Below, one piece after another: positions 1 to 64,000 of a stretch of DNA of 64,000 bases. Numbering within the stretch: the first letter of the stretch is position 1; each line of letters begins with the position of its first letter. Source of the stretch: Closterium sp. NIES-65 (taxonomy: Eukaryota; Streptophyta; Zygnematophyceae; Desmidiales; Closteriaceae). The position numbers and the translations under genes were made by a program. The notes beneath the pieces are model-generated. The model searched no databases. It was not told the DNA's origin and saw nothing but the letters and a program-made list of their open reading frames with translations. The stretch lies in assembly GCA_948144175.1 (NCBI GenBank), contig CANXME010002591.1:864501-928500 (forward strand), in the 5' to 3' direction.

Positions 1-621
1 GGCGGCGGCGGCGGCTGCTGCTGTCGGCGGCGGCGGCTGCTGCGGCCGGGGCAGGGGCGACGGCGGCTGATACGGCAGCGGCTGCTGTTGTCGGCGGCGG
101 CGGCGGCGGCTGCTGCTGTCGGCGGCGGCGGCTGCTGCTGTCGGCGGCTGACACGGCAGCAGCGTCGGCGGCGGCGGCGGCTGCTGCTGTCGACGGCGGG
201 GGCTGCTGCTGTCGGCTGCGGCGGGACGGCAGGGCCGTGAAGGGGCCGAGAAGGGGCCGCGAAGGGCGGCGAAGGGGCCGATAAGGGGCCGCGAGGGGCC
301 ACTAAGGGGGGCGCGACGGGTCACGAAGGCGCGGCGACGGGGCCGAGAAGGGGCCGCGAGGGGCCATGAAGGGGCCGCGAGGGGCCGCAAGGGGCCGCGA
401 GGGGCCGCGAGGGAGCTGCGAAGGGGCCGCGAGGGGCCGTGATAGGGGCCGCAAAGGGCCGCGGAGGGGCCGCAAGGGAGCGGCGAAGGGGCCGCGAGGG
501 GCCGTGAGAGGGGCCGCTAAGGGGCCGTAAGAGGGCGCGACGGGCCGCTAAGGGCAGGGGACGCGACGGGAGGGAAGGCACACGGGGCGCGACTCGGGCA
601 GGGGCGAAGCACGCTCCGGGC
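1..621 (-). repeat. GC-rich leader of a truncated copia element
   Basis: Imperfect tandem repeats: GGCGGC/GCTGCTGCTGTC units up to about 230, then GGGGCCGCGAGGGGCC-type units. On the minus strand this lies directly after the LTR at 690-818 and a primer-site-like TATAGAGC. That is the place where the other copia elements here carry GC-rich repeats between the primer site and gag. The gag start would lie left of the window. The open reading frame across it is low complexity and is not a gene. Confidence 0.7.
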
Positions 622-689
622 AAGAAAAAAAATCGATTTTTGGTGGGCCCTAGGAAACGTTCCCACTAGGGAACGTGCTCTATACTATA

Positions 690-818
690 TGAAAGAACGA
701 TGAATGAATGCACTAGGAAACATGTGGGTACAAGTAGGAAAACCTAAAAGTGTTGTACCCCATATTATCTACCCCACTACAGCCTACACAGACTATAACA
801 TACGGTATAAGTTCGACA
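690..818 (-). repeat. copia 5' LTR, 129 bp
   Basis: On the minus strand it starts TGTCGAAC and ends TTTCA, and carries the LTR core seen throughout this window (TGTAGGCTGTAGTGGGGTA, then a GGGGTACAAC block). It is as long as the LTR at 48174-48302. Its 3' partner lies outside the window, so no target duplication can be tested. Confidence 0.75.
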
Positions 819-1182
819 TATTTAGCTAGTGTCTGATTTTTCTATTAGCTTATGATTAAGATTAATTTTTATTTCTAAACGCTATTGCTTTCAGAAACAA
901 TGTAATGTCTTATAAATATGGCATGTTTTCTGGGTGTAAAATTATCAAGCATTTTTTATTTATAAGCTCTTTATTAGATTTTTATTTTCTGATTATGACT
1001 TTATAAAATGGTTTGTGTATTTGTAAAACATTTCTTTGAAAGATAATGGAATGTTCAAGGTAGCATTTCCAGTTTTTCATTGTAAACGTTGTTAGAGTAA
1101 ACTGAAATTCGCATTCCAGAAAGTTATATGACTTGTCAATTCCCGTTCGCTAAATTGTAGGGCGTATTGTTCGATAGAAAGG
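819..1182. other. AT-rich spacer, nothing recognised
   Basis: AT-rich sequence between the copia LTR and the gypsy target duplication. I see no gene, RNA or repeat. Confidence 0.5.
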
Positions 1183-1187
1183 CCATA

Positions 1188-1531
1188 TGTTACGAGTGCA
1201 ATTGAGTGAACGAACGAGAATTGCACTATCGAAGCAAAGAAGTACAATCAGCGAAGGCATGAGCGAAGGATTATATAGCGAAACAATAGTGGTAACGGTA
1301 ATGGACTGTGGTTGTCGCGCGACGAGCCTGGGGCTGAGGTTGGGAAAGTGTCGAAGCGTAGGCCCGGAGCGCGGGTTACCAGCCGAGCCGTGAGGTCGGG
1401 ATGCGATGTGCGAAGAGGGCGGGATAATGAATGATGCGATGGTCGTGAGTGGTAACGGTGCTGACTGAGGTGCTACAGTGACGTACGCGTTGAGCAGGGA
1501 CGCAAAGTAAGGAAAAGGGAATTTCCTTACA
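1188..1531 (-). repeat. gypsy-1 3' LTR
   Basis: 344 bp. It differs from the copy at 6392-6735 at two positions I could see: GAG/GAA near the left edge and CAAAG/CGAAG near the right edge. Followed inward by a minus-strand purine run (GGGGAGGGGGGTAG). Confidence 0.93.
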
Positions 1532-1546
1532 CTACCCCCCTCCCCA
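1532..1546 (-). promoter_or_regulatory. gypsy-1 polypurine tract
   Basis: On the minus strand GGGGAGGGGGGTAG abuts the 3' LTR, the expected place for the plus-strand DNA primer. Confidence 0.75.
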
Positions 1547-1558
1547 AGGAGGCCCCTC

Positions 1559-4500
1559 TTACGAGAGCGCATGGACGTCGCGGAAATTTCGGCTTCGCAG
1601 ATACTCGGGGAAGACGGGGTGGTTCTCAATTTTATCCAGGGGGACCCAGTTGTCTTCTGTGGGCGTTCGGTCCTTCCAGCGAATTAGGAACTCTATCCTT
1701 CGGGCTCCCCGAGGGTCGCGGACTCGGTGGCTGAGGATTTTTTCAGGGGTGATGAGTGGTTCGGTTGGGGGACGTGTCATGCTGGCTGGGCGATTTCGTG
1801 GCAGTTGGCTCGTGGATGGGATGTAAGGGCGAAGTAGGCTGACGTGGAATGACGGGCTGACGTACCAGTCAGCAGGGAGGAGGAGGTGGGCGGTGACGGG
1901 TGTGATCATGTGGCTGATGCGAAATGGCCCACAATATCGGGGGCGAAGTTTTGGAGTGATGGGTAGGCGAAGATTCTGAGTGTCGAGTAACACGAGGTCG
2001 TCGGGCTGATAAGTAACGGGTCTGCGATGTCGATCGGTGTTACGTTTAGCGATGATGTTTGATTTTTTGATTGCTTCTGCTGCCCTGGTCCATGCTGCTT
2101 GCAGAATCTCGGCGAACTGTTGTGCTCGTGGGACTGGGTTGTCGGGATTCGGTGTCATGGGTACTGTTGGGTCCTGTCCGTAATTCAAATAAAACGGCGA
2201 CTGTTGCGTCGTGGCTGATGGTGCGTTATTGTATGCGAACTCGATGAGTGGCAGCTGCTGTTCCCACGTATTCGGGTCGTCGCACGTGGCTCGAATCAGC
2301 TGCTCCATGGTCTGATTTGTCCGTTCCGTCTGTCCGTCGGTTTCGGGGTGATAGGATGAACTGAACTGTAAGCGCGTGCCGAACTGCTGCCACAGGTTCC
2401 GCCAGAAGTTGCTGGTAAATTTCGTGTCCCTGTCGCTGATGATCGACGCGGGTATCCCGTGCAGTCGTACGACGGTGGAGATGAATAGTCGGGCGGTTTC
2501 TTCGGCTGTGATGGATTTCCTGCATGCTGCGAAATGAGCCATTTTCGTTAGTCGATCGACGACGACCAGGATCGCGTCATTCCCACTCGCCCCAGCTGGT
2601 AACCCCGTGACGAAGTCCATCGTCACCTGCTGCCAAGCACGCTCTGGAGGCGGGATGGGTTGTAATTGCCCCGCTGGTCGCTTCCTGCTTGACTTCATGA
2701 GCTGGCAAGTGGGACACGATGCCACGTGTCGTTGCACATCGGTCAACATTTCTGGCCAGTAGTAGTACCGCTGCAGCTGCTGCCGTATTTTTTCTACCCC
2801 GAAATGTCCCGAGGTAACTCCGTCGTGTGCTTCCTGTAACAGTAGTTCCCGCAGTAGCGTGTATCCCGGTACCCAGATGCGGTCGGTTCCAGTTTTTACG
2901 TAATAGACTCCTCTTGCCGCTGCGAATTGCTGTGAGTTGCCTCCTGTAAAGAACGGGTCTGTTTGATATCCGTGGGTAAATAGGCCTGTAAGCAGTGGGC
3001 TGGTCTGGGCGAGTAGTATCGCGTGGATCTGGGCAGTGGGGCGGGTCAGTGCGTCGGCGATATTCGATGCTCCTTTTTTGTATCTGACCGTATAGTGAAA
3101 ATTCGACTCGAGGAAATCGAGCCATCGAATATGTCGTGGGTTGAGGTGGGGCTGTGCGCGGAGGTACTGTAGAGATCGGTGGTCTGTCCGTACTGTCACG
3201 TCTGCGCCGGTCAAGTAGCAGCCCCAAACTTTGAATGCATGCACGATCGCGAGCATTTCGCGGTCGTGTATCGGGTAATTTCGCTCAGGCGGATGTAGTT
3301 TGCGTGATTCGTAGGCGATGGGTTGGAGGCCGTTGCCGAAGTCCTGTAACAGTACAGCTCCGATGGCGATGTCACTTGCGTCGGTAACCACTTCGAAAGG
3401 GCGGTGGGGATCAGCGATACGTAGAACGGGTGGTGAACAGAGAACGTTTTTGAGGGCAGAGAAGGCAGCATGCTCTTTCTCCCCCCACGTAAAAGCGACC
3501 CCCTTACGCAGTAAATCAGTTAGTGGGGCTGTTAAACGTGCCATGTCGGGCACGAACCGTCGAACGTAATTAACAAACCCTAAAAAACTCTGCAGTTCCG
3601 TGATGTTCGTCGGGGGCCGCCACGCTTTTACCGTATCCAGCTTCTTTGGGTCAATCTCAACCCCAGCCTCTGAAATGACGTGACCTAAAAACTCTAGCCT
3701 ATCCCTAAAAAACTCGCACTTGGAGCCCTTGGTGAGCAGCCGATGTTCCTCTAAAACCTTAAAAACTGCTTCAAGATCTGCTAAGTGTTGCTGCTTATCC
3801 CGACTGTAAACAAGGATATCGTCGAGGTAAACGATCACGCATTTATCTAAAAGTGGTCTAAACGCCTCGTTCATGGTCATCTGAAAAGTCGCAGGCGCGT
3901 TCGTCAACCCGAAGGGCATTACTGTATACTCGAATGACCCGTACCTAGTCCTAAATGCTGTTTTTGCGCAGTCCGATGGTTCGACCCGAATCTGATGGTA
4001 ACCTCCCCGAAAATCTATTTTCGAAAAGACACGTGCTATTCGCAGTTGGTCAATCAGTTCGTCGGCGCGGGGGATGGGGTATCGCGATTTGACTGTTACC
4101 CGGTTAAGCGCTCGGTAGTCGATGCACATGCGAAACCCTCCGTCTTTTTTCGGTGTGAACAGTATGGGTGCGGCAAACGGTGACGAGCTTGGTCGAATAA
4201 ACTGCTTCTCTAACAGGTAATCTAACTGCTTCCTTAACTCGTCGAGCTCGGGCTGTGTCAGTCGAAATTGCCGCTTTACTGTTGGCTGTGCCCCCGGTTC
4301 TAACTCGATCCTATGGTCGTGCGCTCGCTGAGGTGGCAGTCCCTATGGTAAATCATCCGGAAATATCCCCGGGAACCGTTTCAGTAGTGCCTGTAATTCG
4401 GTCGGTACGGCTGCTAGTAGTTTCTTTAAATCATTCTGCTGCTCGTTTTTTTCTACCACTGCGATATCCACTGCGTACACGTCAGCTCCAGCAGCGACAG

Positions 4501-5155
4501 CCCGTTTCATCGCGATGGCGTTGACCTGGACTGTCGAAGATTCGGGCGGCCGCCAGCGAGGTAGGACGACCCAGTTACCGCTACTTCGCACTGTGCAGCT
4601 CCCCGTCGTCCAGTCGATCCGTGGGTTGTACCGTCGCAGCCAATCACGTCCCAGTAAAATGTCGTGCCCATCCAGCGTCGTTGCGAGCATTTCCTGTGTA
4701 AACCCGAATTTTCCCCCGCAGCGGACTTTTACTCGCTCCACTTTTTCTCGTATGGCCAATGGCGTGCCGTCGACTAAGCGTGCATCTATCTCAGGTAAAC
4801 ATCGGTTAAGTATTAACTGTAATCTCCGTGCGGTTGCAGTATTAACTAAGCTGTGACTTGCTCCTCCGTCAATGAAGATTTTCATTGCTGCTCCCTGTAT
4901 TTTCCCGTAGATCAGTACCGGGCAATCCGTCGCTGTACCCTCCTTATTCATCCGAGCCCGATCGATGGCGTGAATCGGTACTGTGACTCGGTGAGGGTCG
5001 GTGTGGTTGGGCGAGCAGGCAGTCTCGTCAGTAGTTGGCCCAACTTCTACTGACTGCTGGCGTTTCCCTCCCTCTGAGACTCCTTCCCCTGCTCTGCTCC
5101 TCGACGCCTCAGCTCCTCTGGACATTCGCTCTTGCGATGGCCCGGCCGGTTGCAA
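1559..5155 (-). pseudogene. gypsy-1 pol: protease, RT, RNase H, integrase, chromodomain
   Basis: One frame broken by a single TAG at 4343-4345, in DDLP*GLPPQR; gypsy-2 reads DDLPTGLPPQR there. The protease motif is DGGASH. RT shows CIDYRALN and YLDDI; RNase H shows VVTDAS. Integrase has its H2C2 finger (HFG...CPTC), a D-D-E core (MDFVTG, SDRDTKF, ETDGQTER) and a GPF module (RYCGPFRI). The C-terminal chromodomain includes EFLIRWKDR and NWVP. From the first ATG after the stop (4129) the frame is open for 856 residues. Pol overlaps gag by about 110 nt in the -1 frame, which suggests ribosomal frameshifting. The TAG could be read through, but a plain nonsense mutation is simpler. Confidence 0.9.
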
Positions 5156-6276
5156 GCAAAGCAGCGCCCTCTAAATGGCGTGGCAGCTGCATTCGTTGCG
5201 ACGGCATGTACAGTGGCGTGCTCGATCGGTCCCCGAGGGCGATGTCCGAAATAGGACCCCGGTCTCGGTCGGCGTAGGATATCGATTTTCTCGGCGAGCG
5301 CGAGGATTTCGTTGAAATTCGATAGCCCGCGTAGCATTATCTCGTGCGATATGTCCGGCTTCAGCCCTCCGACGTAACGGTCCACCCGCTCCGCCTCGTG
5401 CATGTAGCCGACCTGTTCGCAAAGTGCGAGAAAACCGCTGGTGTAGTCTTGAACCGACCCGAGCTGGCGCCAAGTGCGCAGTTTCTGACGCGCCAAAATC
5501 GAAGCCGCGATCGGCTCAAAACGCGCCCGAAGCCCTGCGCACCACGCATCCCACGTGCTGTATTGGGCTGTTTCGCAGAACGAACTCCAGGTGACAGCTG
5601 GACCCGAGGGCCCTTCCTCGTGCGACGGTGGCTCGTAGGCGCGTGGCGACGTCACGATGACTCGCCACCAGTCCATGGCAGGGCCCCTGAGTAGTGAAAC
5701 CGCATACCGAATCTTGGCGGCGTCCGACTCGACGTAGTTGGCGTCGAAAAACACATTCATCGTGAAGACCCACGATTGAACTGTCGGGCCGCCGCGTTGG
5801 CTTGGGTCGAAGCAGGGCGGGCGTTGCGGCTTGAGTGGCATTGGGGCCATCATGGCGTTTTCACCACTTGTCGCCGCAAACTCCACGTGCCGACGGGCTT
5901 CTCAGGGCTCCCGTGGGCTTAGCGTGCTCCTGTTCCCTCCCATGCCGGGCATCGGTTGGGCTGCGCCTGAGCGCTGTCCCGTGCTGTTGTGTTGCGTTGG
6001 TGTGCCGGATGAGATGACAATCGGCTCCTCCGAATGTACAGAAACATTGGTTGGTGCGTGGGATGTTGTCGGAGCATTCACCGTTGACTGTTGACGAGCG
6101 GAGTCACGTTCCGCCGTGAGCGTCGCGATTTCAAGCGCCGAATCCTCCAATTGTCGCACGAGACGATCGAGTTGCTCCTGCGTCAACGTGGCGAGATTGA
6201 GGTCGGCCATGGCGGGGGTGTCGGGCAAGCTCAGCGAGAGCCTCGGTCGTGGCCGTGCGTGCTTGCGAGAGAGCAC
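5047..6276 (-). pseudogene. gypsy-1 gag with CCHC zinc knuckle
   Basis: Encodes the capsid/nucleocapsid precursor. The frame runs from 6276 (or the inner ATG at 6210, MADLNLATL) to 5047, with one TGA at 5902-5904. After the stop comes the retrotransposon capsid fold (KPQRPPCFDPS, FFDANYV, LLRGPAMDWW) and a zinc knuckle CFACNRPGHRKSEC near the end. The gypsy-2 homologue reads through the equivalent place, so the TGA is a lesion; CGA to TGA is the simplest route. The gag end overlaps pol in a different frame. Confidence 0.88.
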
Positions 6277-6375
6277 TACGAGCGGCGGTGCTGTGTCGCT
6301 GAGAGACGTCTACCCCCCCCAAAAATTGAGATAGTGGGAAGCGAAGGTGTGAATGCGGTCCGAGATGAGATCGTA

Positions 6376-6391
6376 GGCTCTGATTACCAAG
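6376..6391 (-). promoter_or_regulatory. gypsy-1 primer binding site
   Basis: On the minus strand CTTGGTAATCAGAGCC directly follows the 5' LTR. It matches the plant initiator-Met primer site TGGTATCAGAGCC apart from one extra A. gypsy-3 has the same form at 47261. Confidence 0.75.
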
Positions 6392-6735
6392 TGTTACGAA
6401 TGCAATTGAGTGAACGAACGAGAATTGCACTATCGAAGCAAAGAAGTACAATCAGCGAAGGCATGAGCGAAGGATTATATAGCGAAACAATAGTGGTAAC
6501 GGTAATGGACTGTGGTTGTCGCGCGACGAGCCTGGGGCTGAGGTTGGGAAAGTGTCGAAGCGTAGGCCCGGAGCGCGGGTTACCAGCCGAGCCGTGAGGT
6601 CGGGATGCGATGTGCGAAGAGGGCGGGATAATGAATGATGCGATGGTCGTGAGTGGTAACGGTGCTGACTGAGGTGCTACAGTGACGTACGCGTTGAGCA
6701 GGGACGCGAAGTAAGGAAAAGGGAATTTCCTTACA
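6392..6735 (-). repeat. gypsy-1 5' LTR
   Basis: 344 bp, TG...CA, followed on the plus strand by the target duplication CCATA. It should hold the element promoter in the minus direction. Confidence 0.93.
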
Positions 6736-6740
6736 CCATA

Positions 6741-7057
6741 CCTCGAATTACACAACGAAGTCAACGAAAAACAAGAGGCGACGAAATCGTCTTAGGGTTG
6801 CGAAGCAACACTCGTAACATGCGTAAGATTTTTTGAACGACTTCAATTTGTTTGTCGTTGTTGGATTGTAGTAAATTGTGCGATTTCCATGTTTTAAAAT
6901 GATCATGAAATACAGATGTTTTGAGATATAGTTGAGGACAGGCTACTAAATTTTTTTGATAATGTGTATACGTGGTAGTTGTGTTTCATACAATTTCAGT
7001 TTTCAAACGTTTGTTTATGTGTTATGATTTGACAGGACTGTAATTAGAGCGAATTGC
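6741..7057. other. Spacer, nothing coding
   Basis: AT-rich. The only item noted is a hairpin-forming GTTGCGAAGCAAC at about 6797; a similar GGTTGCTTCGCAACC lies at about 26279. Confidence 0.4.
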
Positions 7058-7487
7058 TGACGTCAGCTGTTTCTAACGCGCAAAACATCGACTGACGTCA
7101 GCAGCGTCGAAGGAAATTTGCGCGGAAATTTCTGACGGCGCTGCTGGCGTCACGCGATTTTGTCTCGCGCGTGAAAGATTGCTGACGTCAGTAGCGCGGA
7201 AATTTCGAACAGCGCTTCTGACGTCATGCGTTCCGCGCTGTACAGTTTCCGTGCAGCTGGGACCGTTTGTCTGGTAGCCGAGCAGTGAAGACTCGATTTA
7301 GCTGTTGCTAACCCGATTTCGATTTCGAGAGACACAGCTGACGTCAGCTGCAATTGTTTGCGCGCGAAACCTCGGGCGACGCAGCTGACGTCAGCTGCAA
7401 TTTCTCGTGCGCGAAATTCGAACGTCGCTGCTGACGTCAGTCCGAAATTTCTTGCACGCGAAATTTCAGGCGACGCTGTTGACGTCA
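7058..7487. repeat. Array of eight TGACGTCA palindromes
   Basis: Exact TGACGTCA octamers begin at 7058, 7093, 7183, 7219, 7339, 7386, 7432 and 7480. Most sit in GCTGACGTCAGC and alternate with GCGCGAAATTTC-like blocks. Spacings of 47, 46 and 48, and others near 35 or 90, point to a degenerate minisatellite of about 47 bp in which the octamer is the best-kept part. TGACGTCA is the CRE/C-box site of bZIP factors. Whether it works as an enhancer, insulator or only as a satellite cannot be told from sequence. Confidence 0.85.
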
Positions 7488-7574
7488 GCCCGCAATTACA
7501 TCGCGTGCGACTTTAGTGGTTGCAAGGCGGCCCAACTGTTTCTAACTATTTCGATAGTAAGAAACACCACAGCA

Positions 7575-7592
7575 TTTTGACAGCTGTCAAAA
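7575..7592. promoter_or_regulatory. Perfect palindrome with TGACAG half-sites
   Basis: TTTTGACAGCTGTCAAAA is a perfect 18-bp inverted repeat. Further TGACAG/CTGTCA motifs follow within about 90 bp (near 7601, 7608 and 7667). TGACAG is the core bound by plant TALE (KNOX) homeodomain factors; that link is inference. Confidence 0.5.
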
Positions 7593-8088
7593 CGGGTGAC
7601 AGTTGTTTGACAGCTGTAAAAACAGTGCTCAAAGTAATAACACCACTTGACGTTTTTGTTTCTGCCAGCTGTCAGCACTGTTGACGCGGTTTCAAGGTGT
7701 CTTTTTCTACGGTAGTAACTGTAAAATTCAGGACCGATCTGATTGCGGAAAGATCCGATTCCAACTGTTTCAGTTTCATATGCCATACTATCTCTAGTGC
7801 CATAAACTACAAAAGCCAACTTGTTATGAAGTTGAATGTGGCTGAGAATTGTAGCTATTCCCATGTGCAGATTTTGTACTCACCTCTCCACTGAGTGGCT
7901 GAATAACATCAGGAAGGACCATTTGATTCTGTCCAATGAAAACAACTCTTTGGAAAGGTGACAATTGGGCAACAAAAATAGTTCAAGTTAAGGAATGTGC
8001 ATCAACATCTGAGCAAATTTCATGATACATTTTATGATGGACTCCTGAAGGGCAGTTTTCACACGGGAAAAAAAAAACGTTTTCTAGG

Positions 8089-8311
8089 AAAGCACCCCAT
8101 CTTTCCATTCATGCTCAAACAAGTCTCCTTCCACCCTATCTTTCCTTTCCTGCTCAAGCTAATCTTCTTCAACCCCATCTTTCCCTTCAACCCCATCTTT
8201 CCCTTCCTCCTCAAGCTGGTCTTCTTCAACCCCAACTTTCCCTTCCTCCTCAAGCTAATCTTCTTCAACCCCAACTTTTCCTTCCTGCTCAAGCAATTCT
8301 TCTTCCATTAG
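8089..8311. repeat. 39-bp minisatellite
   Basis: About five to six imperfect copies of a pyrimidine-rich 39-bp unit (CCCCATCTTTCCCTTCCT, then CTCAAGCT and CTTCTTCAA). As 39 is divisible by three, both strands stay open (NPIFPFLLKLIFF on plus; a lysine-rich repeat on minus). No start context or domain supports a gene. Confidence 0.7.
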
Positions 8312-9500
8312 GTTAGACAACCTTGAGCTTGCTCAACTTCTCAAACTCATCTCACAATTACCTGAGAACTCTTCTTACAAGTTTCCTGCAACTCTTGTTC
8401 TTCTACCGTAGATCTTCAAGCCAACTACTTAGTACGTGCGTCCATAGGTAAGATCACATACTCTAACTGTCCAGAACATCAATTTCGTGTCTCTAATATT
8501 GTTCTTTCACCCTTTTTTGTTGCTGTTGCTGAAAAGCTTCTTTGTTATGGTTATTTTTATCTTGATTGCCTTATCTTGATTGCTTCCCCATGTCGAATCC
8601 CGTGTGTGTGTCTTTCAGCCGCTCAAGAAGAAAGCTTCCCCGCTGGATTCAAAAACGTGTGTGTGTATCAATGTGTGTGTTTACCTTTTTAACTACATTT
8701 TTCCCCTTGAAATCTTTGTTGTGTTGTCATGTTTTCAACTACTATTATAGACATGCACTCTTGGAACATTATGATTTGTGAATGGTTTCATTGCAATTCT
8801 CTTTCCTTATTAACTTCTAGTTGCACAAGAATTTCACCAATAGCATCCATTGACGCTATTGTTTTTTACACAATTGTATTTTACACATGTAGATGTTATA
8901 ATCCTTTTCCATTTTTTACGAACTCCAGTGTGCAGTTATAAGTGTGAGAGTTGTAACTGCAACTATGTAGTAATAATTTTGTATCATGTATGACGATCTG
9001 TTGTCATGTAAGAGCATCAACTAATGTGATATTTTGTTGTTTGTTTTTTGTTTTTCCAGATGTTCTGACAATTTCTGGTTCTCAATTCATTGAGTAGCTG
9101 TTTTTGAGCCACTCTCTGCAATTCAAGTATGTGGTTCCGTAACACCAAGTATGAATAGTGTTGAACATATGATTATGCATTTTTCTATTTTAGTAGTTTT
9201 ACGTTTTTCTTCAAATTTTGTATTTTCGTTTCATTATAGCTCATTAAACTGAAGGTTGGATCCATTGCTAATCAAAGAATGCGTAAATTATCATAGTGGA
9301 TATTTAGATAATTGTTGTTACACTGCACTATGGAATGAAATTTCTACCTATGTTTATTATTAAATATTGTAATTATTGTTTAATGTTGAATATTTTCTCT
9401 TTAAACAATGTGTTTCTGTTCTGTTCATTATCTTGCAGAGCCATCAACAATACAGTCGATTGCATCGATCTACTCTAGCATTGCGGAGAGCGCTGAAGTG
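8312..9500. other. AT-rich region without a recognised gene
   Basis: About 1.2 kb of AT-rich sequence with short TG/GT runs. Possibly Helentron 5' flank or noncoding host DNA. I see no coding segment with domain content. Confidence 0.4.
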
Positions 9501-9505
9501 AGCTG

Positions 9506-9644
9506 TCTCAGAATCCCAACCACTAGACCATTGGGATAAAAGGGCTTGTTTCAGTAGCGGGTCAGTGCGCCCATAACCCCCCAGGCAAATGTGCCTGTAA
9601 CCCTTCCCTAGGATCGATCGGGGATCACCAGTGGACCTCTGACA
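9506..9644 (-). repeat. TRIM 3' LTR, 139 bp
   Basis: Starts TGTCAGAGG and ends CTGAGA on the minus strand, so the terminal dinucleotides are TG and GA rather than TG and CA. Identical to 9715-9853 on reading. Confidence 0.88.
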
Positions 9645-9671
9645 CCCCCCCGCACTGGGATGCCCGAAGTG

Positions 9672-9746
9672 CATACACCGGGATTCGAACCCGAGACCTT
9701 CGCTCTGGATACCATCTCAGAATCCCAACCACTAGACCATTGGGAT
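9672..9746 (-). other. tRNA-like sequence across the TRIM LTR/core border
   Basis: On the minus strand an A-box-like TGGTCTAGTGGTT (9727-9739) lies in the LTR end and a B-box-like GGGTTCGAATCCC (9680-9692) in the core, about 47 bp apart, as in tRNA genes. The T arm can form five pairs around TTCGAAT, and a D arm (GGTC/GATT) is possible. It most resembles tRNA-Glu. The acceptor ends do not pair, so a functional tRNA is unlikely; a Pol III promoter is possible. Confidence 0.65.
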
Positions 9747-9853
9747 AAAAGGGCTTGTTTCAGTAGCGGGTCAGTGCGCCCATAACCCCCCAGGCAAATG
9801 TGCCTGTAACCCTTCCCTAGGATCGATCGGGGATCACCAGTGGACCTCTGACA
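9715..9853 (-). repeat. TRIM 5' LTR, 139 bp
   Basis: Identical on reading to 9506-9644 and followed on the plus strand by AGCTG. Its inner end carries the A-box half of the tRNA-like sequence. Confidence 0.88.
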
Positions 9854-10112
9854 AGCTGTTCCGTGTTTTCATTCTCGTTATTCAATTGTGTGATTTTGTA
9901 ACGAGTAATATCATTTTTTAATAAAACACTGGCTTCTTTTTATCAGATTTTATGATTTTTTATTAATTTCAAGTTGTAATATCATTGTATAATGCGACCC
10001 GTTTCAATTGATCTTTGCATCTGATTGTTATTTGTTATTCATTAATACGAAATTGTGTGTGTAAGCAGGTAACGCAGAAGGCATTTTTTAGGACGGTTGT
10101 CTTCGTTCAGCT

Positions 10113-13100
10113 ATGGGGTCTTCTTCAGTACAGCTTTTCACGGGACCTTCGCTTGACGGTGAGTTAAGGCGAAGGTATGTATTTCGTAGGCGATTCGTGC
10201 AAGGCGATGGTGCATGTTTGTATAGATGTCTATCACTCGCAACATGGAATGACGATAATTATTGGGACCTATTAAAAGTGAGGATTGTTGAGCATGTTTG
10301 CGACAACTGGTCACGATATCAAAACTTGGTTGCAATGTGTCACGATGTGTCGTTAACGACGATAGACCAGTATGTTCAATATATCAACGAACAATCTGTT
10401 TGGGGTTCAACGTGTGAAATTAGAGCATTTTGTGAGTTAATGAACAAAACAGTCATAGTATGGCTTAATTCTCGCGAGTGGGTGCAATACGAAAGGTTAG
10501 AGTTCCTATCTCGACATAACCAGATTCATTTGTTGTTATCCAGCAACCATTACACTCTACTTGAAGAGTGTAACGAGGGTGAGATCTGGGGTATCTCGTT
10601 CTTTGCTTCTGAAGTGTCAAGCGTACCTGATAGACGGGTTGAACCAGTAACGCACCACATGCAGCATGAGCATGCGTCATTAGGCGATGATTCGCTTGAG
10701 CAAGCAAGGAGTGCACAATCTTTCGGTAGTGCGGAAGTTTTGGAACAGTCAAACAATCATGACGAACGAGTGGGATCAGTAACTACTGCTCCAGTATATA
10801 GTACGCGTCCAACTTGTATTGACATGGTGCAAGAAGGTGTGGAACTGTCAAACGTTTCCGATAATCAAGTTGAATCAAGAACGTTTCACTTGAAACGCGA
10901 ACACGTTCGATTGAACAATCGATCAAGAGAGCAAACAACCAGTAGGCAACCTGTTCGTATGCACGAAGCGCATGAAGATGAACGGTCAAGGATCTACGGT
11001 GTACGAGTTGAGTCGGTTTCGCCGCGCACGCAGCGTGTGCATACTTCATCCGATATTGTTCCACACAATGGAACCAGGACGATGCCAAATAGTTTTGAAG
11101 ATAAAAATCAAGACGATGAAGTAAGATTCAGCATATCTGACGAACGGATTGATTCCAATGGAGATATTCACTTTTCAATCCCAAACATTGCTCCAAACAG
11201 TGAAGGTCTTGTAGGCATCATCGAAGACGGATCTCGTTTTACCGTACGATTAATGCTAAACTATAGAAAAATGTCTGTTCGCGGATTTCCAACAAATCGA
11301 CATGCTGCCTGGGCACGGCAATACTATATTTTGAAGTATCGAGGGCTCAAGACAAGTCAAAAGCTTCCGTTTGATCGGCGTTATCTCATCAACAATGGGA
11401 AGCTCGTGGACATACCGTTTTTTGACAGGATATACACAATCAATGATCGTGGGAAAAACCCACAAACTACTACTCCAAAGTCATACGTCGGAGTTCATGA
11501 AGGATGCGAGAAATTCGGTTTTCGTATAATGGTGAACGGACGTAACTACATATATGAGAAATGGGATTCTGAAGAATCGGCTGCACGTGCAAGACAATAT
11601 TTTTTGCATTTGGCGTTCGGTCCTAAATGCACTAAAACATTGTCATTCAATGTCGACGAGTTTTATGAGGATGACAAACTTATTCGGAATGAGGAATTAG
11701 ATAACTTGTTTGATGGCCTGGAAGTTCGATACGATGAATCAAACGAGCAAGCTAAAATCGTTGACGAAGCTTTGTCTCGATTTGAAGATGCATCCAGAGA
11801 AGGACCTATACATGGGTGCGAAAGTTGTGATCGGTTATTGTTCAGACGACAATTGTTCAACGTGGAAGACGGCGCATCTACTATTACAAACGTGTGTAAT
11901 AGTTGCAAAATAGCAATTATGGGCAAAGAAACGCCCACGCTTTCTCGGAAAGGAGGAGCACAGCTACCGAAACGACCTCATGATCTTACGGGATTGTCAG
12001 ACTTGGAAGAACGTTTAATTTCACCGCGCGTTGTGTTTTCGAGCATTACGCAAACGCACGTTGGAAAACAATACAAGATACGTGGCGGAGTAGTAAATGT
12101 TCCAGTCAAAGTTGTTGACATGGTAACTACATTACCTCGTCTACCACAAGAAACTCATACTGTTCGTGTGCGTTTTAAACGCAAATTACAGAACGCACAT
12201 AACATTTATGACGACAACGTGAGGCCTGCCAAGATATTACGAGCCTTATCGTTCTTGGAGAAGAAGGATTTGTTTAAACAATTTGGAATCAGACTAGATA
12301 GTGAAAGAATGTCCGAGTTACAACAAGAAATTGATGATATTGATCTTCATAATCAGTTTCTAGCACGCAGCAACTGTGATCAAACGAACGAAGGTACGAC
12401 TGAATTGGACGATGAGGAAGTGGAAGTTGATATAGACGAAGCCGATTTAAACGTCGGAGTTTTGGATACTATTGTTTGTAATGAGCCATTATATCAAAAT
12501 TTGGAGCAGTTCGTTGTTGAAATGGCGCCTGGAGAAAGGTCGCGACCGTTGCCAATTCTAATGGACAAATACGTTGAAGAGTTAGCATTTCCTACCCTAT
12601 TTTGCGGAGAATCTCGATTGCCAAATATCGATTTAGCTTCTTTAAAGTATCGAGATATCGCACAATGGGAACTCCTTCATAAAGATGCGCGTTTTTCTTC
12701 ATGTCCGCAGAACATTTTCTTCAAAATGTTTAAGCTAGAACTAATTCAGATGGACAACGTAGTTGGCACACGTGTGCGACGAGAAATGATCGAGCATGTT
12801 GGTCAATATTCGGCTAAGGATATGCTGAATATTGATACACGTAAATTATTACAAAAAAAAGATACGTTGTTCAACGAATTCAAAAGCCTTCGCATGTCAC
12901 CGCAGTACCTAGAAAACTGTAGAAAAGATTTGTTTGCAATGATACGTCAGTTAGGTCCGCCAACATTCTTTTTGACAATCTCAATGGCCGATACAAAATG
13001 GATCGACCTGCACGTTATTTTATTGGAGCATAACAAGAATACGGGAAATTTAGCTAATCTTTCAAACACCAACATAATTCCACCTTTGGATTTTGAGACC

Positions 13101-13955
13101 ATAGCTTTGCTCGTACGTACATACCCTGTAGTTAGCGCGCGATATTACGTTGAACGAAAAAATGCATTGTTCCGAGAGATTCTAACAAAAAAGACAGGAA
13201 TTTTAGGAGGAGTCGTAGACTATTTTGCTCTCGACGAGTTTCAACATCGAGGTGCCCCTCATACTCATTGTTTAATATGGAGTGAGTTTCTAGCTTGCGA
13301 TGGCACTATTCCTTTAGAAAGGATACTTGCATTTGCCGATAAGCATATATCGTGTCACGCACAAGAACTTGCTGGGGATCCAAAAACAAGCGATCTATTG
13401 AAAGTGCAAACTCATAGTCATACGAGAACGTGCAGAATAAAGAAAAACCGGACCTCGCGTAAATGCCGTTTTGGTATTCCTAAGTATCCACTTCCAAACA
13501 CACTGGTTTTGATGCCATTTGATAAAAAATGCGCGGATGTGGATATGGAAAAACATAGGTCGAGTAGGAAAACCGTAGATGAATTTCTAAACGTTCTGAA
13601 TAAAAATCACTTAATTGAAACCTCTAACTTAACCTTTGCATTGTTTCTAGAGACTGTGCGCCTAACATACGACGATTATATTAGTTGTCTGCGTGTAGGC
13701 CTAAAGAAACGAACACTTTTTCATGCCAAAGATGTACGGGATTGTTACGTCAACAATTTCAATAAACCAATTCTTTCTGTTTGGAGAGGAAATATTGATA
13801 TTCAATTGTGTATCGACCCATATAGTGTGGCAACGTATATTGCTGCATATATGACGAAATCGGGTAAAGGTATAAGTAAGATTATTGAGAATGCAAAAAG
13901 ATTTGCAGCGGTGCAAGGTACGGGTGTTTTATACGTTCTTCGAGACCTTGGAAAT
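10113..13955 (+). CDS. Helentron polyprotein, N-terminal part (OTU, AP2-like, Rep)
   Basis: Initiator protein of a Helentron (Helitron2) rolling-circle transposon; 1281 residues precede the copia insertion. An OTU cysteine-protease domain comes first (GDGACLYRC at about 31-39; His in NHYTLL near 144). Two tandem AP2-like DNA-binding repeats follow (about 365-420; YVGVHEG to LSFN at about 458-515), then a C-x2-C...C-x2-C finger near 568-600. The HUH nuclease motif RGAPHTHCLIW is near 1045-1055 and the paired tyrosines (PYSVATYIAAY) near 1237. The ATG at 10113 is just before the OTU domain. After residue N (codon 13953-13955) the frame enters a copia LTR and stops at 13991; it resumes in phase at 20287. 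Before insertion this was one ORF. Confidence 0.9.
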
Positions 13956-14092
13956 TGTGAAAATAGGAAAACAGGAATGGATGAACTATGAATGAAAGCA
14001 GTACAAATATGAAACCCTAACTGGGTTGTACCCCCTATGGGATACCCCACTACAGCCTACACAGCAGTATAAGCTATATATATGTTCTGACA
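13956..14092 (-). repeat. copia-1 3' LTR, 137 bp
   Basis: Minus strand TGTCAGAAC...TTTTCACA. No difference seen from 20145-20281. Preceded in element sense by the purine tract ending ATGGGGGTG. Confidence 0.93.
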
Positions 14093-14299
14093 CACCCCCA
14101 TAGGCAAAGTGGGGGAGAACAAGGGGTCACAAGACCAGTCAAGCAAGACAAAGCAAAGCTCAGGGTGGATCACAAAGTCACCACACAGTCCGAGCACAAG
14201 AGCAAGGCCAAAGGCCAGTTCACAAGCAAGAGTACAGACATATATATAAAGCTAGACAAGCAAGAGCAGGTATATATATATATCACAGTACAAGTGAAG

Positions 14300-17200
14300 T
14301 CAAGAGGAGAGCAAGTGAGGCAAGACAGGCACAAGACCCAGCTGGGTGCAGAAGCGCTGATGGTCACAAGGCGCAAGTGCCTTGGTGAACACATCAGCAG
14401 TGTTGGCCTCAGAGGCCACGTACGCAAGTCGCAACTGACCACGCTGCTGCAGCTCACGAGCAAGGAAGTAGCGGAGAGCAATGTGCTTCGTTCTGTGCTC
14501 CAAGCGCTGCTCTCGACACAAGGCCAGCATAGCCTTGTTGTCTACGTACAGCACTGGAGGAGAACGAGGCGGCTCTCCAAGGTCAGTCAGCAGGTAGGTG
14601 AGCCAGCGAAGCTCCTGTGCAGCCATGGCCCCGGCGTAGATCTCAGCCTCACAACTGGAGCCGAGAACCGAAGACGAGCGAGTAGACCGCCACGAGACAG
14701 AGCCGGAACCAAGGCTGAAGGTGTAACCCTGTGACGACCGCTGCGTAGCCTGGTCGTCAGCCCAAGAAGCGTCCGCGTGGCCGGTAAGGACCACTGGACT
14801 CCGCCCTCCAAGCACTAGCCCCATGCCTGACGTACTGCACAGGTAGCGCAATACCCTCTTCGCTGCAGCCATGTGCTCCGGTCTGTGTCTCCCAGGAGCA
14901 ACATAGCGTGCAAGAATGCTCAGAGGGTATGCAAGGTCAGGTCGTGTGCAGGTCATCAGGTACATGAGGCAGCCAACAAGCTCCGCATACGGACCACTCG
15001 ACTCTACGGACTCATCCGAAGGCAGAGCTGAGAGTGAGTGGCGAGTAGGCAGAGGAGTGGCCTGAGGCGAGGAGTACGTGAAGCCGAAGCGCTGAAGGAC
15101 CTGCTGCACCGTGTGTGACTGAGTCAAGGTAATGGTGCGGCGTGCTCTGTCCCGAGTGATCTGCAAGCCAAGGTAGCTGCGCAGTTCACCCAGGTCTGTG
15201 CACGTGTGTCTCTTCAACAGCTCGGACTTCACGTAGGCGAGTCCAGCAGTGTCCGCTGTGGCAAAGACCAGGTCGTCGACGTACACGAGGATGTAGAACG
15301 GCGGCAGGGAGGTGTCGGTGCGAAGAAACAGCGACGGGTCAGCAGTAGAAGGAGCAAACCCAAGAGCCGCAAGCGTAGTCCTCAGTGTGTCGTGCCACTC
15401 ACGCGGTGCCTGGCGGAGACCGTAGACTGGCCGTCGGAGGCTCCACTGGGTGCCAGGAGGGAAAGTCCCAGTGAAGCCAGGTGGACGGCGAAGCCAGATC
15501 TCCTCGTGCAGGCTACCCTGCAAGAACGCAGTGCTGAAGTCGAGAGAGTGAAGCTCGTAGTCGCGCTGAGCGGCTATGTGCAGCAGCACCCAAAGAGTAG
15601 TCATCTTCGGGGTGGGAGAGAAGGTCTGAAAGTAGTCAACTCCCTGCCGCTGACTGAAGCCACGAGCAACGTACCGTGCCTTGAAGACAGGTGGAGAGCC
15701 CGGCGGCCGCTTCACCCTAAAGATCCACATGCCACTGACGATGTTCGCCCCAGGAGGGGGAACCGCGTCAACGTAGGTGCCTGTGGACTTCCAGGAAGCC
15801 ATCTCTGCATCCATAGCTGCCTGCCACTGAGAGGAGTAGGGACCCTCTACGGCCTCCGCGTAAGAACGCGGAGTCGGGATGTCTAGTGCATCCGGGTCTC
15901 CCTCAGGGGCAAGCAGTACAGACGCGAGATGAGGTGAAGCAGCCGCTAGACACTGTAACTCCTCCTGCCTGTCCTCTAGGACGTCCGTGCCAAGAGCACA
16001 CTCACCCCCGACGGACGGAGGACAGACAGACACAGACTCAGCAACAAGACTAGCAGCGTAGTCGAGACGACAGCGAGCAGCAAAGTCGACGAGCTCAGCG
16101 ACTAGAGCAGACGCAGCAGTGGACTCAAAGGAGGGGTCAGTGACGACAGTAGCAAGCAGACGCGTGACAGTGGGACTGGCAGCACGAAGAGAGTCCGACT
16201 CAGGGTCCGCAAGCGCAGGAAGAGAGGACTCAGGAGGAGAAGGCAAAGGGGCACGCAGAGGAGCAGTGGACGGACGTAAAGACATCCGGTGCGTGCCAGG
16301 GACAGGAGGAGGACGCTGACGCGAACTGCGACCACTAGCGCGAGCAGCACGAACAGGCGACGCGGGACGAGACGCAGGCTCACGACGCTCAGCAAGACCT
16401 CCAGTAGGACCAGTGTAAGGAGAGGGAGCAGGCAGTGGAGAGGAAGGCTCCAGTAGGGGCTGCGACTGGACAGGCGGTGGACCCTCTACTGGAGGAGAAA
16501 GACCAAGAACCTGCTGCAGGAGCGGAACGAAGTACGGCCGAGGCCGCGCGGCAGCTCCAGACTCAGCAGGGACAGCACCAGCACCCTCAGCGACAGCACC
16601 AGCGCCACCCACACCTCCAGCGGCAGGACCAACAGCAGTAGGCTCAGCACCAACGCCCTCAGCAGCTCCAGCTCCAGGAGGACCCGCAGGTCCAGCAGCT
16701 CCGGGACCGGCAGCACCCGCACCCTCGACGGTCGAAGAAGCTCCAGCCCCAGCTCCAGCAGCACCTCCAGACTCAGCAGCACGCCTCCAGCGGCGAGCGA
16801 ACCACTCGCGCAGCTCCTGTGGAGAGAGGGGCTCCCGGCGAGACGCAGCAGCAGGAGAAACCCCAGGCTCAGCAGCTCCAGACGCAGCACCCCCAGGCGC
16901 AGCAGCTCCCAGCTCAGCACCCCCAGGCTCAGCAGCTCCCGACCCAGCACCCCCAGACCCAGCACCTCCAGGCACAGCACCCCCCGGCTCAGCACCCCCA
17001 GGCTCCGCACCCTCCGCAGTAGCACCCTCAGGCCCAGCACCCCCAGCAGTAGCACCCCCAGGCTCAGCACCCCCGCGCACAGCACCCCCAGAGTCAGCAC
17101 CCCCAGGCTCAGCACCCGCAGCAGCAAGTACCTGACCCGACGCAGCCACCTGACCAGACGCAGGGACAGGAGGAGACTCAACGGTCAGGGTGTAGAGACT

Positions 17201-19081
17201 CGACCCCGGCCGACGTGAGAACGTGGCCAGGTGTCGGCCTGTGCGAGCCTCCGTGCAGTGGGTCACCCTCTGACTCGCAGGAGTGAACTGGTGAACACCC
17301 CCATCCTGCAGGTCCGCTCCACTCACCAAGTTCGTAGAGAACGAGGGAAGGTACAGACCCGACAGGGTGCCCGAAGGGGCAGCCGGACACGGGAGGACAG
17401 TGGAGAAGTGAGACAGGACAGGACCCCCAGAGGGGTCAGCAAGGGAGACCGCAACCGGCCTGGCGAGCGGCGAAAGGGTAGTGCGGTCTCGAAAGAAGGA
17501 GCGAGAAGCTCCGGAGTCAAGTGTGAAAGTGAGGGAAGACGAGGACGACGCAGTACCTGAGAGCGCAGTCTCACCAGTACCTGAGAGCGCAGATGCACTG
17601 GCACCTAGAGCAGCAGCCTCACAAGCACCTAGCGCAGCAGTACCAATGCCCGGGTCGGGCTGAAAACACCGGTAACCCTCATTCTCCTCACTATAATCCA
17701 CAACATACATAGCAGTAAGGATAGCATCAAAATCAAGATCAAAGATCGCTACACCAGCCCTGAGAAGCTCATCCCAGCGAGGGATCTCACTAGCCCCAGG
17801 GAACTGCTGACGCCAAGCGTCCGTCAGGCGGCCAAAGCAGCGCTGGGTGGCGTGGGCACCCCCACACTGCTCACCCGCGCGGTCGCCGGAACGAAGAACG
17901 TAGGTGCAGGGACCAGTACCCCCACCCCTCTGACGCCCAGCGTACCACTCACGAAGCTGCTGAGGCGAAGGGATGTCCCGCGAGCGCTGCTGCTGCTGAC
18001 GGTGCGAGCGCTGGCCACCACCACCGCCGCTACGCTGCTGGGTACCACCTCGACCAGCTCCACCTCCTCCACCACTACTGCCTCCTCCGCTGCCGCCTCC
18101 ACTGCCTCCACCTCCGCCGCCTCCACCCCCGCCGCTGCCTCCACCACCACCGCTGGCACCACCACCACCGTCTCCGCCGCTGCTGCCGCCACCACCACCA
18201 CCACCCCCGCCACTAGCCCCGCCGCCACCCCCACTCCCTCCGCCGCCACCGCCGCCACCGCCACCGCCCCCTCCAGCTCCACCCGCGCCCTTGCCCCCCT
18301 TGCCCTTGCTGGAGTGACGTCTCCCACTAGGGGCAGACGCCGCGCCGACCGACTCAAGACCAAGCAGGTCGGCAGCAGCAGCAGAGGCAACAGAGGGCAG
18401 CAAGGGGGAAGGAGAGCACCCCTCAAAGATGGGGGTGCGTGGGTCACCACGAGAAGCACCTACAGCGACGATGCTCTTCTCCGCTGCAAGGAGGGCCTTC
18501 TCGAGGAGGTCGACGGTGAGAGTGGTGGGACAGACTGCGAGAAAGTGGTCCCTGACGACGCGAAGGGAGTCAGGGAGGCGTGCGACTACGTAGTAGAGAG
18601 CGATGTACATGGGGGGGGGGTTCTTAGCGCAGAACTCAGCAGGAAGGGCGGCGCGGTAGCGAGTGTCACTAGTGCGGAGGTGCGTAATGAGGTCAGCGAC
18701 AGTGGGAAAGGCAGAGAGGTCAGGAAAGAGGTAGGGAAGCATGAGACGGCTCAGTGCAGCAGTGGCAGGGGAGGAGTAGCGCGCAACTACAGCGTCGTAC
18801 AAGGTCTGAGCACTCTTGTACTGACTAAAGTGCGCACGCTCAGAGGTAGGGAGGTGGCGACGCACAGCAAGACGTGCAGCAGCATCGCGGGTGGCCCACT
18901 TAGAGCGGACAGCGGGATCAGCATCAGCAGCAGGGGCAGGAGAGGCGCCAGAGGTGAGGTCAAAGAGAGAAAGGTCATCAGCCCTGTCGCACTGTAAGAA
19001 CAGCTGCAGGTCGTCTAACCAGACCTCAAAATCAATGGCGCGACCCTCAGCGTCAAAAGCTAGGACACTAGGGGTAGCCAT
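14300..19081 (-). CDS. copia-1 gag-pol ORF lacking integrase
   Basis: Open for about 1593 residues from MATPSVLAFD at 19081; an ATG eight codons upstream is also in frame, but copia-2 and copia-4 start at the equivalent of 19081. Gag is followed by a glycine tract of roughly 100 residues, then an unusual zinc-type motif C-X13-C-X3-H-X4-C (CTYV...CGGAHATQRC). Protease has LDSGAS. Next come Gly/Glu/Pro repeats (GAEPGG), then RT with YGLRQAPREW and YVDDL, and RNase H (HADASWADD, SCEAEIYAG). The segment from HHRLGHP through the D-D-E core is absent: sequence jumps at 17117-17126 (CGCAGCAGCA) from the post-protease region to the GAEPGG linker. Compared with copia-3 the loss is 1125 nt, so the frame is kept. 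Confidence 0.92.
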   Translation of the reverse strand: MATPSVLAFDAEGRAIDFEVWLDDLQLFLQCDRADDLSLFDLTSGASPAPAADADPAVRSKWATRDAAARLAVRRHLPTSERAHFSQYKSAQTLYDAVVARYSSPATAALSRLMLPYLFPDLSAFPTVADLITHLRTSDTRYRAALPAEFCAKNPPPMYIALYYVVARLPDSLRVVRDHFLAVCPTTLTVDLLEKALLAAEKSIVAVGASRGDPRTPIFEGCSPSPLLPSVASAAAADLLGLESVGAASAPSGRRHSSKGKGGKGAGGAGGGGGGGGGGGGGSGGGGGASGGGGGGGGGSSGGDGGGGASGGGGGSGGGGGGGGGGSGGGSGGGSSGGGGGAGRGGTQQRSGGGGGQRSHRQQQQRSRDIPSPQQLREWYAGRQRGGGTGPCTYVLRSGDRAGEQCGGAHATQRCFGRLTDAWRQQFPGASEIPRWDELLRAGVAIFDLDFDAILTAMYVVDYSEENEGYRCFQPDPGIGTAALGACEAAALGASASALSGTGETALSGTASSSSSLTFTLDSGASRSFFRDRTTLSPLARPVAVSLADPSGGPVLSHFSTVLPCPAAPSGTLSGLYLPSFSTNLVSGADLQDGGVHQFTPASQRVTHCTEARTGRHLATFSRRPGSSLYTLTVESPPVPASGQVAASGQVLAAAGAEPGGADSGGAVRGGAEPGGATAGGAGPEGATAEGAEPGGAEPGGAVPGGAGSGGAGSGAAEPGGAELGAAAPGGAASGAAEPGVSPAAASRREPLSPQELREWFARRWRRAAESGGAAGAGAGASSTVEGAGAAGPGAAGPAGPPGAGAAEGVGAEPTAVGPAAGGVGGAGAVAEGAGAVPAESGAAARPRPYFVPLLQQVLGLSPPVEGPPPVQSQPLLEPSSPLPAPSPYTGPTGGLAERREPASRPASPVRAARASGRSSRQRPPPVPGTHRMSLRPSTAPLRAPLPSPPESSLPALADPESDSLRAASPTVTRLLATVVTDPSFESTAASALVAELVDFAARCRLDYAASLVAESVSVCPPSVGGECALGTDVLEDRQEELQCLAAASPHLASVLLAPEGDPDALDIPTPRSYAEAVEGPYSSQWQAAMDAEMASWKSTGTYVDAVPPPGANIVSGMWIFRVKRPPGSPPVFKARYVARGFSQRQGVDYFQTFSPTPKMTTLWVLLHIAAQRDYELHSLDFSTAFLQGSLHEEIWLRRPPGFTGTFPPGTQWSLRRPVYGLRQAPREWHDTLRTTLAALGFAPSTADPSLFLRTDTSLPPFYILVYVDDLVFATADTAGLAYVKSELLKRHTCTDLGELRSYLGLQITRDRARRTITLTQSHTVQQVLQRFGFTYSSPQATPLPTRHSLSALPSDESVESSGPYAELVGCLMYLMTCTRPDLAYPLSILARYVAPGRHRPEHMAAAKRVLRYLCSTSGMGLVLGGRSPVVLTGHADASWADDQATQRSSQGYTFSLGSGSVSWRSTRSSSVLGSSCEAEIYAGAMAAQELRWLTYLLTDLGEPPRSPPVLYVDNKAMLALCREQRLEHRTKHIALRYFLARELQQRGQLRLAYVASEANTADVFTKALAPCDHQRFCTQLGLVPVLPHLLSS

Positions 19082-19105
19082 GGTGACGACAGCGACGCAG
19101 TGCAA

Positions 19106-20130
19106 GCAGTAGGGAAAGAGCTCGCAGTGTCAGTGGGACAGTGCTCACCAGGCAGGGCAGGTCGTGCAGTCAGCAGAAAGGCGGCTCAGCGACCGGGCGG
19201 CTCGGGTGCACAGCTGCTCGGCTCCCGGGCGGCTCGGCGGCTGGGCGGCTCGGGCGCAGGGCGGCTCGGCTCCCGGGCGGCTCGGCGGCTGGGCGGCTCG
19301 GGTGCAGGGCGGCTCGGCTCCCGGGCGGCTCGGCGGCAGGGCGGCTCGGGTCCCGGGCGGCTCGGCTGCTGGGGCGGCTCGGCCGGGAGATGCAGCGTCG
19401 GGCCGGCAGGTGCAGCGTCGGGCCGGCAGGTGCAGCGGCGGGCCGGCAGGTGCAAGTGGCGGGCCGTAAGAGGCGGCGGGTCGATGGGTGCAGCGGCGGG
19501 CCGGTAGGTGCAGCAGCGGGCCGGCAGGAGCAGCGGCAGGCCGGCAGGGTGCAGCGGCGGGCCGGCAGGAGCAGCGACGGGCCGGCAGGGTGCAGCGGCG
19601 GGCCGTAGAGTGCAGCGGCGGGGCCGTCGGCAGCAGAGGCGGGGCCGCGTCAGAGGAGGCGGCGTGGCCGCGTCAGGGGAGGCGGCGGGGCCGCGTCAAT
19701 GGAGGCGGCGGGGCCGCGTCAGGGGAGGCGGCGGAGTCGCGTCAGGGGAGGCGGCGGGGCCTCGTCAGGGGAGGCGGCGGGGCCGCGTCAGGGGAGGCGG
19801 CGGGGCCGCGTCAAGGGAGGCGGCGGGGCCGCGTCAAGGGAGGCGGCAGGGCCGCGTCAGGGGAGGCGGTGGGGCCGCGTCAGGGGAGGCGGCGAGGCCG
19901 CGTCAAGGGAGGCGGCGGGGCCGCGTCAAGGGAGGCGGCGGGGCCGCGTTAAAAGAGGCGGCGGGGCCGCGTCAAGGGAGGCGGCTGGGCCGCGTCAGGG
20001 GAGGCGGCAAAGCCGCGTCAGAGGAGGCGGCGGGGCCGGGAGTGAAAAGGCGACCCGAGGGGTCGCTAAAAAAAAAGGGCGCGCCTCGGGGCGCGCGTCG
20101 GTGGGCCCAGACAACGGTCCTAAGGTAGGA
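19106..20130 (-). repeat. copia-1 leader with three repeat blocks
   Basis: Between primer site and gag: about 19190-19380 carries GGCGGCTCGG-based units, 19390-19620 carries GCAGCGGCGGGCCGGCAG units, and 19625-20040 carries some 17 copies of a unit of about 24 bp (GAGGCGGCGGGGCCGCGTCA). All three frames of one strand are open by composition only. The same leader type precedes gag in copia-3. Confidence 0.8.
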
Positions 20131-20144
20131 CCCGCTCTATACCA
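20131..20144 (-). promoter_or_regulatory. copia-1 primer binding site
   Basis: Minus strand TGGTATAGAGCGGG abuts the 5' LTR. It matches the initiator-Met site TGGTATCAGAGC with one base missing; copia-2 has the same variant at 36245. Confidence 0.75.
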
Positions 20145-20281
20145 TGTGAAAATAGGAAAACAGGAATGGATGAACTATGAATGAAAGCAGTACAAATATG
20201 AAACCCTAACTGGGTTGTACCCCCTATGGGATACCCCACTACAGCCTACACAGCAGTATAAGCTATATATATGTTCTGACA
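20145..20281 (-). repeat. copia-1 5' LTR, 137 bp
   Basis: Matches 13956-14092 at every base I compared. Followed by the target duplication GAAAT, after which the Helentron frame resumes. Confidence 0.93.
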
Positions 20282-20286
20282 GAAAT

Positions 20287-23094
20287 TACATATTAAACAC
20301 TCAAGAAATTAGCGCACAAGAAGCTATTTATCTTATTTTGAGTCTTCCTTACAAAAAAACTACTCGTGGTTTTGTATTTATTAATACAAATCATCCACAC
20401 AAACGATTGTTATTATTGAAGACAAAGGCAGAATTGGAAGGCTTGGATCCTCAATCGACAGACATCTTCACACCATATGCCTTATTGGATCGATATATGA
20501 ATCGACCAACAGCTATGGAGGCTATTTGTTTCGCAGATTTCTCATCTGTATATGAAGAAACAAGTGATAAAACTCGTATCGGTCCTGATATTTCTTCCAA
20601 GAGACGGTTCTATCGCAAGCGAGCAAGAAAGAAGATTATTCGATACGTCAACTACCATAGTGATATCGATAACGATAACTATATGCGTGAACAAATATTA
20701 TTGTTCGTTCCTTTTCGTCAAGAAGCTTGTGAATCTAATGACGTTGTCCGAATCTATGCGGCAAACAATGATATTATTTTTACCAAGAGGAATGAATATT
20801 CGATGAATGGAGATACGTGGATACGTGCACTGGAGAACGCTATTGGTGTGGATGACGACGTCGACGATCCCGATAACGAAACGTTACCAAATGAAGACGT
20901 TGATATCGGCGTCGAACTTGGGTTGGACAAATTTGTCCGATCTACCGATATTTTTCATTCGGTGGCTGCAAACGAAAGCGATTATCTATCGATGGAACGC
21001 ATGTTGAATGCAGAACAACGTGCAGTTGCCGATCACATCGTACATGGAGTGCGTCGTTCATTTCAATATGGACCTTTGTCCATATTCGTTAGCGGGGGTG
21101 CTGGCGTCGGAAAGTCCGTTTTGATTAGAACGGTTCACGATCGACTAATTCGAATATTTCATGCGCAGATCCATACAAATTTCAATACGATCAAAGTGTT
21201 AAAAATAGCTCCCTCAGGAGTTGCAGCCTTTCAGATTAAGGGTTATACAATTCATAATGCTTTAATGATTCCAGTCGTGCAGAATCGTCGTATAAAGAAA
21301 TTAACTTCGGACAGGTTAAATACTTTAAGATCGAGACTTGGAGACGTAAAAGTTGTTATTGTCGACGAAATATCAATGGTTGGGAAAAACACCTTCGAAT
21401 GGATAGATTTTAGGCTTCGTGAGCTTACAAATAACGCGAACGTTCCTTTCGGGGGTTTGCACATGGTCTTTGTTGGAGATTTTTTCCAACTACCTCCAGT
21501 GCGTGATATACATTGTTTCGACGATCATACAAATCAATCTTCAATATGTGATTTGAATATTTGGAGACGTGTACAACTTGTAGAACTTACGACGATCATG
21601 CGGCAACGCGAAGAGGGAAGATTTGCTGAATTGTTAAACCGTTTGCGCGAAGGGGCCCAAACTCCTATGGACATACTGTTATTACATGACCGGCAAGTTG
21701 ATATTCCTTCAGTAGAGACAAGCTTGCAACATTTATGTTGCACTAATAAAGCCATCGACTCGTTTAACCACGCTGTTTTCTCATCTTCGTTGGAAGAGAA
21801 ATACGCAGTCCCAGCGTTGGATTGTGCGTTGTTCGGGAATGACCAATCCAGGAAAGATAAACCGATTACCCCAGATGGGTTTGCGACAACTTCATCACAT
21901 GGGTTATGTTCGGTTCTTGAGCTTTTTATCAGCTCGCGTGTGCACATGGTTTGTAATGTGGATACGTCAGACGGGCTTGCTAATGGCACACCTGGCATTG
22001 TAGTTCGTTTTTCATTGAATGCACACAATACGGTGGAAGTGATATGGGTCCAATTTGATGATGAAGCTGTTGGCAGTAATATGCGTAGAAAATCTCGACC
22101 GTTGTTTTCTAAGACTCTGGGGGTAAAACCATCTTGGACGCCTATTCAACGAATAGAGAAGACATTCTCGGTAAATTCTCGCTATGACATGATTTCTCGA
22201 ATGCAGTTTCCATTACGACCAAGTAATGCGATAAGCTTTCACCGAAGCCAAGGTGCTACTTTTGAAAGTGGAGTCATACATTTTGAATCCAAAGTTTTTC
22301 CTCAAGGAGCATATGTTGCTTTGAGTCGATTTCGCAGTCCTTCTCGATTGTTCCTTCGAAGCTTTTCAGAAGCATGCATTAAAACCGATTCTCGTGTAGT
22401 AGCGGAAATGTGCCGTCTACGTAAGAGACCCCTTATTTTGGATCCAATACCGATTGGTGAGATCATTCAACAATCATCATTGATTAAGTTCGCATTTCAA
22501 AATGTAAGAAGTTTTCGAGGACATTACAGAGATGTTAATATCAACAATCTTGGTGGATTTGATTTTATGATTCTATTCGAGACACACTTGGGCGAAAATG
22601 ATCAGTTACCAAATTTGACAAACGACATATTTAATATTGTTCGTTTTGATTGCCCATCTGGGGGGATTGTTTTATATCATCATATTCCAATCAGAAACGT
22701 ACAGTATGTAGAAAATTCAAAAGTCGAATTATTAACATTTATCATCAACGTCAATGATGAAGATGTAGTTATTACGGGTTGCTATCGTAATCCAACCAAT
22801 CAACGTAATCATAACGTTCTTTTTGATATGATCACATCGATCATCGCTAAGCATACAAATCGTAACATGATTTTTTTGGGCGATTTCAATGTCGATATGA
22901 ATGCTGGTACGCATCCCAAATATCGGTGTTTTTTTGAACTCCATGGTTTTACGCAATTCATTGTTGATCCTACGACGGTGAATGCTACACTTATCGATCA
23001 TATTTGGAGCAATTGTTTCAAAACACGTCTAAAAGTATATGTTGGTGAAACATATTTTTCTGATCATTTTCCTGTGTACGCTGTTGTTGAATAA
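20287..23094 (+). CDS. Helentron polyprotein, C-terminal part (PIF1 helicase, endonuclease)
   Basis: About 935 residues continuing the Helentron frame after the copia insertion and its target duplication. The segment begins YILNTQEISAQEA, typical of the Rep-helicase junction. A PIF1-family SF1 helicase follows: Walker A GGAGVGKS near 21095, Walker B VVIVDEIS near 21353, FVGDFFQLPP near 21470, and SFHRSQGATF...YVALSRF near 22230-22330. The C-terminus (from about 22480) is an endonuclease/exonuclease/phosphatase domain (QNVRSF, FETHLG, GDFNVDM, DHIWSN, SDHFPV), as in Helentrons. The apparent ORF start at 20215 lies inside the LTR and is not real. Stop at 23092-23094. Confidence 0.9.
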   Translation, partial: YILNTQEISAQEAIYLILSLPYKKTTRGFVFINTNHPHKRLLLLKTKAELEGLDPQSTDIFTPYALLDRYMNRPTAMEAICFADFSSVYEETSDKTRIGPDISSKRRFYRKRARKKIIRYVNYHSDIDNDNYMREQILLFVPFRQEACESNDVVRIYAANNDIIFTKRNEYSMNGDTWIRALENAIGVDDDVDDPDNETLPNEDVDIGVELGLDKFVRSTDIFHSVAANESDYLSMERMLNAEQRAVADHIVHGVRRSFQYGPLSIFVSGGAGVGKSVLIRTVHDRLIRIFHAQIHTNFNTIKVLKIAPSGVAAFQIKGYTIHNALMIPVVQNRRIKKLTSDRLNTLRSRLGDVKVVIVDEISMVGKNTFEWIDFRLRELTNNANVPFGGLHMVFVGDFFQLPPVRDIHCFDDHTNQSSICDLNIWRRVQLVELTTIMRQREEGRFAELLNRLREGAQTPMDILLLHDRQVDIPSVETSLQHLCCTNKAIDSFNHAVFSSSLEEKYAVPALDCALFGNDQSRKDKPITPDGFATTSSHGLCSVLELFISSRVHMVCNVDTSDGLANGTPGIVVRFSLNAHNTVEVIWVQFDDEAVGSNMRRKSRPLFSKTLGVKPSWTPIQRIEKTFSVNSRYDMISRMQFPLRPSNAISFHRSQGATFESGVIHFESKVFPQGAYVALSRFRSPSRLFLRSFSEACIKTDSRVVAEMCRLRKRPLILDPIPIGEIIQQSSLIKFAFQNVRSFRGHYRDVNINNLGGFDFMILFETHLGENDQLPNLTNDIFNIVRFDCPSGGIVLYHHIPIRNVQYVENSKVELLTFIINVNDEDVVITGCYRNPTNQRNHNVLFDMITSIIAKHTNRNMIFLGDFNVDMNAGTHPKYRCFFELHGFTQFIVDPTTVNATLIDHIWSNCFKTRLKVYVGETYFSDHFPVYAVVE

Positions 23095-23402
23095 CATCAT
23101 GGCGATATATCATCTGTATCAGATCATACATCATATTCATCATCTTACATGTTACATGCATGCATCAATGATTGATCATCGGTTTATTCTTTCGCATCAT
23201 ACTGTACATTGTGCTCAACATTTTCAATACACGTATTGTTTTGTTATATACATGTGCTTACGACAGATCCTCTGCCATTTCCGCACGACTCAGGGGAGGT
23301 GAGTTTCTTTATACGTTATATATACTGTGTTATCATTGTGGTTATCGTGGTTTTATATCTCGTTAGTGCTATTCTCACTTGTTAAACTTGTTTCATATGC
23401 AG

Positions 23403-25465
23403 GAATCTGTAGAGGTTAAACTCAAATGGGTTGATGCTAAGGTTCAAGCAGGACGTCCCCGAGTCGATTTTCATGTGAAAGTCATGGTGATAGGCAAGAA
23501 GAATGGTTTCGGGAAGAATGTTGCGAAATTTCTACCCGGAAAGATTTACGTCGTTGATGAGGATCTCACTGTGGCAGAGGTGGTGATGTGGCCACAATCC
23601 AGGGGGCCTGGTCGATGTGATGTGGAAGCTATGAATGAATTTTTGATGAGGCTTTCCATCGGGAAAGTCTATGAAGTCCATCGCACCGTCGGTGCTTGCG
23701 CACCCCCCACTTGGTAAGTTTTGTTTGGACTTGTCTATGTGATTCTACACGTTTTAGTTTTACAATCTATGCACTGAATACGTACAAGATTCTGGTTGGA
23801 GGGCTTCGCACGCAACTCAACTGGACGCATCGGTGCTCACACCTAATCGAGGTCAGCGGGCCTCCTCGGCTGAACGTGGGAAACTTGCCCACTCCCACGC
23901 TTTTGAGCTTCTACGGGGGCGAGGATAAGTCTAGGGTAAGAATTGCGACGATGTTTGTTACATCTTTCTTCATGTGATTGTTGTATTGTAATTGTCACCT
24001 ACTTTTGTAATTTGTGATACACATTTCTGTCTTTCGTTCTATCTCAAATCATTCATGCCATACATTGTAATTAACAATCATGGTATGTCTCTCTGCATGT
24101 ATTCTATGTTTTCACTTCAGTTGTACCATTCACCTCCTTTATTTCCAGATCCCTTGCATTTCTGTCAGGCTCAAGATCTCGTCTTTCGAGTCAAACCGCG
24201 CGCTTCCAAAGTTCACAGCTGGCATCCATGACTCAACGATGAAGAGCGTTTTGATAGCGCTCGGGGATGTCGCCATCAGGTTCAACTCCAGCTGTGAGAG
24301 ATATTTTGCTGATCACCCGGATGCTAGCGATGTTCCTGCCTTCATCAGCAACGTGTATCTCAAGTCTGCTGTTTTCACGACGACTGTGCCTTCGGACATT
24401 GTCATTCTCGATCCTGTTCCACCATCCGTCACAACGGATGCACCAGTCACCGAGCTACAAGACGTCGGTCTTGTGAGCTTGTAAGTTATCTAAATTTGCG
24501 CAAGTAAGCCGTTACTAGCAAACATGATATTCAATAGCCTTTTTTTTTGTTTGAATGATCAGGATGTCCCATGTGGACACATTGGTGATGGTAACAAACG
24601 AAGAGAAGATAGCAACACTTGCAGCAGACCTCAGAGACCCAGTGCACAGTAGTCGAGTTGTCTGCGCTGCTGGAGTAGGAGATTCCATTTGTGGAATGCC
24701 TGTTTTCACCTCCGCGGCTTCGGAGGTTCACAGATGTCGCGTCCACAGAGCGACATCAGTCCGCGCGTTCGATAACGTGACAACAACTCTTGTTGTTCAC
24801 GAGAGTGGTAAGCATCATATCTAGCATTTTCATTGTGGCGCTTGCTTTATTTTCCACAAAATTTAGGTACTGTACATTGACTAAGTTCTCTTATGTTTCA
24901 TTTTCAGATTCGTTCACGACGCAGGCGAAGGGTTTGGAGATTCAGCCGGAACTTTTGGGACGACTGTTCCCAAGTTTTCAGGTTTCGGATTTCCACTCCA
25001 TGACAATGGACGAGCGGCAAAGCGTGTTGGACACGCTTCGAGGCCATTGGCATGTGAAGGTATGTGAATTTAGTTGTTAGTTTTTAACATTTACTAAGAT
25101 TTTTGTATACTTATTAAATGTGCACATCAATATGCATTTTTGGTGGTTACTGATAGCTCTCTAACTCAAATTATTCTACATGTACTGTTCATTGTTATTG
25201 AAGGTCCACTTTCGTCCTGAAGGAGCAGGCGTGAGCAAGACCATCTTGGAGATCTGGACGATCACGCAGGCGAGCGACGCTCCGACGAACTTTGACACAT
25301 CGAGCACACCGATTTCGTCAACACCCGCCAAAAAGAGACAGGATGTGAGCACCCTTCTTATTGTGGTTATTTACATGTGCTCATTGTAGTAGTAATTTGA
25401 TTGACGTATATCAATTTTTTCTTACACTTGGAAATTGCCCCCTCTTTTTTGTGCAGCGATGGTGA
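23403..25465 (+). CDS. Spliced gene, OB-fold/RPA-like protein (candidate Helentron accessory gene)
   Basis: Exons inferred from GT-AG borders and open frames: 23403-23713, about 23770-23935, 24149-24480, 24563-24807, 24908-25059, 25204-25344, then 25457-25465 ending in TGA. The first exon is uncertain; a donor GGGGAG/GTGAG near 23297 suggests one upstream. Segments look like replication protein A OB-folds: FLMRLSIGKVYEV in exon 23403-23713, and VRLKISSF...GIHDST...LIALGDVAIRF in exon 24149-24480. The similarity is weak and judged by eye. It starts about 300 bp after the Helentron stop, in the same direction; plant Helitrons are known to carry RPA-like single-strand binding genes. A host gene that happens to neighbour the element is the alternative. 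Confidence 0.45.
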
Positions 25466-27030
25466 AGCTGTGAGCGATTTGGAACAGCGGGGAAGATGCT
25501 CAGAGGAGTTTAAAGAGTTAATGGGTTAATTATTAGACATTTGAACAGACCATGAAAACGAGTACAAACTTACGCGAGAGTGAGAACAACGAGTGTGAGA
25601 CAGATGAAAGGTATTAGTATGCTAAATGTCTTTTTAAATTGTGTGGGTATGCGTTGTGTTGTGTGTGTATGCGTTTTCATTCATGTTTTCATTGCATAAA
25701 TAACACATGTCTGTGGGTTTTAAAAATTGGGATCAAACTATCATTTCCGAGAAGGTTCTTTGCGCACTCAGTGAGTGTGTCCATTCGAACTGGATATGAT
25801 AGAATTGACCCTTTTTTTAGATCACACAGATTGTGTTGTTTCATGTAACAGTTGGATGATTCAGAAACTATGCTATTGAGCTCCCCCCCATGCTAGGCAG
25901 GGGACGCGGTAGCATAGGGTCTGCGTCAATTAACTGTTACGCATTTCCATCATGCTATGCATTAATTTCACTACCGGTAGTATATGCATTATACTTATGC
26001 ATTTGCATTTACTTCACGCATAACAGCATCAGACATATGCATCACGAAATAAACAGTTACGCGTTCACAGTACATCATTTTGGCAACTCATGAAATATAG
26101 GTTCAGTCAAAACAAACTAGGAAATGAGAAGGAATGTGGTTCAGCACGTGGTAAATTAACGCGGCAAATACATAACAGTCAGTCACTTAGCTAGTACCGT
26201 TCACTATATTTTTTCCATCCTTTATTTTTTTGAAGTATGGAGGATTGAAAAAAAAAATTGTACATAACGATCGTAATAGGTTGCTTCGCAACCCAAAAAT
26301 TGTAGGTTCGGAAAACCCCAGAAGGATGTTCGTTGGGGAAATTGAGAACCAATCGCGTCTAAAACCCACTCAAAACTTTCGACCAATCAGGTGAAAGTGG
26401 TTATAGTTTTAGGGCCGACTCGGTAATTCTGGATTTGTCCTTGAAGTGTTCTGTTACCTGCTAGGCGTTCCGGATGCACTGTTCATTACCATATGCTAGG
26501 CAATGTTTCTGACGGTTCAGGCATAATGGTTACGATGGAGGCGATGGCAAGATAAGTTTGTATACGATTGCGACACGTGGTTTACTTCGAGTGCGAGCGA
26601 CTCGGATTAGAGGTACCAGATAAATGCCCTTTCCTGAATTCCCTCGTTCCACGTGTTGACGCGACACGAGTGAAGATGTACGATGTACGACAAGCCTGTA
26701 CGACAGGTATAGAACCAGCGAAGACTGGACATGCATAATTTTTATTCAGCCGACAAACGATATTCTCTGCCACGGTGTCCCAATTCTAAGTGGTCGAGAG
26801 TCAAACAGCCCGCTTCCTTATTCGTTCTTCGCAATCTCACGTACCAGCGCTTCGACTTTGATCCGCCGTGTGTCCCAGCCACCTAGTGACATGCTCTCCT
26901 GCCTTGTGTGCTTGAAAAGTTAGAGCTGGGCTAAGGTTGGATGGGTGGATTGTACGACGCGGATGCGTCTGTTGCCCCTACGAGCCACGTCAGCGCCCAC
27001 CTGGGCGTGGATCACGTACGGGCTTCTCCG
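25466..27030. other. Noncoding region, possible Helentron 3' flank
   Basis: AT-rich. Inverted-repeat pieces (CATGCTA...TAGCATA, about 25889-25918) could be a Helentron terminal hairpin, but I cannot define the end. A strong hairpin GGTTGCTTCGCAACC lies at about 26279. No gene seen. Confidence 0.35.
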
Positions 27031-27036
27031 TACCCC

Positions 27037-27069
27037 ATTGGCCCGGCTGGCAGTGTGGTCTCAACCAAT
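27037..27069 (+). promoter_or_regulatory. CCAAT-type promoter elements of the FAS1 gene
   Basis: Inverted CCAAT (ATTGG at 27037-27041) and CCAAT (27065-27069) lie about 145 and 115 bp before the ATG. A GCCACGTCAGCG (ACGT core) is near 26984. There is no clear TATA box. Placement fits a proximal promoter. Confidence 0.35.
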
Positions 27070-27183
27070 CTGTGGACTTCATATTGCATATATGATGATT
27101 GTCCCTCCCAGCAAGTCCGTCATTGTTAGTTGTTCCCTTCTTGATCACTGTTTTCGTCCCTGATCAGACATCTTCGTCTTTCT

Positions 27184-28301
27184 ATGGCGAGAATTCTGAT
27201 CCCCGCTTCAGCTTTGCTGCTTCTGGCCGTCAGCCTGACAGCGGCTCCAGTTTCGGCTCACAGCGCCAATGGTCTTGCTGAGGACGTGCTGTTCACAAGC
27301 TGGGCCGTGACGATTCACAATATCACGGGCGGATGGAAGATGCTTTCTGAAATGAAAGGCAGTGCCTTCGTTGCCACCAACGAGGCGTGGAAGGCTGCGC
27401 GTGATGCGTATATCAATTCGACCTCACCCGACCCGTCGGTCAAGGAGGCTCTGAGCACCGTCGTCGACACGAAAGCTAACGAAACCGCTCTGCTGGCCAT
27501 GTCGCAAGGCGCATGGAACGTGCTTTATCACTTGGCGCATTACCACCTGGCTATAGAGGAGGTCAACAGCACCTTTATCAAGAAAAATGTAAGTCCTCCG
27601 AGTGTCAGAGTATTATTGTTATCAAATACCAGATCGACATTGGTTTAATTCTCATGCTCCTAGCACGCCTTCTCTCACGAGCAGCAATACGACACGACGA
27701 TCGAGACGTTGACTGTCCTTGTTTAAATCATCTCTCCCACTCCACATGCAGTTGACCGCAAACACGTACTACAGGCTCACGAGCCACAAGCCAGAGCCCA
27801 TCTTCCTCTATTACAACAACGTCACCGGTGCAATCACGGTGACAGGCAAGAAACCGGCCGGCGTCAACGCGCTGGCTATTCCCTCCAGCGGCAACGCACA
27901 CACCTCTCATGCTGAGATTTTTGCCGTTGCAGCCCCCACTCCTGCACTCGTCCCTCCCGCTCCCGCACCTGCGAACGCCTATGGAAGTGACGCTGCGGTG
28001 GGCAAGGTTGTGACTGCTGACATTGTCGCTGAGCACGGATACGCCATCCACGCCGTCGACGCTTTACTTTTCCCCACCAACATGAGTGTCCTCTTCACCA
28101 ACGCTAACAAGCCAAAGTCTGGTGGGTTTCCGTGTGACGGAATGGGATGCTAGATGTATGCGTTGCAACTTCCTGCTCGTTTCTCTGTGGTCTTATATGC
28201 TTTCACTGTCTTGATCTTGTCCTTCAGGAACGAATACTCTCGTGTTCCACGGGATCTCAGCACTTTGCATGCTCGTAAGTTCGGTCGTGCTCCTGCTGTA
28301 G
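27184..28301 (+). CDS. Fasciclin-like (FAS1) secreted protein, four exons
   Basis: Exons: 27184-27588, 27664-27714 (or 27720, depending on a GTCCTT or GTTTAA donor), 27752-28121, 28228-28301; about 300 residues. The N-terminus is a signal peptide (MARILIP, a leucine core, then APVSA). FAS1 features: SAFVATNEAWKAA (the H1-like FAPTNDAF position), YHLAHYHLA, and VVTADIVAEHGYAIHAVDALLFP (H2-like). An Ala/Pro stretch (APTPALVPPAPAPA) recalls arabinogalactan-type FLAs, and there are several N-glycosylation sequons. Splicing to exon 4 replaces a polar read-through end with a hydrophobic tail ending SSVVLLL, a plausible GPI signal. Probably a cell-surface adhesion or wall protein; the only clear host gene here. 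Confidence 0.75.
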
Positions 28302-29990
28302 CATGGGTTTCGGTTCGGAATTAGATATTTGTCCTTCTCCCGCTTGGCTAGATTGATTCCAGCGAGAGGACAATGTAGTAGAGGGGCTGTCAAGAAAATT
28401 TAATATTCTCCGTACGCGTATGTTGTACCGAGCTTGACCCGATCACTTGTGTCGTCTTCGGGTGATCCCTCCAACCATGCCTAGTTATCTTTCCGATTTG
28501 TCAATGTTAGGGTTGGGAAAAACAAGAGGGTTTGGGGTTAAAATATAAATCAGCTTTCTAGGGTTCACGATTTAGAGTAACACTGTGCCCCCCGCACCTT
28601 AACTCTGCCAAATTACGTCGAGAAGTCCCTACCTGCTTGCCAAGGCCACGTTCGGTAGCCGTTCAGTCACACTGCTTACTCAAACCGGGGACGCCTACGA
28701 CATGATTCGTAACCTTGGGGTGTCCACTCACACTGAAAGGAAGTCTCGTTCTCAAACGCAAGAAATTACAGTGTGTACTTGAGAAATTACTGGTCGAAAC
28801 TTTTACTATTGTACGAAGCTGGCCAGCTCACAAGCAAAAAACAGCCCGCCAAATATAACACCGTAATGGATAAAAGAAATGCACGAACGGGCACGATCTC
28901 TCATTGTTTGAGCGAGCAGGCTGAAAAACATAATTTGACCCGATTCAAAACTAATGCAGCGTTTCCCCTTCAGCGTGCCACTCAGAGCGGGCCTGCCTGA
29001 GTGGAACTGGAAAGTAGAAATGGGGTTGACTCTCACTGGCGGTCGAGCTTGCATGAGCAAGCATTTTAGTGGTAGCGTCCTCAACTTCACTCGGACTGGG
29101 TTTTTCACGCGTTCGGTAGCCAACTTGCACTGGGCAGGTATGGTGTTCTAATAACGGTTCGGTAGGCTTTAAGGTGATCGACATTGGGCCGAGGAAGAGC
29201 ACCTGCACCAACCGCAGTGTGACTGGGGGGGCTACCGAACAGGGCCCATGCGTTGGCCTGTGCGAGTTTCGACAAGCCCAGAATGAGTTGTGCAGCATAA
29301 CCCCTTCGAAAATTCGAGCACGCAGGGGTAGGCATCAGGGAAGTCTAGCCTACGTGCTTGTAATTCGGGTTTCCAAATTGACTTCAGTCTCTGCCCATGC
29401 TCTCCCGCTGTTCCCAATCTCTTTACCAATGAGAGGAAACCCCGCAATCTGTGTATTTTTCCCGAGCGCCGCGACAAAGATCGGCGGAAGTGGAAATCGC
29501 GCAGACGACATTTCCCCTGCAGAGACAAGGTTATTGGGGGAAATAGTCCCGTGGACGAGCCTTGCGCGGCGTACGGCGGATAGGAGAGGGCGTTAGGCAC
29601 GCGCAGTAGTGCGTTGTTCCGCGCACGGCGGAACCACGCGCGTCGAGGGATCTATCGGGCGCTGTAGGCCGGGCCGGAGGGATGGTAGCGCGGGGGCGGA
29701 GGTCGAAAGGGGGAGGGCGAGGGTTGTTGCCGGCAGACGGCGATAAATCTAACCAGTCCTTACATCTGCTATCCTGAACATCCAGTCTAACCTTGATTGA
29801 ATAACTCACTCGACAGTGCAGCCGCTCCCTTCATCAAACTTCCCTTGCCCAACAGTCGCAGTGAAATTTGATTCCGACTTGCATGAAGCAAGGTGGCCAG
29901 CAGCGCCGTGCTTTCCAATTTCCGCACTAGCGCGCACCTCCCCACCATCGCAGCACGATCTCAACTTCTTGAATGCAATGTGCTGCTGCC
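28302..29990. other. Region without a recognised gene
   Basis: Mixed composition; GTTCGGTAGC recurs (near 28653, 29109 and, in part, 29158). A GC-rich stretch at 29560-29740 precedes the satellite domain. Short open frames occur on both strands, with no domain content. Confidence 0.35.
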
Positions 29991-30005
29991 GCGTAAGATC
30001 CGCCG

Positions 30006-30380
30006 GTTGCCCTCCCTTGTTCCCGTCGCCCCTTCCCGTCGCTCTCCCTTCCCGTCGCGCTCCCTTCCCGTCGCCCCGTGGGCGCCCCTCTGCCTCCCTT
30101 CCCGTCGCCTTCCCTTCCCGTCGCCTACCCTTCCCGTCGCCTGAGATTCTGTTCCGTCGCCGTCCGTTCGTCTCGTCGCCCTCCCTTCCGCTCGTCCGAT
30201 CCTCTCCCCGTCAATTCTCTCTCCGTCGCCCTCGCTTTCCCCGTCAATTCTCTCTCCGTCGCCCTTGCTTTCCCCGTCAATTCTCTCTCCGTCGCCCTTG
30301 CTTTCCCCGTCAATTATATCCCCGTTGCCCTCGCTTTCCCCGTCGCCCTCGCTTTCCCCGTCGCCCTGCCATCCACTGCT
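30006..30380. repeat. CCCTTCCCGTCGC repeats grading into 33-bp units
   Basis: Pyrimidine-rich repeats: CCCTTCCCGTCG(CC) to about 30200, then 33-bp units with CCCCGTCAATTCTCTCTCCG at 30210, 30243, 30276 and 30309. The periods divide by three, so long frames stay open without being genes. Confidence 0.75.
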
Positions 30381-30474
30381 CGTCGACCTCGCCTTCCCTC
30401 CCGCCTCCCTTCCCACCTCGCACACGTGTCACCCTACGTTTTCTCCCCCTACTCCCTCTTATCCCTCCCGCTAA

Positions 30475-30858
30475 TAATCGCCTTCCTTCCCCCCCCTTCC
30501 CTGCTTTTTCCCATCCCCTTCCCTGCTTTCCCGCATCCCGTGCCCTACTTTCCCCCCTTCCCTGCCCTGCTTCCCCCCATCCCCTTCCCTGCTTCCCCAT
30601 GTCCATTGCCTTGCTTCTTCCCATCCCCTTCCCTGCTTCCCTACATCCTCACGCCTGCTTCCCCCCATCCCCCTCCCTGCTTCCCCCCATCCCCCTCCCT
30701 GCTTCCCCCCATCCCGTGCCCTGCTTCCCCCCATCCCCTTCCCATGCTCCCCCCATCCCCTTCCCTCCGCGTCCCCCCATCCTCTTCCCTGCTTCCCCCC
30801 ATCCCTTGTACTGCTTCCCCCCATCCCCCTCCCTGCTTCCCCCCATCCCCTTCAGGAA
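30475..30858. repeat. Satellite block A (CCCTGCTTCCCCCCATCC)
   Basis: Tandem CCCTGCTTCCCCCCATCCC units of about 22 bp, almost wholly pyrimidine on the plus strand. The reverse-complement unit makes up 33060-33420. Confidence 0.8.
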
Positions 30859-30879
30859 GAAGACAGGGTTTGAAAAGTG

Positions 30880-31500
30880 AGGCACATGCGAGAGGAAGAA
30901 GAGAGGAGGGGAAACGAGAGGTGCATGCGAGAGGAAGAAGAGAGGAGGGGAAACGTCAGGCGCATGAAAGAGGAGGAAGAGAGGAGGGGAAACGTGAGGC
31001 GCAGTAAAGAGGAGGACGAGAGGACGAGTAACCGGGAGGCGCATGTGAGAGGAAAAGGAGAGGAGGGGAAACGTCAGACGCATGAGAGAGGAAGAAGAGA
31101 GAAGGGGAAATGTGAGGCGCATGCCTGAGGAAGGGGAGAGGGGGGGAAACGTCATGCGTATGAGAGAGGATGAAGAGAGGAGGGGAAACGTCAGGCGCAT
31201 GAGAGAGGAGGGAGAGAGGAGGGGAAATGTGAGGCGCATGAGAGGGGGAGAGATGTTGAGCGGAAACGTGAGGCGCGTGCGAGAGTAAGAAAAGAGGAGG
31301 GGAAAGGTGAGGCTCATGCGAGGGGAAGCAGAGAGGGGGGGGAACGCGAGGCGCACGCGAATGAAAGAAGAGAGGAGGGGAAACGTGAGGTGGATGTGAG
31401 AGGTACAAGAGAGTGGGGGAAACGTGAGGCGCAGGTGCTGAGGAAGGCGATAGGAGGGGAAACGTGAGGCGCGATAGGAAGAAGAGAAACGTGAAACGTG
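30880..31500. repeat. Satellite block B (39-bp purine unit)
   Basis: 39-bp unit GAGGAAGAAGAGAGGAGGGG plus AAACGTGAGGCGCATGCGA, strongly purine on the plus strand. The switch from block A is abrupt at about 30855-30880. The reverse-complement unit forms 33421-33700. Confidence 0.8.
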
Positions 31501-31995
31501 AATTCCCCCCTGCTTTCTTCAATTTGCCCCTTCTCTCTCCTCTTCCCCCCCTGCTCTCTTCAGTTTCCCCCCAGCACCCTTGAGATTCCCCCCTCCTCTC
31601 TTCGGTTTTCCCCGTGCTCAATTCCCCCTGCTGTCTTCAGGGTACCCCCAGCTTTCTTCATATTCCCCCTGCTTTCATCATCTCACCCCTGCTTTCTTCA
31701 TATTCCCCCTGCTTTCGTCAGTTTCCCCTCTGCTTTCTTCATCTCCCCCCTGCTTCCTTCAGTTTCCCCCCTGTTTTCTTCATCTCATCCCTGCTTTCTT
31801 CATCTCACCCCTGCTTTCTTCATCTCACCCCTGCTTTCTTCATCTCCCCCCTGCTTTCCTCATCTCACCCCTGCTTTCTTCAGTTTCCCCCCATATGTCT
31901 TCATCTCCCCTCTGCTTTCTTCATCTTCCCCCCTGCTTTCTTCATCTCCCCCCTGCTTTCTTCAGTTTCCCCCCATATTTCTTCATCTCCCCTCT
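31500..31995. repeat. Satellite block C (20-bp pyrimidine unit)
   Basis: CATCTCACCCCTGCTTTCTT repeated with a 20-bp period, plus variants with CAGTTTCCCC. Pyrimidine on the plus strand, another abrupt switch from block B. Confidence 0.8.
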
Positions 31996-32689
31996 GCACC
32001 TGGGGGAGGTGATACCGGGGGGAGGTGGTACATGGGAGATGTGGTACCACTCACCTTCCGCTCTTCGCACATTCGGCGCTCTCCCCCTCCTCTTTGTACC
32101 ATCCCCTCCAACCTAACACCAAGTAGATGGCGGATGAGATGCTGCTGAGATCTGAAGCGTAGTGGGTAGTACACGGAGGAGTGTGCGACGGGTGCCAGGG
32201 GGTTGGAGTGTGTTCCACGAGATTGCTGGAGGACAAAGAGGAGGGAGCAGCAGGAGGGATGCGAGATTCAGCACTAAGGGGAAGGGGGGGTAGTGGAGGG
32301 GGAAGAGGTAGGGAATGGTGCAGGGAGGCGGATCGCTAGTGCATGTTCCTAAGTAGCGAAGCATCCCCCCACCCTGTCATGCCCCCACCATGTGCACTAG
32401 ACTGTGGAGGGGAAGGGGGGAAGCAGAGGGGGAATAGACTCTGTCCTGAATGCAGCGGGGTGAGGGTAAGTAGCGGGGCGGGAATAAATGGGCAGCAGGA
32501 AGAGCGAGGAGCGCACTGGCAGAAGTGGCAACAGACGGGAGAGCAAAGTGGGGTGGCGGGCGAGGAGACCCTGCAGGGATGCAGCAAGCATGGCAGTGAG
32601 GACAAGCATGGCAATGAGGGCAAGCAAGGCAGTGAGATTAAGCAAACAAGCAGGCACATGGAAAAGCATGCACATGGACAAGAGTGGGC
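31996..32689. other. Spacer between satellite blocks
   Basis: Partly purine-rich, non-tandem sequence with a minor GGCA/AGCA-rich repeat near 32580-32640. No gene. Confidence 0.4.
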
Positions 32690-32858
32690 ATAGACATGTA
32701 CACTCATAAACATGCATGCACATAGACATTCATGCGCATAGACATGCATGCACATAGATGTGCATGCACGTAGATATTCATGCACATAGCAGAGCATGCA
32801 CGTGGACATGCATGCACATAGACATGCACACACCCACCCACCCACCCATCCACCCACC
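32690..32858. repeat. CATGCACATAGACATG repeat and CCCA microsatellite
   Basis: About eight variants of CATGCATGCACATAGACAT, followed by a (CCCA)n run at about 32831-32858. CATG/TGCA alternation makes it rich in short palindromes. Confidence 0.75.
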
Positions 32859-33059
32859 ATCAATGGATAGCAGCTGACGGTGATGTGCGGTGTAGTAGCT
32901 AGCGTCACAGGGCGATGTGCGCGCCACAGAGGTGCCACGGAAGCGCAACGACCGATGGCATGCTAGCAGGGCGCGCGCCTGGTGGCGAGGAGGGGGATGG
33001 GGAGGGGGATGTGAAGGGATGCAGAGAGAATGAGGTGGGGGGAGTGCATTGGCCTGAAT
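32859..33059. other. Short unique spacer
   Basis: About 200 bp without recognisable content between two satellite arrays. Confidence 0.4.
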
Positions 33060-33420
33060 GGACTGCAGGGACGCAGGGAAGGGGACATGGGGAAGCATGT
33101 GAGGGGACATGGGGAAGAAGGGAACGGGAGGGGGGGAAGCAGGTAACCGGACATGGGGAAGCAAGTAAGAGGATGGGGGGAAGCAGGGAAGGGGACATGG
33201 GAAAGCAAGTAAGAGGGAAGTAGGGAAGGGGACATGGGGAAGCAGGGAAGGGGAAGGGGGGACGCGCGTAAGAGGATGGGGGGAAGCAGGGAAGGGGACA
33301 TGGGGAAGCAGGGAAGGGGAGGGGGGGAAGCAGAAATGCGGATGGGGGGAAGCCGGGCTTGGGATAAGGGGAGAGAGTGAAGAGGATGGGGGGACGCAGG
33401 GAGGGGGATGGGGGGAAGCA
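33060..33420. repeat. Satellite block A' (reverse complement of block A)
   Basis: Units such as GGGGAAGCAGGGAAGGGGA and CATGGGGAAGCA, purine on the plus strand; the same family as 30475-30858 in the opposite sense. Confidence 0.8.
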
Positions 33421-34315
33421 GGTCTCGCATGCACCTCACGTTTACCTCCTCTCTTCTTCCTCTCGCGTGAGCCTCGCGTTTCCCCCCCTCACTTCTTCCT
33501 CTCGCATGGGCTTCACGTTTCCCCTTGCCTCTTCTTCCTCTCGCATGCGCCCCGCAATTCCCCCCCCCCCCCCTCTCTTCTTCCCCTCGCATGTGCCTCA
33601 CGTTTTCCCTCCTCTCTTCTTCCTCTCGCATGCGCCTCACGTTTCCCTCGCCCCCTTCTTCCTCTCGCATGCGCCTCCCGTCATCTCTCCGCCCTCCATC
33701 CTCTCACATCCGCGTCTCGTTTCTCTACGTGTTTCATCCTTTCACATGCGCATCTCGTTTTTCCTCCGCGTTTTTTGCCAGAGACATGTGCCTCCCCCTT
33801 CCCTGCTTCCGCGCATCTTGCTCTCGCATTTGCGAATACGTTTTCCCTCCGCGTTTCTCGCTTTCCCTGAAGCGCCTCGCGTTTTACCTCCGCGTTTTTT
33901 GCTCTCACCTTTGCCTCACGTATTACCTCCGCGTATATTGCTCTCGCATGCGCGTCTCGCCCTCCCTCCGCGTCTCTTTCTCTCACATTCGACTCACGTT
34001 TTCCCTCCACGTCTCTTGCTCTCACATTCGCCTCACCTTTTCCCTACGCGACTCTTGCGCTCACATTTGCCCTACGTTTTCCCTACGCGACCCCTGCGCT
34101 CACATTCGCCTCACGGTTTCCCTACGTGACTGTTGCTGTCAAATTCGCCTCACGTTTTCCCTACGCGACTCTTGCTCTAACATTCGCCTTACGTTTTCCC
34201 TACGCGACGCTTGCTGTCACATTCGCCTCACGTTTTCCCTACGCGGCTCTGGCTCTCACATCCCCCAGACGTTTTCCCTACGCGACGCGTGCTCTCACAT
34301 TCGCATCTATTCTCC
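33421..34315. repeat. Satellite block B' grading into a 39-bp D array
   Basis: From 33421 units read CTCTTCTTCCTCTCGCATGC plus GCCTCACGTTTCCC, the reverse complement of block B. From about 33700 they change to a related 39-bp unit (CTCACATTCGCCTCACGTTT, then TCCCTACGCGACTCTTG) with roughly 13 copies. Long frames are by composition only. Confidence 0.8.
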
Positions 34316-34883
34316 CAATTCTAATAGTGGCGTGGCATCTTGAATGCTATGGTGCTCTTTGAGCTATGTTCTTTCCCTAAACGCTCACATTGAGTGAGGG
34401 AGTCGTCGTCATGACTGTCGTCGTCGTTCGTTGTGTGGAACCAGATAGGAACTGGAGCGTCGCGGTTTTCCCCTGCTGTTCGGCCTGTCGAGTGACTTAG
34501 GCTGTGCCCAAAAGTGATGACAGTTTGGTGGCGTGACGGTAATTCAGCAAAGGCATTGACTTTCCAGTTTGGGGCGGTTGCTTGGGGCCCAGTGTTGCGA
34601 TTCACTTTGCTTTCGCCCATTCTTTTCGCGAACCATTGCGTTCGCTTTTGTTCCGAACCATTCCCCCAACCTCCTCCCGAACTTAGGTTTTACCGAGTTG
34701 ACCAGCTTTGAGTAATTCGGGGTTTGGCCTTTAAGCGACCAATGGCTCCTATCCTAAGCTCAACGGTAAAGAGCGGTATAAGTCCTAGCCAAAACCCCAA
34801 TCCCTGAAACTTATTTTTTGAAAATGGGTCCATCAGTCACTGTCGCTATAGCGCACCCCCTTAATCTCGTCATCCAAAAGTGG
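34316..34883. other. Spacer before gypsy-2, nothing recognised
   Basis: Ordinary composition. One 99-residue frame on the minus strand (34321-34620) has no domain or start support. Confidence 0.35.
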
Positions 34884-34935
34884 CCTATTGTTACGAGTAC
34901 AATGAATTGAGGTAGCGAAGTGTCAAACCAGGGCC

Positions 34936-35174
34936 TAAAATATCAGGGAAAAATACCCTTTTTACCCTTTCTGTAGGTCGCTTTTTTTCAGTTACCCTGA
35001 TCAAGGCAGACTATCCGTATACTTACCATTTCTTCAAATTAGTGGTTTTTTTTTTACCCTTTCAAAAACAATTTTCTATTTTTACTCCCCTGACTTGGGA
35101 GTGCAACATGCGAGTTGTACATGTGCTGCAAATAGGCGAAACGCGCAAACCTTCAGTAAAGAGCCGCCGATATC
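34936..35174. other. Unassigned AT-rich block replacing the gypsy-2 3' half
   Basis: Between the LTR scrap and RT. T-rich runs and TACCCTTTT repeats; a GGTTCGAATC (B-box-like, minus) sits at the junction near 35172. It could be an insertion or filler at the deletion point. Confidence 0.35.
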
Positions 35175-36113
35175 AAGATTCGAACCCGCGATGTCGCAAG
35201 CGTCGGTGACGAGCTCGAACGGACAGTGCGGATCTGCGATGTGAACAACGGGCGGCGAGCACAAAATATTTTTGAGGACCGAGAAGGCAGCTTGCTCTTT
35301 CTCCCCCCACGTGTACTCAACCTCCTTTCTCAACAGGTCGGTCAACGGAGCAGTCAGCTTCGCCATGTCGGGGACGAACCGGCGCACGTAGTTGACAAAC
35401 CCCAAAAAACACTGCAATTCGGTCAAGTTGGTCGGCGCGTGCCATGCTTGAATCGTCGCGATCTTCTTCGGATCTATTTCCACCCCTTCAACTGAAATAA
35501 TGTGTCACACAAACTCCAGTCGGTCCTGCAAAGACTCATACTTAGAAGCTTTGGTCAGTAGGCCGTTCTCACTCAGTATTTTAAAAACTGTTTCAATATC
35601 CTGTAAGTGCCGTGCTTTGTCGGGGCTGTAAATAAGTATGTTGTCGAGGTATACGATGACGCGCTTATCTAAAAGCGGGCGGAAGGCTTCGTTCATCGTC
35701 ATTTGAAAAGTGGCGGGGGCATTGGTCAGTCCGAAGGGCATGACCGTGTATTCGAAGGATCCGTAGCGTGTTCGGAACGCTGTCTTGGGGCAGTCGGATG
35801 GGTTGACGCAAATCTGGTGGTAACCTCCTCGAATGTCGATTTTCGAGAAAACCCGGGCTGTACGCAGTTGGTCGATCAGTAGGTCGGCTTACGGGATGGG
35901 GTAACGGGATTTGATGGTAACTCTGTTCAGTGCCCTGCAGTCTATGCACATGCGAAAACCCCGTCCTTCTTTGGTGTGAATAGTATCGGTGCTGCGAAGA
36001 GTGACGAACTCGCGCGAATGAAGTCTTTCTCGAGTAGGTAATCCAGCTACTTTCTCCGTTCGTCTAGTTCGGGTTGGGTCAGTCGGAACTGTCGCTGTAC
36101 TGTCGACTGTGCC
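35175..36113 (-). pseudogene. gypsy-2 reverse transcriptase fragment
   Basis: Minus strand: GFRMCIDCRALNRVT (Tyr to Cys in the CIDYRAL motif), a TAA after YPIP (about 35889), then [18 protein letters not shown] (Asp to Asn in YLDDI), a TGA at about 35505 and FLGFVNYVRRFVPDM. Homology to gypsy-1 ends at VTDACDIA near 35175. The right end is cut by copia-2. Confidence 0.85.
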
Positions 36114-36118
36114 CCCGG

Positions 36119-36244
36119 TGTCAAACATTATATATGTTCTTGTAGTTGTTTAGGCTACAGTGGGTTAGCTTATAGGGGGTACACATTCCTAGTTTTTCAT
36201 ACTTGTACTCATTTCACTGTTAGTTCATTCATTCTTGTTCAACA
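36119..36244 (+). repeat. copia-2 5' LTR, 126 bp
   Basis: TGTCAAACAT...GTTCAACA. Differs from the 3' copy at three sites (TTCTTG/TTGTTG, GCTTAT/GCCTAT, AGGGGG/AGAGGG). Confidence 0.93.
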
Positions 36245-36289
36245 TGGTATAGAGCAGGTCCTTCCTAGGACCGATTTTTTTTTTAGGGC

Positions 36290-36990
36290 CCACCACTACC
36301 TACCTACCTACCTGCGCCCTAGGGCGCCTCGGCTTTCACGCCCCTAGAGGCCCCGTCGGCCCCACGCTCTCGCACCTAGAGGCCTCAGTCGGCCCCGCGC
36401 TCGCTTTTAGAGGCCCCGAATCGGCCCCGCGCTTACCCCTAGAGGCCCGCGTCGGCCCCGCGCTCGTCCTTAACGGCCACGAATCGGCCCCGCGCTTACC
36501 CCTAGAGGCCCGCGTTGGCCCCGCGCTCGTCCCTTCCGGCCCCGATCGGCCCCGCGCTCGTCCCTCACGGCCCCGATAGGCCCCGCGCTCGCCCTTAGAG
36601 GCCCACGTCGGCCCCGCGCTCGTCCCTTACGGCCCCGATTGGCCCCGCGCTCGTCCCTCACGGCCCCGATAGGCCCCGCGCTCGCCCTTAGCACCCACGT
36701 CGGCCCCGCGCTCGTCCCTCACGGCCCCACCCGCTCCCCGCGCTCTCCCTTAGCGGCCCCGAGCCGACCAGAGCCGCCCAGCCCTAACGGAACCGAGCCG
36801 CCCGACCCGAGCCGCCAGCCCTAACCGACCCGAGCCGCCCGAACCGAGCCGCCCGAACCGAGCCGCCCGAACCGAGCCGCGCCGCCCGACCCGAGCCGCG
36901 CCGCCCTACCTATACCGAGCCGCGCCGCCCTACCTGTACCGAGCCGCGCTGCCCTACCTACCCTACTGCTCCTACTGCTTTTCCTACTGC
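36290..36990 (+). repeat. copia-2 leader repeats
   Basis: GC-rich units CGGCCCCGCGCTCGTCCCT with GAGGCCC variants, passing into CCGAGCCGCCCGA units near the gag ATG. Same position as in the other copia elements, different unit. Confidence 0.75.
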
Positions 36991-36997
36991 TGCTACC

Positions 36998-39900
36998 ATG
37001 GCTAGCCCTCCTGTGCTAGCCTTCGATGCTGAGGGCCGCCCAGTGAAGTTCGACACCTGGCTTGATGACCTACACCTCTTCCTACAGCTCACTGCCAAGG
37101 AAGGCATCTCGCTGTACGATCATGCCTTAGGCCACGCTACTGCTCCTGGTGCTACTGCTGACAGCACTGCCCGCTCACAGTGGCAGACTCGTGACGCCCA
37201 TACTCGCTTCGCTATTCGCAACTCTCTGCCGATAGATGAGCGCGAGCACTTTGGGCAGCACAAGACTGCACAGGCACTATACACTGCTGTCGTTGCCCGC
37301 TACTCCTCACCGGCCTCTGCCGCTCTAGGCCGTCTCTCTCTTCCCTACCTGTTCCCCGACTTAGCTTCCTTCCACACTGTCGCTGATCTCATTACCCACC
37401 TCCGCACTAGTGAGGCTCGCTTCCGCGCCGCTATGCCTGATGAGTTCCTTGCCAAGAACCCACCCCCGCTCTGGCTCACTCTCTACCACCTAGTCACGCG
37501 CCTCCCTGACACTCTGCGTGCAGTCAGGGACCACTTCCTAGCTCGCTGCCCCACCGAGCTCACCATTGCCCTCCTCGAGAAGGAAGTGCTTGCAGCTGAG
37601 GCTAGCATAGTCGCTGTAGGTGCCTCTCGCGGTGACCCCCGTACCCCGTTCTTTGAGGGGTGTTCTCCCTCCCCCCTTCTTCCCTCTGTCGCCTCTGCTG
37701 CTGCTGTCGACCTCCTTGGTGCTGAGAAGGTCGGGACTGCGTCTGCTTCGAGTGGGCGCCGCAGCGGCAAGGGCAAGGGGGGCAAGGGCGGTGGTGGTGA
37801 CAGCGGGGGTGGCAGTGGTGGGGGAGGTGGTGGTGGCGGGGGGGGTGGCGCGGGTGGGGGAGGTGGCAGCAGTGGGGGGGGTGGCGGCAGTGACGGGGGA
37901 GGTGGCCGGGGCGGAGGAGGTGGTGGGGGTGGCACTGGACGAGGCAGCGGCCGGGGTTGGGGTGGTCGAGGAGGTGGTAGCGGCGATGGTGGTCGTGGAG
38001 GCACTGGCGATGGCCAGGGCCAGCAGCACACTCCGTCGCCCCAGGAGGTCCGTGAGTGGTACTCTCAGCACGGGGGGGGGGGGGGGGGTGGCCTTAGCTG
38101 CACGTACGTCATTCGCACTGGTGACCGCACTGGCCAGCCGTGCGGGGGACCGCACGCCACACAGCGTTGCTTCGCTCGTCTGAACGACGCTTGGCGTGTT
38201 CAGTTCCCTCAGGCCACTGAGCTGCCCCGCTGGGTTGATCTCCTGAAGAAGGGGATTGATATTTATGCTCTAGACTTTGATGCTATTCTCACTGCCATGT
38301 ATGTGATGTCTACTAGTGGAGAGGGTGCTGAGTACCTGAGTGTCCCGCCCGACCCGGGCATTAGGACTAGTGCGTCTGCCGCTCCAGGTACTCGCGTGTC
38401 CGCTACCCCAGGTGCTGGTGAGGCTGCTGCTCTAGGTGCGTGTACGTGTGCCCCCCCTAGTACTATGTCGACTGCAGCACTGCACACCTTCACACTGGAT
38501 TCAGGTGCCTCTCGCTGTTTCTTTCGTGACCGCACTGCCCTTGAGCCCCTTGCTCAACCAGTTGCTGTCTCCCTCGCTGACCCCTTTGGGGGTCCGGTCC
38601 TTTCGACCTCCTCCACTGTCCTTCCCTGTCCTGCGGTCCCGTCGGGCACACTGTCAGGTCTCCACCTCCCCTCGTTCTCTACGAACTTGGTGGCAGGTTG
38701 TGCACTACAGGACGCGGGTGTTCACCAGTTCACCCCTGCCTACGAGCGTGTCACACACTGCACGTGTGCCCGTACAGGCCGCCACTTGGCTACCTTCACC
38801 CGACAGCCGGGGTCGGATCTGTACACACTGACTACTGCCCCCCCTCAAGTCGCTGCGTCTGCGTCTGCGTCCGCGTCAGGTCAGCTGTCCGCCCCCTGCT
38901 CGTGTCGCTCTCTAGCACACGAGACTGTCCTCTGGCACCACCGACTGGGCCACCCGTCTGTGCAGCGCCTTCGTGCCATGCACTCCCGGTACCTTGTCTC
39001 TGGTCTTCCCAGAGTCCTCCCTCCCCTCCCACCCTCGCCTGCTCCTCCCTGTCTTCCCTGTGTTGAGGGGCGGCAGCGCGCCGCTCCTCACTCCTCCTCG
39101 TTTCCCCCGACGACTGCTCCTTTGCAGACGCTCCACATGGACGTGTGGGGCCCAGCCCGCGTCCGTGGTCAGGGTCAGGAGAGGTACTTCCTGATCCTTG
39201 TTGACGACTACTCGCGCTACACCACGGTCTTCCCCTTGCGCACCAAGGGTGAGGTCCCTGATGTTTTGATCCCTTGGATCCGCAGAGCTCGTCTCCAGCT
39301 CAGCGAGCGATTCCGCTCGGACTTTCCTGTCCTGCGCTTGCACTCTGACAGAGGTGGTGATTTCTCCTCCGACCTCTTGGCAGCCTACTGTGCTGAGCAC
39401 GGCATTGAGCAGTCGTTCACGCTTCCGGCCTCTCCACAGCAGAATGGAGTTGCGGAGCGCCGCATTGGCCTGGTCATGGAGGTCGCTCGTACCTCCTTGA
39501 TCCATGCGGCTGCCCCCCACTTTCTGTGGCCGTTTGCGGTCCGGTACGCTGCGCATCAGCTCAACCTCTGGCCCCGTGTCTCCTTGCCGGAGACCTCGCC
39601 CACACTGCTGTGGACGGGGGAGGTTGGCGATGCGTCGCGTTTCCGGGTCTGGGGATCTCGAGCCTTTGTCCGCGATTCGTCTGCGGACAAGCTCTCCTCT
39701 CGTGCTTTTCCCTGCGTCTTCCTCGGCTTTGTTCCGGACGCGCCTGGTTGGCAGTTTTACCACGCCACCTCGCGCCGGGTCTTGCCCTCTCAGGACGTCA
39801 CTTTTGACGAGTCTGTCCCCTACTACCGCCTCTTCCCCTACCGCACTGCCCCGCTCCCACCCCCGCCTCTCTTCCTCGCGCCAGGTGCTGCTGACGTAGA

Positions 39901-42900
39901 CCCCCTCCCCCCTCAGGGTGCCGCTCCCTCACGTGTGTCTCAGGTAGACCCGGTCGAGCCTGTTGAGGTTGCTGTCGACTCTCGTCCTGCTGGGGGTGCT
40001 GAGCCTGGGGGTGCGGAGACTGGGGGTGCTGAGCCTGGGGGTGCTGACTCTGGGGGTGCTGAGCCTGGGGGTGCTGACTCTGGGGGTGCTGAGCCTGGGG
40101 GTGCGGACTCTGGGGGTGCTGAGCCTGGGGGTGCTGACTCTGGGGGTGCTGAGCCTGGGGGTGCGGACTCTTGGGGTGCTGAGCCTGGGGGTGCGGTGAC
40201 TGGGGGTGCTGAGCCTGGGGGTGCTGGGTCTGGGGGTTCTGACTCTGGCGGTGCTGGGCCTGACGGTGCTACACCTGGACGAGACCTCTCCTCGGAGCAG
40301 TTGCGTGAGTGGTACTTACAGTACTGCAGCCTCCGGAGTGTTACCTCTGGGACCAGGCGTACTACAGGGACTAGTGCTGGTACTTCTCCTCCTGGTTGGG
40401 AGCTCCCCTCTCGTGAGCGGATCCGTGAGTGGTACGAGCGCTGTTGCACACTTCGGAGTGGAGCGCCTCGTCTCACGGACCCGGTTGCCCCTGGTGCTAC
40501 GGACCCGGGCGTTGGAGCTGCTGCTGGTGCTGCGGACCCTGGCGTTGGAGCTGCTGCTGGTGCTGCGGACCCGGGAGTTGGAGGTGCTACTGGTGCTGAG
40601 GACCCGGGCGTTGGAGCTGCGGCAGGTGCTGTGGACCCTGGTGTTGGAGCCACTGCTGGTGCTGAGGACTCGGGCGTTGGTGCTGAGGCTAGTACTGGGG
40701 ACCTGGGCGTTGGAGGTGCTGCTGGTTCTGGTACTGCCGCTGGGGGTACAGGTGCTGTCCCTGCTGTGTCTGCAGTCGCCGCGCGCCCTCAGCCGTACTT
40801 CGTTCCGCTCCTTCAGCAGGTTCTTGGTCTCTCGCCTCCTCCTGGTCCTCCTCCCTTAGCGTGTTCACAGCCTGTCCCGTCACAGTTACAGTTGCAGCCG
40901 ACCTCCCCACTACCTGCTCCTTCTCCTTACACTGGTCCTACTGGCGGTCTTACTGAGCGTCGTGAGTCTGCGTCTCGTACTGCGTCGCCTGTCCGTCCTG
41001 CTAGCGCTAGTGCTGGTAGTTCGCGCCAGCGTCCTCCTCCTGCCCCTGGCACGCACCGGATGTCTCTACGTCCGTCTACTGCTCCTCTGCGTGCCCCTTT
41101 GCCTTCTCCTCCTGCGTCCTCTCTTCCTGCTCTCGCCGACCCTGCGTCGGACTCTCTTCGTGCTGCTAGTCCTACTGTCACGCGTCTCCTTGCTACTGCC
41201 GAAACTGACCCTTCTTTCGAGTCTTCTCCTGCGTCTGCCCTAGTTGCTGAGCTCGTCGACTTTGCTGCTCACTGTCGCCTAGACTACGCTGCGAGTCTTG
41301 TCGCTGAGTCTGAGTCTGTCTGTCCTCCGTCCGTCGGGGGTGCGTGTGCCCTTGGCACGGACGTCCTTGAGGACAGGCAGGAGGAGTTCCAGTGCTTGGC
41401 CGCTGCTTCACCTCATCTCGTGTCCGTACTGCTTACCCCTGAGGGAGACCCGGATGCACTTGACATCCCGACTCCGCGCTCTTACGCAGAGGCGATAGAG
41501 GGTCCCTACTCCTCTCAATGGCAGGCAGCTGTGGATGCAGAGATGGCTTCCTAGAAGTCCACAAGCACCTACGTTGACGCTGTCCCCCCTCCTGGGGCGA
41601 ACATCGTCAGTGGCATGTGGATCTTCAGGGTGAAGCGGCCGCCGGGTTCTCCGCCTGTCTTCAAGGCGCGTTACGTGGCTCGTGGCTTCAGTCAGCGGCA
41701 GGGAGTTGACTACTTTCAGACCTTCTCTCCCACCCCGAAGATGACCACTCTTCGGGTACTGCTGCACGTTGCTGCTCACCGGGACTACGAGCTGCACTCT
41801 CTCGACTTCAGCACAGCTTTCTTGCAGGGCAGCCTGCACGAGGAGATCTGGCTGCGCCGCCCACCAGGCTTCACTGGGTCTTTCCCTCCTGGTACCCAGT
41901 GGAGTCTCCGGCGTCCAGTCTACGGTCTCCGCCAGGCGCCACGTGAGTGGCACGACACACTGAGGACTACGCTTGCGGCTCTTGGGTTCGCTCCTTCTAC
42001 TGCCGACCCGTCGCTGTTTCTGCGCACTGACACCTCTCTGCCGCCGTTCTACATCCTCGTGTACGTCGACGACTTGGTCTTTGCCACAGCTGACACTACG
42101 GGACTCGCCTACGTGAAGTCCGAGGTGCAGAAGAGATACACGTGCACTGACCTGGGTGAACTGCGCAGCTACCTTGGCTTGCAGATCACCCGCGACACAG
42201 CACGCCGCACCATTACCCTGACTCAGTCACACATGGTGGAGCAGGTCCTTCAGCGCTTCGGCTTCACGTACTCCTCGCCTCAGGCCACTCCTCAGTCTAC
42301 TCGCCACTCGCTCTCAGCACTGCCTTCGGATGAGTCCGTAGAGTCGAGTGGCCCGTACCCAGAGCTTGTTGGCTGTCTCATGTACCTGATGACCTGCACA
42401 CGACCTGACCTTGCATACCCTCTTAGCATTCTTGCACGCTATGTTGCTCCTGGGAGACACCGACCAGAGCACATGGCTGCAGCGAAGAGGGTGTTGCGCT
42501 ACTTGTGCAGTATGTCGGGCATGGGGCTAGTGCTTGGAGGGCGGAGTCCAGTCGTCCTCACTGGACACGCAGACGCTTCTTGGGCTGACGACCAGGCTAC
42601 GCAGCGGTCGTCACAGGGTTACACCTTCACCCTTGGTTCCGGCTCTGTTTCGTGGCGGGCTACTCGCTCGTCTTCTGTTCTCGGCTCCAGTTGTGAGGCT
42701 GAGATCTACGCAGGGGCCATGGCTGCTCAGGAGCTTCGCTGGCTCACCTACCTGCTGACCGACCTTGGAGAGCCGCCTCGTTCTCCTCCAGTCCTGTACG
42801 TCGACAACAAGGCCATGCTGGCCTTGTGTCGGGAGCAGAGATTGGAGCACAGAACAAAGCACATTGCTCTCCGCTACTTCCTTGCTCGTGAGCTACAGCA

Positions 42901-43045
42901 GCGTGGTCAGTTGCGGCTTGCGTACGTGGCCTCTGAGGCCAACACTGCTGATGTCTTCACCAAGGCACTTCCGCCTTGTGATCATTAGCGCTGCTGTACC
43001 CAGCTGGGTCTTGTGTCTATCTTTCCTCACTTGCTCTCCTCTTGA
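36998..43045 (+). pseudogene. copia-2 gag-pol, two in-frame TAG codons
   Basis: About 2015 codons from MASPPVLAFD. Gag, Gly-rich tract, zinc-type motif (CTYV...CGGPHATQRC), protease LDSGAS, GAG-pre-integrase HHRLGHP, integrase D-D-E (MDVWGP, HSDRGGDF, QQNGVAERR), GAEPGGADSGG repeats, RT YVDDL near 42061, and RNase H. TAG at 41552-41554 replaces a Trp found in copia-1 and copia-3 (EMASWKS); TAG at 42986-42988 replaces Gln and removes about 19 residues. Both fit C-to-T change at a CHG site. No frameshift. The only copy here with an intact integrase stretch in one open segment. Confidence 0.93.
40001..40260 (+). repeat. 30-bp coding repeats in the copia-2 linker
   Basis: GGTGCTGAGCCTGGGGGTGC plus TGACTCTGGG repeated about eight times, encoding GAEPGGADSG between integrase and RT. 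Part of the ORF; a disordered linker kept in all copies here. Confidence 0.85.
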
Positions 43046-43264
43046 CTCTCTTTGTACTGTTACATATATATATATCACTGCTCTTGCTTGTTTAGTTATA
43101 TATATATATATGTACTCCTGCATGTGAACTGGCCTTGTGGCCTTGCACTTGTGCTCGGATTGTGTGGTGACGTTGTGATCCACCCTGAGCTTGCTTTGCT
43201 TTGCTTTGCTTTGCTTGACTGGTCTTGTGACCCCTAGTTCTCCCCCACTTCGCCTATGGGGGTG

Positions 43265-43390
43265 TGTCAAACATTATATATGTTGTTGTAGTTGTTTAGG
43301 CTACAGTGGGTTAGCCTATAGAGGGTACACATTCCTAGTTTTTCATACTTGTACTCATTTCACTGTTAGTTCATTCATTCTTGTTCAACA
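43265..43390 (+). repeat. copia-2 3' LTR, 126 bp
   Basis: Preceded by CCTATGGGGGTG and followed by the target duplication CCCGG. Confidence 0.93.
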
Positions 43391-43395
43391 CCCGG

Positions 43396-44140
43396 TTCTA
43401 ACTCGATCCTGTGGTCGCGCAGTCGCTGAGGTGGCAGTCCCGTTGGCAGGTCGTCCAAAAATATTTCACTGTACTGCTTCAGGAGTGCTGCCAGGACATC
43501 CGGTACTTCGGCTAGTAGTTTCAGTAAATCCTCCCCTTCGTCTGCTGCCTTGGCTTCCCGAATGTCAACCACGTACACGTCAGCTCCTGCCGCTACGACG
43601 CGTTTCATCGTGATCGCGTTAACACGCACCGACGAAGACTCAGGCGAGCCCCAGCGAGGTAAGGCGGTGTTGTTACCGTTCACTCGCACGGTGCAGTCAC
43701 CCGTCGTCCAGTCAATTCGGGGATTGTGTCGTCGCAGCCAATCGCGACCGAGTAAAATGTCGGTTCCGTCGAGGGTTGTTGCGAGCATTTCCTGGCTAAA
43801 CGTGACGTTTCCCCCGCATTGAATCCGAACCCGGTCCACACGTTCCGTATCGCCAGTGGCGTGCCGTCAACCAGTCTTGCGGCGATCTCAGATAAGCATC
43901 TGTCCAGTGGCAGTTTCAGTTTCCGTGCTGTGGCAGTGTTAATGAGGCTGTGGCTAGCTCCTCCATTTACGAAGATTTTAACTAAATCAGTCCCGATTCT
44001 CCCGCTAAGCAGTATAGGGCTGTCTACCGTAGTACCCTCCTTATTCGGCTAGGTGTGGTCGATTGCGTGAACCGGCACAATCACTCGGTGAGGGTCGGTT
44101 GGGTCGGGCGAGCGGCGTGACCTGTCAGTAGAGTGCCCGT
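43396..44140 (-). pseudogene. gypsy-2 protease fragment, catalytic Asp lost
   Basis: Aligns with the gypsy-1 protease region. The active-site motif reads NGGASH instead of DGGASH (near 43965). A TAG interrupts the upstream linker near 44050, and a 1-nt loss near 43840 shifts the frame before the segment containing QEMLATTLDG and ILLGRDWL. Ends at the copia-2 insertion after ELEPG. Confidence 0.85.
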
Positions 44141-44143
44141 TTG

Positions 44144-45364
44144 CTACTGACTCCCAACGTTTCCCTGCTGCTTGGTCTGTTTCTGCTGCTCAGCTTCCCC
44201 CTTTCCCTTAGGGTTTTCCAGGCATTCGCTCTTACGGTGTCCCGGCCGATTGCACGCGAAGCAGTGCCCTTTGAACGGTGCGGCAGCGGCAGCGGCGACG
44301 GCACGTATCGTAGCGCCCTTGTTCGTCCCACGAGACCGATGTCCCTAGTTGCTGCTTCCGTAGGAGCCCGGTTTCGGTCGGCGGAAGAAATTGAGCTTCT
44401 CCGCCATAGCGAGAATTTTTTGAAAATCGGTGATGCCGCGAAATTGGATTTCCTGAGCGATGTCGTGCTTCAGGCCGCCGATGTAGCGGTCGGTGCGTTC
44501 GCTCTTGTGTATATAACCCACTTGTTCGCATAGCACCAAAAACCCGCTCGTGTAGTCCTGGACGAAACCGAGTGGGCGCCAAGTGCGGAGCTTCTGTCGC
44601 GACGCGCTCAAAGCCGTAAATGGCTCAAACCGAGCGCGGAGACTTGCGCACCACGCGTCCCACGTGCGATATTGGGGCACCTCCACGAAATACAATGGCG
44701 CCCAGGGTCCGGTTTGTCCTTCCCGTGTCGGTAGAGTCGCGTAGTCCGCCGGCTTTGTGATGATGACCATGGCGGGTCCTCGCAGCAACGACACGGCGTA
44801 ACGGATTTTCGCCGTATCCTCCAAGACGTAGTTGGCATCGAAGAAGACATTCATCGTAAACAACCACGCTTGAACGGTAGGACCACCTTGTTGACTCGGG
44901 TCGAAGCATGGCGGACGCTGCGGCTTCAGCGGCATCGACGACGGCAGTGTTGATTCGTCGACCGGCACAAAAATCGTGACTCGAGGCTGACTCCTGGCCG
45001 CATTCGTCGCTTCGGGGTGTGTCGTGCCGTGGTCGTCGTCTCCGTCGTGGCGGATGACGCCATCACTGGCCGCCCTCGCGGGTTGCCCCACACTTCCATG
45101 TTGCGATGTCTGTGGTGCGGGCTGTACCGGAGTGCCAGGTGCTTGAGATCGTGCTTGCTGTGCTCTTGCGACGTCATTCTGCACGGACGTGCGTTCTGCC
45201 GTCAGCGCCGCGATTTCTTCAGAGCTTTTGCGAAGTTGCTGCAGCAATTCGTTCAAACGCTCCTTCGTGAGAGTGGTGATGTCGATGTGCTCGGCCATTA
45301 CGAAGGGCGTCGGCTCGGCATATTCTAGGCGCAGTCGTGGCTGCACGCGTTTACGAAAGAACAC
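44144..45364 (-). pseudogene. gypsy-2 gag
   Basis: Frame from 45364 (or ATG 45298, MAEHIDITTL) to TAG 44144-44146, with one TAG at 44345-44347. Capsid motifs KPQRPPCFDPS, FFDANYV and LLRGPAM match gypsy-1; a zinc knuckle CFACNRPGHRKSEC lies after the internal stop. It reads through where gypsy-1 has its TGA. Confidence 0.87.
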
Positions 45365-45482
45365 GAGGACAGCGACTCCTAGGGGCTAAGGTGCGTGAGT
45401 CCCTACGAGTGAAAAATCAAAAGTTGATTTCCTGGGGTGCGGAGATGCGCGGTCCGAAAAGAAAGATGCTATGAATACCAAG

Positions 45483-45547
45483 TGTTATGGGTGCAATGAA
45501 TCGAGGTAGCGAGGATTGCACTAAGGTGTCAAACGAGTACAAAATGT
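45483..45547 (-). repeat. gypsy-2 5' LTR, first segment
   Basis: TGTTATGGGTGCAATGAATC and following match the start of the gypsy-1 LTR. Broken at 45548 by TRIM-1; the rest resumes at 57603 (GAGCGAAGGCATGAGCG) and ends CCTTACA at 57864. Confidence 0.85.
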
Positions 45548-45726
45548 TATCAGAATGTTATATTTCTCTAGTCTGCAGTGGGGTACTTTATAGTGAGTAC
45601 AGCCCTGTTAGAGTTTGCTATATGTACTCAACTGCCTGCTAGCGAAATCCCCCTTTTGCCTATTTTCTCTTGCCTAGCTAGCTAAACCCTAGCTATGGCT
45701 CCTGCATTCTAGCTGCTATTTTGACA
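45548..45726 (+). repeat. TRIM-1 5' LTR, 179 bp
   Basis: Starts TATCAGAATG (partner TGTCAGAATG) and ends TTTTGACA. Shares the copia LTR core. Confidence 0.87.
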
Positions 45727-46813
45727 TGCTATCAGAGCGGTTACGCTCCTGGCCTGTGGGCCCGCCTGCTTCCGCTGCCATACTGTCTGTCGCACGCCCC
45801 GTGGCGCGCGATGTTCATTTTTTCTTCCCGCCACGCGCTCGGGGCGCGTGGCGGTTTCCTGCCCGCCACGCGCCCCGGGCGCGCGCGGCGGTTTCGTCGC
45901 CCGACGCGGCGCCCCGGGGCCTGCGCGCTGTCCCCTCCCGTCGCCCGTCGTGGCACCCCGGGGGCCCGCACGTCGCCCCCCCCCCCCCCCCCACGTCCCG
46001 TCGCCCGTCGTGGCGCCCCGGGGGCCTGCGCATCACCCCCTCTCGTCGCCCGTCGTGGCGTCCCGGGGTCCCGCGCGTCGCCCCTCCTCCCGTCGCCCGT
46101 CGAAGCGCCCTGGGGGCCTGCGCGCAGCCCTGCCCGTCGCCCGTCGCGGCGCCCTGGGGGCTCGCGCGTCGCCCCTCCCTCCCGTCGCTCGTCGAAGCGC
46201 CCCGGGGGCTGCGCGCCGCCCTTCCCGTTGCCCGTTGCAGCGCCCCAGGGACCTGTGCGCCACCTACGTGTAGGGTGTGGGGTGGCGGGTATGGGGGTGG
46301 CGGGTGTGTGAGCCATCCCCTGCTCCTCCTCCTCCTCCGTCTCCCACTTCTGCAGCTGCCGCTGAGGGGGGTGGGTGTGTGGGAGCCGAGGGAGTGGTGC
46401 TAGGGGGGTGACATGGGAGTGGAGCTAGGGGTACAGCACGGGGTGTGTGAAAGGGGGGTGAGACAGTTGGGGGAGGTTGAGCGGAGGTAGCCGTCGTGTC
46501 GCCAGCAGCGCCAGCAGTCCGCAGGCTACAATCTCCGGTAGTCGCCAGTCGCCCGTGGGTCAGTTACTCCAGCCGCTCGGCGTAGCTGCGGAGCCAATTA
46601 CTCCTGAAGTCCGGGCCATTGCTTCGGTAGCCACTGAGCCAGCCGTTCCTGTGTGTCTGCAGCTTCTGCCGTTGCGTCCCATCTCCTCTCCTCTCACAGT
46701 CCCTCCTCCTCCTCACTTGCCCTTTGTGAATGCCTCTAGATGTGCTTGTATTTGTGAACCTGCTCTGTGACTACTTGCTGTGCTGATTATACCCCACTTT
46801 GACTATGGGGGTG

Positions 46814-46857
46814 TGTCAGAATGTTATATTTCTCTAGTCTACAGTGAGGTACTCTAT
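46814..46857 (+). repeat. TRIM-1 3' LTR, first 44 bp
   Basis: Begins TGTCAGAATG after the purine tract and is cut by gypsy-3. The remaining 135 bp are at 57463-57597, so the total of 179 equals the 5' LTR. Confidence 0.9.
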
Positions 46858-47260
46858 TGTGAGAGGACGTTCCCGTTATAATATTTTCTCACTATTATAT
46901 TTTTCCGTTATCCTATTCTCCCTTTTCTCCTCTTTATTTTGGTCTTTATCTCATCTCAATCGGCCTACTATTCTATTCTCTAGAGCCTTCTATTTATTTC
47001 TCTTATTTCCTACTTTTCACATCGACATACCTATTATACGGCACCGACAGCGCCGACAGTGGTGTATACGGTGTAATCTGGGCGTAATCCCAAGTGCCAA
47101 TAGACTTGCGTGCTTATGCGCACTTGTGATTGTAGTATCGGGAAGGGTGTGTTCCCGAAGGTTCGTTTTATCTCGTTTATCCTTGTACTTTCCGAGTATA
47201 AATAGGCCTTGTATTCAGTTTTAGTGACAAGTTTTCGATTGAGAATTCGATCCTGTGACA
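46858..47260 (+). repeat. gypsy-3 5' LTR, 403 bp
   Basis: Contains a TATAAATA box (about 47199) in GAGTATAAATAGGCC, a plausible core promoter about 60 bp before the LTR end. Confidence 0.93.
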
Positions 47261-47415
47261 CTTGGTAATCAGAGCCGTTCTCACTCGACAACTCTCGGCT
47301 AAGCATCGGTCGCGGAAAAAATCGCCTCGAAAAACCGCCGGGGGCGACCAATTCGACGCCGATTTCTCGTAAGTACCAGTTCCGCGCTTTTCGAATTAAC
47401 CCCCTCGCGTGGTTT

Positions 47416-48173
47416 TTGAACAGGATGGGTTCGCCGGCGACCAACGACGTTACGCAGCAGCTCTTCGCGCAAATCGCCAAGATGGAAACGGAGATGCGAG
47501 CGACGACTGAATGGTCGCGATTGGAGAACGAGCAGATGCGAAACGAACTGCAGCGCGTTACGCGGCTCCTCTCGACCATGAACATTCCTGCTTCGACGAC
47601 TTCGCAGCAGTCGCAGCGTCAGTTCGAGGTTCCGAAACTTCGCTCGCCGGAATCGTTCGACCCTAGCGATCGAAAATCCGACGTCAGGCGGTGGCTCGCG
47701 ACGATGGAAATTTATTTCGCGGCGATCGGATGGACGACAACGGAGTACGACGGCGAGAAAATTCGTCTCGCGACAACGTTGATGCGCGGTCCAGCTCTCG
47801 AGTGGCTCGGAAGCAACAGTAGCATTTTCCAGTGCGAAGCCACGTGGCAGCAGTTCCGGGCAGACCTTCTCAAACGTTTTGAGCCGATTAATTCCACTTA
47901 TATTGCGTGCGAAAAATTACATCACCATAGGCAATACGGGAGTGTCGCGCAATACACGCAGTAGATGGAGGAATTCTATAATCGCATTCCCGACATTACC
48001 GAGGGCGAAAAGATTCAGTCCTACATCGCGGGGCTGAAAACCGACATTCGGCGCCATGTTGCAGCAGCGAATTGCAGCAGCTACAGCAAAATCGTATCGG
48101 CCGCGGAGCGTTTTGACTTGGTCAACTCCGGGACACGACGACCCCACGTCGTCGGATCACGACAAGGGGATCG
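47416..48173 (+). pseudogene. gypsy-3 gag, interrupted
   Basis: Starts MGSPATNDVTQQLF with a coiled-coil-like stretch, then the capsid fold (FEVPKLRSPESFDPS, LMRGPALEWL, RFEPIN). TAG at 47962-47964 after QYTQ breaks the frame, which then continues (MEEFYNRI, IQSYIAGLKTDIRR). It ends where copia-3 begins; the zinc-knuckle part is lost. Confidence 0.88.
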
Positions 48174-48302
48174 TGTGAAGTAAAGAAAACAGGAATGGAA
48201 TGACTAAGGAAAGATTGGGTACAAATACAACCCTAGAAAACCTGTACCCCATATGTGCTACCCCACTATAGCCTACAGCAACTATGTCATATAAATCTGA
48301 CA
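48174..48302 (-). repeat. copia-3 3' LTR, 129 bp
   Basis: Minus strand TGTCAGATTTATATGACATA to ...ACTTCACA. Closely resembles the copia-4 5' LTR (62313-62438) rather than the copia-1 LTR. Confidence 0.88.
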
Positions 48303-48508
48303 CACCCCCATAGGCAAAGTGGGGGAGAACAAGGGGTCACAAGACCAGTCAAGCAAAGCAAAGCAAGCTCAGGGTGGATCACAAAGTCACCACACAGTCT
48401 GAGCACAAGAGTAGGGCCAGAGGCCAGTTCACATGCAGGAGTACAGACATATATATAAAACTAGACAAGCAAGAGCAGGCATATATATATGTCACAGTAC
48501 AAGTGAAG

Positions 48509-51500
48509 TCAAGAGGAGAGCAAGTGAGGCAAGACAGGCACAAGACCCAGCTGGGTGCAAAAGCGCTGATGGTCACAAGGCGCGAGTGCCTTGGTGAACA
48601 CATCAGCAGTGTTGGCCTCAGAGGCCACGTACGCAAGTCGCAACTGACCACGCTGCTGCAGCTCACGAGCAAGGAAGTAGCGGAGAGCAATGTGCTTCGT
48701 TCTGTGCTCCAAGCGCTGCTCTCGACACAAGGCCAGCATGGCCTTGTTGTCTACGTACAGCACTGGAGGAGAACGAGGCGGCTCTCCAAGGTCAGTCAGC
48801 AGGTAGGTGAGCCAGCGAAGCTCCTGTGCAGCCATGGCCCCGGCGTAGATCTCAGCCTCACAACTGGAGCCGAGAACCGAAGACGAGCGAGTAGCCCGCC
48901 ACGAGACAGAGCCGGAACCAAGGCTGAAGGTGTAACCCTGTGACGACCGCTGCGTAGCCTGGTCGTCAGCCCAAGAAGCGTCCGCGTGGCCGGTAAGGAC
49001 CACTGGACTCCGCCCTCCAAGCACTAGCCCCATGCCCGACGTACTGCACAGGTAGCGCAATACCCTCTTCGCTGCAGCCATGTGCTCCGGTCTGTGTCTC
49101 CCAGGAGCAACATAGCGAGCAAGAATGCTCAGAGGGTATGCAAGGTCAGGTCGTGTGCAGGTCATCAGGTACATGAGGCAGCCAACAAGCTCTGCATACG
49201 GACCACTCGACTCTACGGACTCATCCGAAGGCAGAGCTGAGAGTGAGTGGCGAGTAGGCAGAGGAGTGGCCTGAGGCGAGGAGTACGTGAAGCCGAAGCG
49301 CTGAAGGACCTGCTGCACCATGTGTGACTGAGTCAAGGTAATGGTGCGGCGTGCTCTGTCCCGAGTGATCTGCAAGCCAAGGTAGCTGCGCAGTTCACCC
49401 AGGTCTGTGCACGTGTGTCTCTTCAGCAGCTCGGACTTCACGTAGGCGAGTCCAGCAGTGTCCGCTGTGGCAAAGACCAAGTCGTCGACGTACACGAGGA
49501 TGTAGAACGGCGGCAGGGAAGTGTCGGTGCGAAGAAACAGCGACGGGTCAGCAGTAGAAGGAGCAAACCCAAGAGCCGCAAGCGTAGTCCTCAGTGTGTC
49601 GTGCCACTCACGCGGTGCCTGGCGGAGACCGTAGACTGGCCGTTGGAGGCTCCACGGGGTGCCAGGAGGGAAAGTCCCAGTGAAGCCAGGTGGACGGCGC
49701 AGCTAGATCTCCTCGTGCAGGCTACCCTGCAAGAACGCAGTGCTGAAGTCGAGAGAGTGAAGCTCGTAGTCGCGCTGAGCGGCTATGTGCAGCAGCACCC
49801 GAAGAGTAGTCATCTTCGGGGTGGGAGAGAAGGTCTGAAAGTAGTCAACTCCCTGCCGCTGACTGAAGCCACGAGCAACGTACCGTGCCTTGAAGACAGG
49901 TGGAGAGCCCGGCGGCCGCTTCACCCTGAAGATCCCCATGCCACTGACGATGTTCGCCCCAGGAGGGGGAACCGCGTCAACGTAGGTGCCTGTGGACTTC
50001 CAGGAAGCCATCTCTGCATCCATAGCTGCCTGCCACTGAGAGGAGTAGGGACCCTCTACGGCCTCCGCGTAAGAACGCGGAGTCGGGATGTCTAGTGCAT
50101 CCGGGTCTCCCTCAGGGGCAAGCAGTACAGACGCGAGATGAGGTGAAGCAGCCGCTAGACACTGTAACTCCTCCTGCCTGTCCTCTAGGACGTCCGTGCC
50201 AAGAGCACACTCACCCCCGACGGACGGAGGACAGACAGACGCAGACTCAGCAACAAGACTAGCAGCGTAGTCGAGACGACAGCGAGCAGCAAAGTCGACG
50301 AGCTCAGCGACTAGAGCAGACGCAGCAGTGGACTCAAAAGAGGGGTCAGTGACGACAGTAGCAAGCAAACGCGTGACAGTAGGACTGGCAGCACGAAGAG
50401 AGTCCGACTCAGGGTCGGCAAGCGCAGGAAGAGAGGACTCAGGAGGAGAAGGCAAAGGGGCACGCAGAGGAGCAGTGGACGGACGTAAAGACATCCGGTG
50501 CGTGCCAGGGACAGGAGGAGGACGCTGACGCGAACTGCGACCACTAGCGCGAGCAGCACGAACAGGCGACGCGGGACGAGACGCAGGCTCACGACGCTCA
50601 GCAAGACCTCCAGTAGGACCAGTGTAAGGAGAGGGAGCAGGCAGTGGAGAGGAAGGCTCCAGCAGGGACTGCGACTGGACAGGCGGTGGACCCTCTACTG
50701 GAGGAGAAAGACCAAGAACCTGCTGCAGGAGCGGAACGAAGTACGGCCGAGGCCGCGCGGCAGCTCCGGACTCAGCAGGGACAGCACCAGCACCCTCAGC
50801 GACAGCACCAGTGCTACCCACACCTCCAGCGGCAGGACCAACAGCAGTAGGCTCAGCACCAACGCCCTCAGCAGCTCCAGCTCCAGGAGGACCCGCAGGT
50901 CCAGCAGCTCCGGGACCGGCAGCACCCGCACCCTCGACGGTCGAAGAAGCTCCAGCCCCAGCTCCAGCAGCACCTCCAGACTCAGCAGCACGCCTCCAGC
51001 GGCGAGCGAACCACTCGCGCAGCTCCTGTGGAGAGAGGGGCTCCCGGCGAGACGCAGCAGCAGGAGAAACCCCAGGCTCAGCAGCTCAAGACGCAGCACC
51101 CCCAGGCGCAGCAGCTCCCAGCTCAGCACCCCCAAGCTCAGCAGCTCCCGACCCAGCACCCCCAGACCCAGCACCTCCAGGCACAGCACCCCCCGGCTCA
51201 GCACCCCCAGGCTCCGCACCCTCCGCAGACGCACCCTCAGGCCCAGCACCCCCAGCAGTAGCACCCGCAGGCTTAGCACCCCCGCGCACAGCACCCCCAG
51301 AGTCAACACCCCCAGGCTCAGCACCCGCAGCAGCACCAGAGTCACCAGTAACCTCGACCGGGTCAACGGCGTCTACCTGGGACACACCTGAGGGGGCAGG
51401 AACCTGAGGGGGGAGGGGGTCTACCGGGGGGGGAACCGGCACAAGGAAGTCCGGGGGAGGGGGGAGGGAAGGAGTGCGGTAGGGGAAGAGACGGTAGAAG

Positions 51501-54412
51501 GGGACTGACTCGTCGAACGTGACGTCCTGGGAGGATAGAACACGACGAGAGGAGGGGTGGTAAAACTGCCACCCTGGGGCGTCAGTGGGGAAGCCAAGGA
51601 AGACACAGGGAGCAGCGCGAGGGGACAGCTTGTCCGCAGACAAGTCGCGGACAAACGCCCGAGATCCCCAGACACGGAACACAGACGCATCGCCAACCTT
51701 CCCCGTCCACAGCAAGGCTGGGGACATCGCAGGCCGAGAGACCCGGGGGTGAAGGTTGAGCTGATGCGCCGCGTACCTCACCGCAAACGGCCACAGAAAA
51801 TGGGGGGCAGCCGCATGCATCATGGACGTACGAGCGACATCCATGACCATGCCAATGCGGCGCTCAGCAATCCCATTTTGCTGTGGTGAGTCCGGAAGCG
51901 TGAAGGTCTGGCGGATCCCCCGTGCACGACAGTAGTCTCGCAGAAGGCGAGAAGAGAACTCTCCGCCTCGGTCAGAGTGCAGACGCAGAACAGGAAAGTC
52001 CGAGCCGAAGCTCTTCCTGAGCTGGAGACGAGCCTCGCGGATCCACTCGATCAGCACCTCAGTGACCGCACCCTTGCTGCGCAAGGGGAGGACTGTGGTG
52101 TAACGCGAGTAGTCGTCAACCACCAACAAGAAGTAGCGCTCGTAACCCTGCCCACGGACGGGGGCTGGGCCCCACACATCCATGTGAAGCGTCTGCAGGG
52201 GAGCCTCTGTCGGGGGGAAGTGGGAGGAGTGAGGAGTAGCCCGGAGGCGACCCTCGACACAGGGGACACAGGAAGGTCCTGGCCCGGAGGGGAGAGGAGG
52301 GAGAGACTGGGGAAGACCAGAGACAAGGACACGGGAAGCCATGCTCCGAAGACGGGGCAAGGAGGGGTGGCCAAGACGGTGGTGCCACAGGAGAGTCTCG
52401 TGAGACAGGAGGCGTCAAGAACAGGGGGCAGACTCAGGACCTGACCGGGACGCAGCAGCAAGTACCTGACCCGACGCAGCCACCTGACCAGACGCAGGGA
52501 CAGGAGGAGACTCAACGGTCAGGGTGTAGAGACTCGACCCCGGCCGACGCGAGAACGTGGCCAGGTGTCGGCCTGTGCGTGCCTCCGTGCAGTGGGTCAC
52601 CCGCTGACTCGCAGGAGTGAACTGGTGAACACCCCCATCCTGCAGGTCTGCTCCACTCACCAAGTTCGTAGAGAACGAGGGAAGGTACAGACCCGACAGG
52701 GTGCCCGAAGGGGCAGCCGGACACGGGAGGACAGTGGAGAAGTGAGACAGGACAGGACCCCCAGAGGGGTCAGCAAGGGAGACCGCAACCGGCCGGCCAA
52801 GCGGCGTAAGGGTAGTGCGGTCTCGAAAGAAGGAGCGAGAAGCTCCGGAGTCAAGTGTGAAAGTGAGGGAGGACGAGGACGACTCAGTACCTGAGAGCGC
52901 AGTCTCACCAGTACCTGAGAGCGCAGACGCACTGGCACCTAGAGCAGCAGCCTCACAAGCACCTAGCGCAGCAGGACCAATGCCCGGGTCGGGCTGGAAA
53001 CAGCGGTAACCCTCATTCTCCTCACTATAATCCACAACATACATAGCAGTAAGGATAGCATCAAAATCAAGATCAAAGATCGCTACACCAGCCCTGAGAA
53101 GCTCATCCCAGCGAGGGATCTCACTAGCCCCAGGGAACTGCTGACGCCACGCGTCCGTCAGGCGGCCAAAGCAGCGCTGGGTCGCGTGGGCACCCCCACA
53201 CTGCTCACCCGCGCGGTCGCCGGAACGAAGAACGTAGGTGCAGGGACCAGTACCCCCACCCCTCTGACGCCCAGCGTACCACTCACGAAGCTGCTGAGGC
53301 GAAGGGATGTCCCGAGAGCGCTGCTGCTGCTGCCGCTGCGAGCGCTGGCCACCACCACCGCCGCTACGCTGCTGGGTACCACCCCGACCAGATCCACCCC
53401 CTCCACCACCACTGCCTCCTCCGCTGCCGCCTCCACCGCCTCCACCTCCGCCGCCTCCACCTCCGCCGCTGCCTCCACCACCACCGCTGGCACCACCACC
53501 ACCGTCTCCGCCGCTGCTGCCACCACCACCACCACTCCCGCCACTAGCCCCGCCGCCACCCCCACTCCCTCCGCCGCCACCGCCGCCACCGCCACCGCCC
53601 CCTCCAGCTCCACCCGCGCCCTTGCCCCCCTTGCCCTTGCTGGAGCGACGTCTCCCACTAGGGACAGACGCCGCGCCGACCGACTCAAGACCAAGCAGGT
53701 CGGCAGCAGCAGCAGAGGCAACAGAGGGCAGCAAGGGGGAAGGAGAGCACCCCTCAAAGATGGGGGTGCGAGGGTCACCACGAGAAGCACCTACAGCGAC
53801 GATGCTCTTCTCCGCTGCGAGGAGGGCCTTCTCGAGGAGGTCGACGGTGAGGGTGGTGGGACAGACTGCGAGAAAGTGGTCCCTGACGACTCGAAGGGAG
53901 TCAGGGAGGCGCGCGACTACGTAGTAGAGAGCGATGTACATGGGGGGGGGGTTCTTAGCGCAGAACTCAGCAGGAAGGGCGGCGCGGTAGCGAGTGTCAC
54001 TAGTGCGGAGGTGCGTAATGAGGTCAGCGACAGTGGGAAAGGCAGAGAGGTCAGGAAAGAGGTAGGGAAGCATGAGACGGCTCAGTGCAGCAGTGGCAGG
54101 GGAGGAGTAGCGCGCAACTACAGCGTCGTACAAGGTCTGAGCACTCTTGTACTGACTGAAGTGCGCACGCTCAGAGGTAGGGAGGTGGCGACGCACAGCA
54201 AGACGTGCAGCAGCATCGCGGGTGGCCCACTTAGAGCGGACAGCGGGATCAGCATCAGCAGCAGGAGCAGGAGAGGCGCCAGAGGTGAGATCAAAGAGAG
54301 AAAGGTCGTCAGCCCTGTCGCACTGTAAGAACAGCTGCAGGTCGTCTAACCAGACCTCAAAATCAATGGCGCGACCCTCAGCGTCAAAAGCTAGGACACT
54401 AGGGGTAGCCAT
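48509..54412 (-). pseudogene. copia-3 gag-pol with three nonsense codons
   Basis: One frame from MATPSVLAFD (54412) to 48509, about 1968 codons. Stops at 52415-52417 (TGA for Cys just before SHETLLWHH), 51086-51088 (TGA for Gly in the linker) and 49703-49705 (TAG for Trp in LHEEIW). It keeps GAG-pre-integrase and integrase (MDVWGP, HSDRGGEF, NGIAERR), RT YVDDL and RNase H. It shows what copia-1 lost. No frameshift seen. Confidence 0.92.
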
Positions 54413-54436
54413 GGCGACGACAGCGACGGAGTGCAA

Positions 54437-54783
54437 GCAGCAGGGAAAGAGCTCGCAGTGTCAGTGGGACTGTGCTCACCAGGCAGGGCAGGTCGTGTAG
54501 GTATGCAGAAAGGCGGCTCGGGTGCTGGGCGGCTCGGCTGCTGGGCGGCTCGGGCGCAGGGCGGCTCGGCTCCCGGGCTGCTCGGCGGCTGGGCGGCTCG
54601 GGTGCAGGGCGGCTCGGCTCCCGGGCGGCTCGGCGGCAGGGCGGCTCGGGTCCCGGGCGGCTCGGCGTCGGGCGGCTCGGCTCACGGGCGGTTCGGCTGC
54701 TGAGGCGGCTCGGCCAGGAGATGCAGGGGCGGGGCCGTCAGGTGCAGCGGCGGGTTGACCGGTGCAGTGGCGGTCCGGAGCCA
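54437..54783 (-). repeat. copia-3 leader remnant
   Basis: GGGCGGCTCGG-type units matching the gag-proximal part of the copia-1 leader. Truncated at about 54783. Confidence 0.75.
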
Positions 54784-57044
54784 TAAACAAATTCCGGGAA
54801 GAACTCCAGAGGAAGCAGACAATTAAAGAAGTGGTACCGGTGCCTACGGAGCTGGGGAAAAAAATAAGGAGTGTGGAAAAGAGTAGACCTTTTCACGGCG
54901 TCAACGTCCTCTCCCGGAACCAGCCCAAGACGACTCTCCACTCCCCAGGGAAGAAGTCTATGGAGCTGAAGCAGCTGAAGAGGCAGCTGGGAGTTCAAAA
55001 GAAGCTGCAGAAACTCCGAAAACCCCTCAAGGATGCATCCAGTGGATCGCAGGCGTCGACCGGATCCACCCCCTCAGGGTCAACTTGTACGGTTACTACC
55101 TCTACTCCTGGCATTGGAGAAGAGCCTTTCTCCACGCAGCCCAGGCCAGCCAGTTGTCCAGGAGAAAACAGTGGAACGACGGTGTGTACTGAATATTGGG
55201 ATGTACCCTATGATCCTATTAATGAGACTATTTTTGGGTACTCCGAGCAACGCTCACCACTCCTGCTCGAGGTGATCTGCAACGGACAGCGCCTCCAAGC
55301 ACTCGTGGACAGCGGGGCGTCGCACAACGTCTATGACAAAAAGGCAATCGATCGACTCAGAGGTGACATCAAGTCCTCAAGCTTCTCTGCAACGATGGTG
55401 GATGGCAGTAAGCTACCTATCTACGGGGAAACACGGTTGCTACTCCAGATTGGACCCCTTCGATGGAAGCCTGCTCTCCCCGTCACAAATATCAAAGGAC
55501 TCGACGTAATCTTCGGGAGAGACTTTCTTAAAAAGTTCAACCCCGAGATCAACCGGGCTAACCAGACGACCAACATCAACAACAACGGGAGGAAAATCAG
55601 CCTTCCCAAATGGGACGACACGGGAAATATTCCAGTTGAGACACTCGCACGCTTTGAAAAAGGCGTCAAACGGACCACGGCGGGATTCATGGCGATAGTC
55701 AACGAGGCAGACAACGGAGAGAAGCAGACCCAGGAACTTCCTCCAGCAATCAAGAAAATTCTTGAAGAGTTCCAGGACGTTCTCCCAGACGATTTACCTG
55801 ATCAACTACCACCATACCGGACACATCAACACGAGATCGTAGAAGAGCCGGGGTCCAAGCCAACATTTCGAGCACCATACCGGCTGAGCCCGACAGAGCT
55901 TGCCGATATGAAAAAACAAATAGAGTATCTCCTGGAGAAAGGGCTGATTCGACCTTCGACTTCGCCGTACGGAGCTCCAGTTCTCTTCACTCCGAAGCCA
56001 GACGGAAGTCTGCGAATGTGCATCGACTACCGAGCCTTGAACAAGCAGACTGTAAAAAATAAATACCCGATACCACGGATCGACGACTTACTCGATCAAC
56101 TTCGCGGTGCTACGATATTCTCCAAGCTCGACCTCAGATCGGGATACTGGCAAATTCGTATGGCGGACAACTCTATCCACAAAACCGCTTTTCGAACTCG
56201 GTACGGGTCGTACGAGTATCTCGTGATGCCATTCGGACTCACTAACGCACCAGCCACATTTCAGGCGGAAATGAACCACATCCTTCGCCCCCTTCTGGAC
56301 GAGTGCGTGGTGGTATATTTGGACGATATCTCTAAATGGGATGCACATCTGCCGGTTCTCGAGTTTGCGTATAACAACGCCACGCACGCCGCAACAGGGC
56401 AAACTCCTTTTTTCCTCTGTTACGGTCGCAACCCACTCACGCCTCAGAAACCAACAGTACCCGCCACGGTGCAACCCGCACATGACTTCATTTCCACTAT
56501 GCACCAATTGTGGGAGCGCACGCATAAACGTCTTCTGACTATCCAGCAGCAACAAAATAAGCTCGTTGATCGGAGTCGCAACGATCATTCCATCAAGATT
56601 GGCGATCAAGTGCTTCTGGATACACGCAATCTCGACATTAGCCATCTTCCGTCTAAGCTCCGACCTCGCTTCTGCGGACCTTTTCTCGTCGAGGCGCAGG
56701 TCACTCCAGTAACCTTCCGCTTGCGTTTACCAGCTACATGGAGAATTCACAATGCCTTTCATGTTCAACTTCTCAAGCCCTATCGGGACCCAAACACGGT
56801 CTTCAAAGGTCGCCAGCCGCCGCCGCCACTGCCAGTGATCGTTAATGGGGAACCCGAGTACGAAGTCGAAGCCGTTCTGGCGCACCGACGACGACGTAGC
56901 GGCACCTTGGAGCTCTTGATTCGTTGGAAAGGCTATGGTCTTTCCGAGCATACCTGGGTACCTGAAGACGACATGGATAACGCCCGCCGTCCTCTACAGG
57001 ACTACCTTGTCAAGCAGGGTGTTACTTCTACCACCCAGCTTTGA
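54784..57044 (+). pseudogene. gypsy-3 pol with fused RT and integrase remnants
   Basis: Protease [10 protein letters not shown] ([37 protein letters not shown]) and then, at about 56330, a jump straight to the integrase C-terminal region ([17 protein letters not shown]). The RT thumb, RNase H, the integrase zinc finger and its first two catalytic Asp are missing. After the join come the GPF module (RFCGPFLV) and a chromodomain ([19 protein letters not shown]). The frame stays open, 760 residues if the spurious start at 54762 in copia leader sequence is counted. An in-frame internal deletion; an assembly collapse is the alternative. Confidence 0.88.
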
Positions 57045-57054
57045 GGGGGGGAAG

Positions 57055-57457
57055 TGTGAGAGGACGTCCCCGTTATAATATTTTCTCACTATTATATTTT
57101 TCCGTTATCCTATTCTCCCTTTTCTCCTCTTTATTTTGGTCTTTATCTCATCTCAATCGGCCTACTATTCTATTCTCTAGAGCCTTCTATTTATTTCTCT
57201 TATTTCCTAATTTTCCCACCGACATACCTATTATACGGCACCGACAGCGCCGACAGTGGTGTATACGGTGTAATCTGGGCGTAATCCCAAGTGCCAATAG
57301 ACTTGCGTGCTTATGCGCACTTGTGATTGTAGTATCGGGAAGGGTGTGTTCCCGAAGGTTCGTTTTATCTCGTTTATCCTTGTACTTTCCGAGTATAAAT
57401 AGGCCTTGTATTCAGTTTTAGTGACAAGTTTTCGATTGAGAATTCGATCCTGTGACA
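57055..57457 (+). repeat. gypsy-3 3' LTR, 403 bp
   Basis: Differs from the 5' LTR at one base near the start (GTTCCC/GTCCCC) and three in the CTACTTTTCACATCG region. Confidence 0.93.
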
Positions 57458-57462
57458 TCTAT

Positions 57463-57597
57463 AGTGAGTACAGCCCTGTTAGGGTTTGCTATATGTACTC
57501 AACTGCCTGCTAGTGAGATCCCCCTTTTGCCTATTTTCTCTTGCCTAGCTAGCTAAACCCTAGCTATGGCTCTTGTATTCTAGCTATTGTTTTGACA
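57463..57597 (+). repeat. TRIM-1 3' LTR, remaining 135 bp
   Basis: Continues the LTR after the gypsy-3 target duplication; ends TTTTGACA followed by AATGT. Confidence 0.9.
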
Positions 57598-57602
57598 AAT
57601 GT

Positions 57603-57864
57603 GAGCGAAGGCATGAGCGAACATTTATACGCGAAACATGCAAACGGTAAAGCGGTGCGTGCGAGCTAGCTAGTGCTATGCTTGCGGCGAGGTTCGGGCT
57701 AATCCCGAAGCGTAGGCCGACAAGGCTGGGCCAGCACTGCGAGGTTTGGTGAAACAGTGCGCGCTAAGTTGGCGAAGCCCCGTTAGCAATAACAGGCAAA
57801 CAACGGCTGCTGCTGTACGCGATGTTGCAGGGCGCGCTAAGGAATGTCGAGAAAATTCCTTACA
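57603..57864 (-). repeat. gypsy-2 5' LTR, second segment
   Basis: GAGCGAAGGCATGAGCG to AATTCCTTACA, homologous to the inner and right parts of the gypsy-1 LTR. Together with 45483-45547 it gives 327 bp. Confidence 0.83.
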
Positions 57865-58133
57865 CCTAGTCATAAATAAGAGGCACTTCCGAAGGATGAG
57901 GTCCTGGGATTGAACCCACCCCCGTGCAGGTGTGTTCTGCCAGCCCCCCAGAAAGGGGACTCGCACGTGCTCATCTAGGAAATGGACATTCCTATTGATT
58001 ACGACCAATTTATAACTTTAACTTTAACCTTCTCGAGCTCGTCAACCTGCCCGCTAGCGACCCCCCGATCGCTTGCACGCATGCGCTGGCAAAATCGCGA
58101 GAGGCCCGCCAGCGCGTTCACGCACGCGCTTGC
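57865..58133. other. Spacer between the two element nests
   Basis: Contains a B-box-like GGGTTCAATCCC on the minus strand (about 57910-57921) but no tRNA fold I could complete. Nothing else recognised. Confidence 0.35.
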
Positions 58134-59115
58134 TGTGAAACTCACATGCTATATGTTGTGTAGGCTGTAGTGGAGTAGCCCATATGGGGTACAACCCAAT
58201 TAGGGTTAGTACTTGTACACATCCTGCTGCTAGTTCTTTCATTCCTCTTGACATGGTTTCAGAGCAGTAGGTCTGTAGGACCGTTTTTTTTCCGGGCCCA
58301 CCATTACCTAGTGATCGACTGCAGTTACCGCGTTACCCCACGCCATGCCCTGCGCTGCACTGTTAGCGCGCGCCCTGCCCTGCCCTGCCTTGTGTCACAC
58401 TGCCCGTGTACGCCCTGCCCTGCGTCGCGCTGCCCCGCGCATGCCCTGCCCTGCCCCGCGTCGCGCTGCCTTGCGCACGCCCTGACCTGCCCCGCGCACG
58501 CCCTGACCTGCCCCGCGTCGCGCTGCCTCGCGCACGCCCTGCCCTGCCCAGCGTCGCGTTGCCTCTCGCACGCCCTGCCCTGCCCCACGCCCTGCTACCC
58601 TGCGCGTCATGCCCTGCTGCAGTCTGCGTGTCGCGCTCTGCTGCCCCGCGCGCCGCGCTCTACTGCAATCCGCGCGTAGCGCCCTGCTGCCCTGCGCGTC
58701 GCGCCCTGCTGCAGCCCACGTGGCGTACTCTGCTGCCCCGCGCGTCGCGCTCTGCTGCAGCCCGCGCGTCGTGCCCTGCTGCCCCGCGTGTCGCACCCCA
58801 CTGCAGCCCGCGCGTCACGCCCTGCTGCCCCGCGCGTCGCGCCCTAGTGCAGCCCGCACGTCGCGCCCTGCTGCAGCCTGCGCGTCGCGCCCTGCTGCCC
58901 CTCGCGTCACGCACTGTTGCAGCCCGTGCGCCAGCGCCCTGCCCTGTGCTAGTGCCCTGCCCTGCGCTAGCGCCCTGCCCTACGCCAGCGCCCTGCCCTG
59001 CGCCAGCGCCCTGCCCTGCGCTAGCGCCCTGCCCTGCGCCAGCGCCCTGCCCTGCGCCAGCGCCCTGCCTTGCCCACGCCCTGCCCTGCGCCAGCGCCCT
59101 GCCCTACGCCAGCAC
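58134..59115 (+). mobile_element. copia-5: 5' LTR and leader only
   Basis: LTR about 58134-58253 (ends CTCTTGACA; shared core TGTGTAGGCTGTAGTGGAGTA), then primer site TGGTTTCAGAGCAG and a leader of CGCCCTGCCCTGCG/CTGCTGC repeats to about 59110. It is cut by the hAT end at 59116; the rest, if present, lies beyond the window. The left edge is uncertain by several bases. Confidence 0.7.
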
Positions 59116-59453
59116 CAGGGCTAACTTTAGTCTAGGGACCCGTCTGGCGTTAGACCGGGTCTTGGTTGCTTGTCTGATTGTCAGACGAAAGCTGTAATGT
59201 TGACTGGGCTTTCAGACAAATTTTAAGTAGTTGTCTAGGCGTTCAGACAAAAATGTTCAAGTAGACTTATTACATATAACCAGTACAGCTATTCATTTTG
59301 ATGTAAGATCCTATTCTAAGAGTCACCACTAGCATTACTGCTGTCGCTGTCATCATCACTACCGCTGCCACTCTTAGACTCAGAGGTTTCATCTAATGTA
59401 GCTGTGGCTTTGCCCTTCCTCCAGGTAGGGAGTTCCCATGCTGCTTCTTCTGC

Positions 59454-59456
<3 letters not shown>

Positions 59457-59534
<78 letters not shown>
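59457..59534. repeat. (CT)39 microsatellite inside hAT exon
   Basis: Uninterrupted CT dinucleotides, 78 bp, read as Arg-Glu repeats on the minus strand. Confidence 0.95.
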
Positions 59535-59537
<3 letters not shown>

Positions 59538-60226
59538 TGTGGCAGCCACTTCCGCCTCTTTTTGTGTGCGAGTTGCCTCTTCCGCTGCTGCTAATGCAAA
59601 CGCATGTCTCTTCTGGTGATGGGACCGCTGTCTCTTCACCGGGCGTGATGCTTGAGCCATGACCACCTCACGAGCCGGCCGCCTCTTCTTGCTGGCATGC
59701 CACCTTTCCACCAGCTCTTCTGTGTTCAACTCGTAATCCAGAAGAGAGACAGTCATCAGGTCCTCGAGTGTCATGTCGCACAATCTGCCACGCACCCAGC
59801 TTTTAATAATGTTCTGACGGTTGAAACCGCGCTCACACTCAACAGTGCTGAGTGGGAGCACAGCAACAGCTATCCACAGGCGACCGAGGTTCTGAAAGGC
59901 CGACTCCCAATCCGGCGTTGAGAGCATCTGCAAGAGGCTGTCGTGGAAGGAGAGGTCTTCGTGGTGAGTGGAGAGGATTGTGGTGAAGCTGGTGAGCTCC
60001 TTGACAGCTTTGCCCCAATCGACACCTGATAGAGAGGGGAGGGAGGAGGGAACATACGGTAGCATATTATAAAGATGGATTATATACAACTGACACCACA
60101 TAAAAAACCATCGAGTACATGGATCATATGCATTTTACAAAATATAGCGCTTACCAGGAAGGGTGTCTGCATGTTGCGGTTTCTTCTTGAACATGTTGCG
60201 CAGAGACTCGAGCCACACGGGAAATC

Positions 60227-60402
60227 TGTCAGAATGTTATTATCTAGCATGTAGTGGGGTGCTCTATAGCGGGTACAACCCAGTTAGGGTTTGCTATATG
60301 TATCCCAACTACTGCTAGTGAAACCCCTCCTTTGTTCATTTCTCTCTTGCCTAGCTAGCTAAACCCTAGCTATGGCTCCTCACTGTGCTTACTATTGTGA
60401 CA
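60227..60402 (+). repeat. TRIM-2 5' LTR, 176 bp
   Basis: TGTCAGAATG...TTGTGACA. Confidence 0.9.
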
Positions 60403-60865
60403 TGGTTTCAGAGCATTTACGCTCCTGGCCTGTGGGCCCACCACCTAACTGCTTCCGCTGCTACTCAGTCTGTTGCACCCCCCGTGGCGTGCGGCGCCTT
60501 CTTCCTGCCGGCGACTTTTTTTTTAGGGTTCTCTGCCCGCCGTGCGCCCCGAGGCGCGCGGCGGTTTACTACCGTGGGGGACTCGCGCGCAGCCCCCCGC
60601 CCTTCCCGTCGCGTCGCCCTGCAGGCCGTGCACGGGCCTGCAGGCCGCGCGCGGCCCGTCTGCCCGTCGCGCGGCCTTGGGGACCCGTGCGCGGCCCCCG
60701 CTCTGCTCGTCGCGGCGCCCTAGGGAGCACGCGCGGCCCCCGCCCTTCTTCTCGCGGCGCCCTGGGGAGCCGCGCGCGCCCCCTGCCCGTCCGCCAGGAG
60801 CCGCGCGCGCCCCTTTGCCCATTCGTTTTGGCGCCCTGAGGAGAGACGCGCGGCCTTCCTGTACC

Positions 60866-60867
<2 letters not shown>

Positions 60868-60908
<41 letters not shown>
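60868..60908. repeat. Poly-C run of 41 bases
   Basis: Uninterrupted C homopolymer in TRIM-2. Its length is prone to sequencing error. Confidence 0.8.
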
Positions 60909-60909
<1 letters not shown>

Positions 60910-61519
60910 TGCTGCCCATTCCTCCCGTGCTGCCGTGCGTTCCGCGGTGGTGGGGGGTGTGGGGTGGCGAGCATGGGGGTGTGCGTTGTGGGTACTCCCC
61001 TTCCCTCTCCCCACCTCCTTGTTTGTCTCCCACTGCTGCAGCTGCTGCTAAGGGGGGTGGAGGTGTGGGAGCCGAGGGGAATGGCGCTAGGGGGGTGACG
61101 TGGGAGTGGAGTTAGGGGTTCAGCAGGGGGTGTGTGTCAAGGGTGTGGGTCATTTGGAGGAGGTTGTGTGGAGGTAGCTGTCGTGTCGCCTGCAGTGCCT
61201 GTAGTCTGTCGCCCTTGCTTCGGTAGCCAGTGAGCCTGTTGCACCAGACGCCAGTGGGTCCGTTGCTCCTGCCGCTCGTCTTAGCCGCGGAGCCAGTCAC
61301 TCCAGTAGTCCATCGCCCTTGCTTCGGTAGCCACTGAGTCAGCCGCTCCTGTGCCCGTGCCTCTGCAGCTTCAGACGTTGCCTCCCATCTTCTCTCCTTC
61401 CACAGTTCCTCCTCCTCCTCACTTGCCCGCGGTGATTACCTCTAGCTTTGCTTATTATTGTGAACTCCTGCTATGCCTGCTCATTGTGCTGATTACACCC
61501 CACTTTGGCTATGGGGGTG

Positions 61520-61695
61520 TGTCAGAATGTTATTATCTAGCCTGTAGTGGGGTGCTCTATAGCGGGTACAACCCAGTTAGGGTTTGCTATATGTATCCCA
61601 ACTGCTGCTAGTGAAACCCCTCCTTTGTTCATTTCTCTCTTGCCTAGCTAGCTAAACCTTAGCTATGGCTCCTCACTGTGCTTACTATTGTGACA
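61520..61695 (+). repeat. TRIM-2 3' LTR, 176 bp
   Basis: Follows ATGGGGGTG and differs from the 5' copy at three positions. Confidence 0.9.
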
Positions 61696-62312
61696 AAATT
61701 TGCGCGCTCTCTTAGAGCGCAAGCGAGGGTGCCGTCCCTGCCGAAAGAGACGGCTCCTGTCCAACGACTTCAGGCTCTTCATGCGGTCGTCGATGAAAAA
61801 CACCGTCCTCGCAGCGAACGCCGATGCTGCCTCAACGCTCGACGCCAAGTCCCATCCAAATTTCTCCTTCGCGATGTAGTCCTCGTGCAGCACGTAGGTG
61901 TGAATCACGGGTGTTCCCGCGCTGTCGATGCTTTTTACCTTCACCTCGCGATGCTCAGGGCTCCCGTGGTTTTTCAGGAAAGTCGCGAGACGACCACTGT
62001 TGTCGCCGAAGGTGGAGACATACTCCACGTAGCGACAGGTCAGGGTCAGTGTGGTGTGCTGCACCATCGGCAGAACCTGCGTCACATCGAACTGCATATA
62101 TAAAACTGAAGTAGAATTAGTCCAGGGACGGAAAACCAGGCGGAGACTATATATCACGCCCTTACCTGCCATCGCTGAAACTTGAGATTGAGGCTGTTCA
62201 ACTCCTGAAGCACATCAACCAGGAAGAAGAGGAAAAACTGAAACTTCAGACTAGTTACAAGGGTGTATGAAGCCTTGTCGTACTCATACAGCAGGACGAC
62301 TGCAGCAAGCAG

Positions 62313-62438
62313 TGTCAGATTTATATGACATAGCTGTTGTAGGCTATAGTGGGGTAGCACATATGGGGTACGACTTTCTAGGGTTTGTACTTGTACCCAA
62401 CTTTCCCTTAGTCAATTCATTCTCGTTCATTTTCTCAT
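62313..62438 (+). repeat. copia-4 5' LTR, 126 bp
   Basis: TGTCAGATTTATATGACATA to TTTTCTCA, with the shared GGCTATAGTGGGGTAG core. Confidence 0.85.
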
Positions 62439-62539
62439 GGTATCGAGCAGGTTCCCCTGTGGGAACTGTTCCTAGGGCCCACCACCTTTTTTCCTGCCCG
62501 GAGCGCGCTCTACTCTGCCCGAGTCGCGCTCCCCTCTTT

Positions 62540-63250
62540 CGACCCTGTCGCGCCGCCTTAGCGGCCCCGTCGCGTCGCGCTTGCGTCCCCGTCGCGTCGC
62601 CCTCGCGGCCCCGTCACGTCGCGCCGCCCTAGCGGCCGCGTCGCGCCGCCCTCGCGGCCCCGATCCGCCGCCCTCGCGGCTCCGTCGCGTCGCGCCGCCC
62701 TCACGGCGCGTTCGCGCCGCCCTCGCGGCCCTTTCGTGCCGCCCTCACGGCCTCTTCAAGCCGCCCTCGCGACCCCCCCTCCTAGCCGCCCTAGCGGCCC
62801 CGTCGCCTACCCCTGCGGCCCCGGCGCCGCCCTTCCCGGCCCCGGCACCGCCCTTCCCGGCCCCGGCGCCGCCTGTGCTGGTCCCGTCGCCTACCCTGCG
62901 GCCCCGGCGCTACCCTTCCCGGCCCCGGCGCCGCCTCTACCGGCCCCGCCGCCGTCCCCACACGGCCCCGCCGTCACCACCGAGCCGCCGGCGCCGCCGA
63001 GCTACTGCCGAGCCGCCCGAGCCACCCGAGCCGCCCGAGCCGCCGCGCCACCTGAGCCGCCCGAGCCGCCGGGTCGCCGAGCTGCCGAGCCGCCGTACCG
63101 CCGAGCCGCCCGAGCCGCCAGAGCCGCCGAGTCGCCGAGCCGCATTTGCTGCCGAGCCGCCGTACCGCCGAGTCGCCCGAGCCGCCAGAGCCGCCGAGTC
63201 GCCGAGCTGCATTTCCTGCCGGGCCGCCGAGCCGCCCGAGCCGCCCTGTC
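62540..63250 (+). repeat. copia-4 leader repeats
   Basis: CGCCGCCCTCGCGGCCCCGTCG-type units, then CCCCGGCGCCGCCCTTCC, then CCGAGCCGCCCGAGCCGCC units nearest gag. Long low-complexity frames here are not genes. Confidence 0.75.
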
Positions 63251-63320
63251 CGGTAAGAGCAGCGCCTCTATCACTGCACTGCCCTTACCCTACTGTTCGC
63301 GCTGCTAGTCTACTGTGGTC

Positions 63321-64000
63321 ATGGCTACCCCTACTGTCCTCGCTTTTGACGCTGAGGGTCGGGCCATTGACTTTGACGTCTGGGTAGATGACCTGCAGCT
63401 TTTCCTACAGTGCGATAGGACAGACGGTCTCTCCCTCTTTGACCTCACTTCTGGTGCCTCTCATGCCCCTGCTGCTGATGATGACGCCACTGTTCGCTCA
63501 CAGTGGGCGACACGCGATGCTGCTGCCCGTCTTGCTGTGCGTCGCCACTTACCGACCACTGAGCGTGCACACTTTAGCCAGTACAAGAGTGCTCAGACCT
63601 TGTACGACGCTGTAGTTGCACGCTACTTTTCCCCTGCCACTGCTGCACTGAGCCGCCTCATGCTACCGTACCTCTTCCCTGACCTTGCTGCCTTTCCCAT
63701 AGTCGCTGACCTCATTACGCACCTCCGCACTAGTGACACTCGCTACCACGTTGCGCTTCCTGCTCTGTTCTGCGCCAAGAACACCCCCCCCATGTACATC
63801 ACCCTCTACTACATAGTCACCCGGCTCCCTGACTCTCTCCGCATAGTCAGGGACCACTTCCTCTCAGTTTGCCCCACCACTCTCACCGTTGACCTCCTCG
63901 AGAAGGCCCTCCTAGCGGCAAAGAAGAGCATAGTCGCTGTAGGAGCCTCTCTTGGTGACCCTCGCACCCCCGTCTTTGAGGGGTGTTCACCCTCCCCCCT
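63321..64000 (+). CDS. copia-4 gag, partial
   Basis: Open from MATPTVLAFD to the window end, 226 codons. Clearly homologous to copia-1 and copia-3 gag (FDVWVDDLQLFLQC, HLPTTERAHFSQYK, LPYLFPDL, FEGCSPSP). No stop or frameshift seen in this part, so it may be the best-preserved coding copy. Confidence 0.9.
   Translation, partial: MATPTVLAFDAEGRAIDFDVWVDDLQLFLQCDRTDGLSLFDLTSGASHAPAADDDATVRSQWATRDAAARLAVRRHLPTTERAHFSQYKSAQTLYDAVVARYFSPATAALSRLMLPYLFPDLAAFPIVADLITHLRTSDTRYHVALPALFCAKNTPPMYITLYYIVTRLPDSLRIVRDHFLSVCPTTLTVDLLEKALLAAKKSIVAVGASLGDPRTPVFEGCSPSP

Follow-up and report, generated by a model that had tools for sequence, protein, structure and literature searches.

The Ty1/copia element that we describe from Closterium sp. 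NIES-65 is most likely a one-off faulty copy, with a deletion that arose in the copying process, rather than the source of a parasitic subfamily. It lies in a 64,000-nucleotide stretch of DNA, which we call the window. In the explanation that we consider probable, it belongs to a large Closterium copia family that has been active recently, and it lost its integrase region by internal deletion in reverse transcription, before integration.

Structure of the element and its insertion site

The features of the element and of its host site, in window coordinates, are as follows.

13956-20281, minus strand: Ty1/copia element without integrase, with LTRs, target duplication and open frame
20145..20281, minus strand: 5' LTR, 137 bp, TGTCAG...TTCACA
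13956..14092, minus strand: 3' LTR, same sequence as the 5' LTR
13951..13955, no strand: target site duplication GAAAT, left copy
20282..20286, no strand: target site duplication GAAAT, right copy
20131..20144, minus strand: primer binding site TGGTATAGAGCGGG, directly 3' of the 5' LTR, at the same position in family copies; we take it to resemble an initiator-tRNA-Met site
14093..14103, minus strand: polypurine-rich tract CTATGGGGGTG, preceding the 3' LTR
19180..20038, minus strand: 5' leader with GC-rich tandem arrays (16/48, 20 and 23-bp units)
14300..19105, minus strand: open gag-protease-RT frame, 1601 codons, first ATG at 19081
15050..15754, minus strand: reverse transcriptase domain RVT_2 (PF07727), by Pfam
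16861..17121, minus strand: 15-bp tandem array coding for a GGAEP-like pentapeptide repeat, adjoining the deletion junction
17117..17126, minus strand: deletion junction, a 10-nt direct repeat (CGCAGCAGCA on the plus strand); 1125 nt absent (GAG-pre-integrase, integrase core, SH3)
10113..13955, plus strand: host Helitron-type ORF, part before the insertion (OTU, DUF6570, Helitron_like_N)
20287..23094, plus strand: host Helitron-type ORF, part after the insertion (PIF1 helicase, Exo_endo_phos)

The TG...CA ends of the LTRs, the 5-bp target duplication and the copia-type RT (RVT_2) identify a Ty1/copia element. The order protease, integrase, RT is also that of the group: integrase follows the protease motif in sibling copies and precedes RT in copia-2. 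As the initial annotation had described, the two LTRs are identical (137/137 bp), the GAAAT duplication is perfect and the frame runs through 1601 codons with zero stops. Restoring the host Helitron ORF with one GAAAT copy gives 2216 open amino acids, which the insertion interrupts at codon 1281. The empty site predicted in this way has 15 matches elsewhere in the genome at up to 3 mismatches, 13 of them exact. Pfam places RVT_2 at residues 1118-1352 of the element's ORF, gives a sub-threshold copia gag match (E 0.085) and finds no integrase in this frame; the element is thus not autonomous.

The same annotation called the element young. A recent copia insertion is borne out, and LTR identity over 137 bp is nonetheless a weak indicator of youth. 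At an alternative substitution rate of 7e-9 per site and year, the 95% age bound from this identity is 1.56 My; at the 1.3e-8 per site and year quoted in PMC9744471, it is about 0.84 My. Against 11 copies of the family, the element has 10 synonymous and 5 non-synonymous private coding changes (P 0.0016-0.0036 versus neutrality; the comparison set being 11 to 13 of roughly 700 family copies). This synonymous excess indicates that the element's lineage remained coding until late.

An in-frame loss of 1125 nucleotides between short repeats

The 10-mer CGCAGCAGCA occurs at 17117 in the element and twice in copia-3, at 51326 and 52451, which are 1125 nt apart. The initial annotation's account of a frame-preserving join at this repeat, with the loss of 375 codons spanning GAG-pre-integrase and integrase, is therefore correct; read in a sibling copy, the lost segment contains gag_pre-integrs, rve and SH3_retrovirus. 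Copia-3 itself is a poor yardstick, having three in-frame stops, a missing 5' end and an LTR that is about 70% alike (67.8% in an approximate slice). Of 11 paired copies from an LTR search, 10 have the two 10-mers at a spacing of 1125 nt, as do the two loci C1050 and C2063; the eleventh paired copy, which has lost one 10-mer match, still shows an alignment gap of 1125 nt. Because this spacing recurs across paired copies, it is not due to chance. Within copia-3 there are 54 exact direct repeats of at least 10 nt spaced 300-3000 nt apart, and 37 of the 54 spacings are divisible by three. Short direct repeats being so common and mostly in phase, an in-frame deletion requires no selection. We also considered a spliced transcript as the source of the deletion and rejected it, since the lost segment is bounded by GT-AG in 0 of 11 registers (tested on copia-3).

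The junction is unique and undeleted siblings are present

A genome search for the junction had been set as the test of an amplifying integrase-minus subfamily. We find a single occurrence of the junction 41-mer at up to 3 mismatches in the 874 Mb assembly, versus 1399 exact matches to the LTR core. This search of one assembly did not find several insertions at different sites with the element's defect, so no such subfamily is seen in it, and mobilisation in trans as a property of a lineage is not upheld. Near-junctions with 2-3 mismatches to a 20-mer (397 matches, first 100 listed) were gone with the 41-mer. The one match to the junction 20-mer in IMG/VR lies on a phage-like contig that has no similarity to the window passing the BLAST cut-off used, and we attribute it to chance. 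Among 345 listed proteins (the best 120 per database search, from thousands of matches) none is contiguous across the junction, in what is a weak search given that gene models are fragmentary and the element's own ORF is absent from the proteins listed.

Besides the element, we read 13 approximately full-length loci (11 insertions), and the integrase-containing 1125-nt segment is present in 13/13. These loci are the 11 paired copies from the LTR search, representing 10 insertions (C2369 and C2033 share flanks), together with C1050/C2063, one insertion. The first 95 nt of the element's LTR have 8 exact genome occurrences, 2 of which are its own LTRs, and the only other paired insertion with an identical 95-nt start is C1050/C2063, in which integrase is present. 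Copies with integrase and a matching LTR and primer site therefore coexist with the element in the same genome. LTR base 14 (A) had appeared private to the element (40 scored of 1995 candidates); this was dismissed when the 26-nt prefix was found 263 times.

Internal deletions are frequent in a sample of the copia family

The first 100 of the 1399 LTR places gave 44 LTR pairs by spacing, after removal of a candidate (5871 spacing) that joined the 3' LTR of one element to the 5' LTR of its neighbour. Seven of the 44 pairs have large internal deletions other than the element's, with spacings of 879 to 6657 versus a median of 7245 and 0.4-6.5 kb lost; an eighth, C43, lacks 230 nt. Interiors were read for these eight and for C53 and C103. 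The breakpoints of the eight are all different and their 5-bp target duplications are perfect. LTRs differ at 0-1 positions in the six of the seven that were scored, and most scored LTR pairs of the family are identical or one position apart. The one of the seven deletion copies whose junction was searched for, C106c (integrase C-terminal part lost), likewise has a junction unique in the genome. Junction overlap is 10 nt in the element and 10 nt in C128a, and for C43 two BLAST pieces share 13 nt; the remaining deleted copies have short overlaps or filler. Two 2.35-kb deletion copies of almost the same length, C106 and C441, looked like an amplified derivative. Their flanks are identical, and they are thus a single insertion in a duplicated segment. 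In a second list, drawn with the 26-nt LTR prefix, short pairs are fewer, at 4/36, or 3/35 distinct by spacing with interiors mostly unread; two are one duplicated insertion and the other two are short by spacing (C1413, 4527; C532, 6750).

Random later deletion should often remove an LTR. For 7 internal deletions, a random placement model expects 37 that reach one LTR (P that all 7 lie inside = 9.5e-5), versus 2 to 4 observed: among 10 unpaired LTRs, 2 look truncated or interrupted (C42, C95), and the upper figure counts C41 and C92 as well. This pattern of frequent internal deletions and rare one-LTR losses supports deletion before integration. A 1.1-kb deletion falls inside the element by chance with P about 0.71. 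For the element alone, the data fit deletion before or after integration equally; the case made from the family depends on the larger deletions and on a simple model in which deletions are placed at random.

Origin of the deletion

We propose that an undeleted family transcript was reverse-transcribed inside a virus-like particle, where the growing DNA strand would have slipped between the copies of the 10-nt repeat, on the same RNA or a co-packaged one, and skipped 1125 nt. The particle's integrase, translated from undeleted transcripts (parental or co-packaged), would then have inserted the product into the Helitron gene and generated the 5-bp duplication. Such a product would have been unable to act autonomously from the outset (dead on arrival), with its LTRs, primer site and gag/protease/RT frames left open and its integrase gone. 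The element has the corresponding marks: an internal defect, both LTRs and the target duplication perfect, a short-repeat breakpoint and a unique junction. Deletion between direct repeats by retroviral RT has been described (PMC3187697). We infer that deletion preceded integration and that the particle supplied the integrase. If the deletion did come first, the inserted DNA lacked integrase and the element did not itself encode the enzyme responsible for its insertion, as the initial annotation had supposed in invoking another element. With integrase already in the particle, however, no helper-parasite relation is needed and "in trans" would apply in a weak sense alone.

A unique junction had been taken to leave later deletion or misassembly as the likelier explanations. 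The uniqueness holds; these are not the sole alternatives, and deletion in reverse transcription fits the family pattern best. A full-length copy could have landed in the Helitron and then lost 1125 nt by slippage or illegitimate recombination at the 10-nt repeats, which we judge unlikely. The single genomic junction is what such an event would leave, microhomology-flanked post-insertion deletions are known for plant LTR elements (PMC1940013), and C42 and C95 suggest that later losses may happen in this family. Yet the post-insertion deletions reported in that rice study have a mean length of 29 bp and a rate of 0.095 per substitution (a rate that excludes larger rearrangements), versus 0.4-6.5 kb in 7/44 pairs here; the LTRs of the six scored pairs differ at no more than one position, and the excess of one-LTR losses predicted under random deletion is not seen. 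Strongly disfavoured in NIES-65 is an integrase-minus lineage moved in trans over several rounds, like BARE2, TR-GAG or LARD. The element keeps its LTRs and primer site and open gag, protease and RT, the genome has copies that contain the integrase segment, and truncated copies seem amplified in two rice families (PMC1940013), but the junction is single even at 3 mismatches, the one other insertion sharing the 95-nt LTR start has integrase, and 0/345 listed proteins cross the junction. It is hardly credible that two copies were misjoined at a repeat during assembly, even in a large family of near-identical copies and with tandem repeats adjoining the junction. The PacBio assembly has a read N50 of 30 kb (PMC10407611), the element being 6.3 kb long and its contig 5.28 Mb; the window contains no N, changes absent from 11 compared copies flank the junction on both sides, and both the empty site and the target duplication agree with an insertion.

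Comparison with known elements

In the wheat families Angela, Cereba and Wilma, new insertions of autonomous families are defective on landing (PMC9744471), as we propose for the Closterium element; the defect counted there is in-frame stop codons, whereas the Closterium element lost 1125 nt cleanly and in frame at a repeat. With template-switch LTR elements (PMC1950507) and retroviral direct-repeat deletions (PMC3187697) it would share abnormal strand transfer in reverse transcription, and it shares a target duplication and matching LTRs. Unlike it, the Triticeae cases (PMC1950507) are enlarged three-LTR complexes, and the repeats in the retroviral assays (PMC3187697) are much longer than its 10 nt. 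BARE2, TR-GAG and other non-autonomous plant LTR elements (PMC8704663) similarly keep complete LTRs and some proteins and need partners; these are recognised kinds, with movement seen for one TR-GAG element, whereas the Closterium defect is present in a single genomic copy. Rice Hopi/Osr27 and Osr8 also include deleted copies, in which the deleted region is common to subsets of copies (PMC1940013), in contrast to the unique Closterium junction.

Implications for the family

On its own the element is an ordinary defective copy, and what makes it valuable is the access that it gives to the family. With 1399 LTR-core matches and, among the LTR pairs scored, mostly identical or near-identical ones, deletion at birth can be separated from later decay. 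The 2007 rice study assumed truncated insertions to be rare, none having been described to its knowledge (PMC1940013), and full-length insertion may be assumed in DNA-loss estimates, as it was there. We tentatively suggest, as a possibility somewhat less likely than not, that a large internal deletion arises at birth in roughly one in six to one in ten new insertions, an estimate based on 7/44 pairs in one sample and on 3/35 distinct pairs, short by spacing and mostly unread, in a second. Were deletion at birth that frequent, reverse transcription and not later decay would supply most short derivatives of the family. If this is true, natural template-switch deletion would be directly measurable in this family, which by LTR count has about 700 copies and whose target duplications are readable.

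An integrase-less copia insertion in a Helitron-type gene

The Ty1/copia element studied here lies among the following features of the window:

10113-23094 (+): Helitron-type gene of Helentron-like kind, encoding OTU protease, Helitron_like_N, PIF1 and C-terminal Exo_endo_phos
13956-20281 (-): studied copia element, which interrupts the Helitron-type gene between two copies of GAAAT
36119-43390 (+): third copia relative; its 126-bp LTRs are 97.6% alike and its target duplication is CCCGG
48178-54780 (-): copia-3, 3' LTR present, 5' LTR absent
54762-57044 (+): open chromovirus-type gypsy ORF, with protease, RVT_1, Tf2-like SH3 and chromodomain

As the initial annotation had it, the 137-bp LTRs of the studied element are identical, its target duplication is perfect and its ORF is open (1601 codons, zero stops). 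Pfam finds RVT_2, the copia-type reverse transcriptase (RT) domain, and no integrase domain in this ORF. With a single GAAAT retained, the host gene is open over 2216 codons and the insertion falls at codon 1281. Given that the 44-nt empty-site sequence recurs in the genome (13 exact matches, and 15 when up to 3 mismatches are allowed), the insertion and its target duplication are real beyond reasonable doubt. The leader of the element (19180-20038) contains GC-rich tandem arrays with 16/48-, 20- and 23-bp units; differences in these arrays may contribute part of the ~7.0-7.6 kb spread among full-length pairs.

Relative to copia-3, the element lacks 1125 nt between two copies of CGCAGCAGCA. 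Copia-3 is a decayed copy, with three stops in its frame, no 5' end and an LTR ~70% alike, so we compared copies from elsewhere in the genome (C-numbers). Scoring 40 of 1995 candidates from an LTR search yielded 11 other LTR pairs, two of which, C2369 and C2033, have common flanks and are a single insertion. By alignment the 1125-nt segment is present in all 11, and the two 10-mers are spaced 1125 nt apart in 10 of them. In the sibling C1050 this segment encodes gag_pre-integrs, rve (the integrase core) and SH3_retrovirus. The earlier observation of a copy that lost GAG-pre-integrase and integrase at a 10-bp repeat is right. Canonical splicing is excluded as the source of the loss.

The junction is unique in the genome

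If the integrase-minus form had amplified, several copies would share its junction at different sites, as the initial annotation envisaged. No such copies were found: in the 874 Mb assembly the exact 20-nt junction occurs once, as does the 41-mer across it at up to 3 mismatches, while the 38-nt LTR core has 1399 matches (687 + 712). The first 95 nt of the LTR match at eight places, two each in the studied element, C1050 and C2063, and one each in C1813 and C2061, where the comparison covers the LTR surroundings alone. Flanks and target duplication (AAGCC) agree between C1050 and C2063, which are therefore one insertion, with integrase present. The protein matches listed come from Closterium, and none of the 345 best is contiguous across the junction. 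With a single-copy junction, integrase in the LTR-sharing insertion and no junction-spanning protein listed, nothing in the 874 Mb or the listed proteins indicates that an integrase-minus subfamily has amplified.

Coding changes private to the studied copy relative to 11 copies number 10 synonymous and 5 non-synonymous, against a neutral expectation of 70-73% non-synonymous (P 0.0016-0.0036); the substitution comparison spans 11 to 13 of ~700 copies, and some private changes may occur in others. The five private changes comparable in C1050 and C2063 are absent from both. By these substitutions the lineage kept its coding capacity until late, which loss of integrase in the most recent cycle would predict. 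A lineage lacking integrase could, however, also be under selection for gag and RT.

Internal deletions recur in the family

Spacing among the first 100 of the 1399 LTR-core places gave 45 same-strand pairs and 10 single LTRs. One pair, C81, was rejected as the facing ends of two neighbouring elements. Seven of the remaining 44 pairs (C106a, C106b, C106c, C128a, C128b, C139a and C139b) are internally deleted, with LTR spacings of 879-6657 nt against a median of 7245; of the pairs beyond these seven, C43, C53 and C103 were read inside and the rest judged by spacing, which smaller deletions may escape. C43 is an eighth deleted copy, missing 230 nt in the protease region. All eight have 5-bp target duplications, and their breakpoints differ from one another and from that of the studied copy. 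In the six deleted copies that were scored, the two LTRs show 0 or 1 difference; in C43 they show none.

Deletion offsets, read against domain positions in the Pfam-annotated C1050, place the whole integrase segment among the losses in C106b, C128a, C139a and C139b, and its C-terminal part including SH3 in C106c, whose junction is likewise unique in the genome. C106a lost RT sequence and kept the integrase domains; in C128b there are two deletions, and 231 nt of other sequence stand in place of one (offsets 3041-3594). A second list, built on a 26-nt LTR prefix common to other LTR types as well, holds 36 pairs under 10 kb. Four are below 6.8 kb; one insertion in a duplicated segment accounts for two of these, and the other two are short by spacing. 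The duplicated loci fit the 2023 report of the NIES-65 assembly (PacBio reads, N50 30 kb; PMC10407611), which describes haploid samples and widespread duplications.

Seven internally deleted copies of the family other than the studied one (L072-L078) have perfect target duplications and LTR spacings down to 879 nt, a TRIM-like size. In L073 and L077 the primer site is TGGTATCAGAGC, in place of TGGTATAGAGC.

Neighbouring elements

The gypsy ORF passes from the RT YLDDI motif directly to the late part of integrase. Because Pfam finds neither RNase H nor the rve core in it, this is a second in-frame integrase-deleted element in the window. Copia-3 appears to be inserted in the gypsy element, whose sequence continues inside the copia-3 leader. 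Between copia-3 and the studied element the LTRs are ~70% alike and the adjoining 600 nt 95.5% alike, a mismatch suggesting either that LTRs were exchanged or that they change very fast. In the third copia relative, one ORF encodes gag_pre-integrs, rve and SH3 and another encodes RVT_2.

Deletion before or after integration

Random deletion of integrated copies predicts ~37 one-LTR losses beside the seven internal ones; random placement would leave both LTRs intact in all seven with a probability of 9.5e-5. Three of the 10 single LTRs have a normal partner with one base changed, a fourth is a solo LTR flanked by a duplication, one lies at a contig end and one at the list end. In C42 and C95 the opposite end is truncated or interrupted, and C41 and C92 are possible further cases. 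Because integration requires both ends of a copy, deletion that keeps both ends is expected from reverse transcription. For the studied copy alone the test is powerless, since a random 1.1-kb deletion falls inside the element ~7 times in 10. In rice, the mean size of deletions that arise after insertion is 29 bp (PMC1940013).

Particles of retroviruses and Ty elements already contain integrase translated from other RNA molecules when reverse transcription begins, and a copy deleted at that stage would be integrated by an enzyme it does not encode. In retroviruses, template switching is documented to delete sequence between direct repeats (PMC3187697); template switching has been inferred for plant LTR elements (PMC1950507), and work on wheat describes insertions that were dead on arrival (PMC9744471). 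The proposal of mobilisation in trans is right only in a weak sense, which holds for every copy that suffers a deletion in reverse transcription: its integrase would be encoded elsewhere. The unique junction gives no support to an amplified subfamily in this assembly. By title or abstract opening, none of the eight papers listed for Closterium and retrotransposons treats this copia family. The studied copy is itself ordinary, and it is its family that merits a census.
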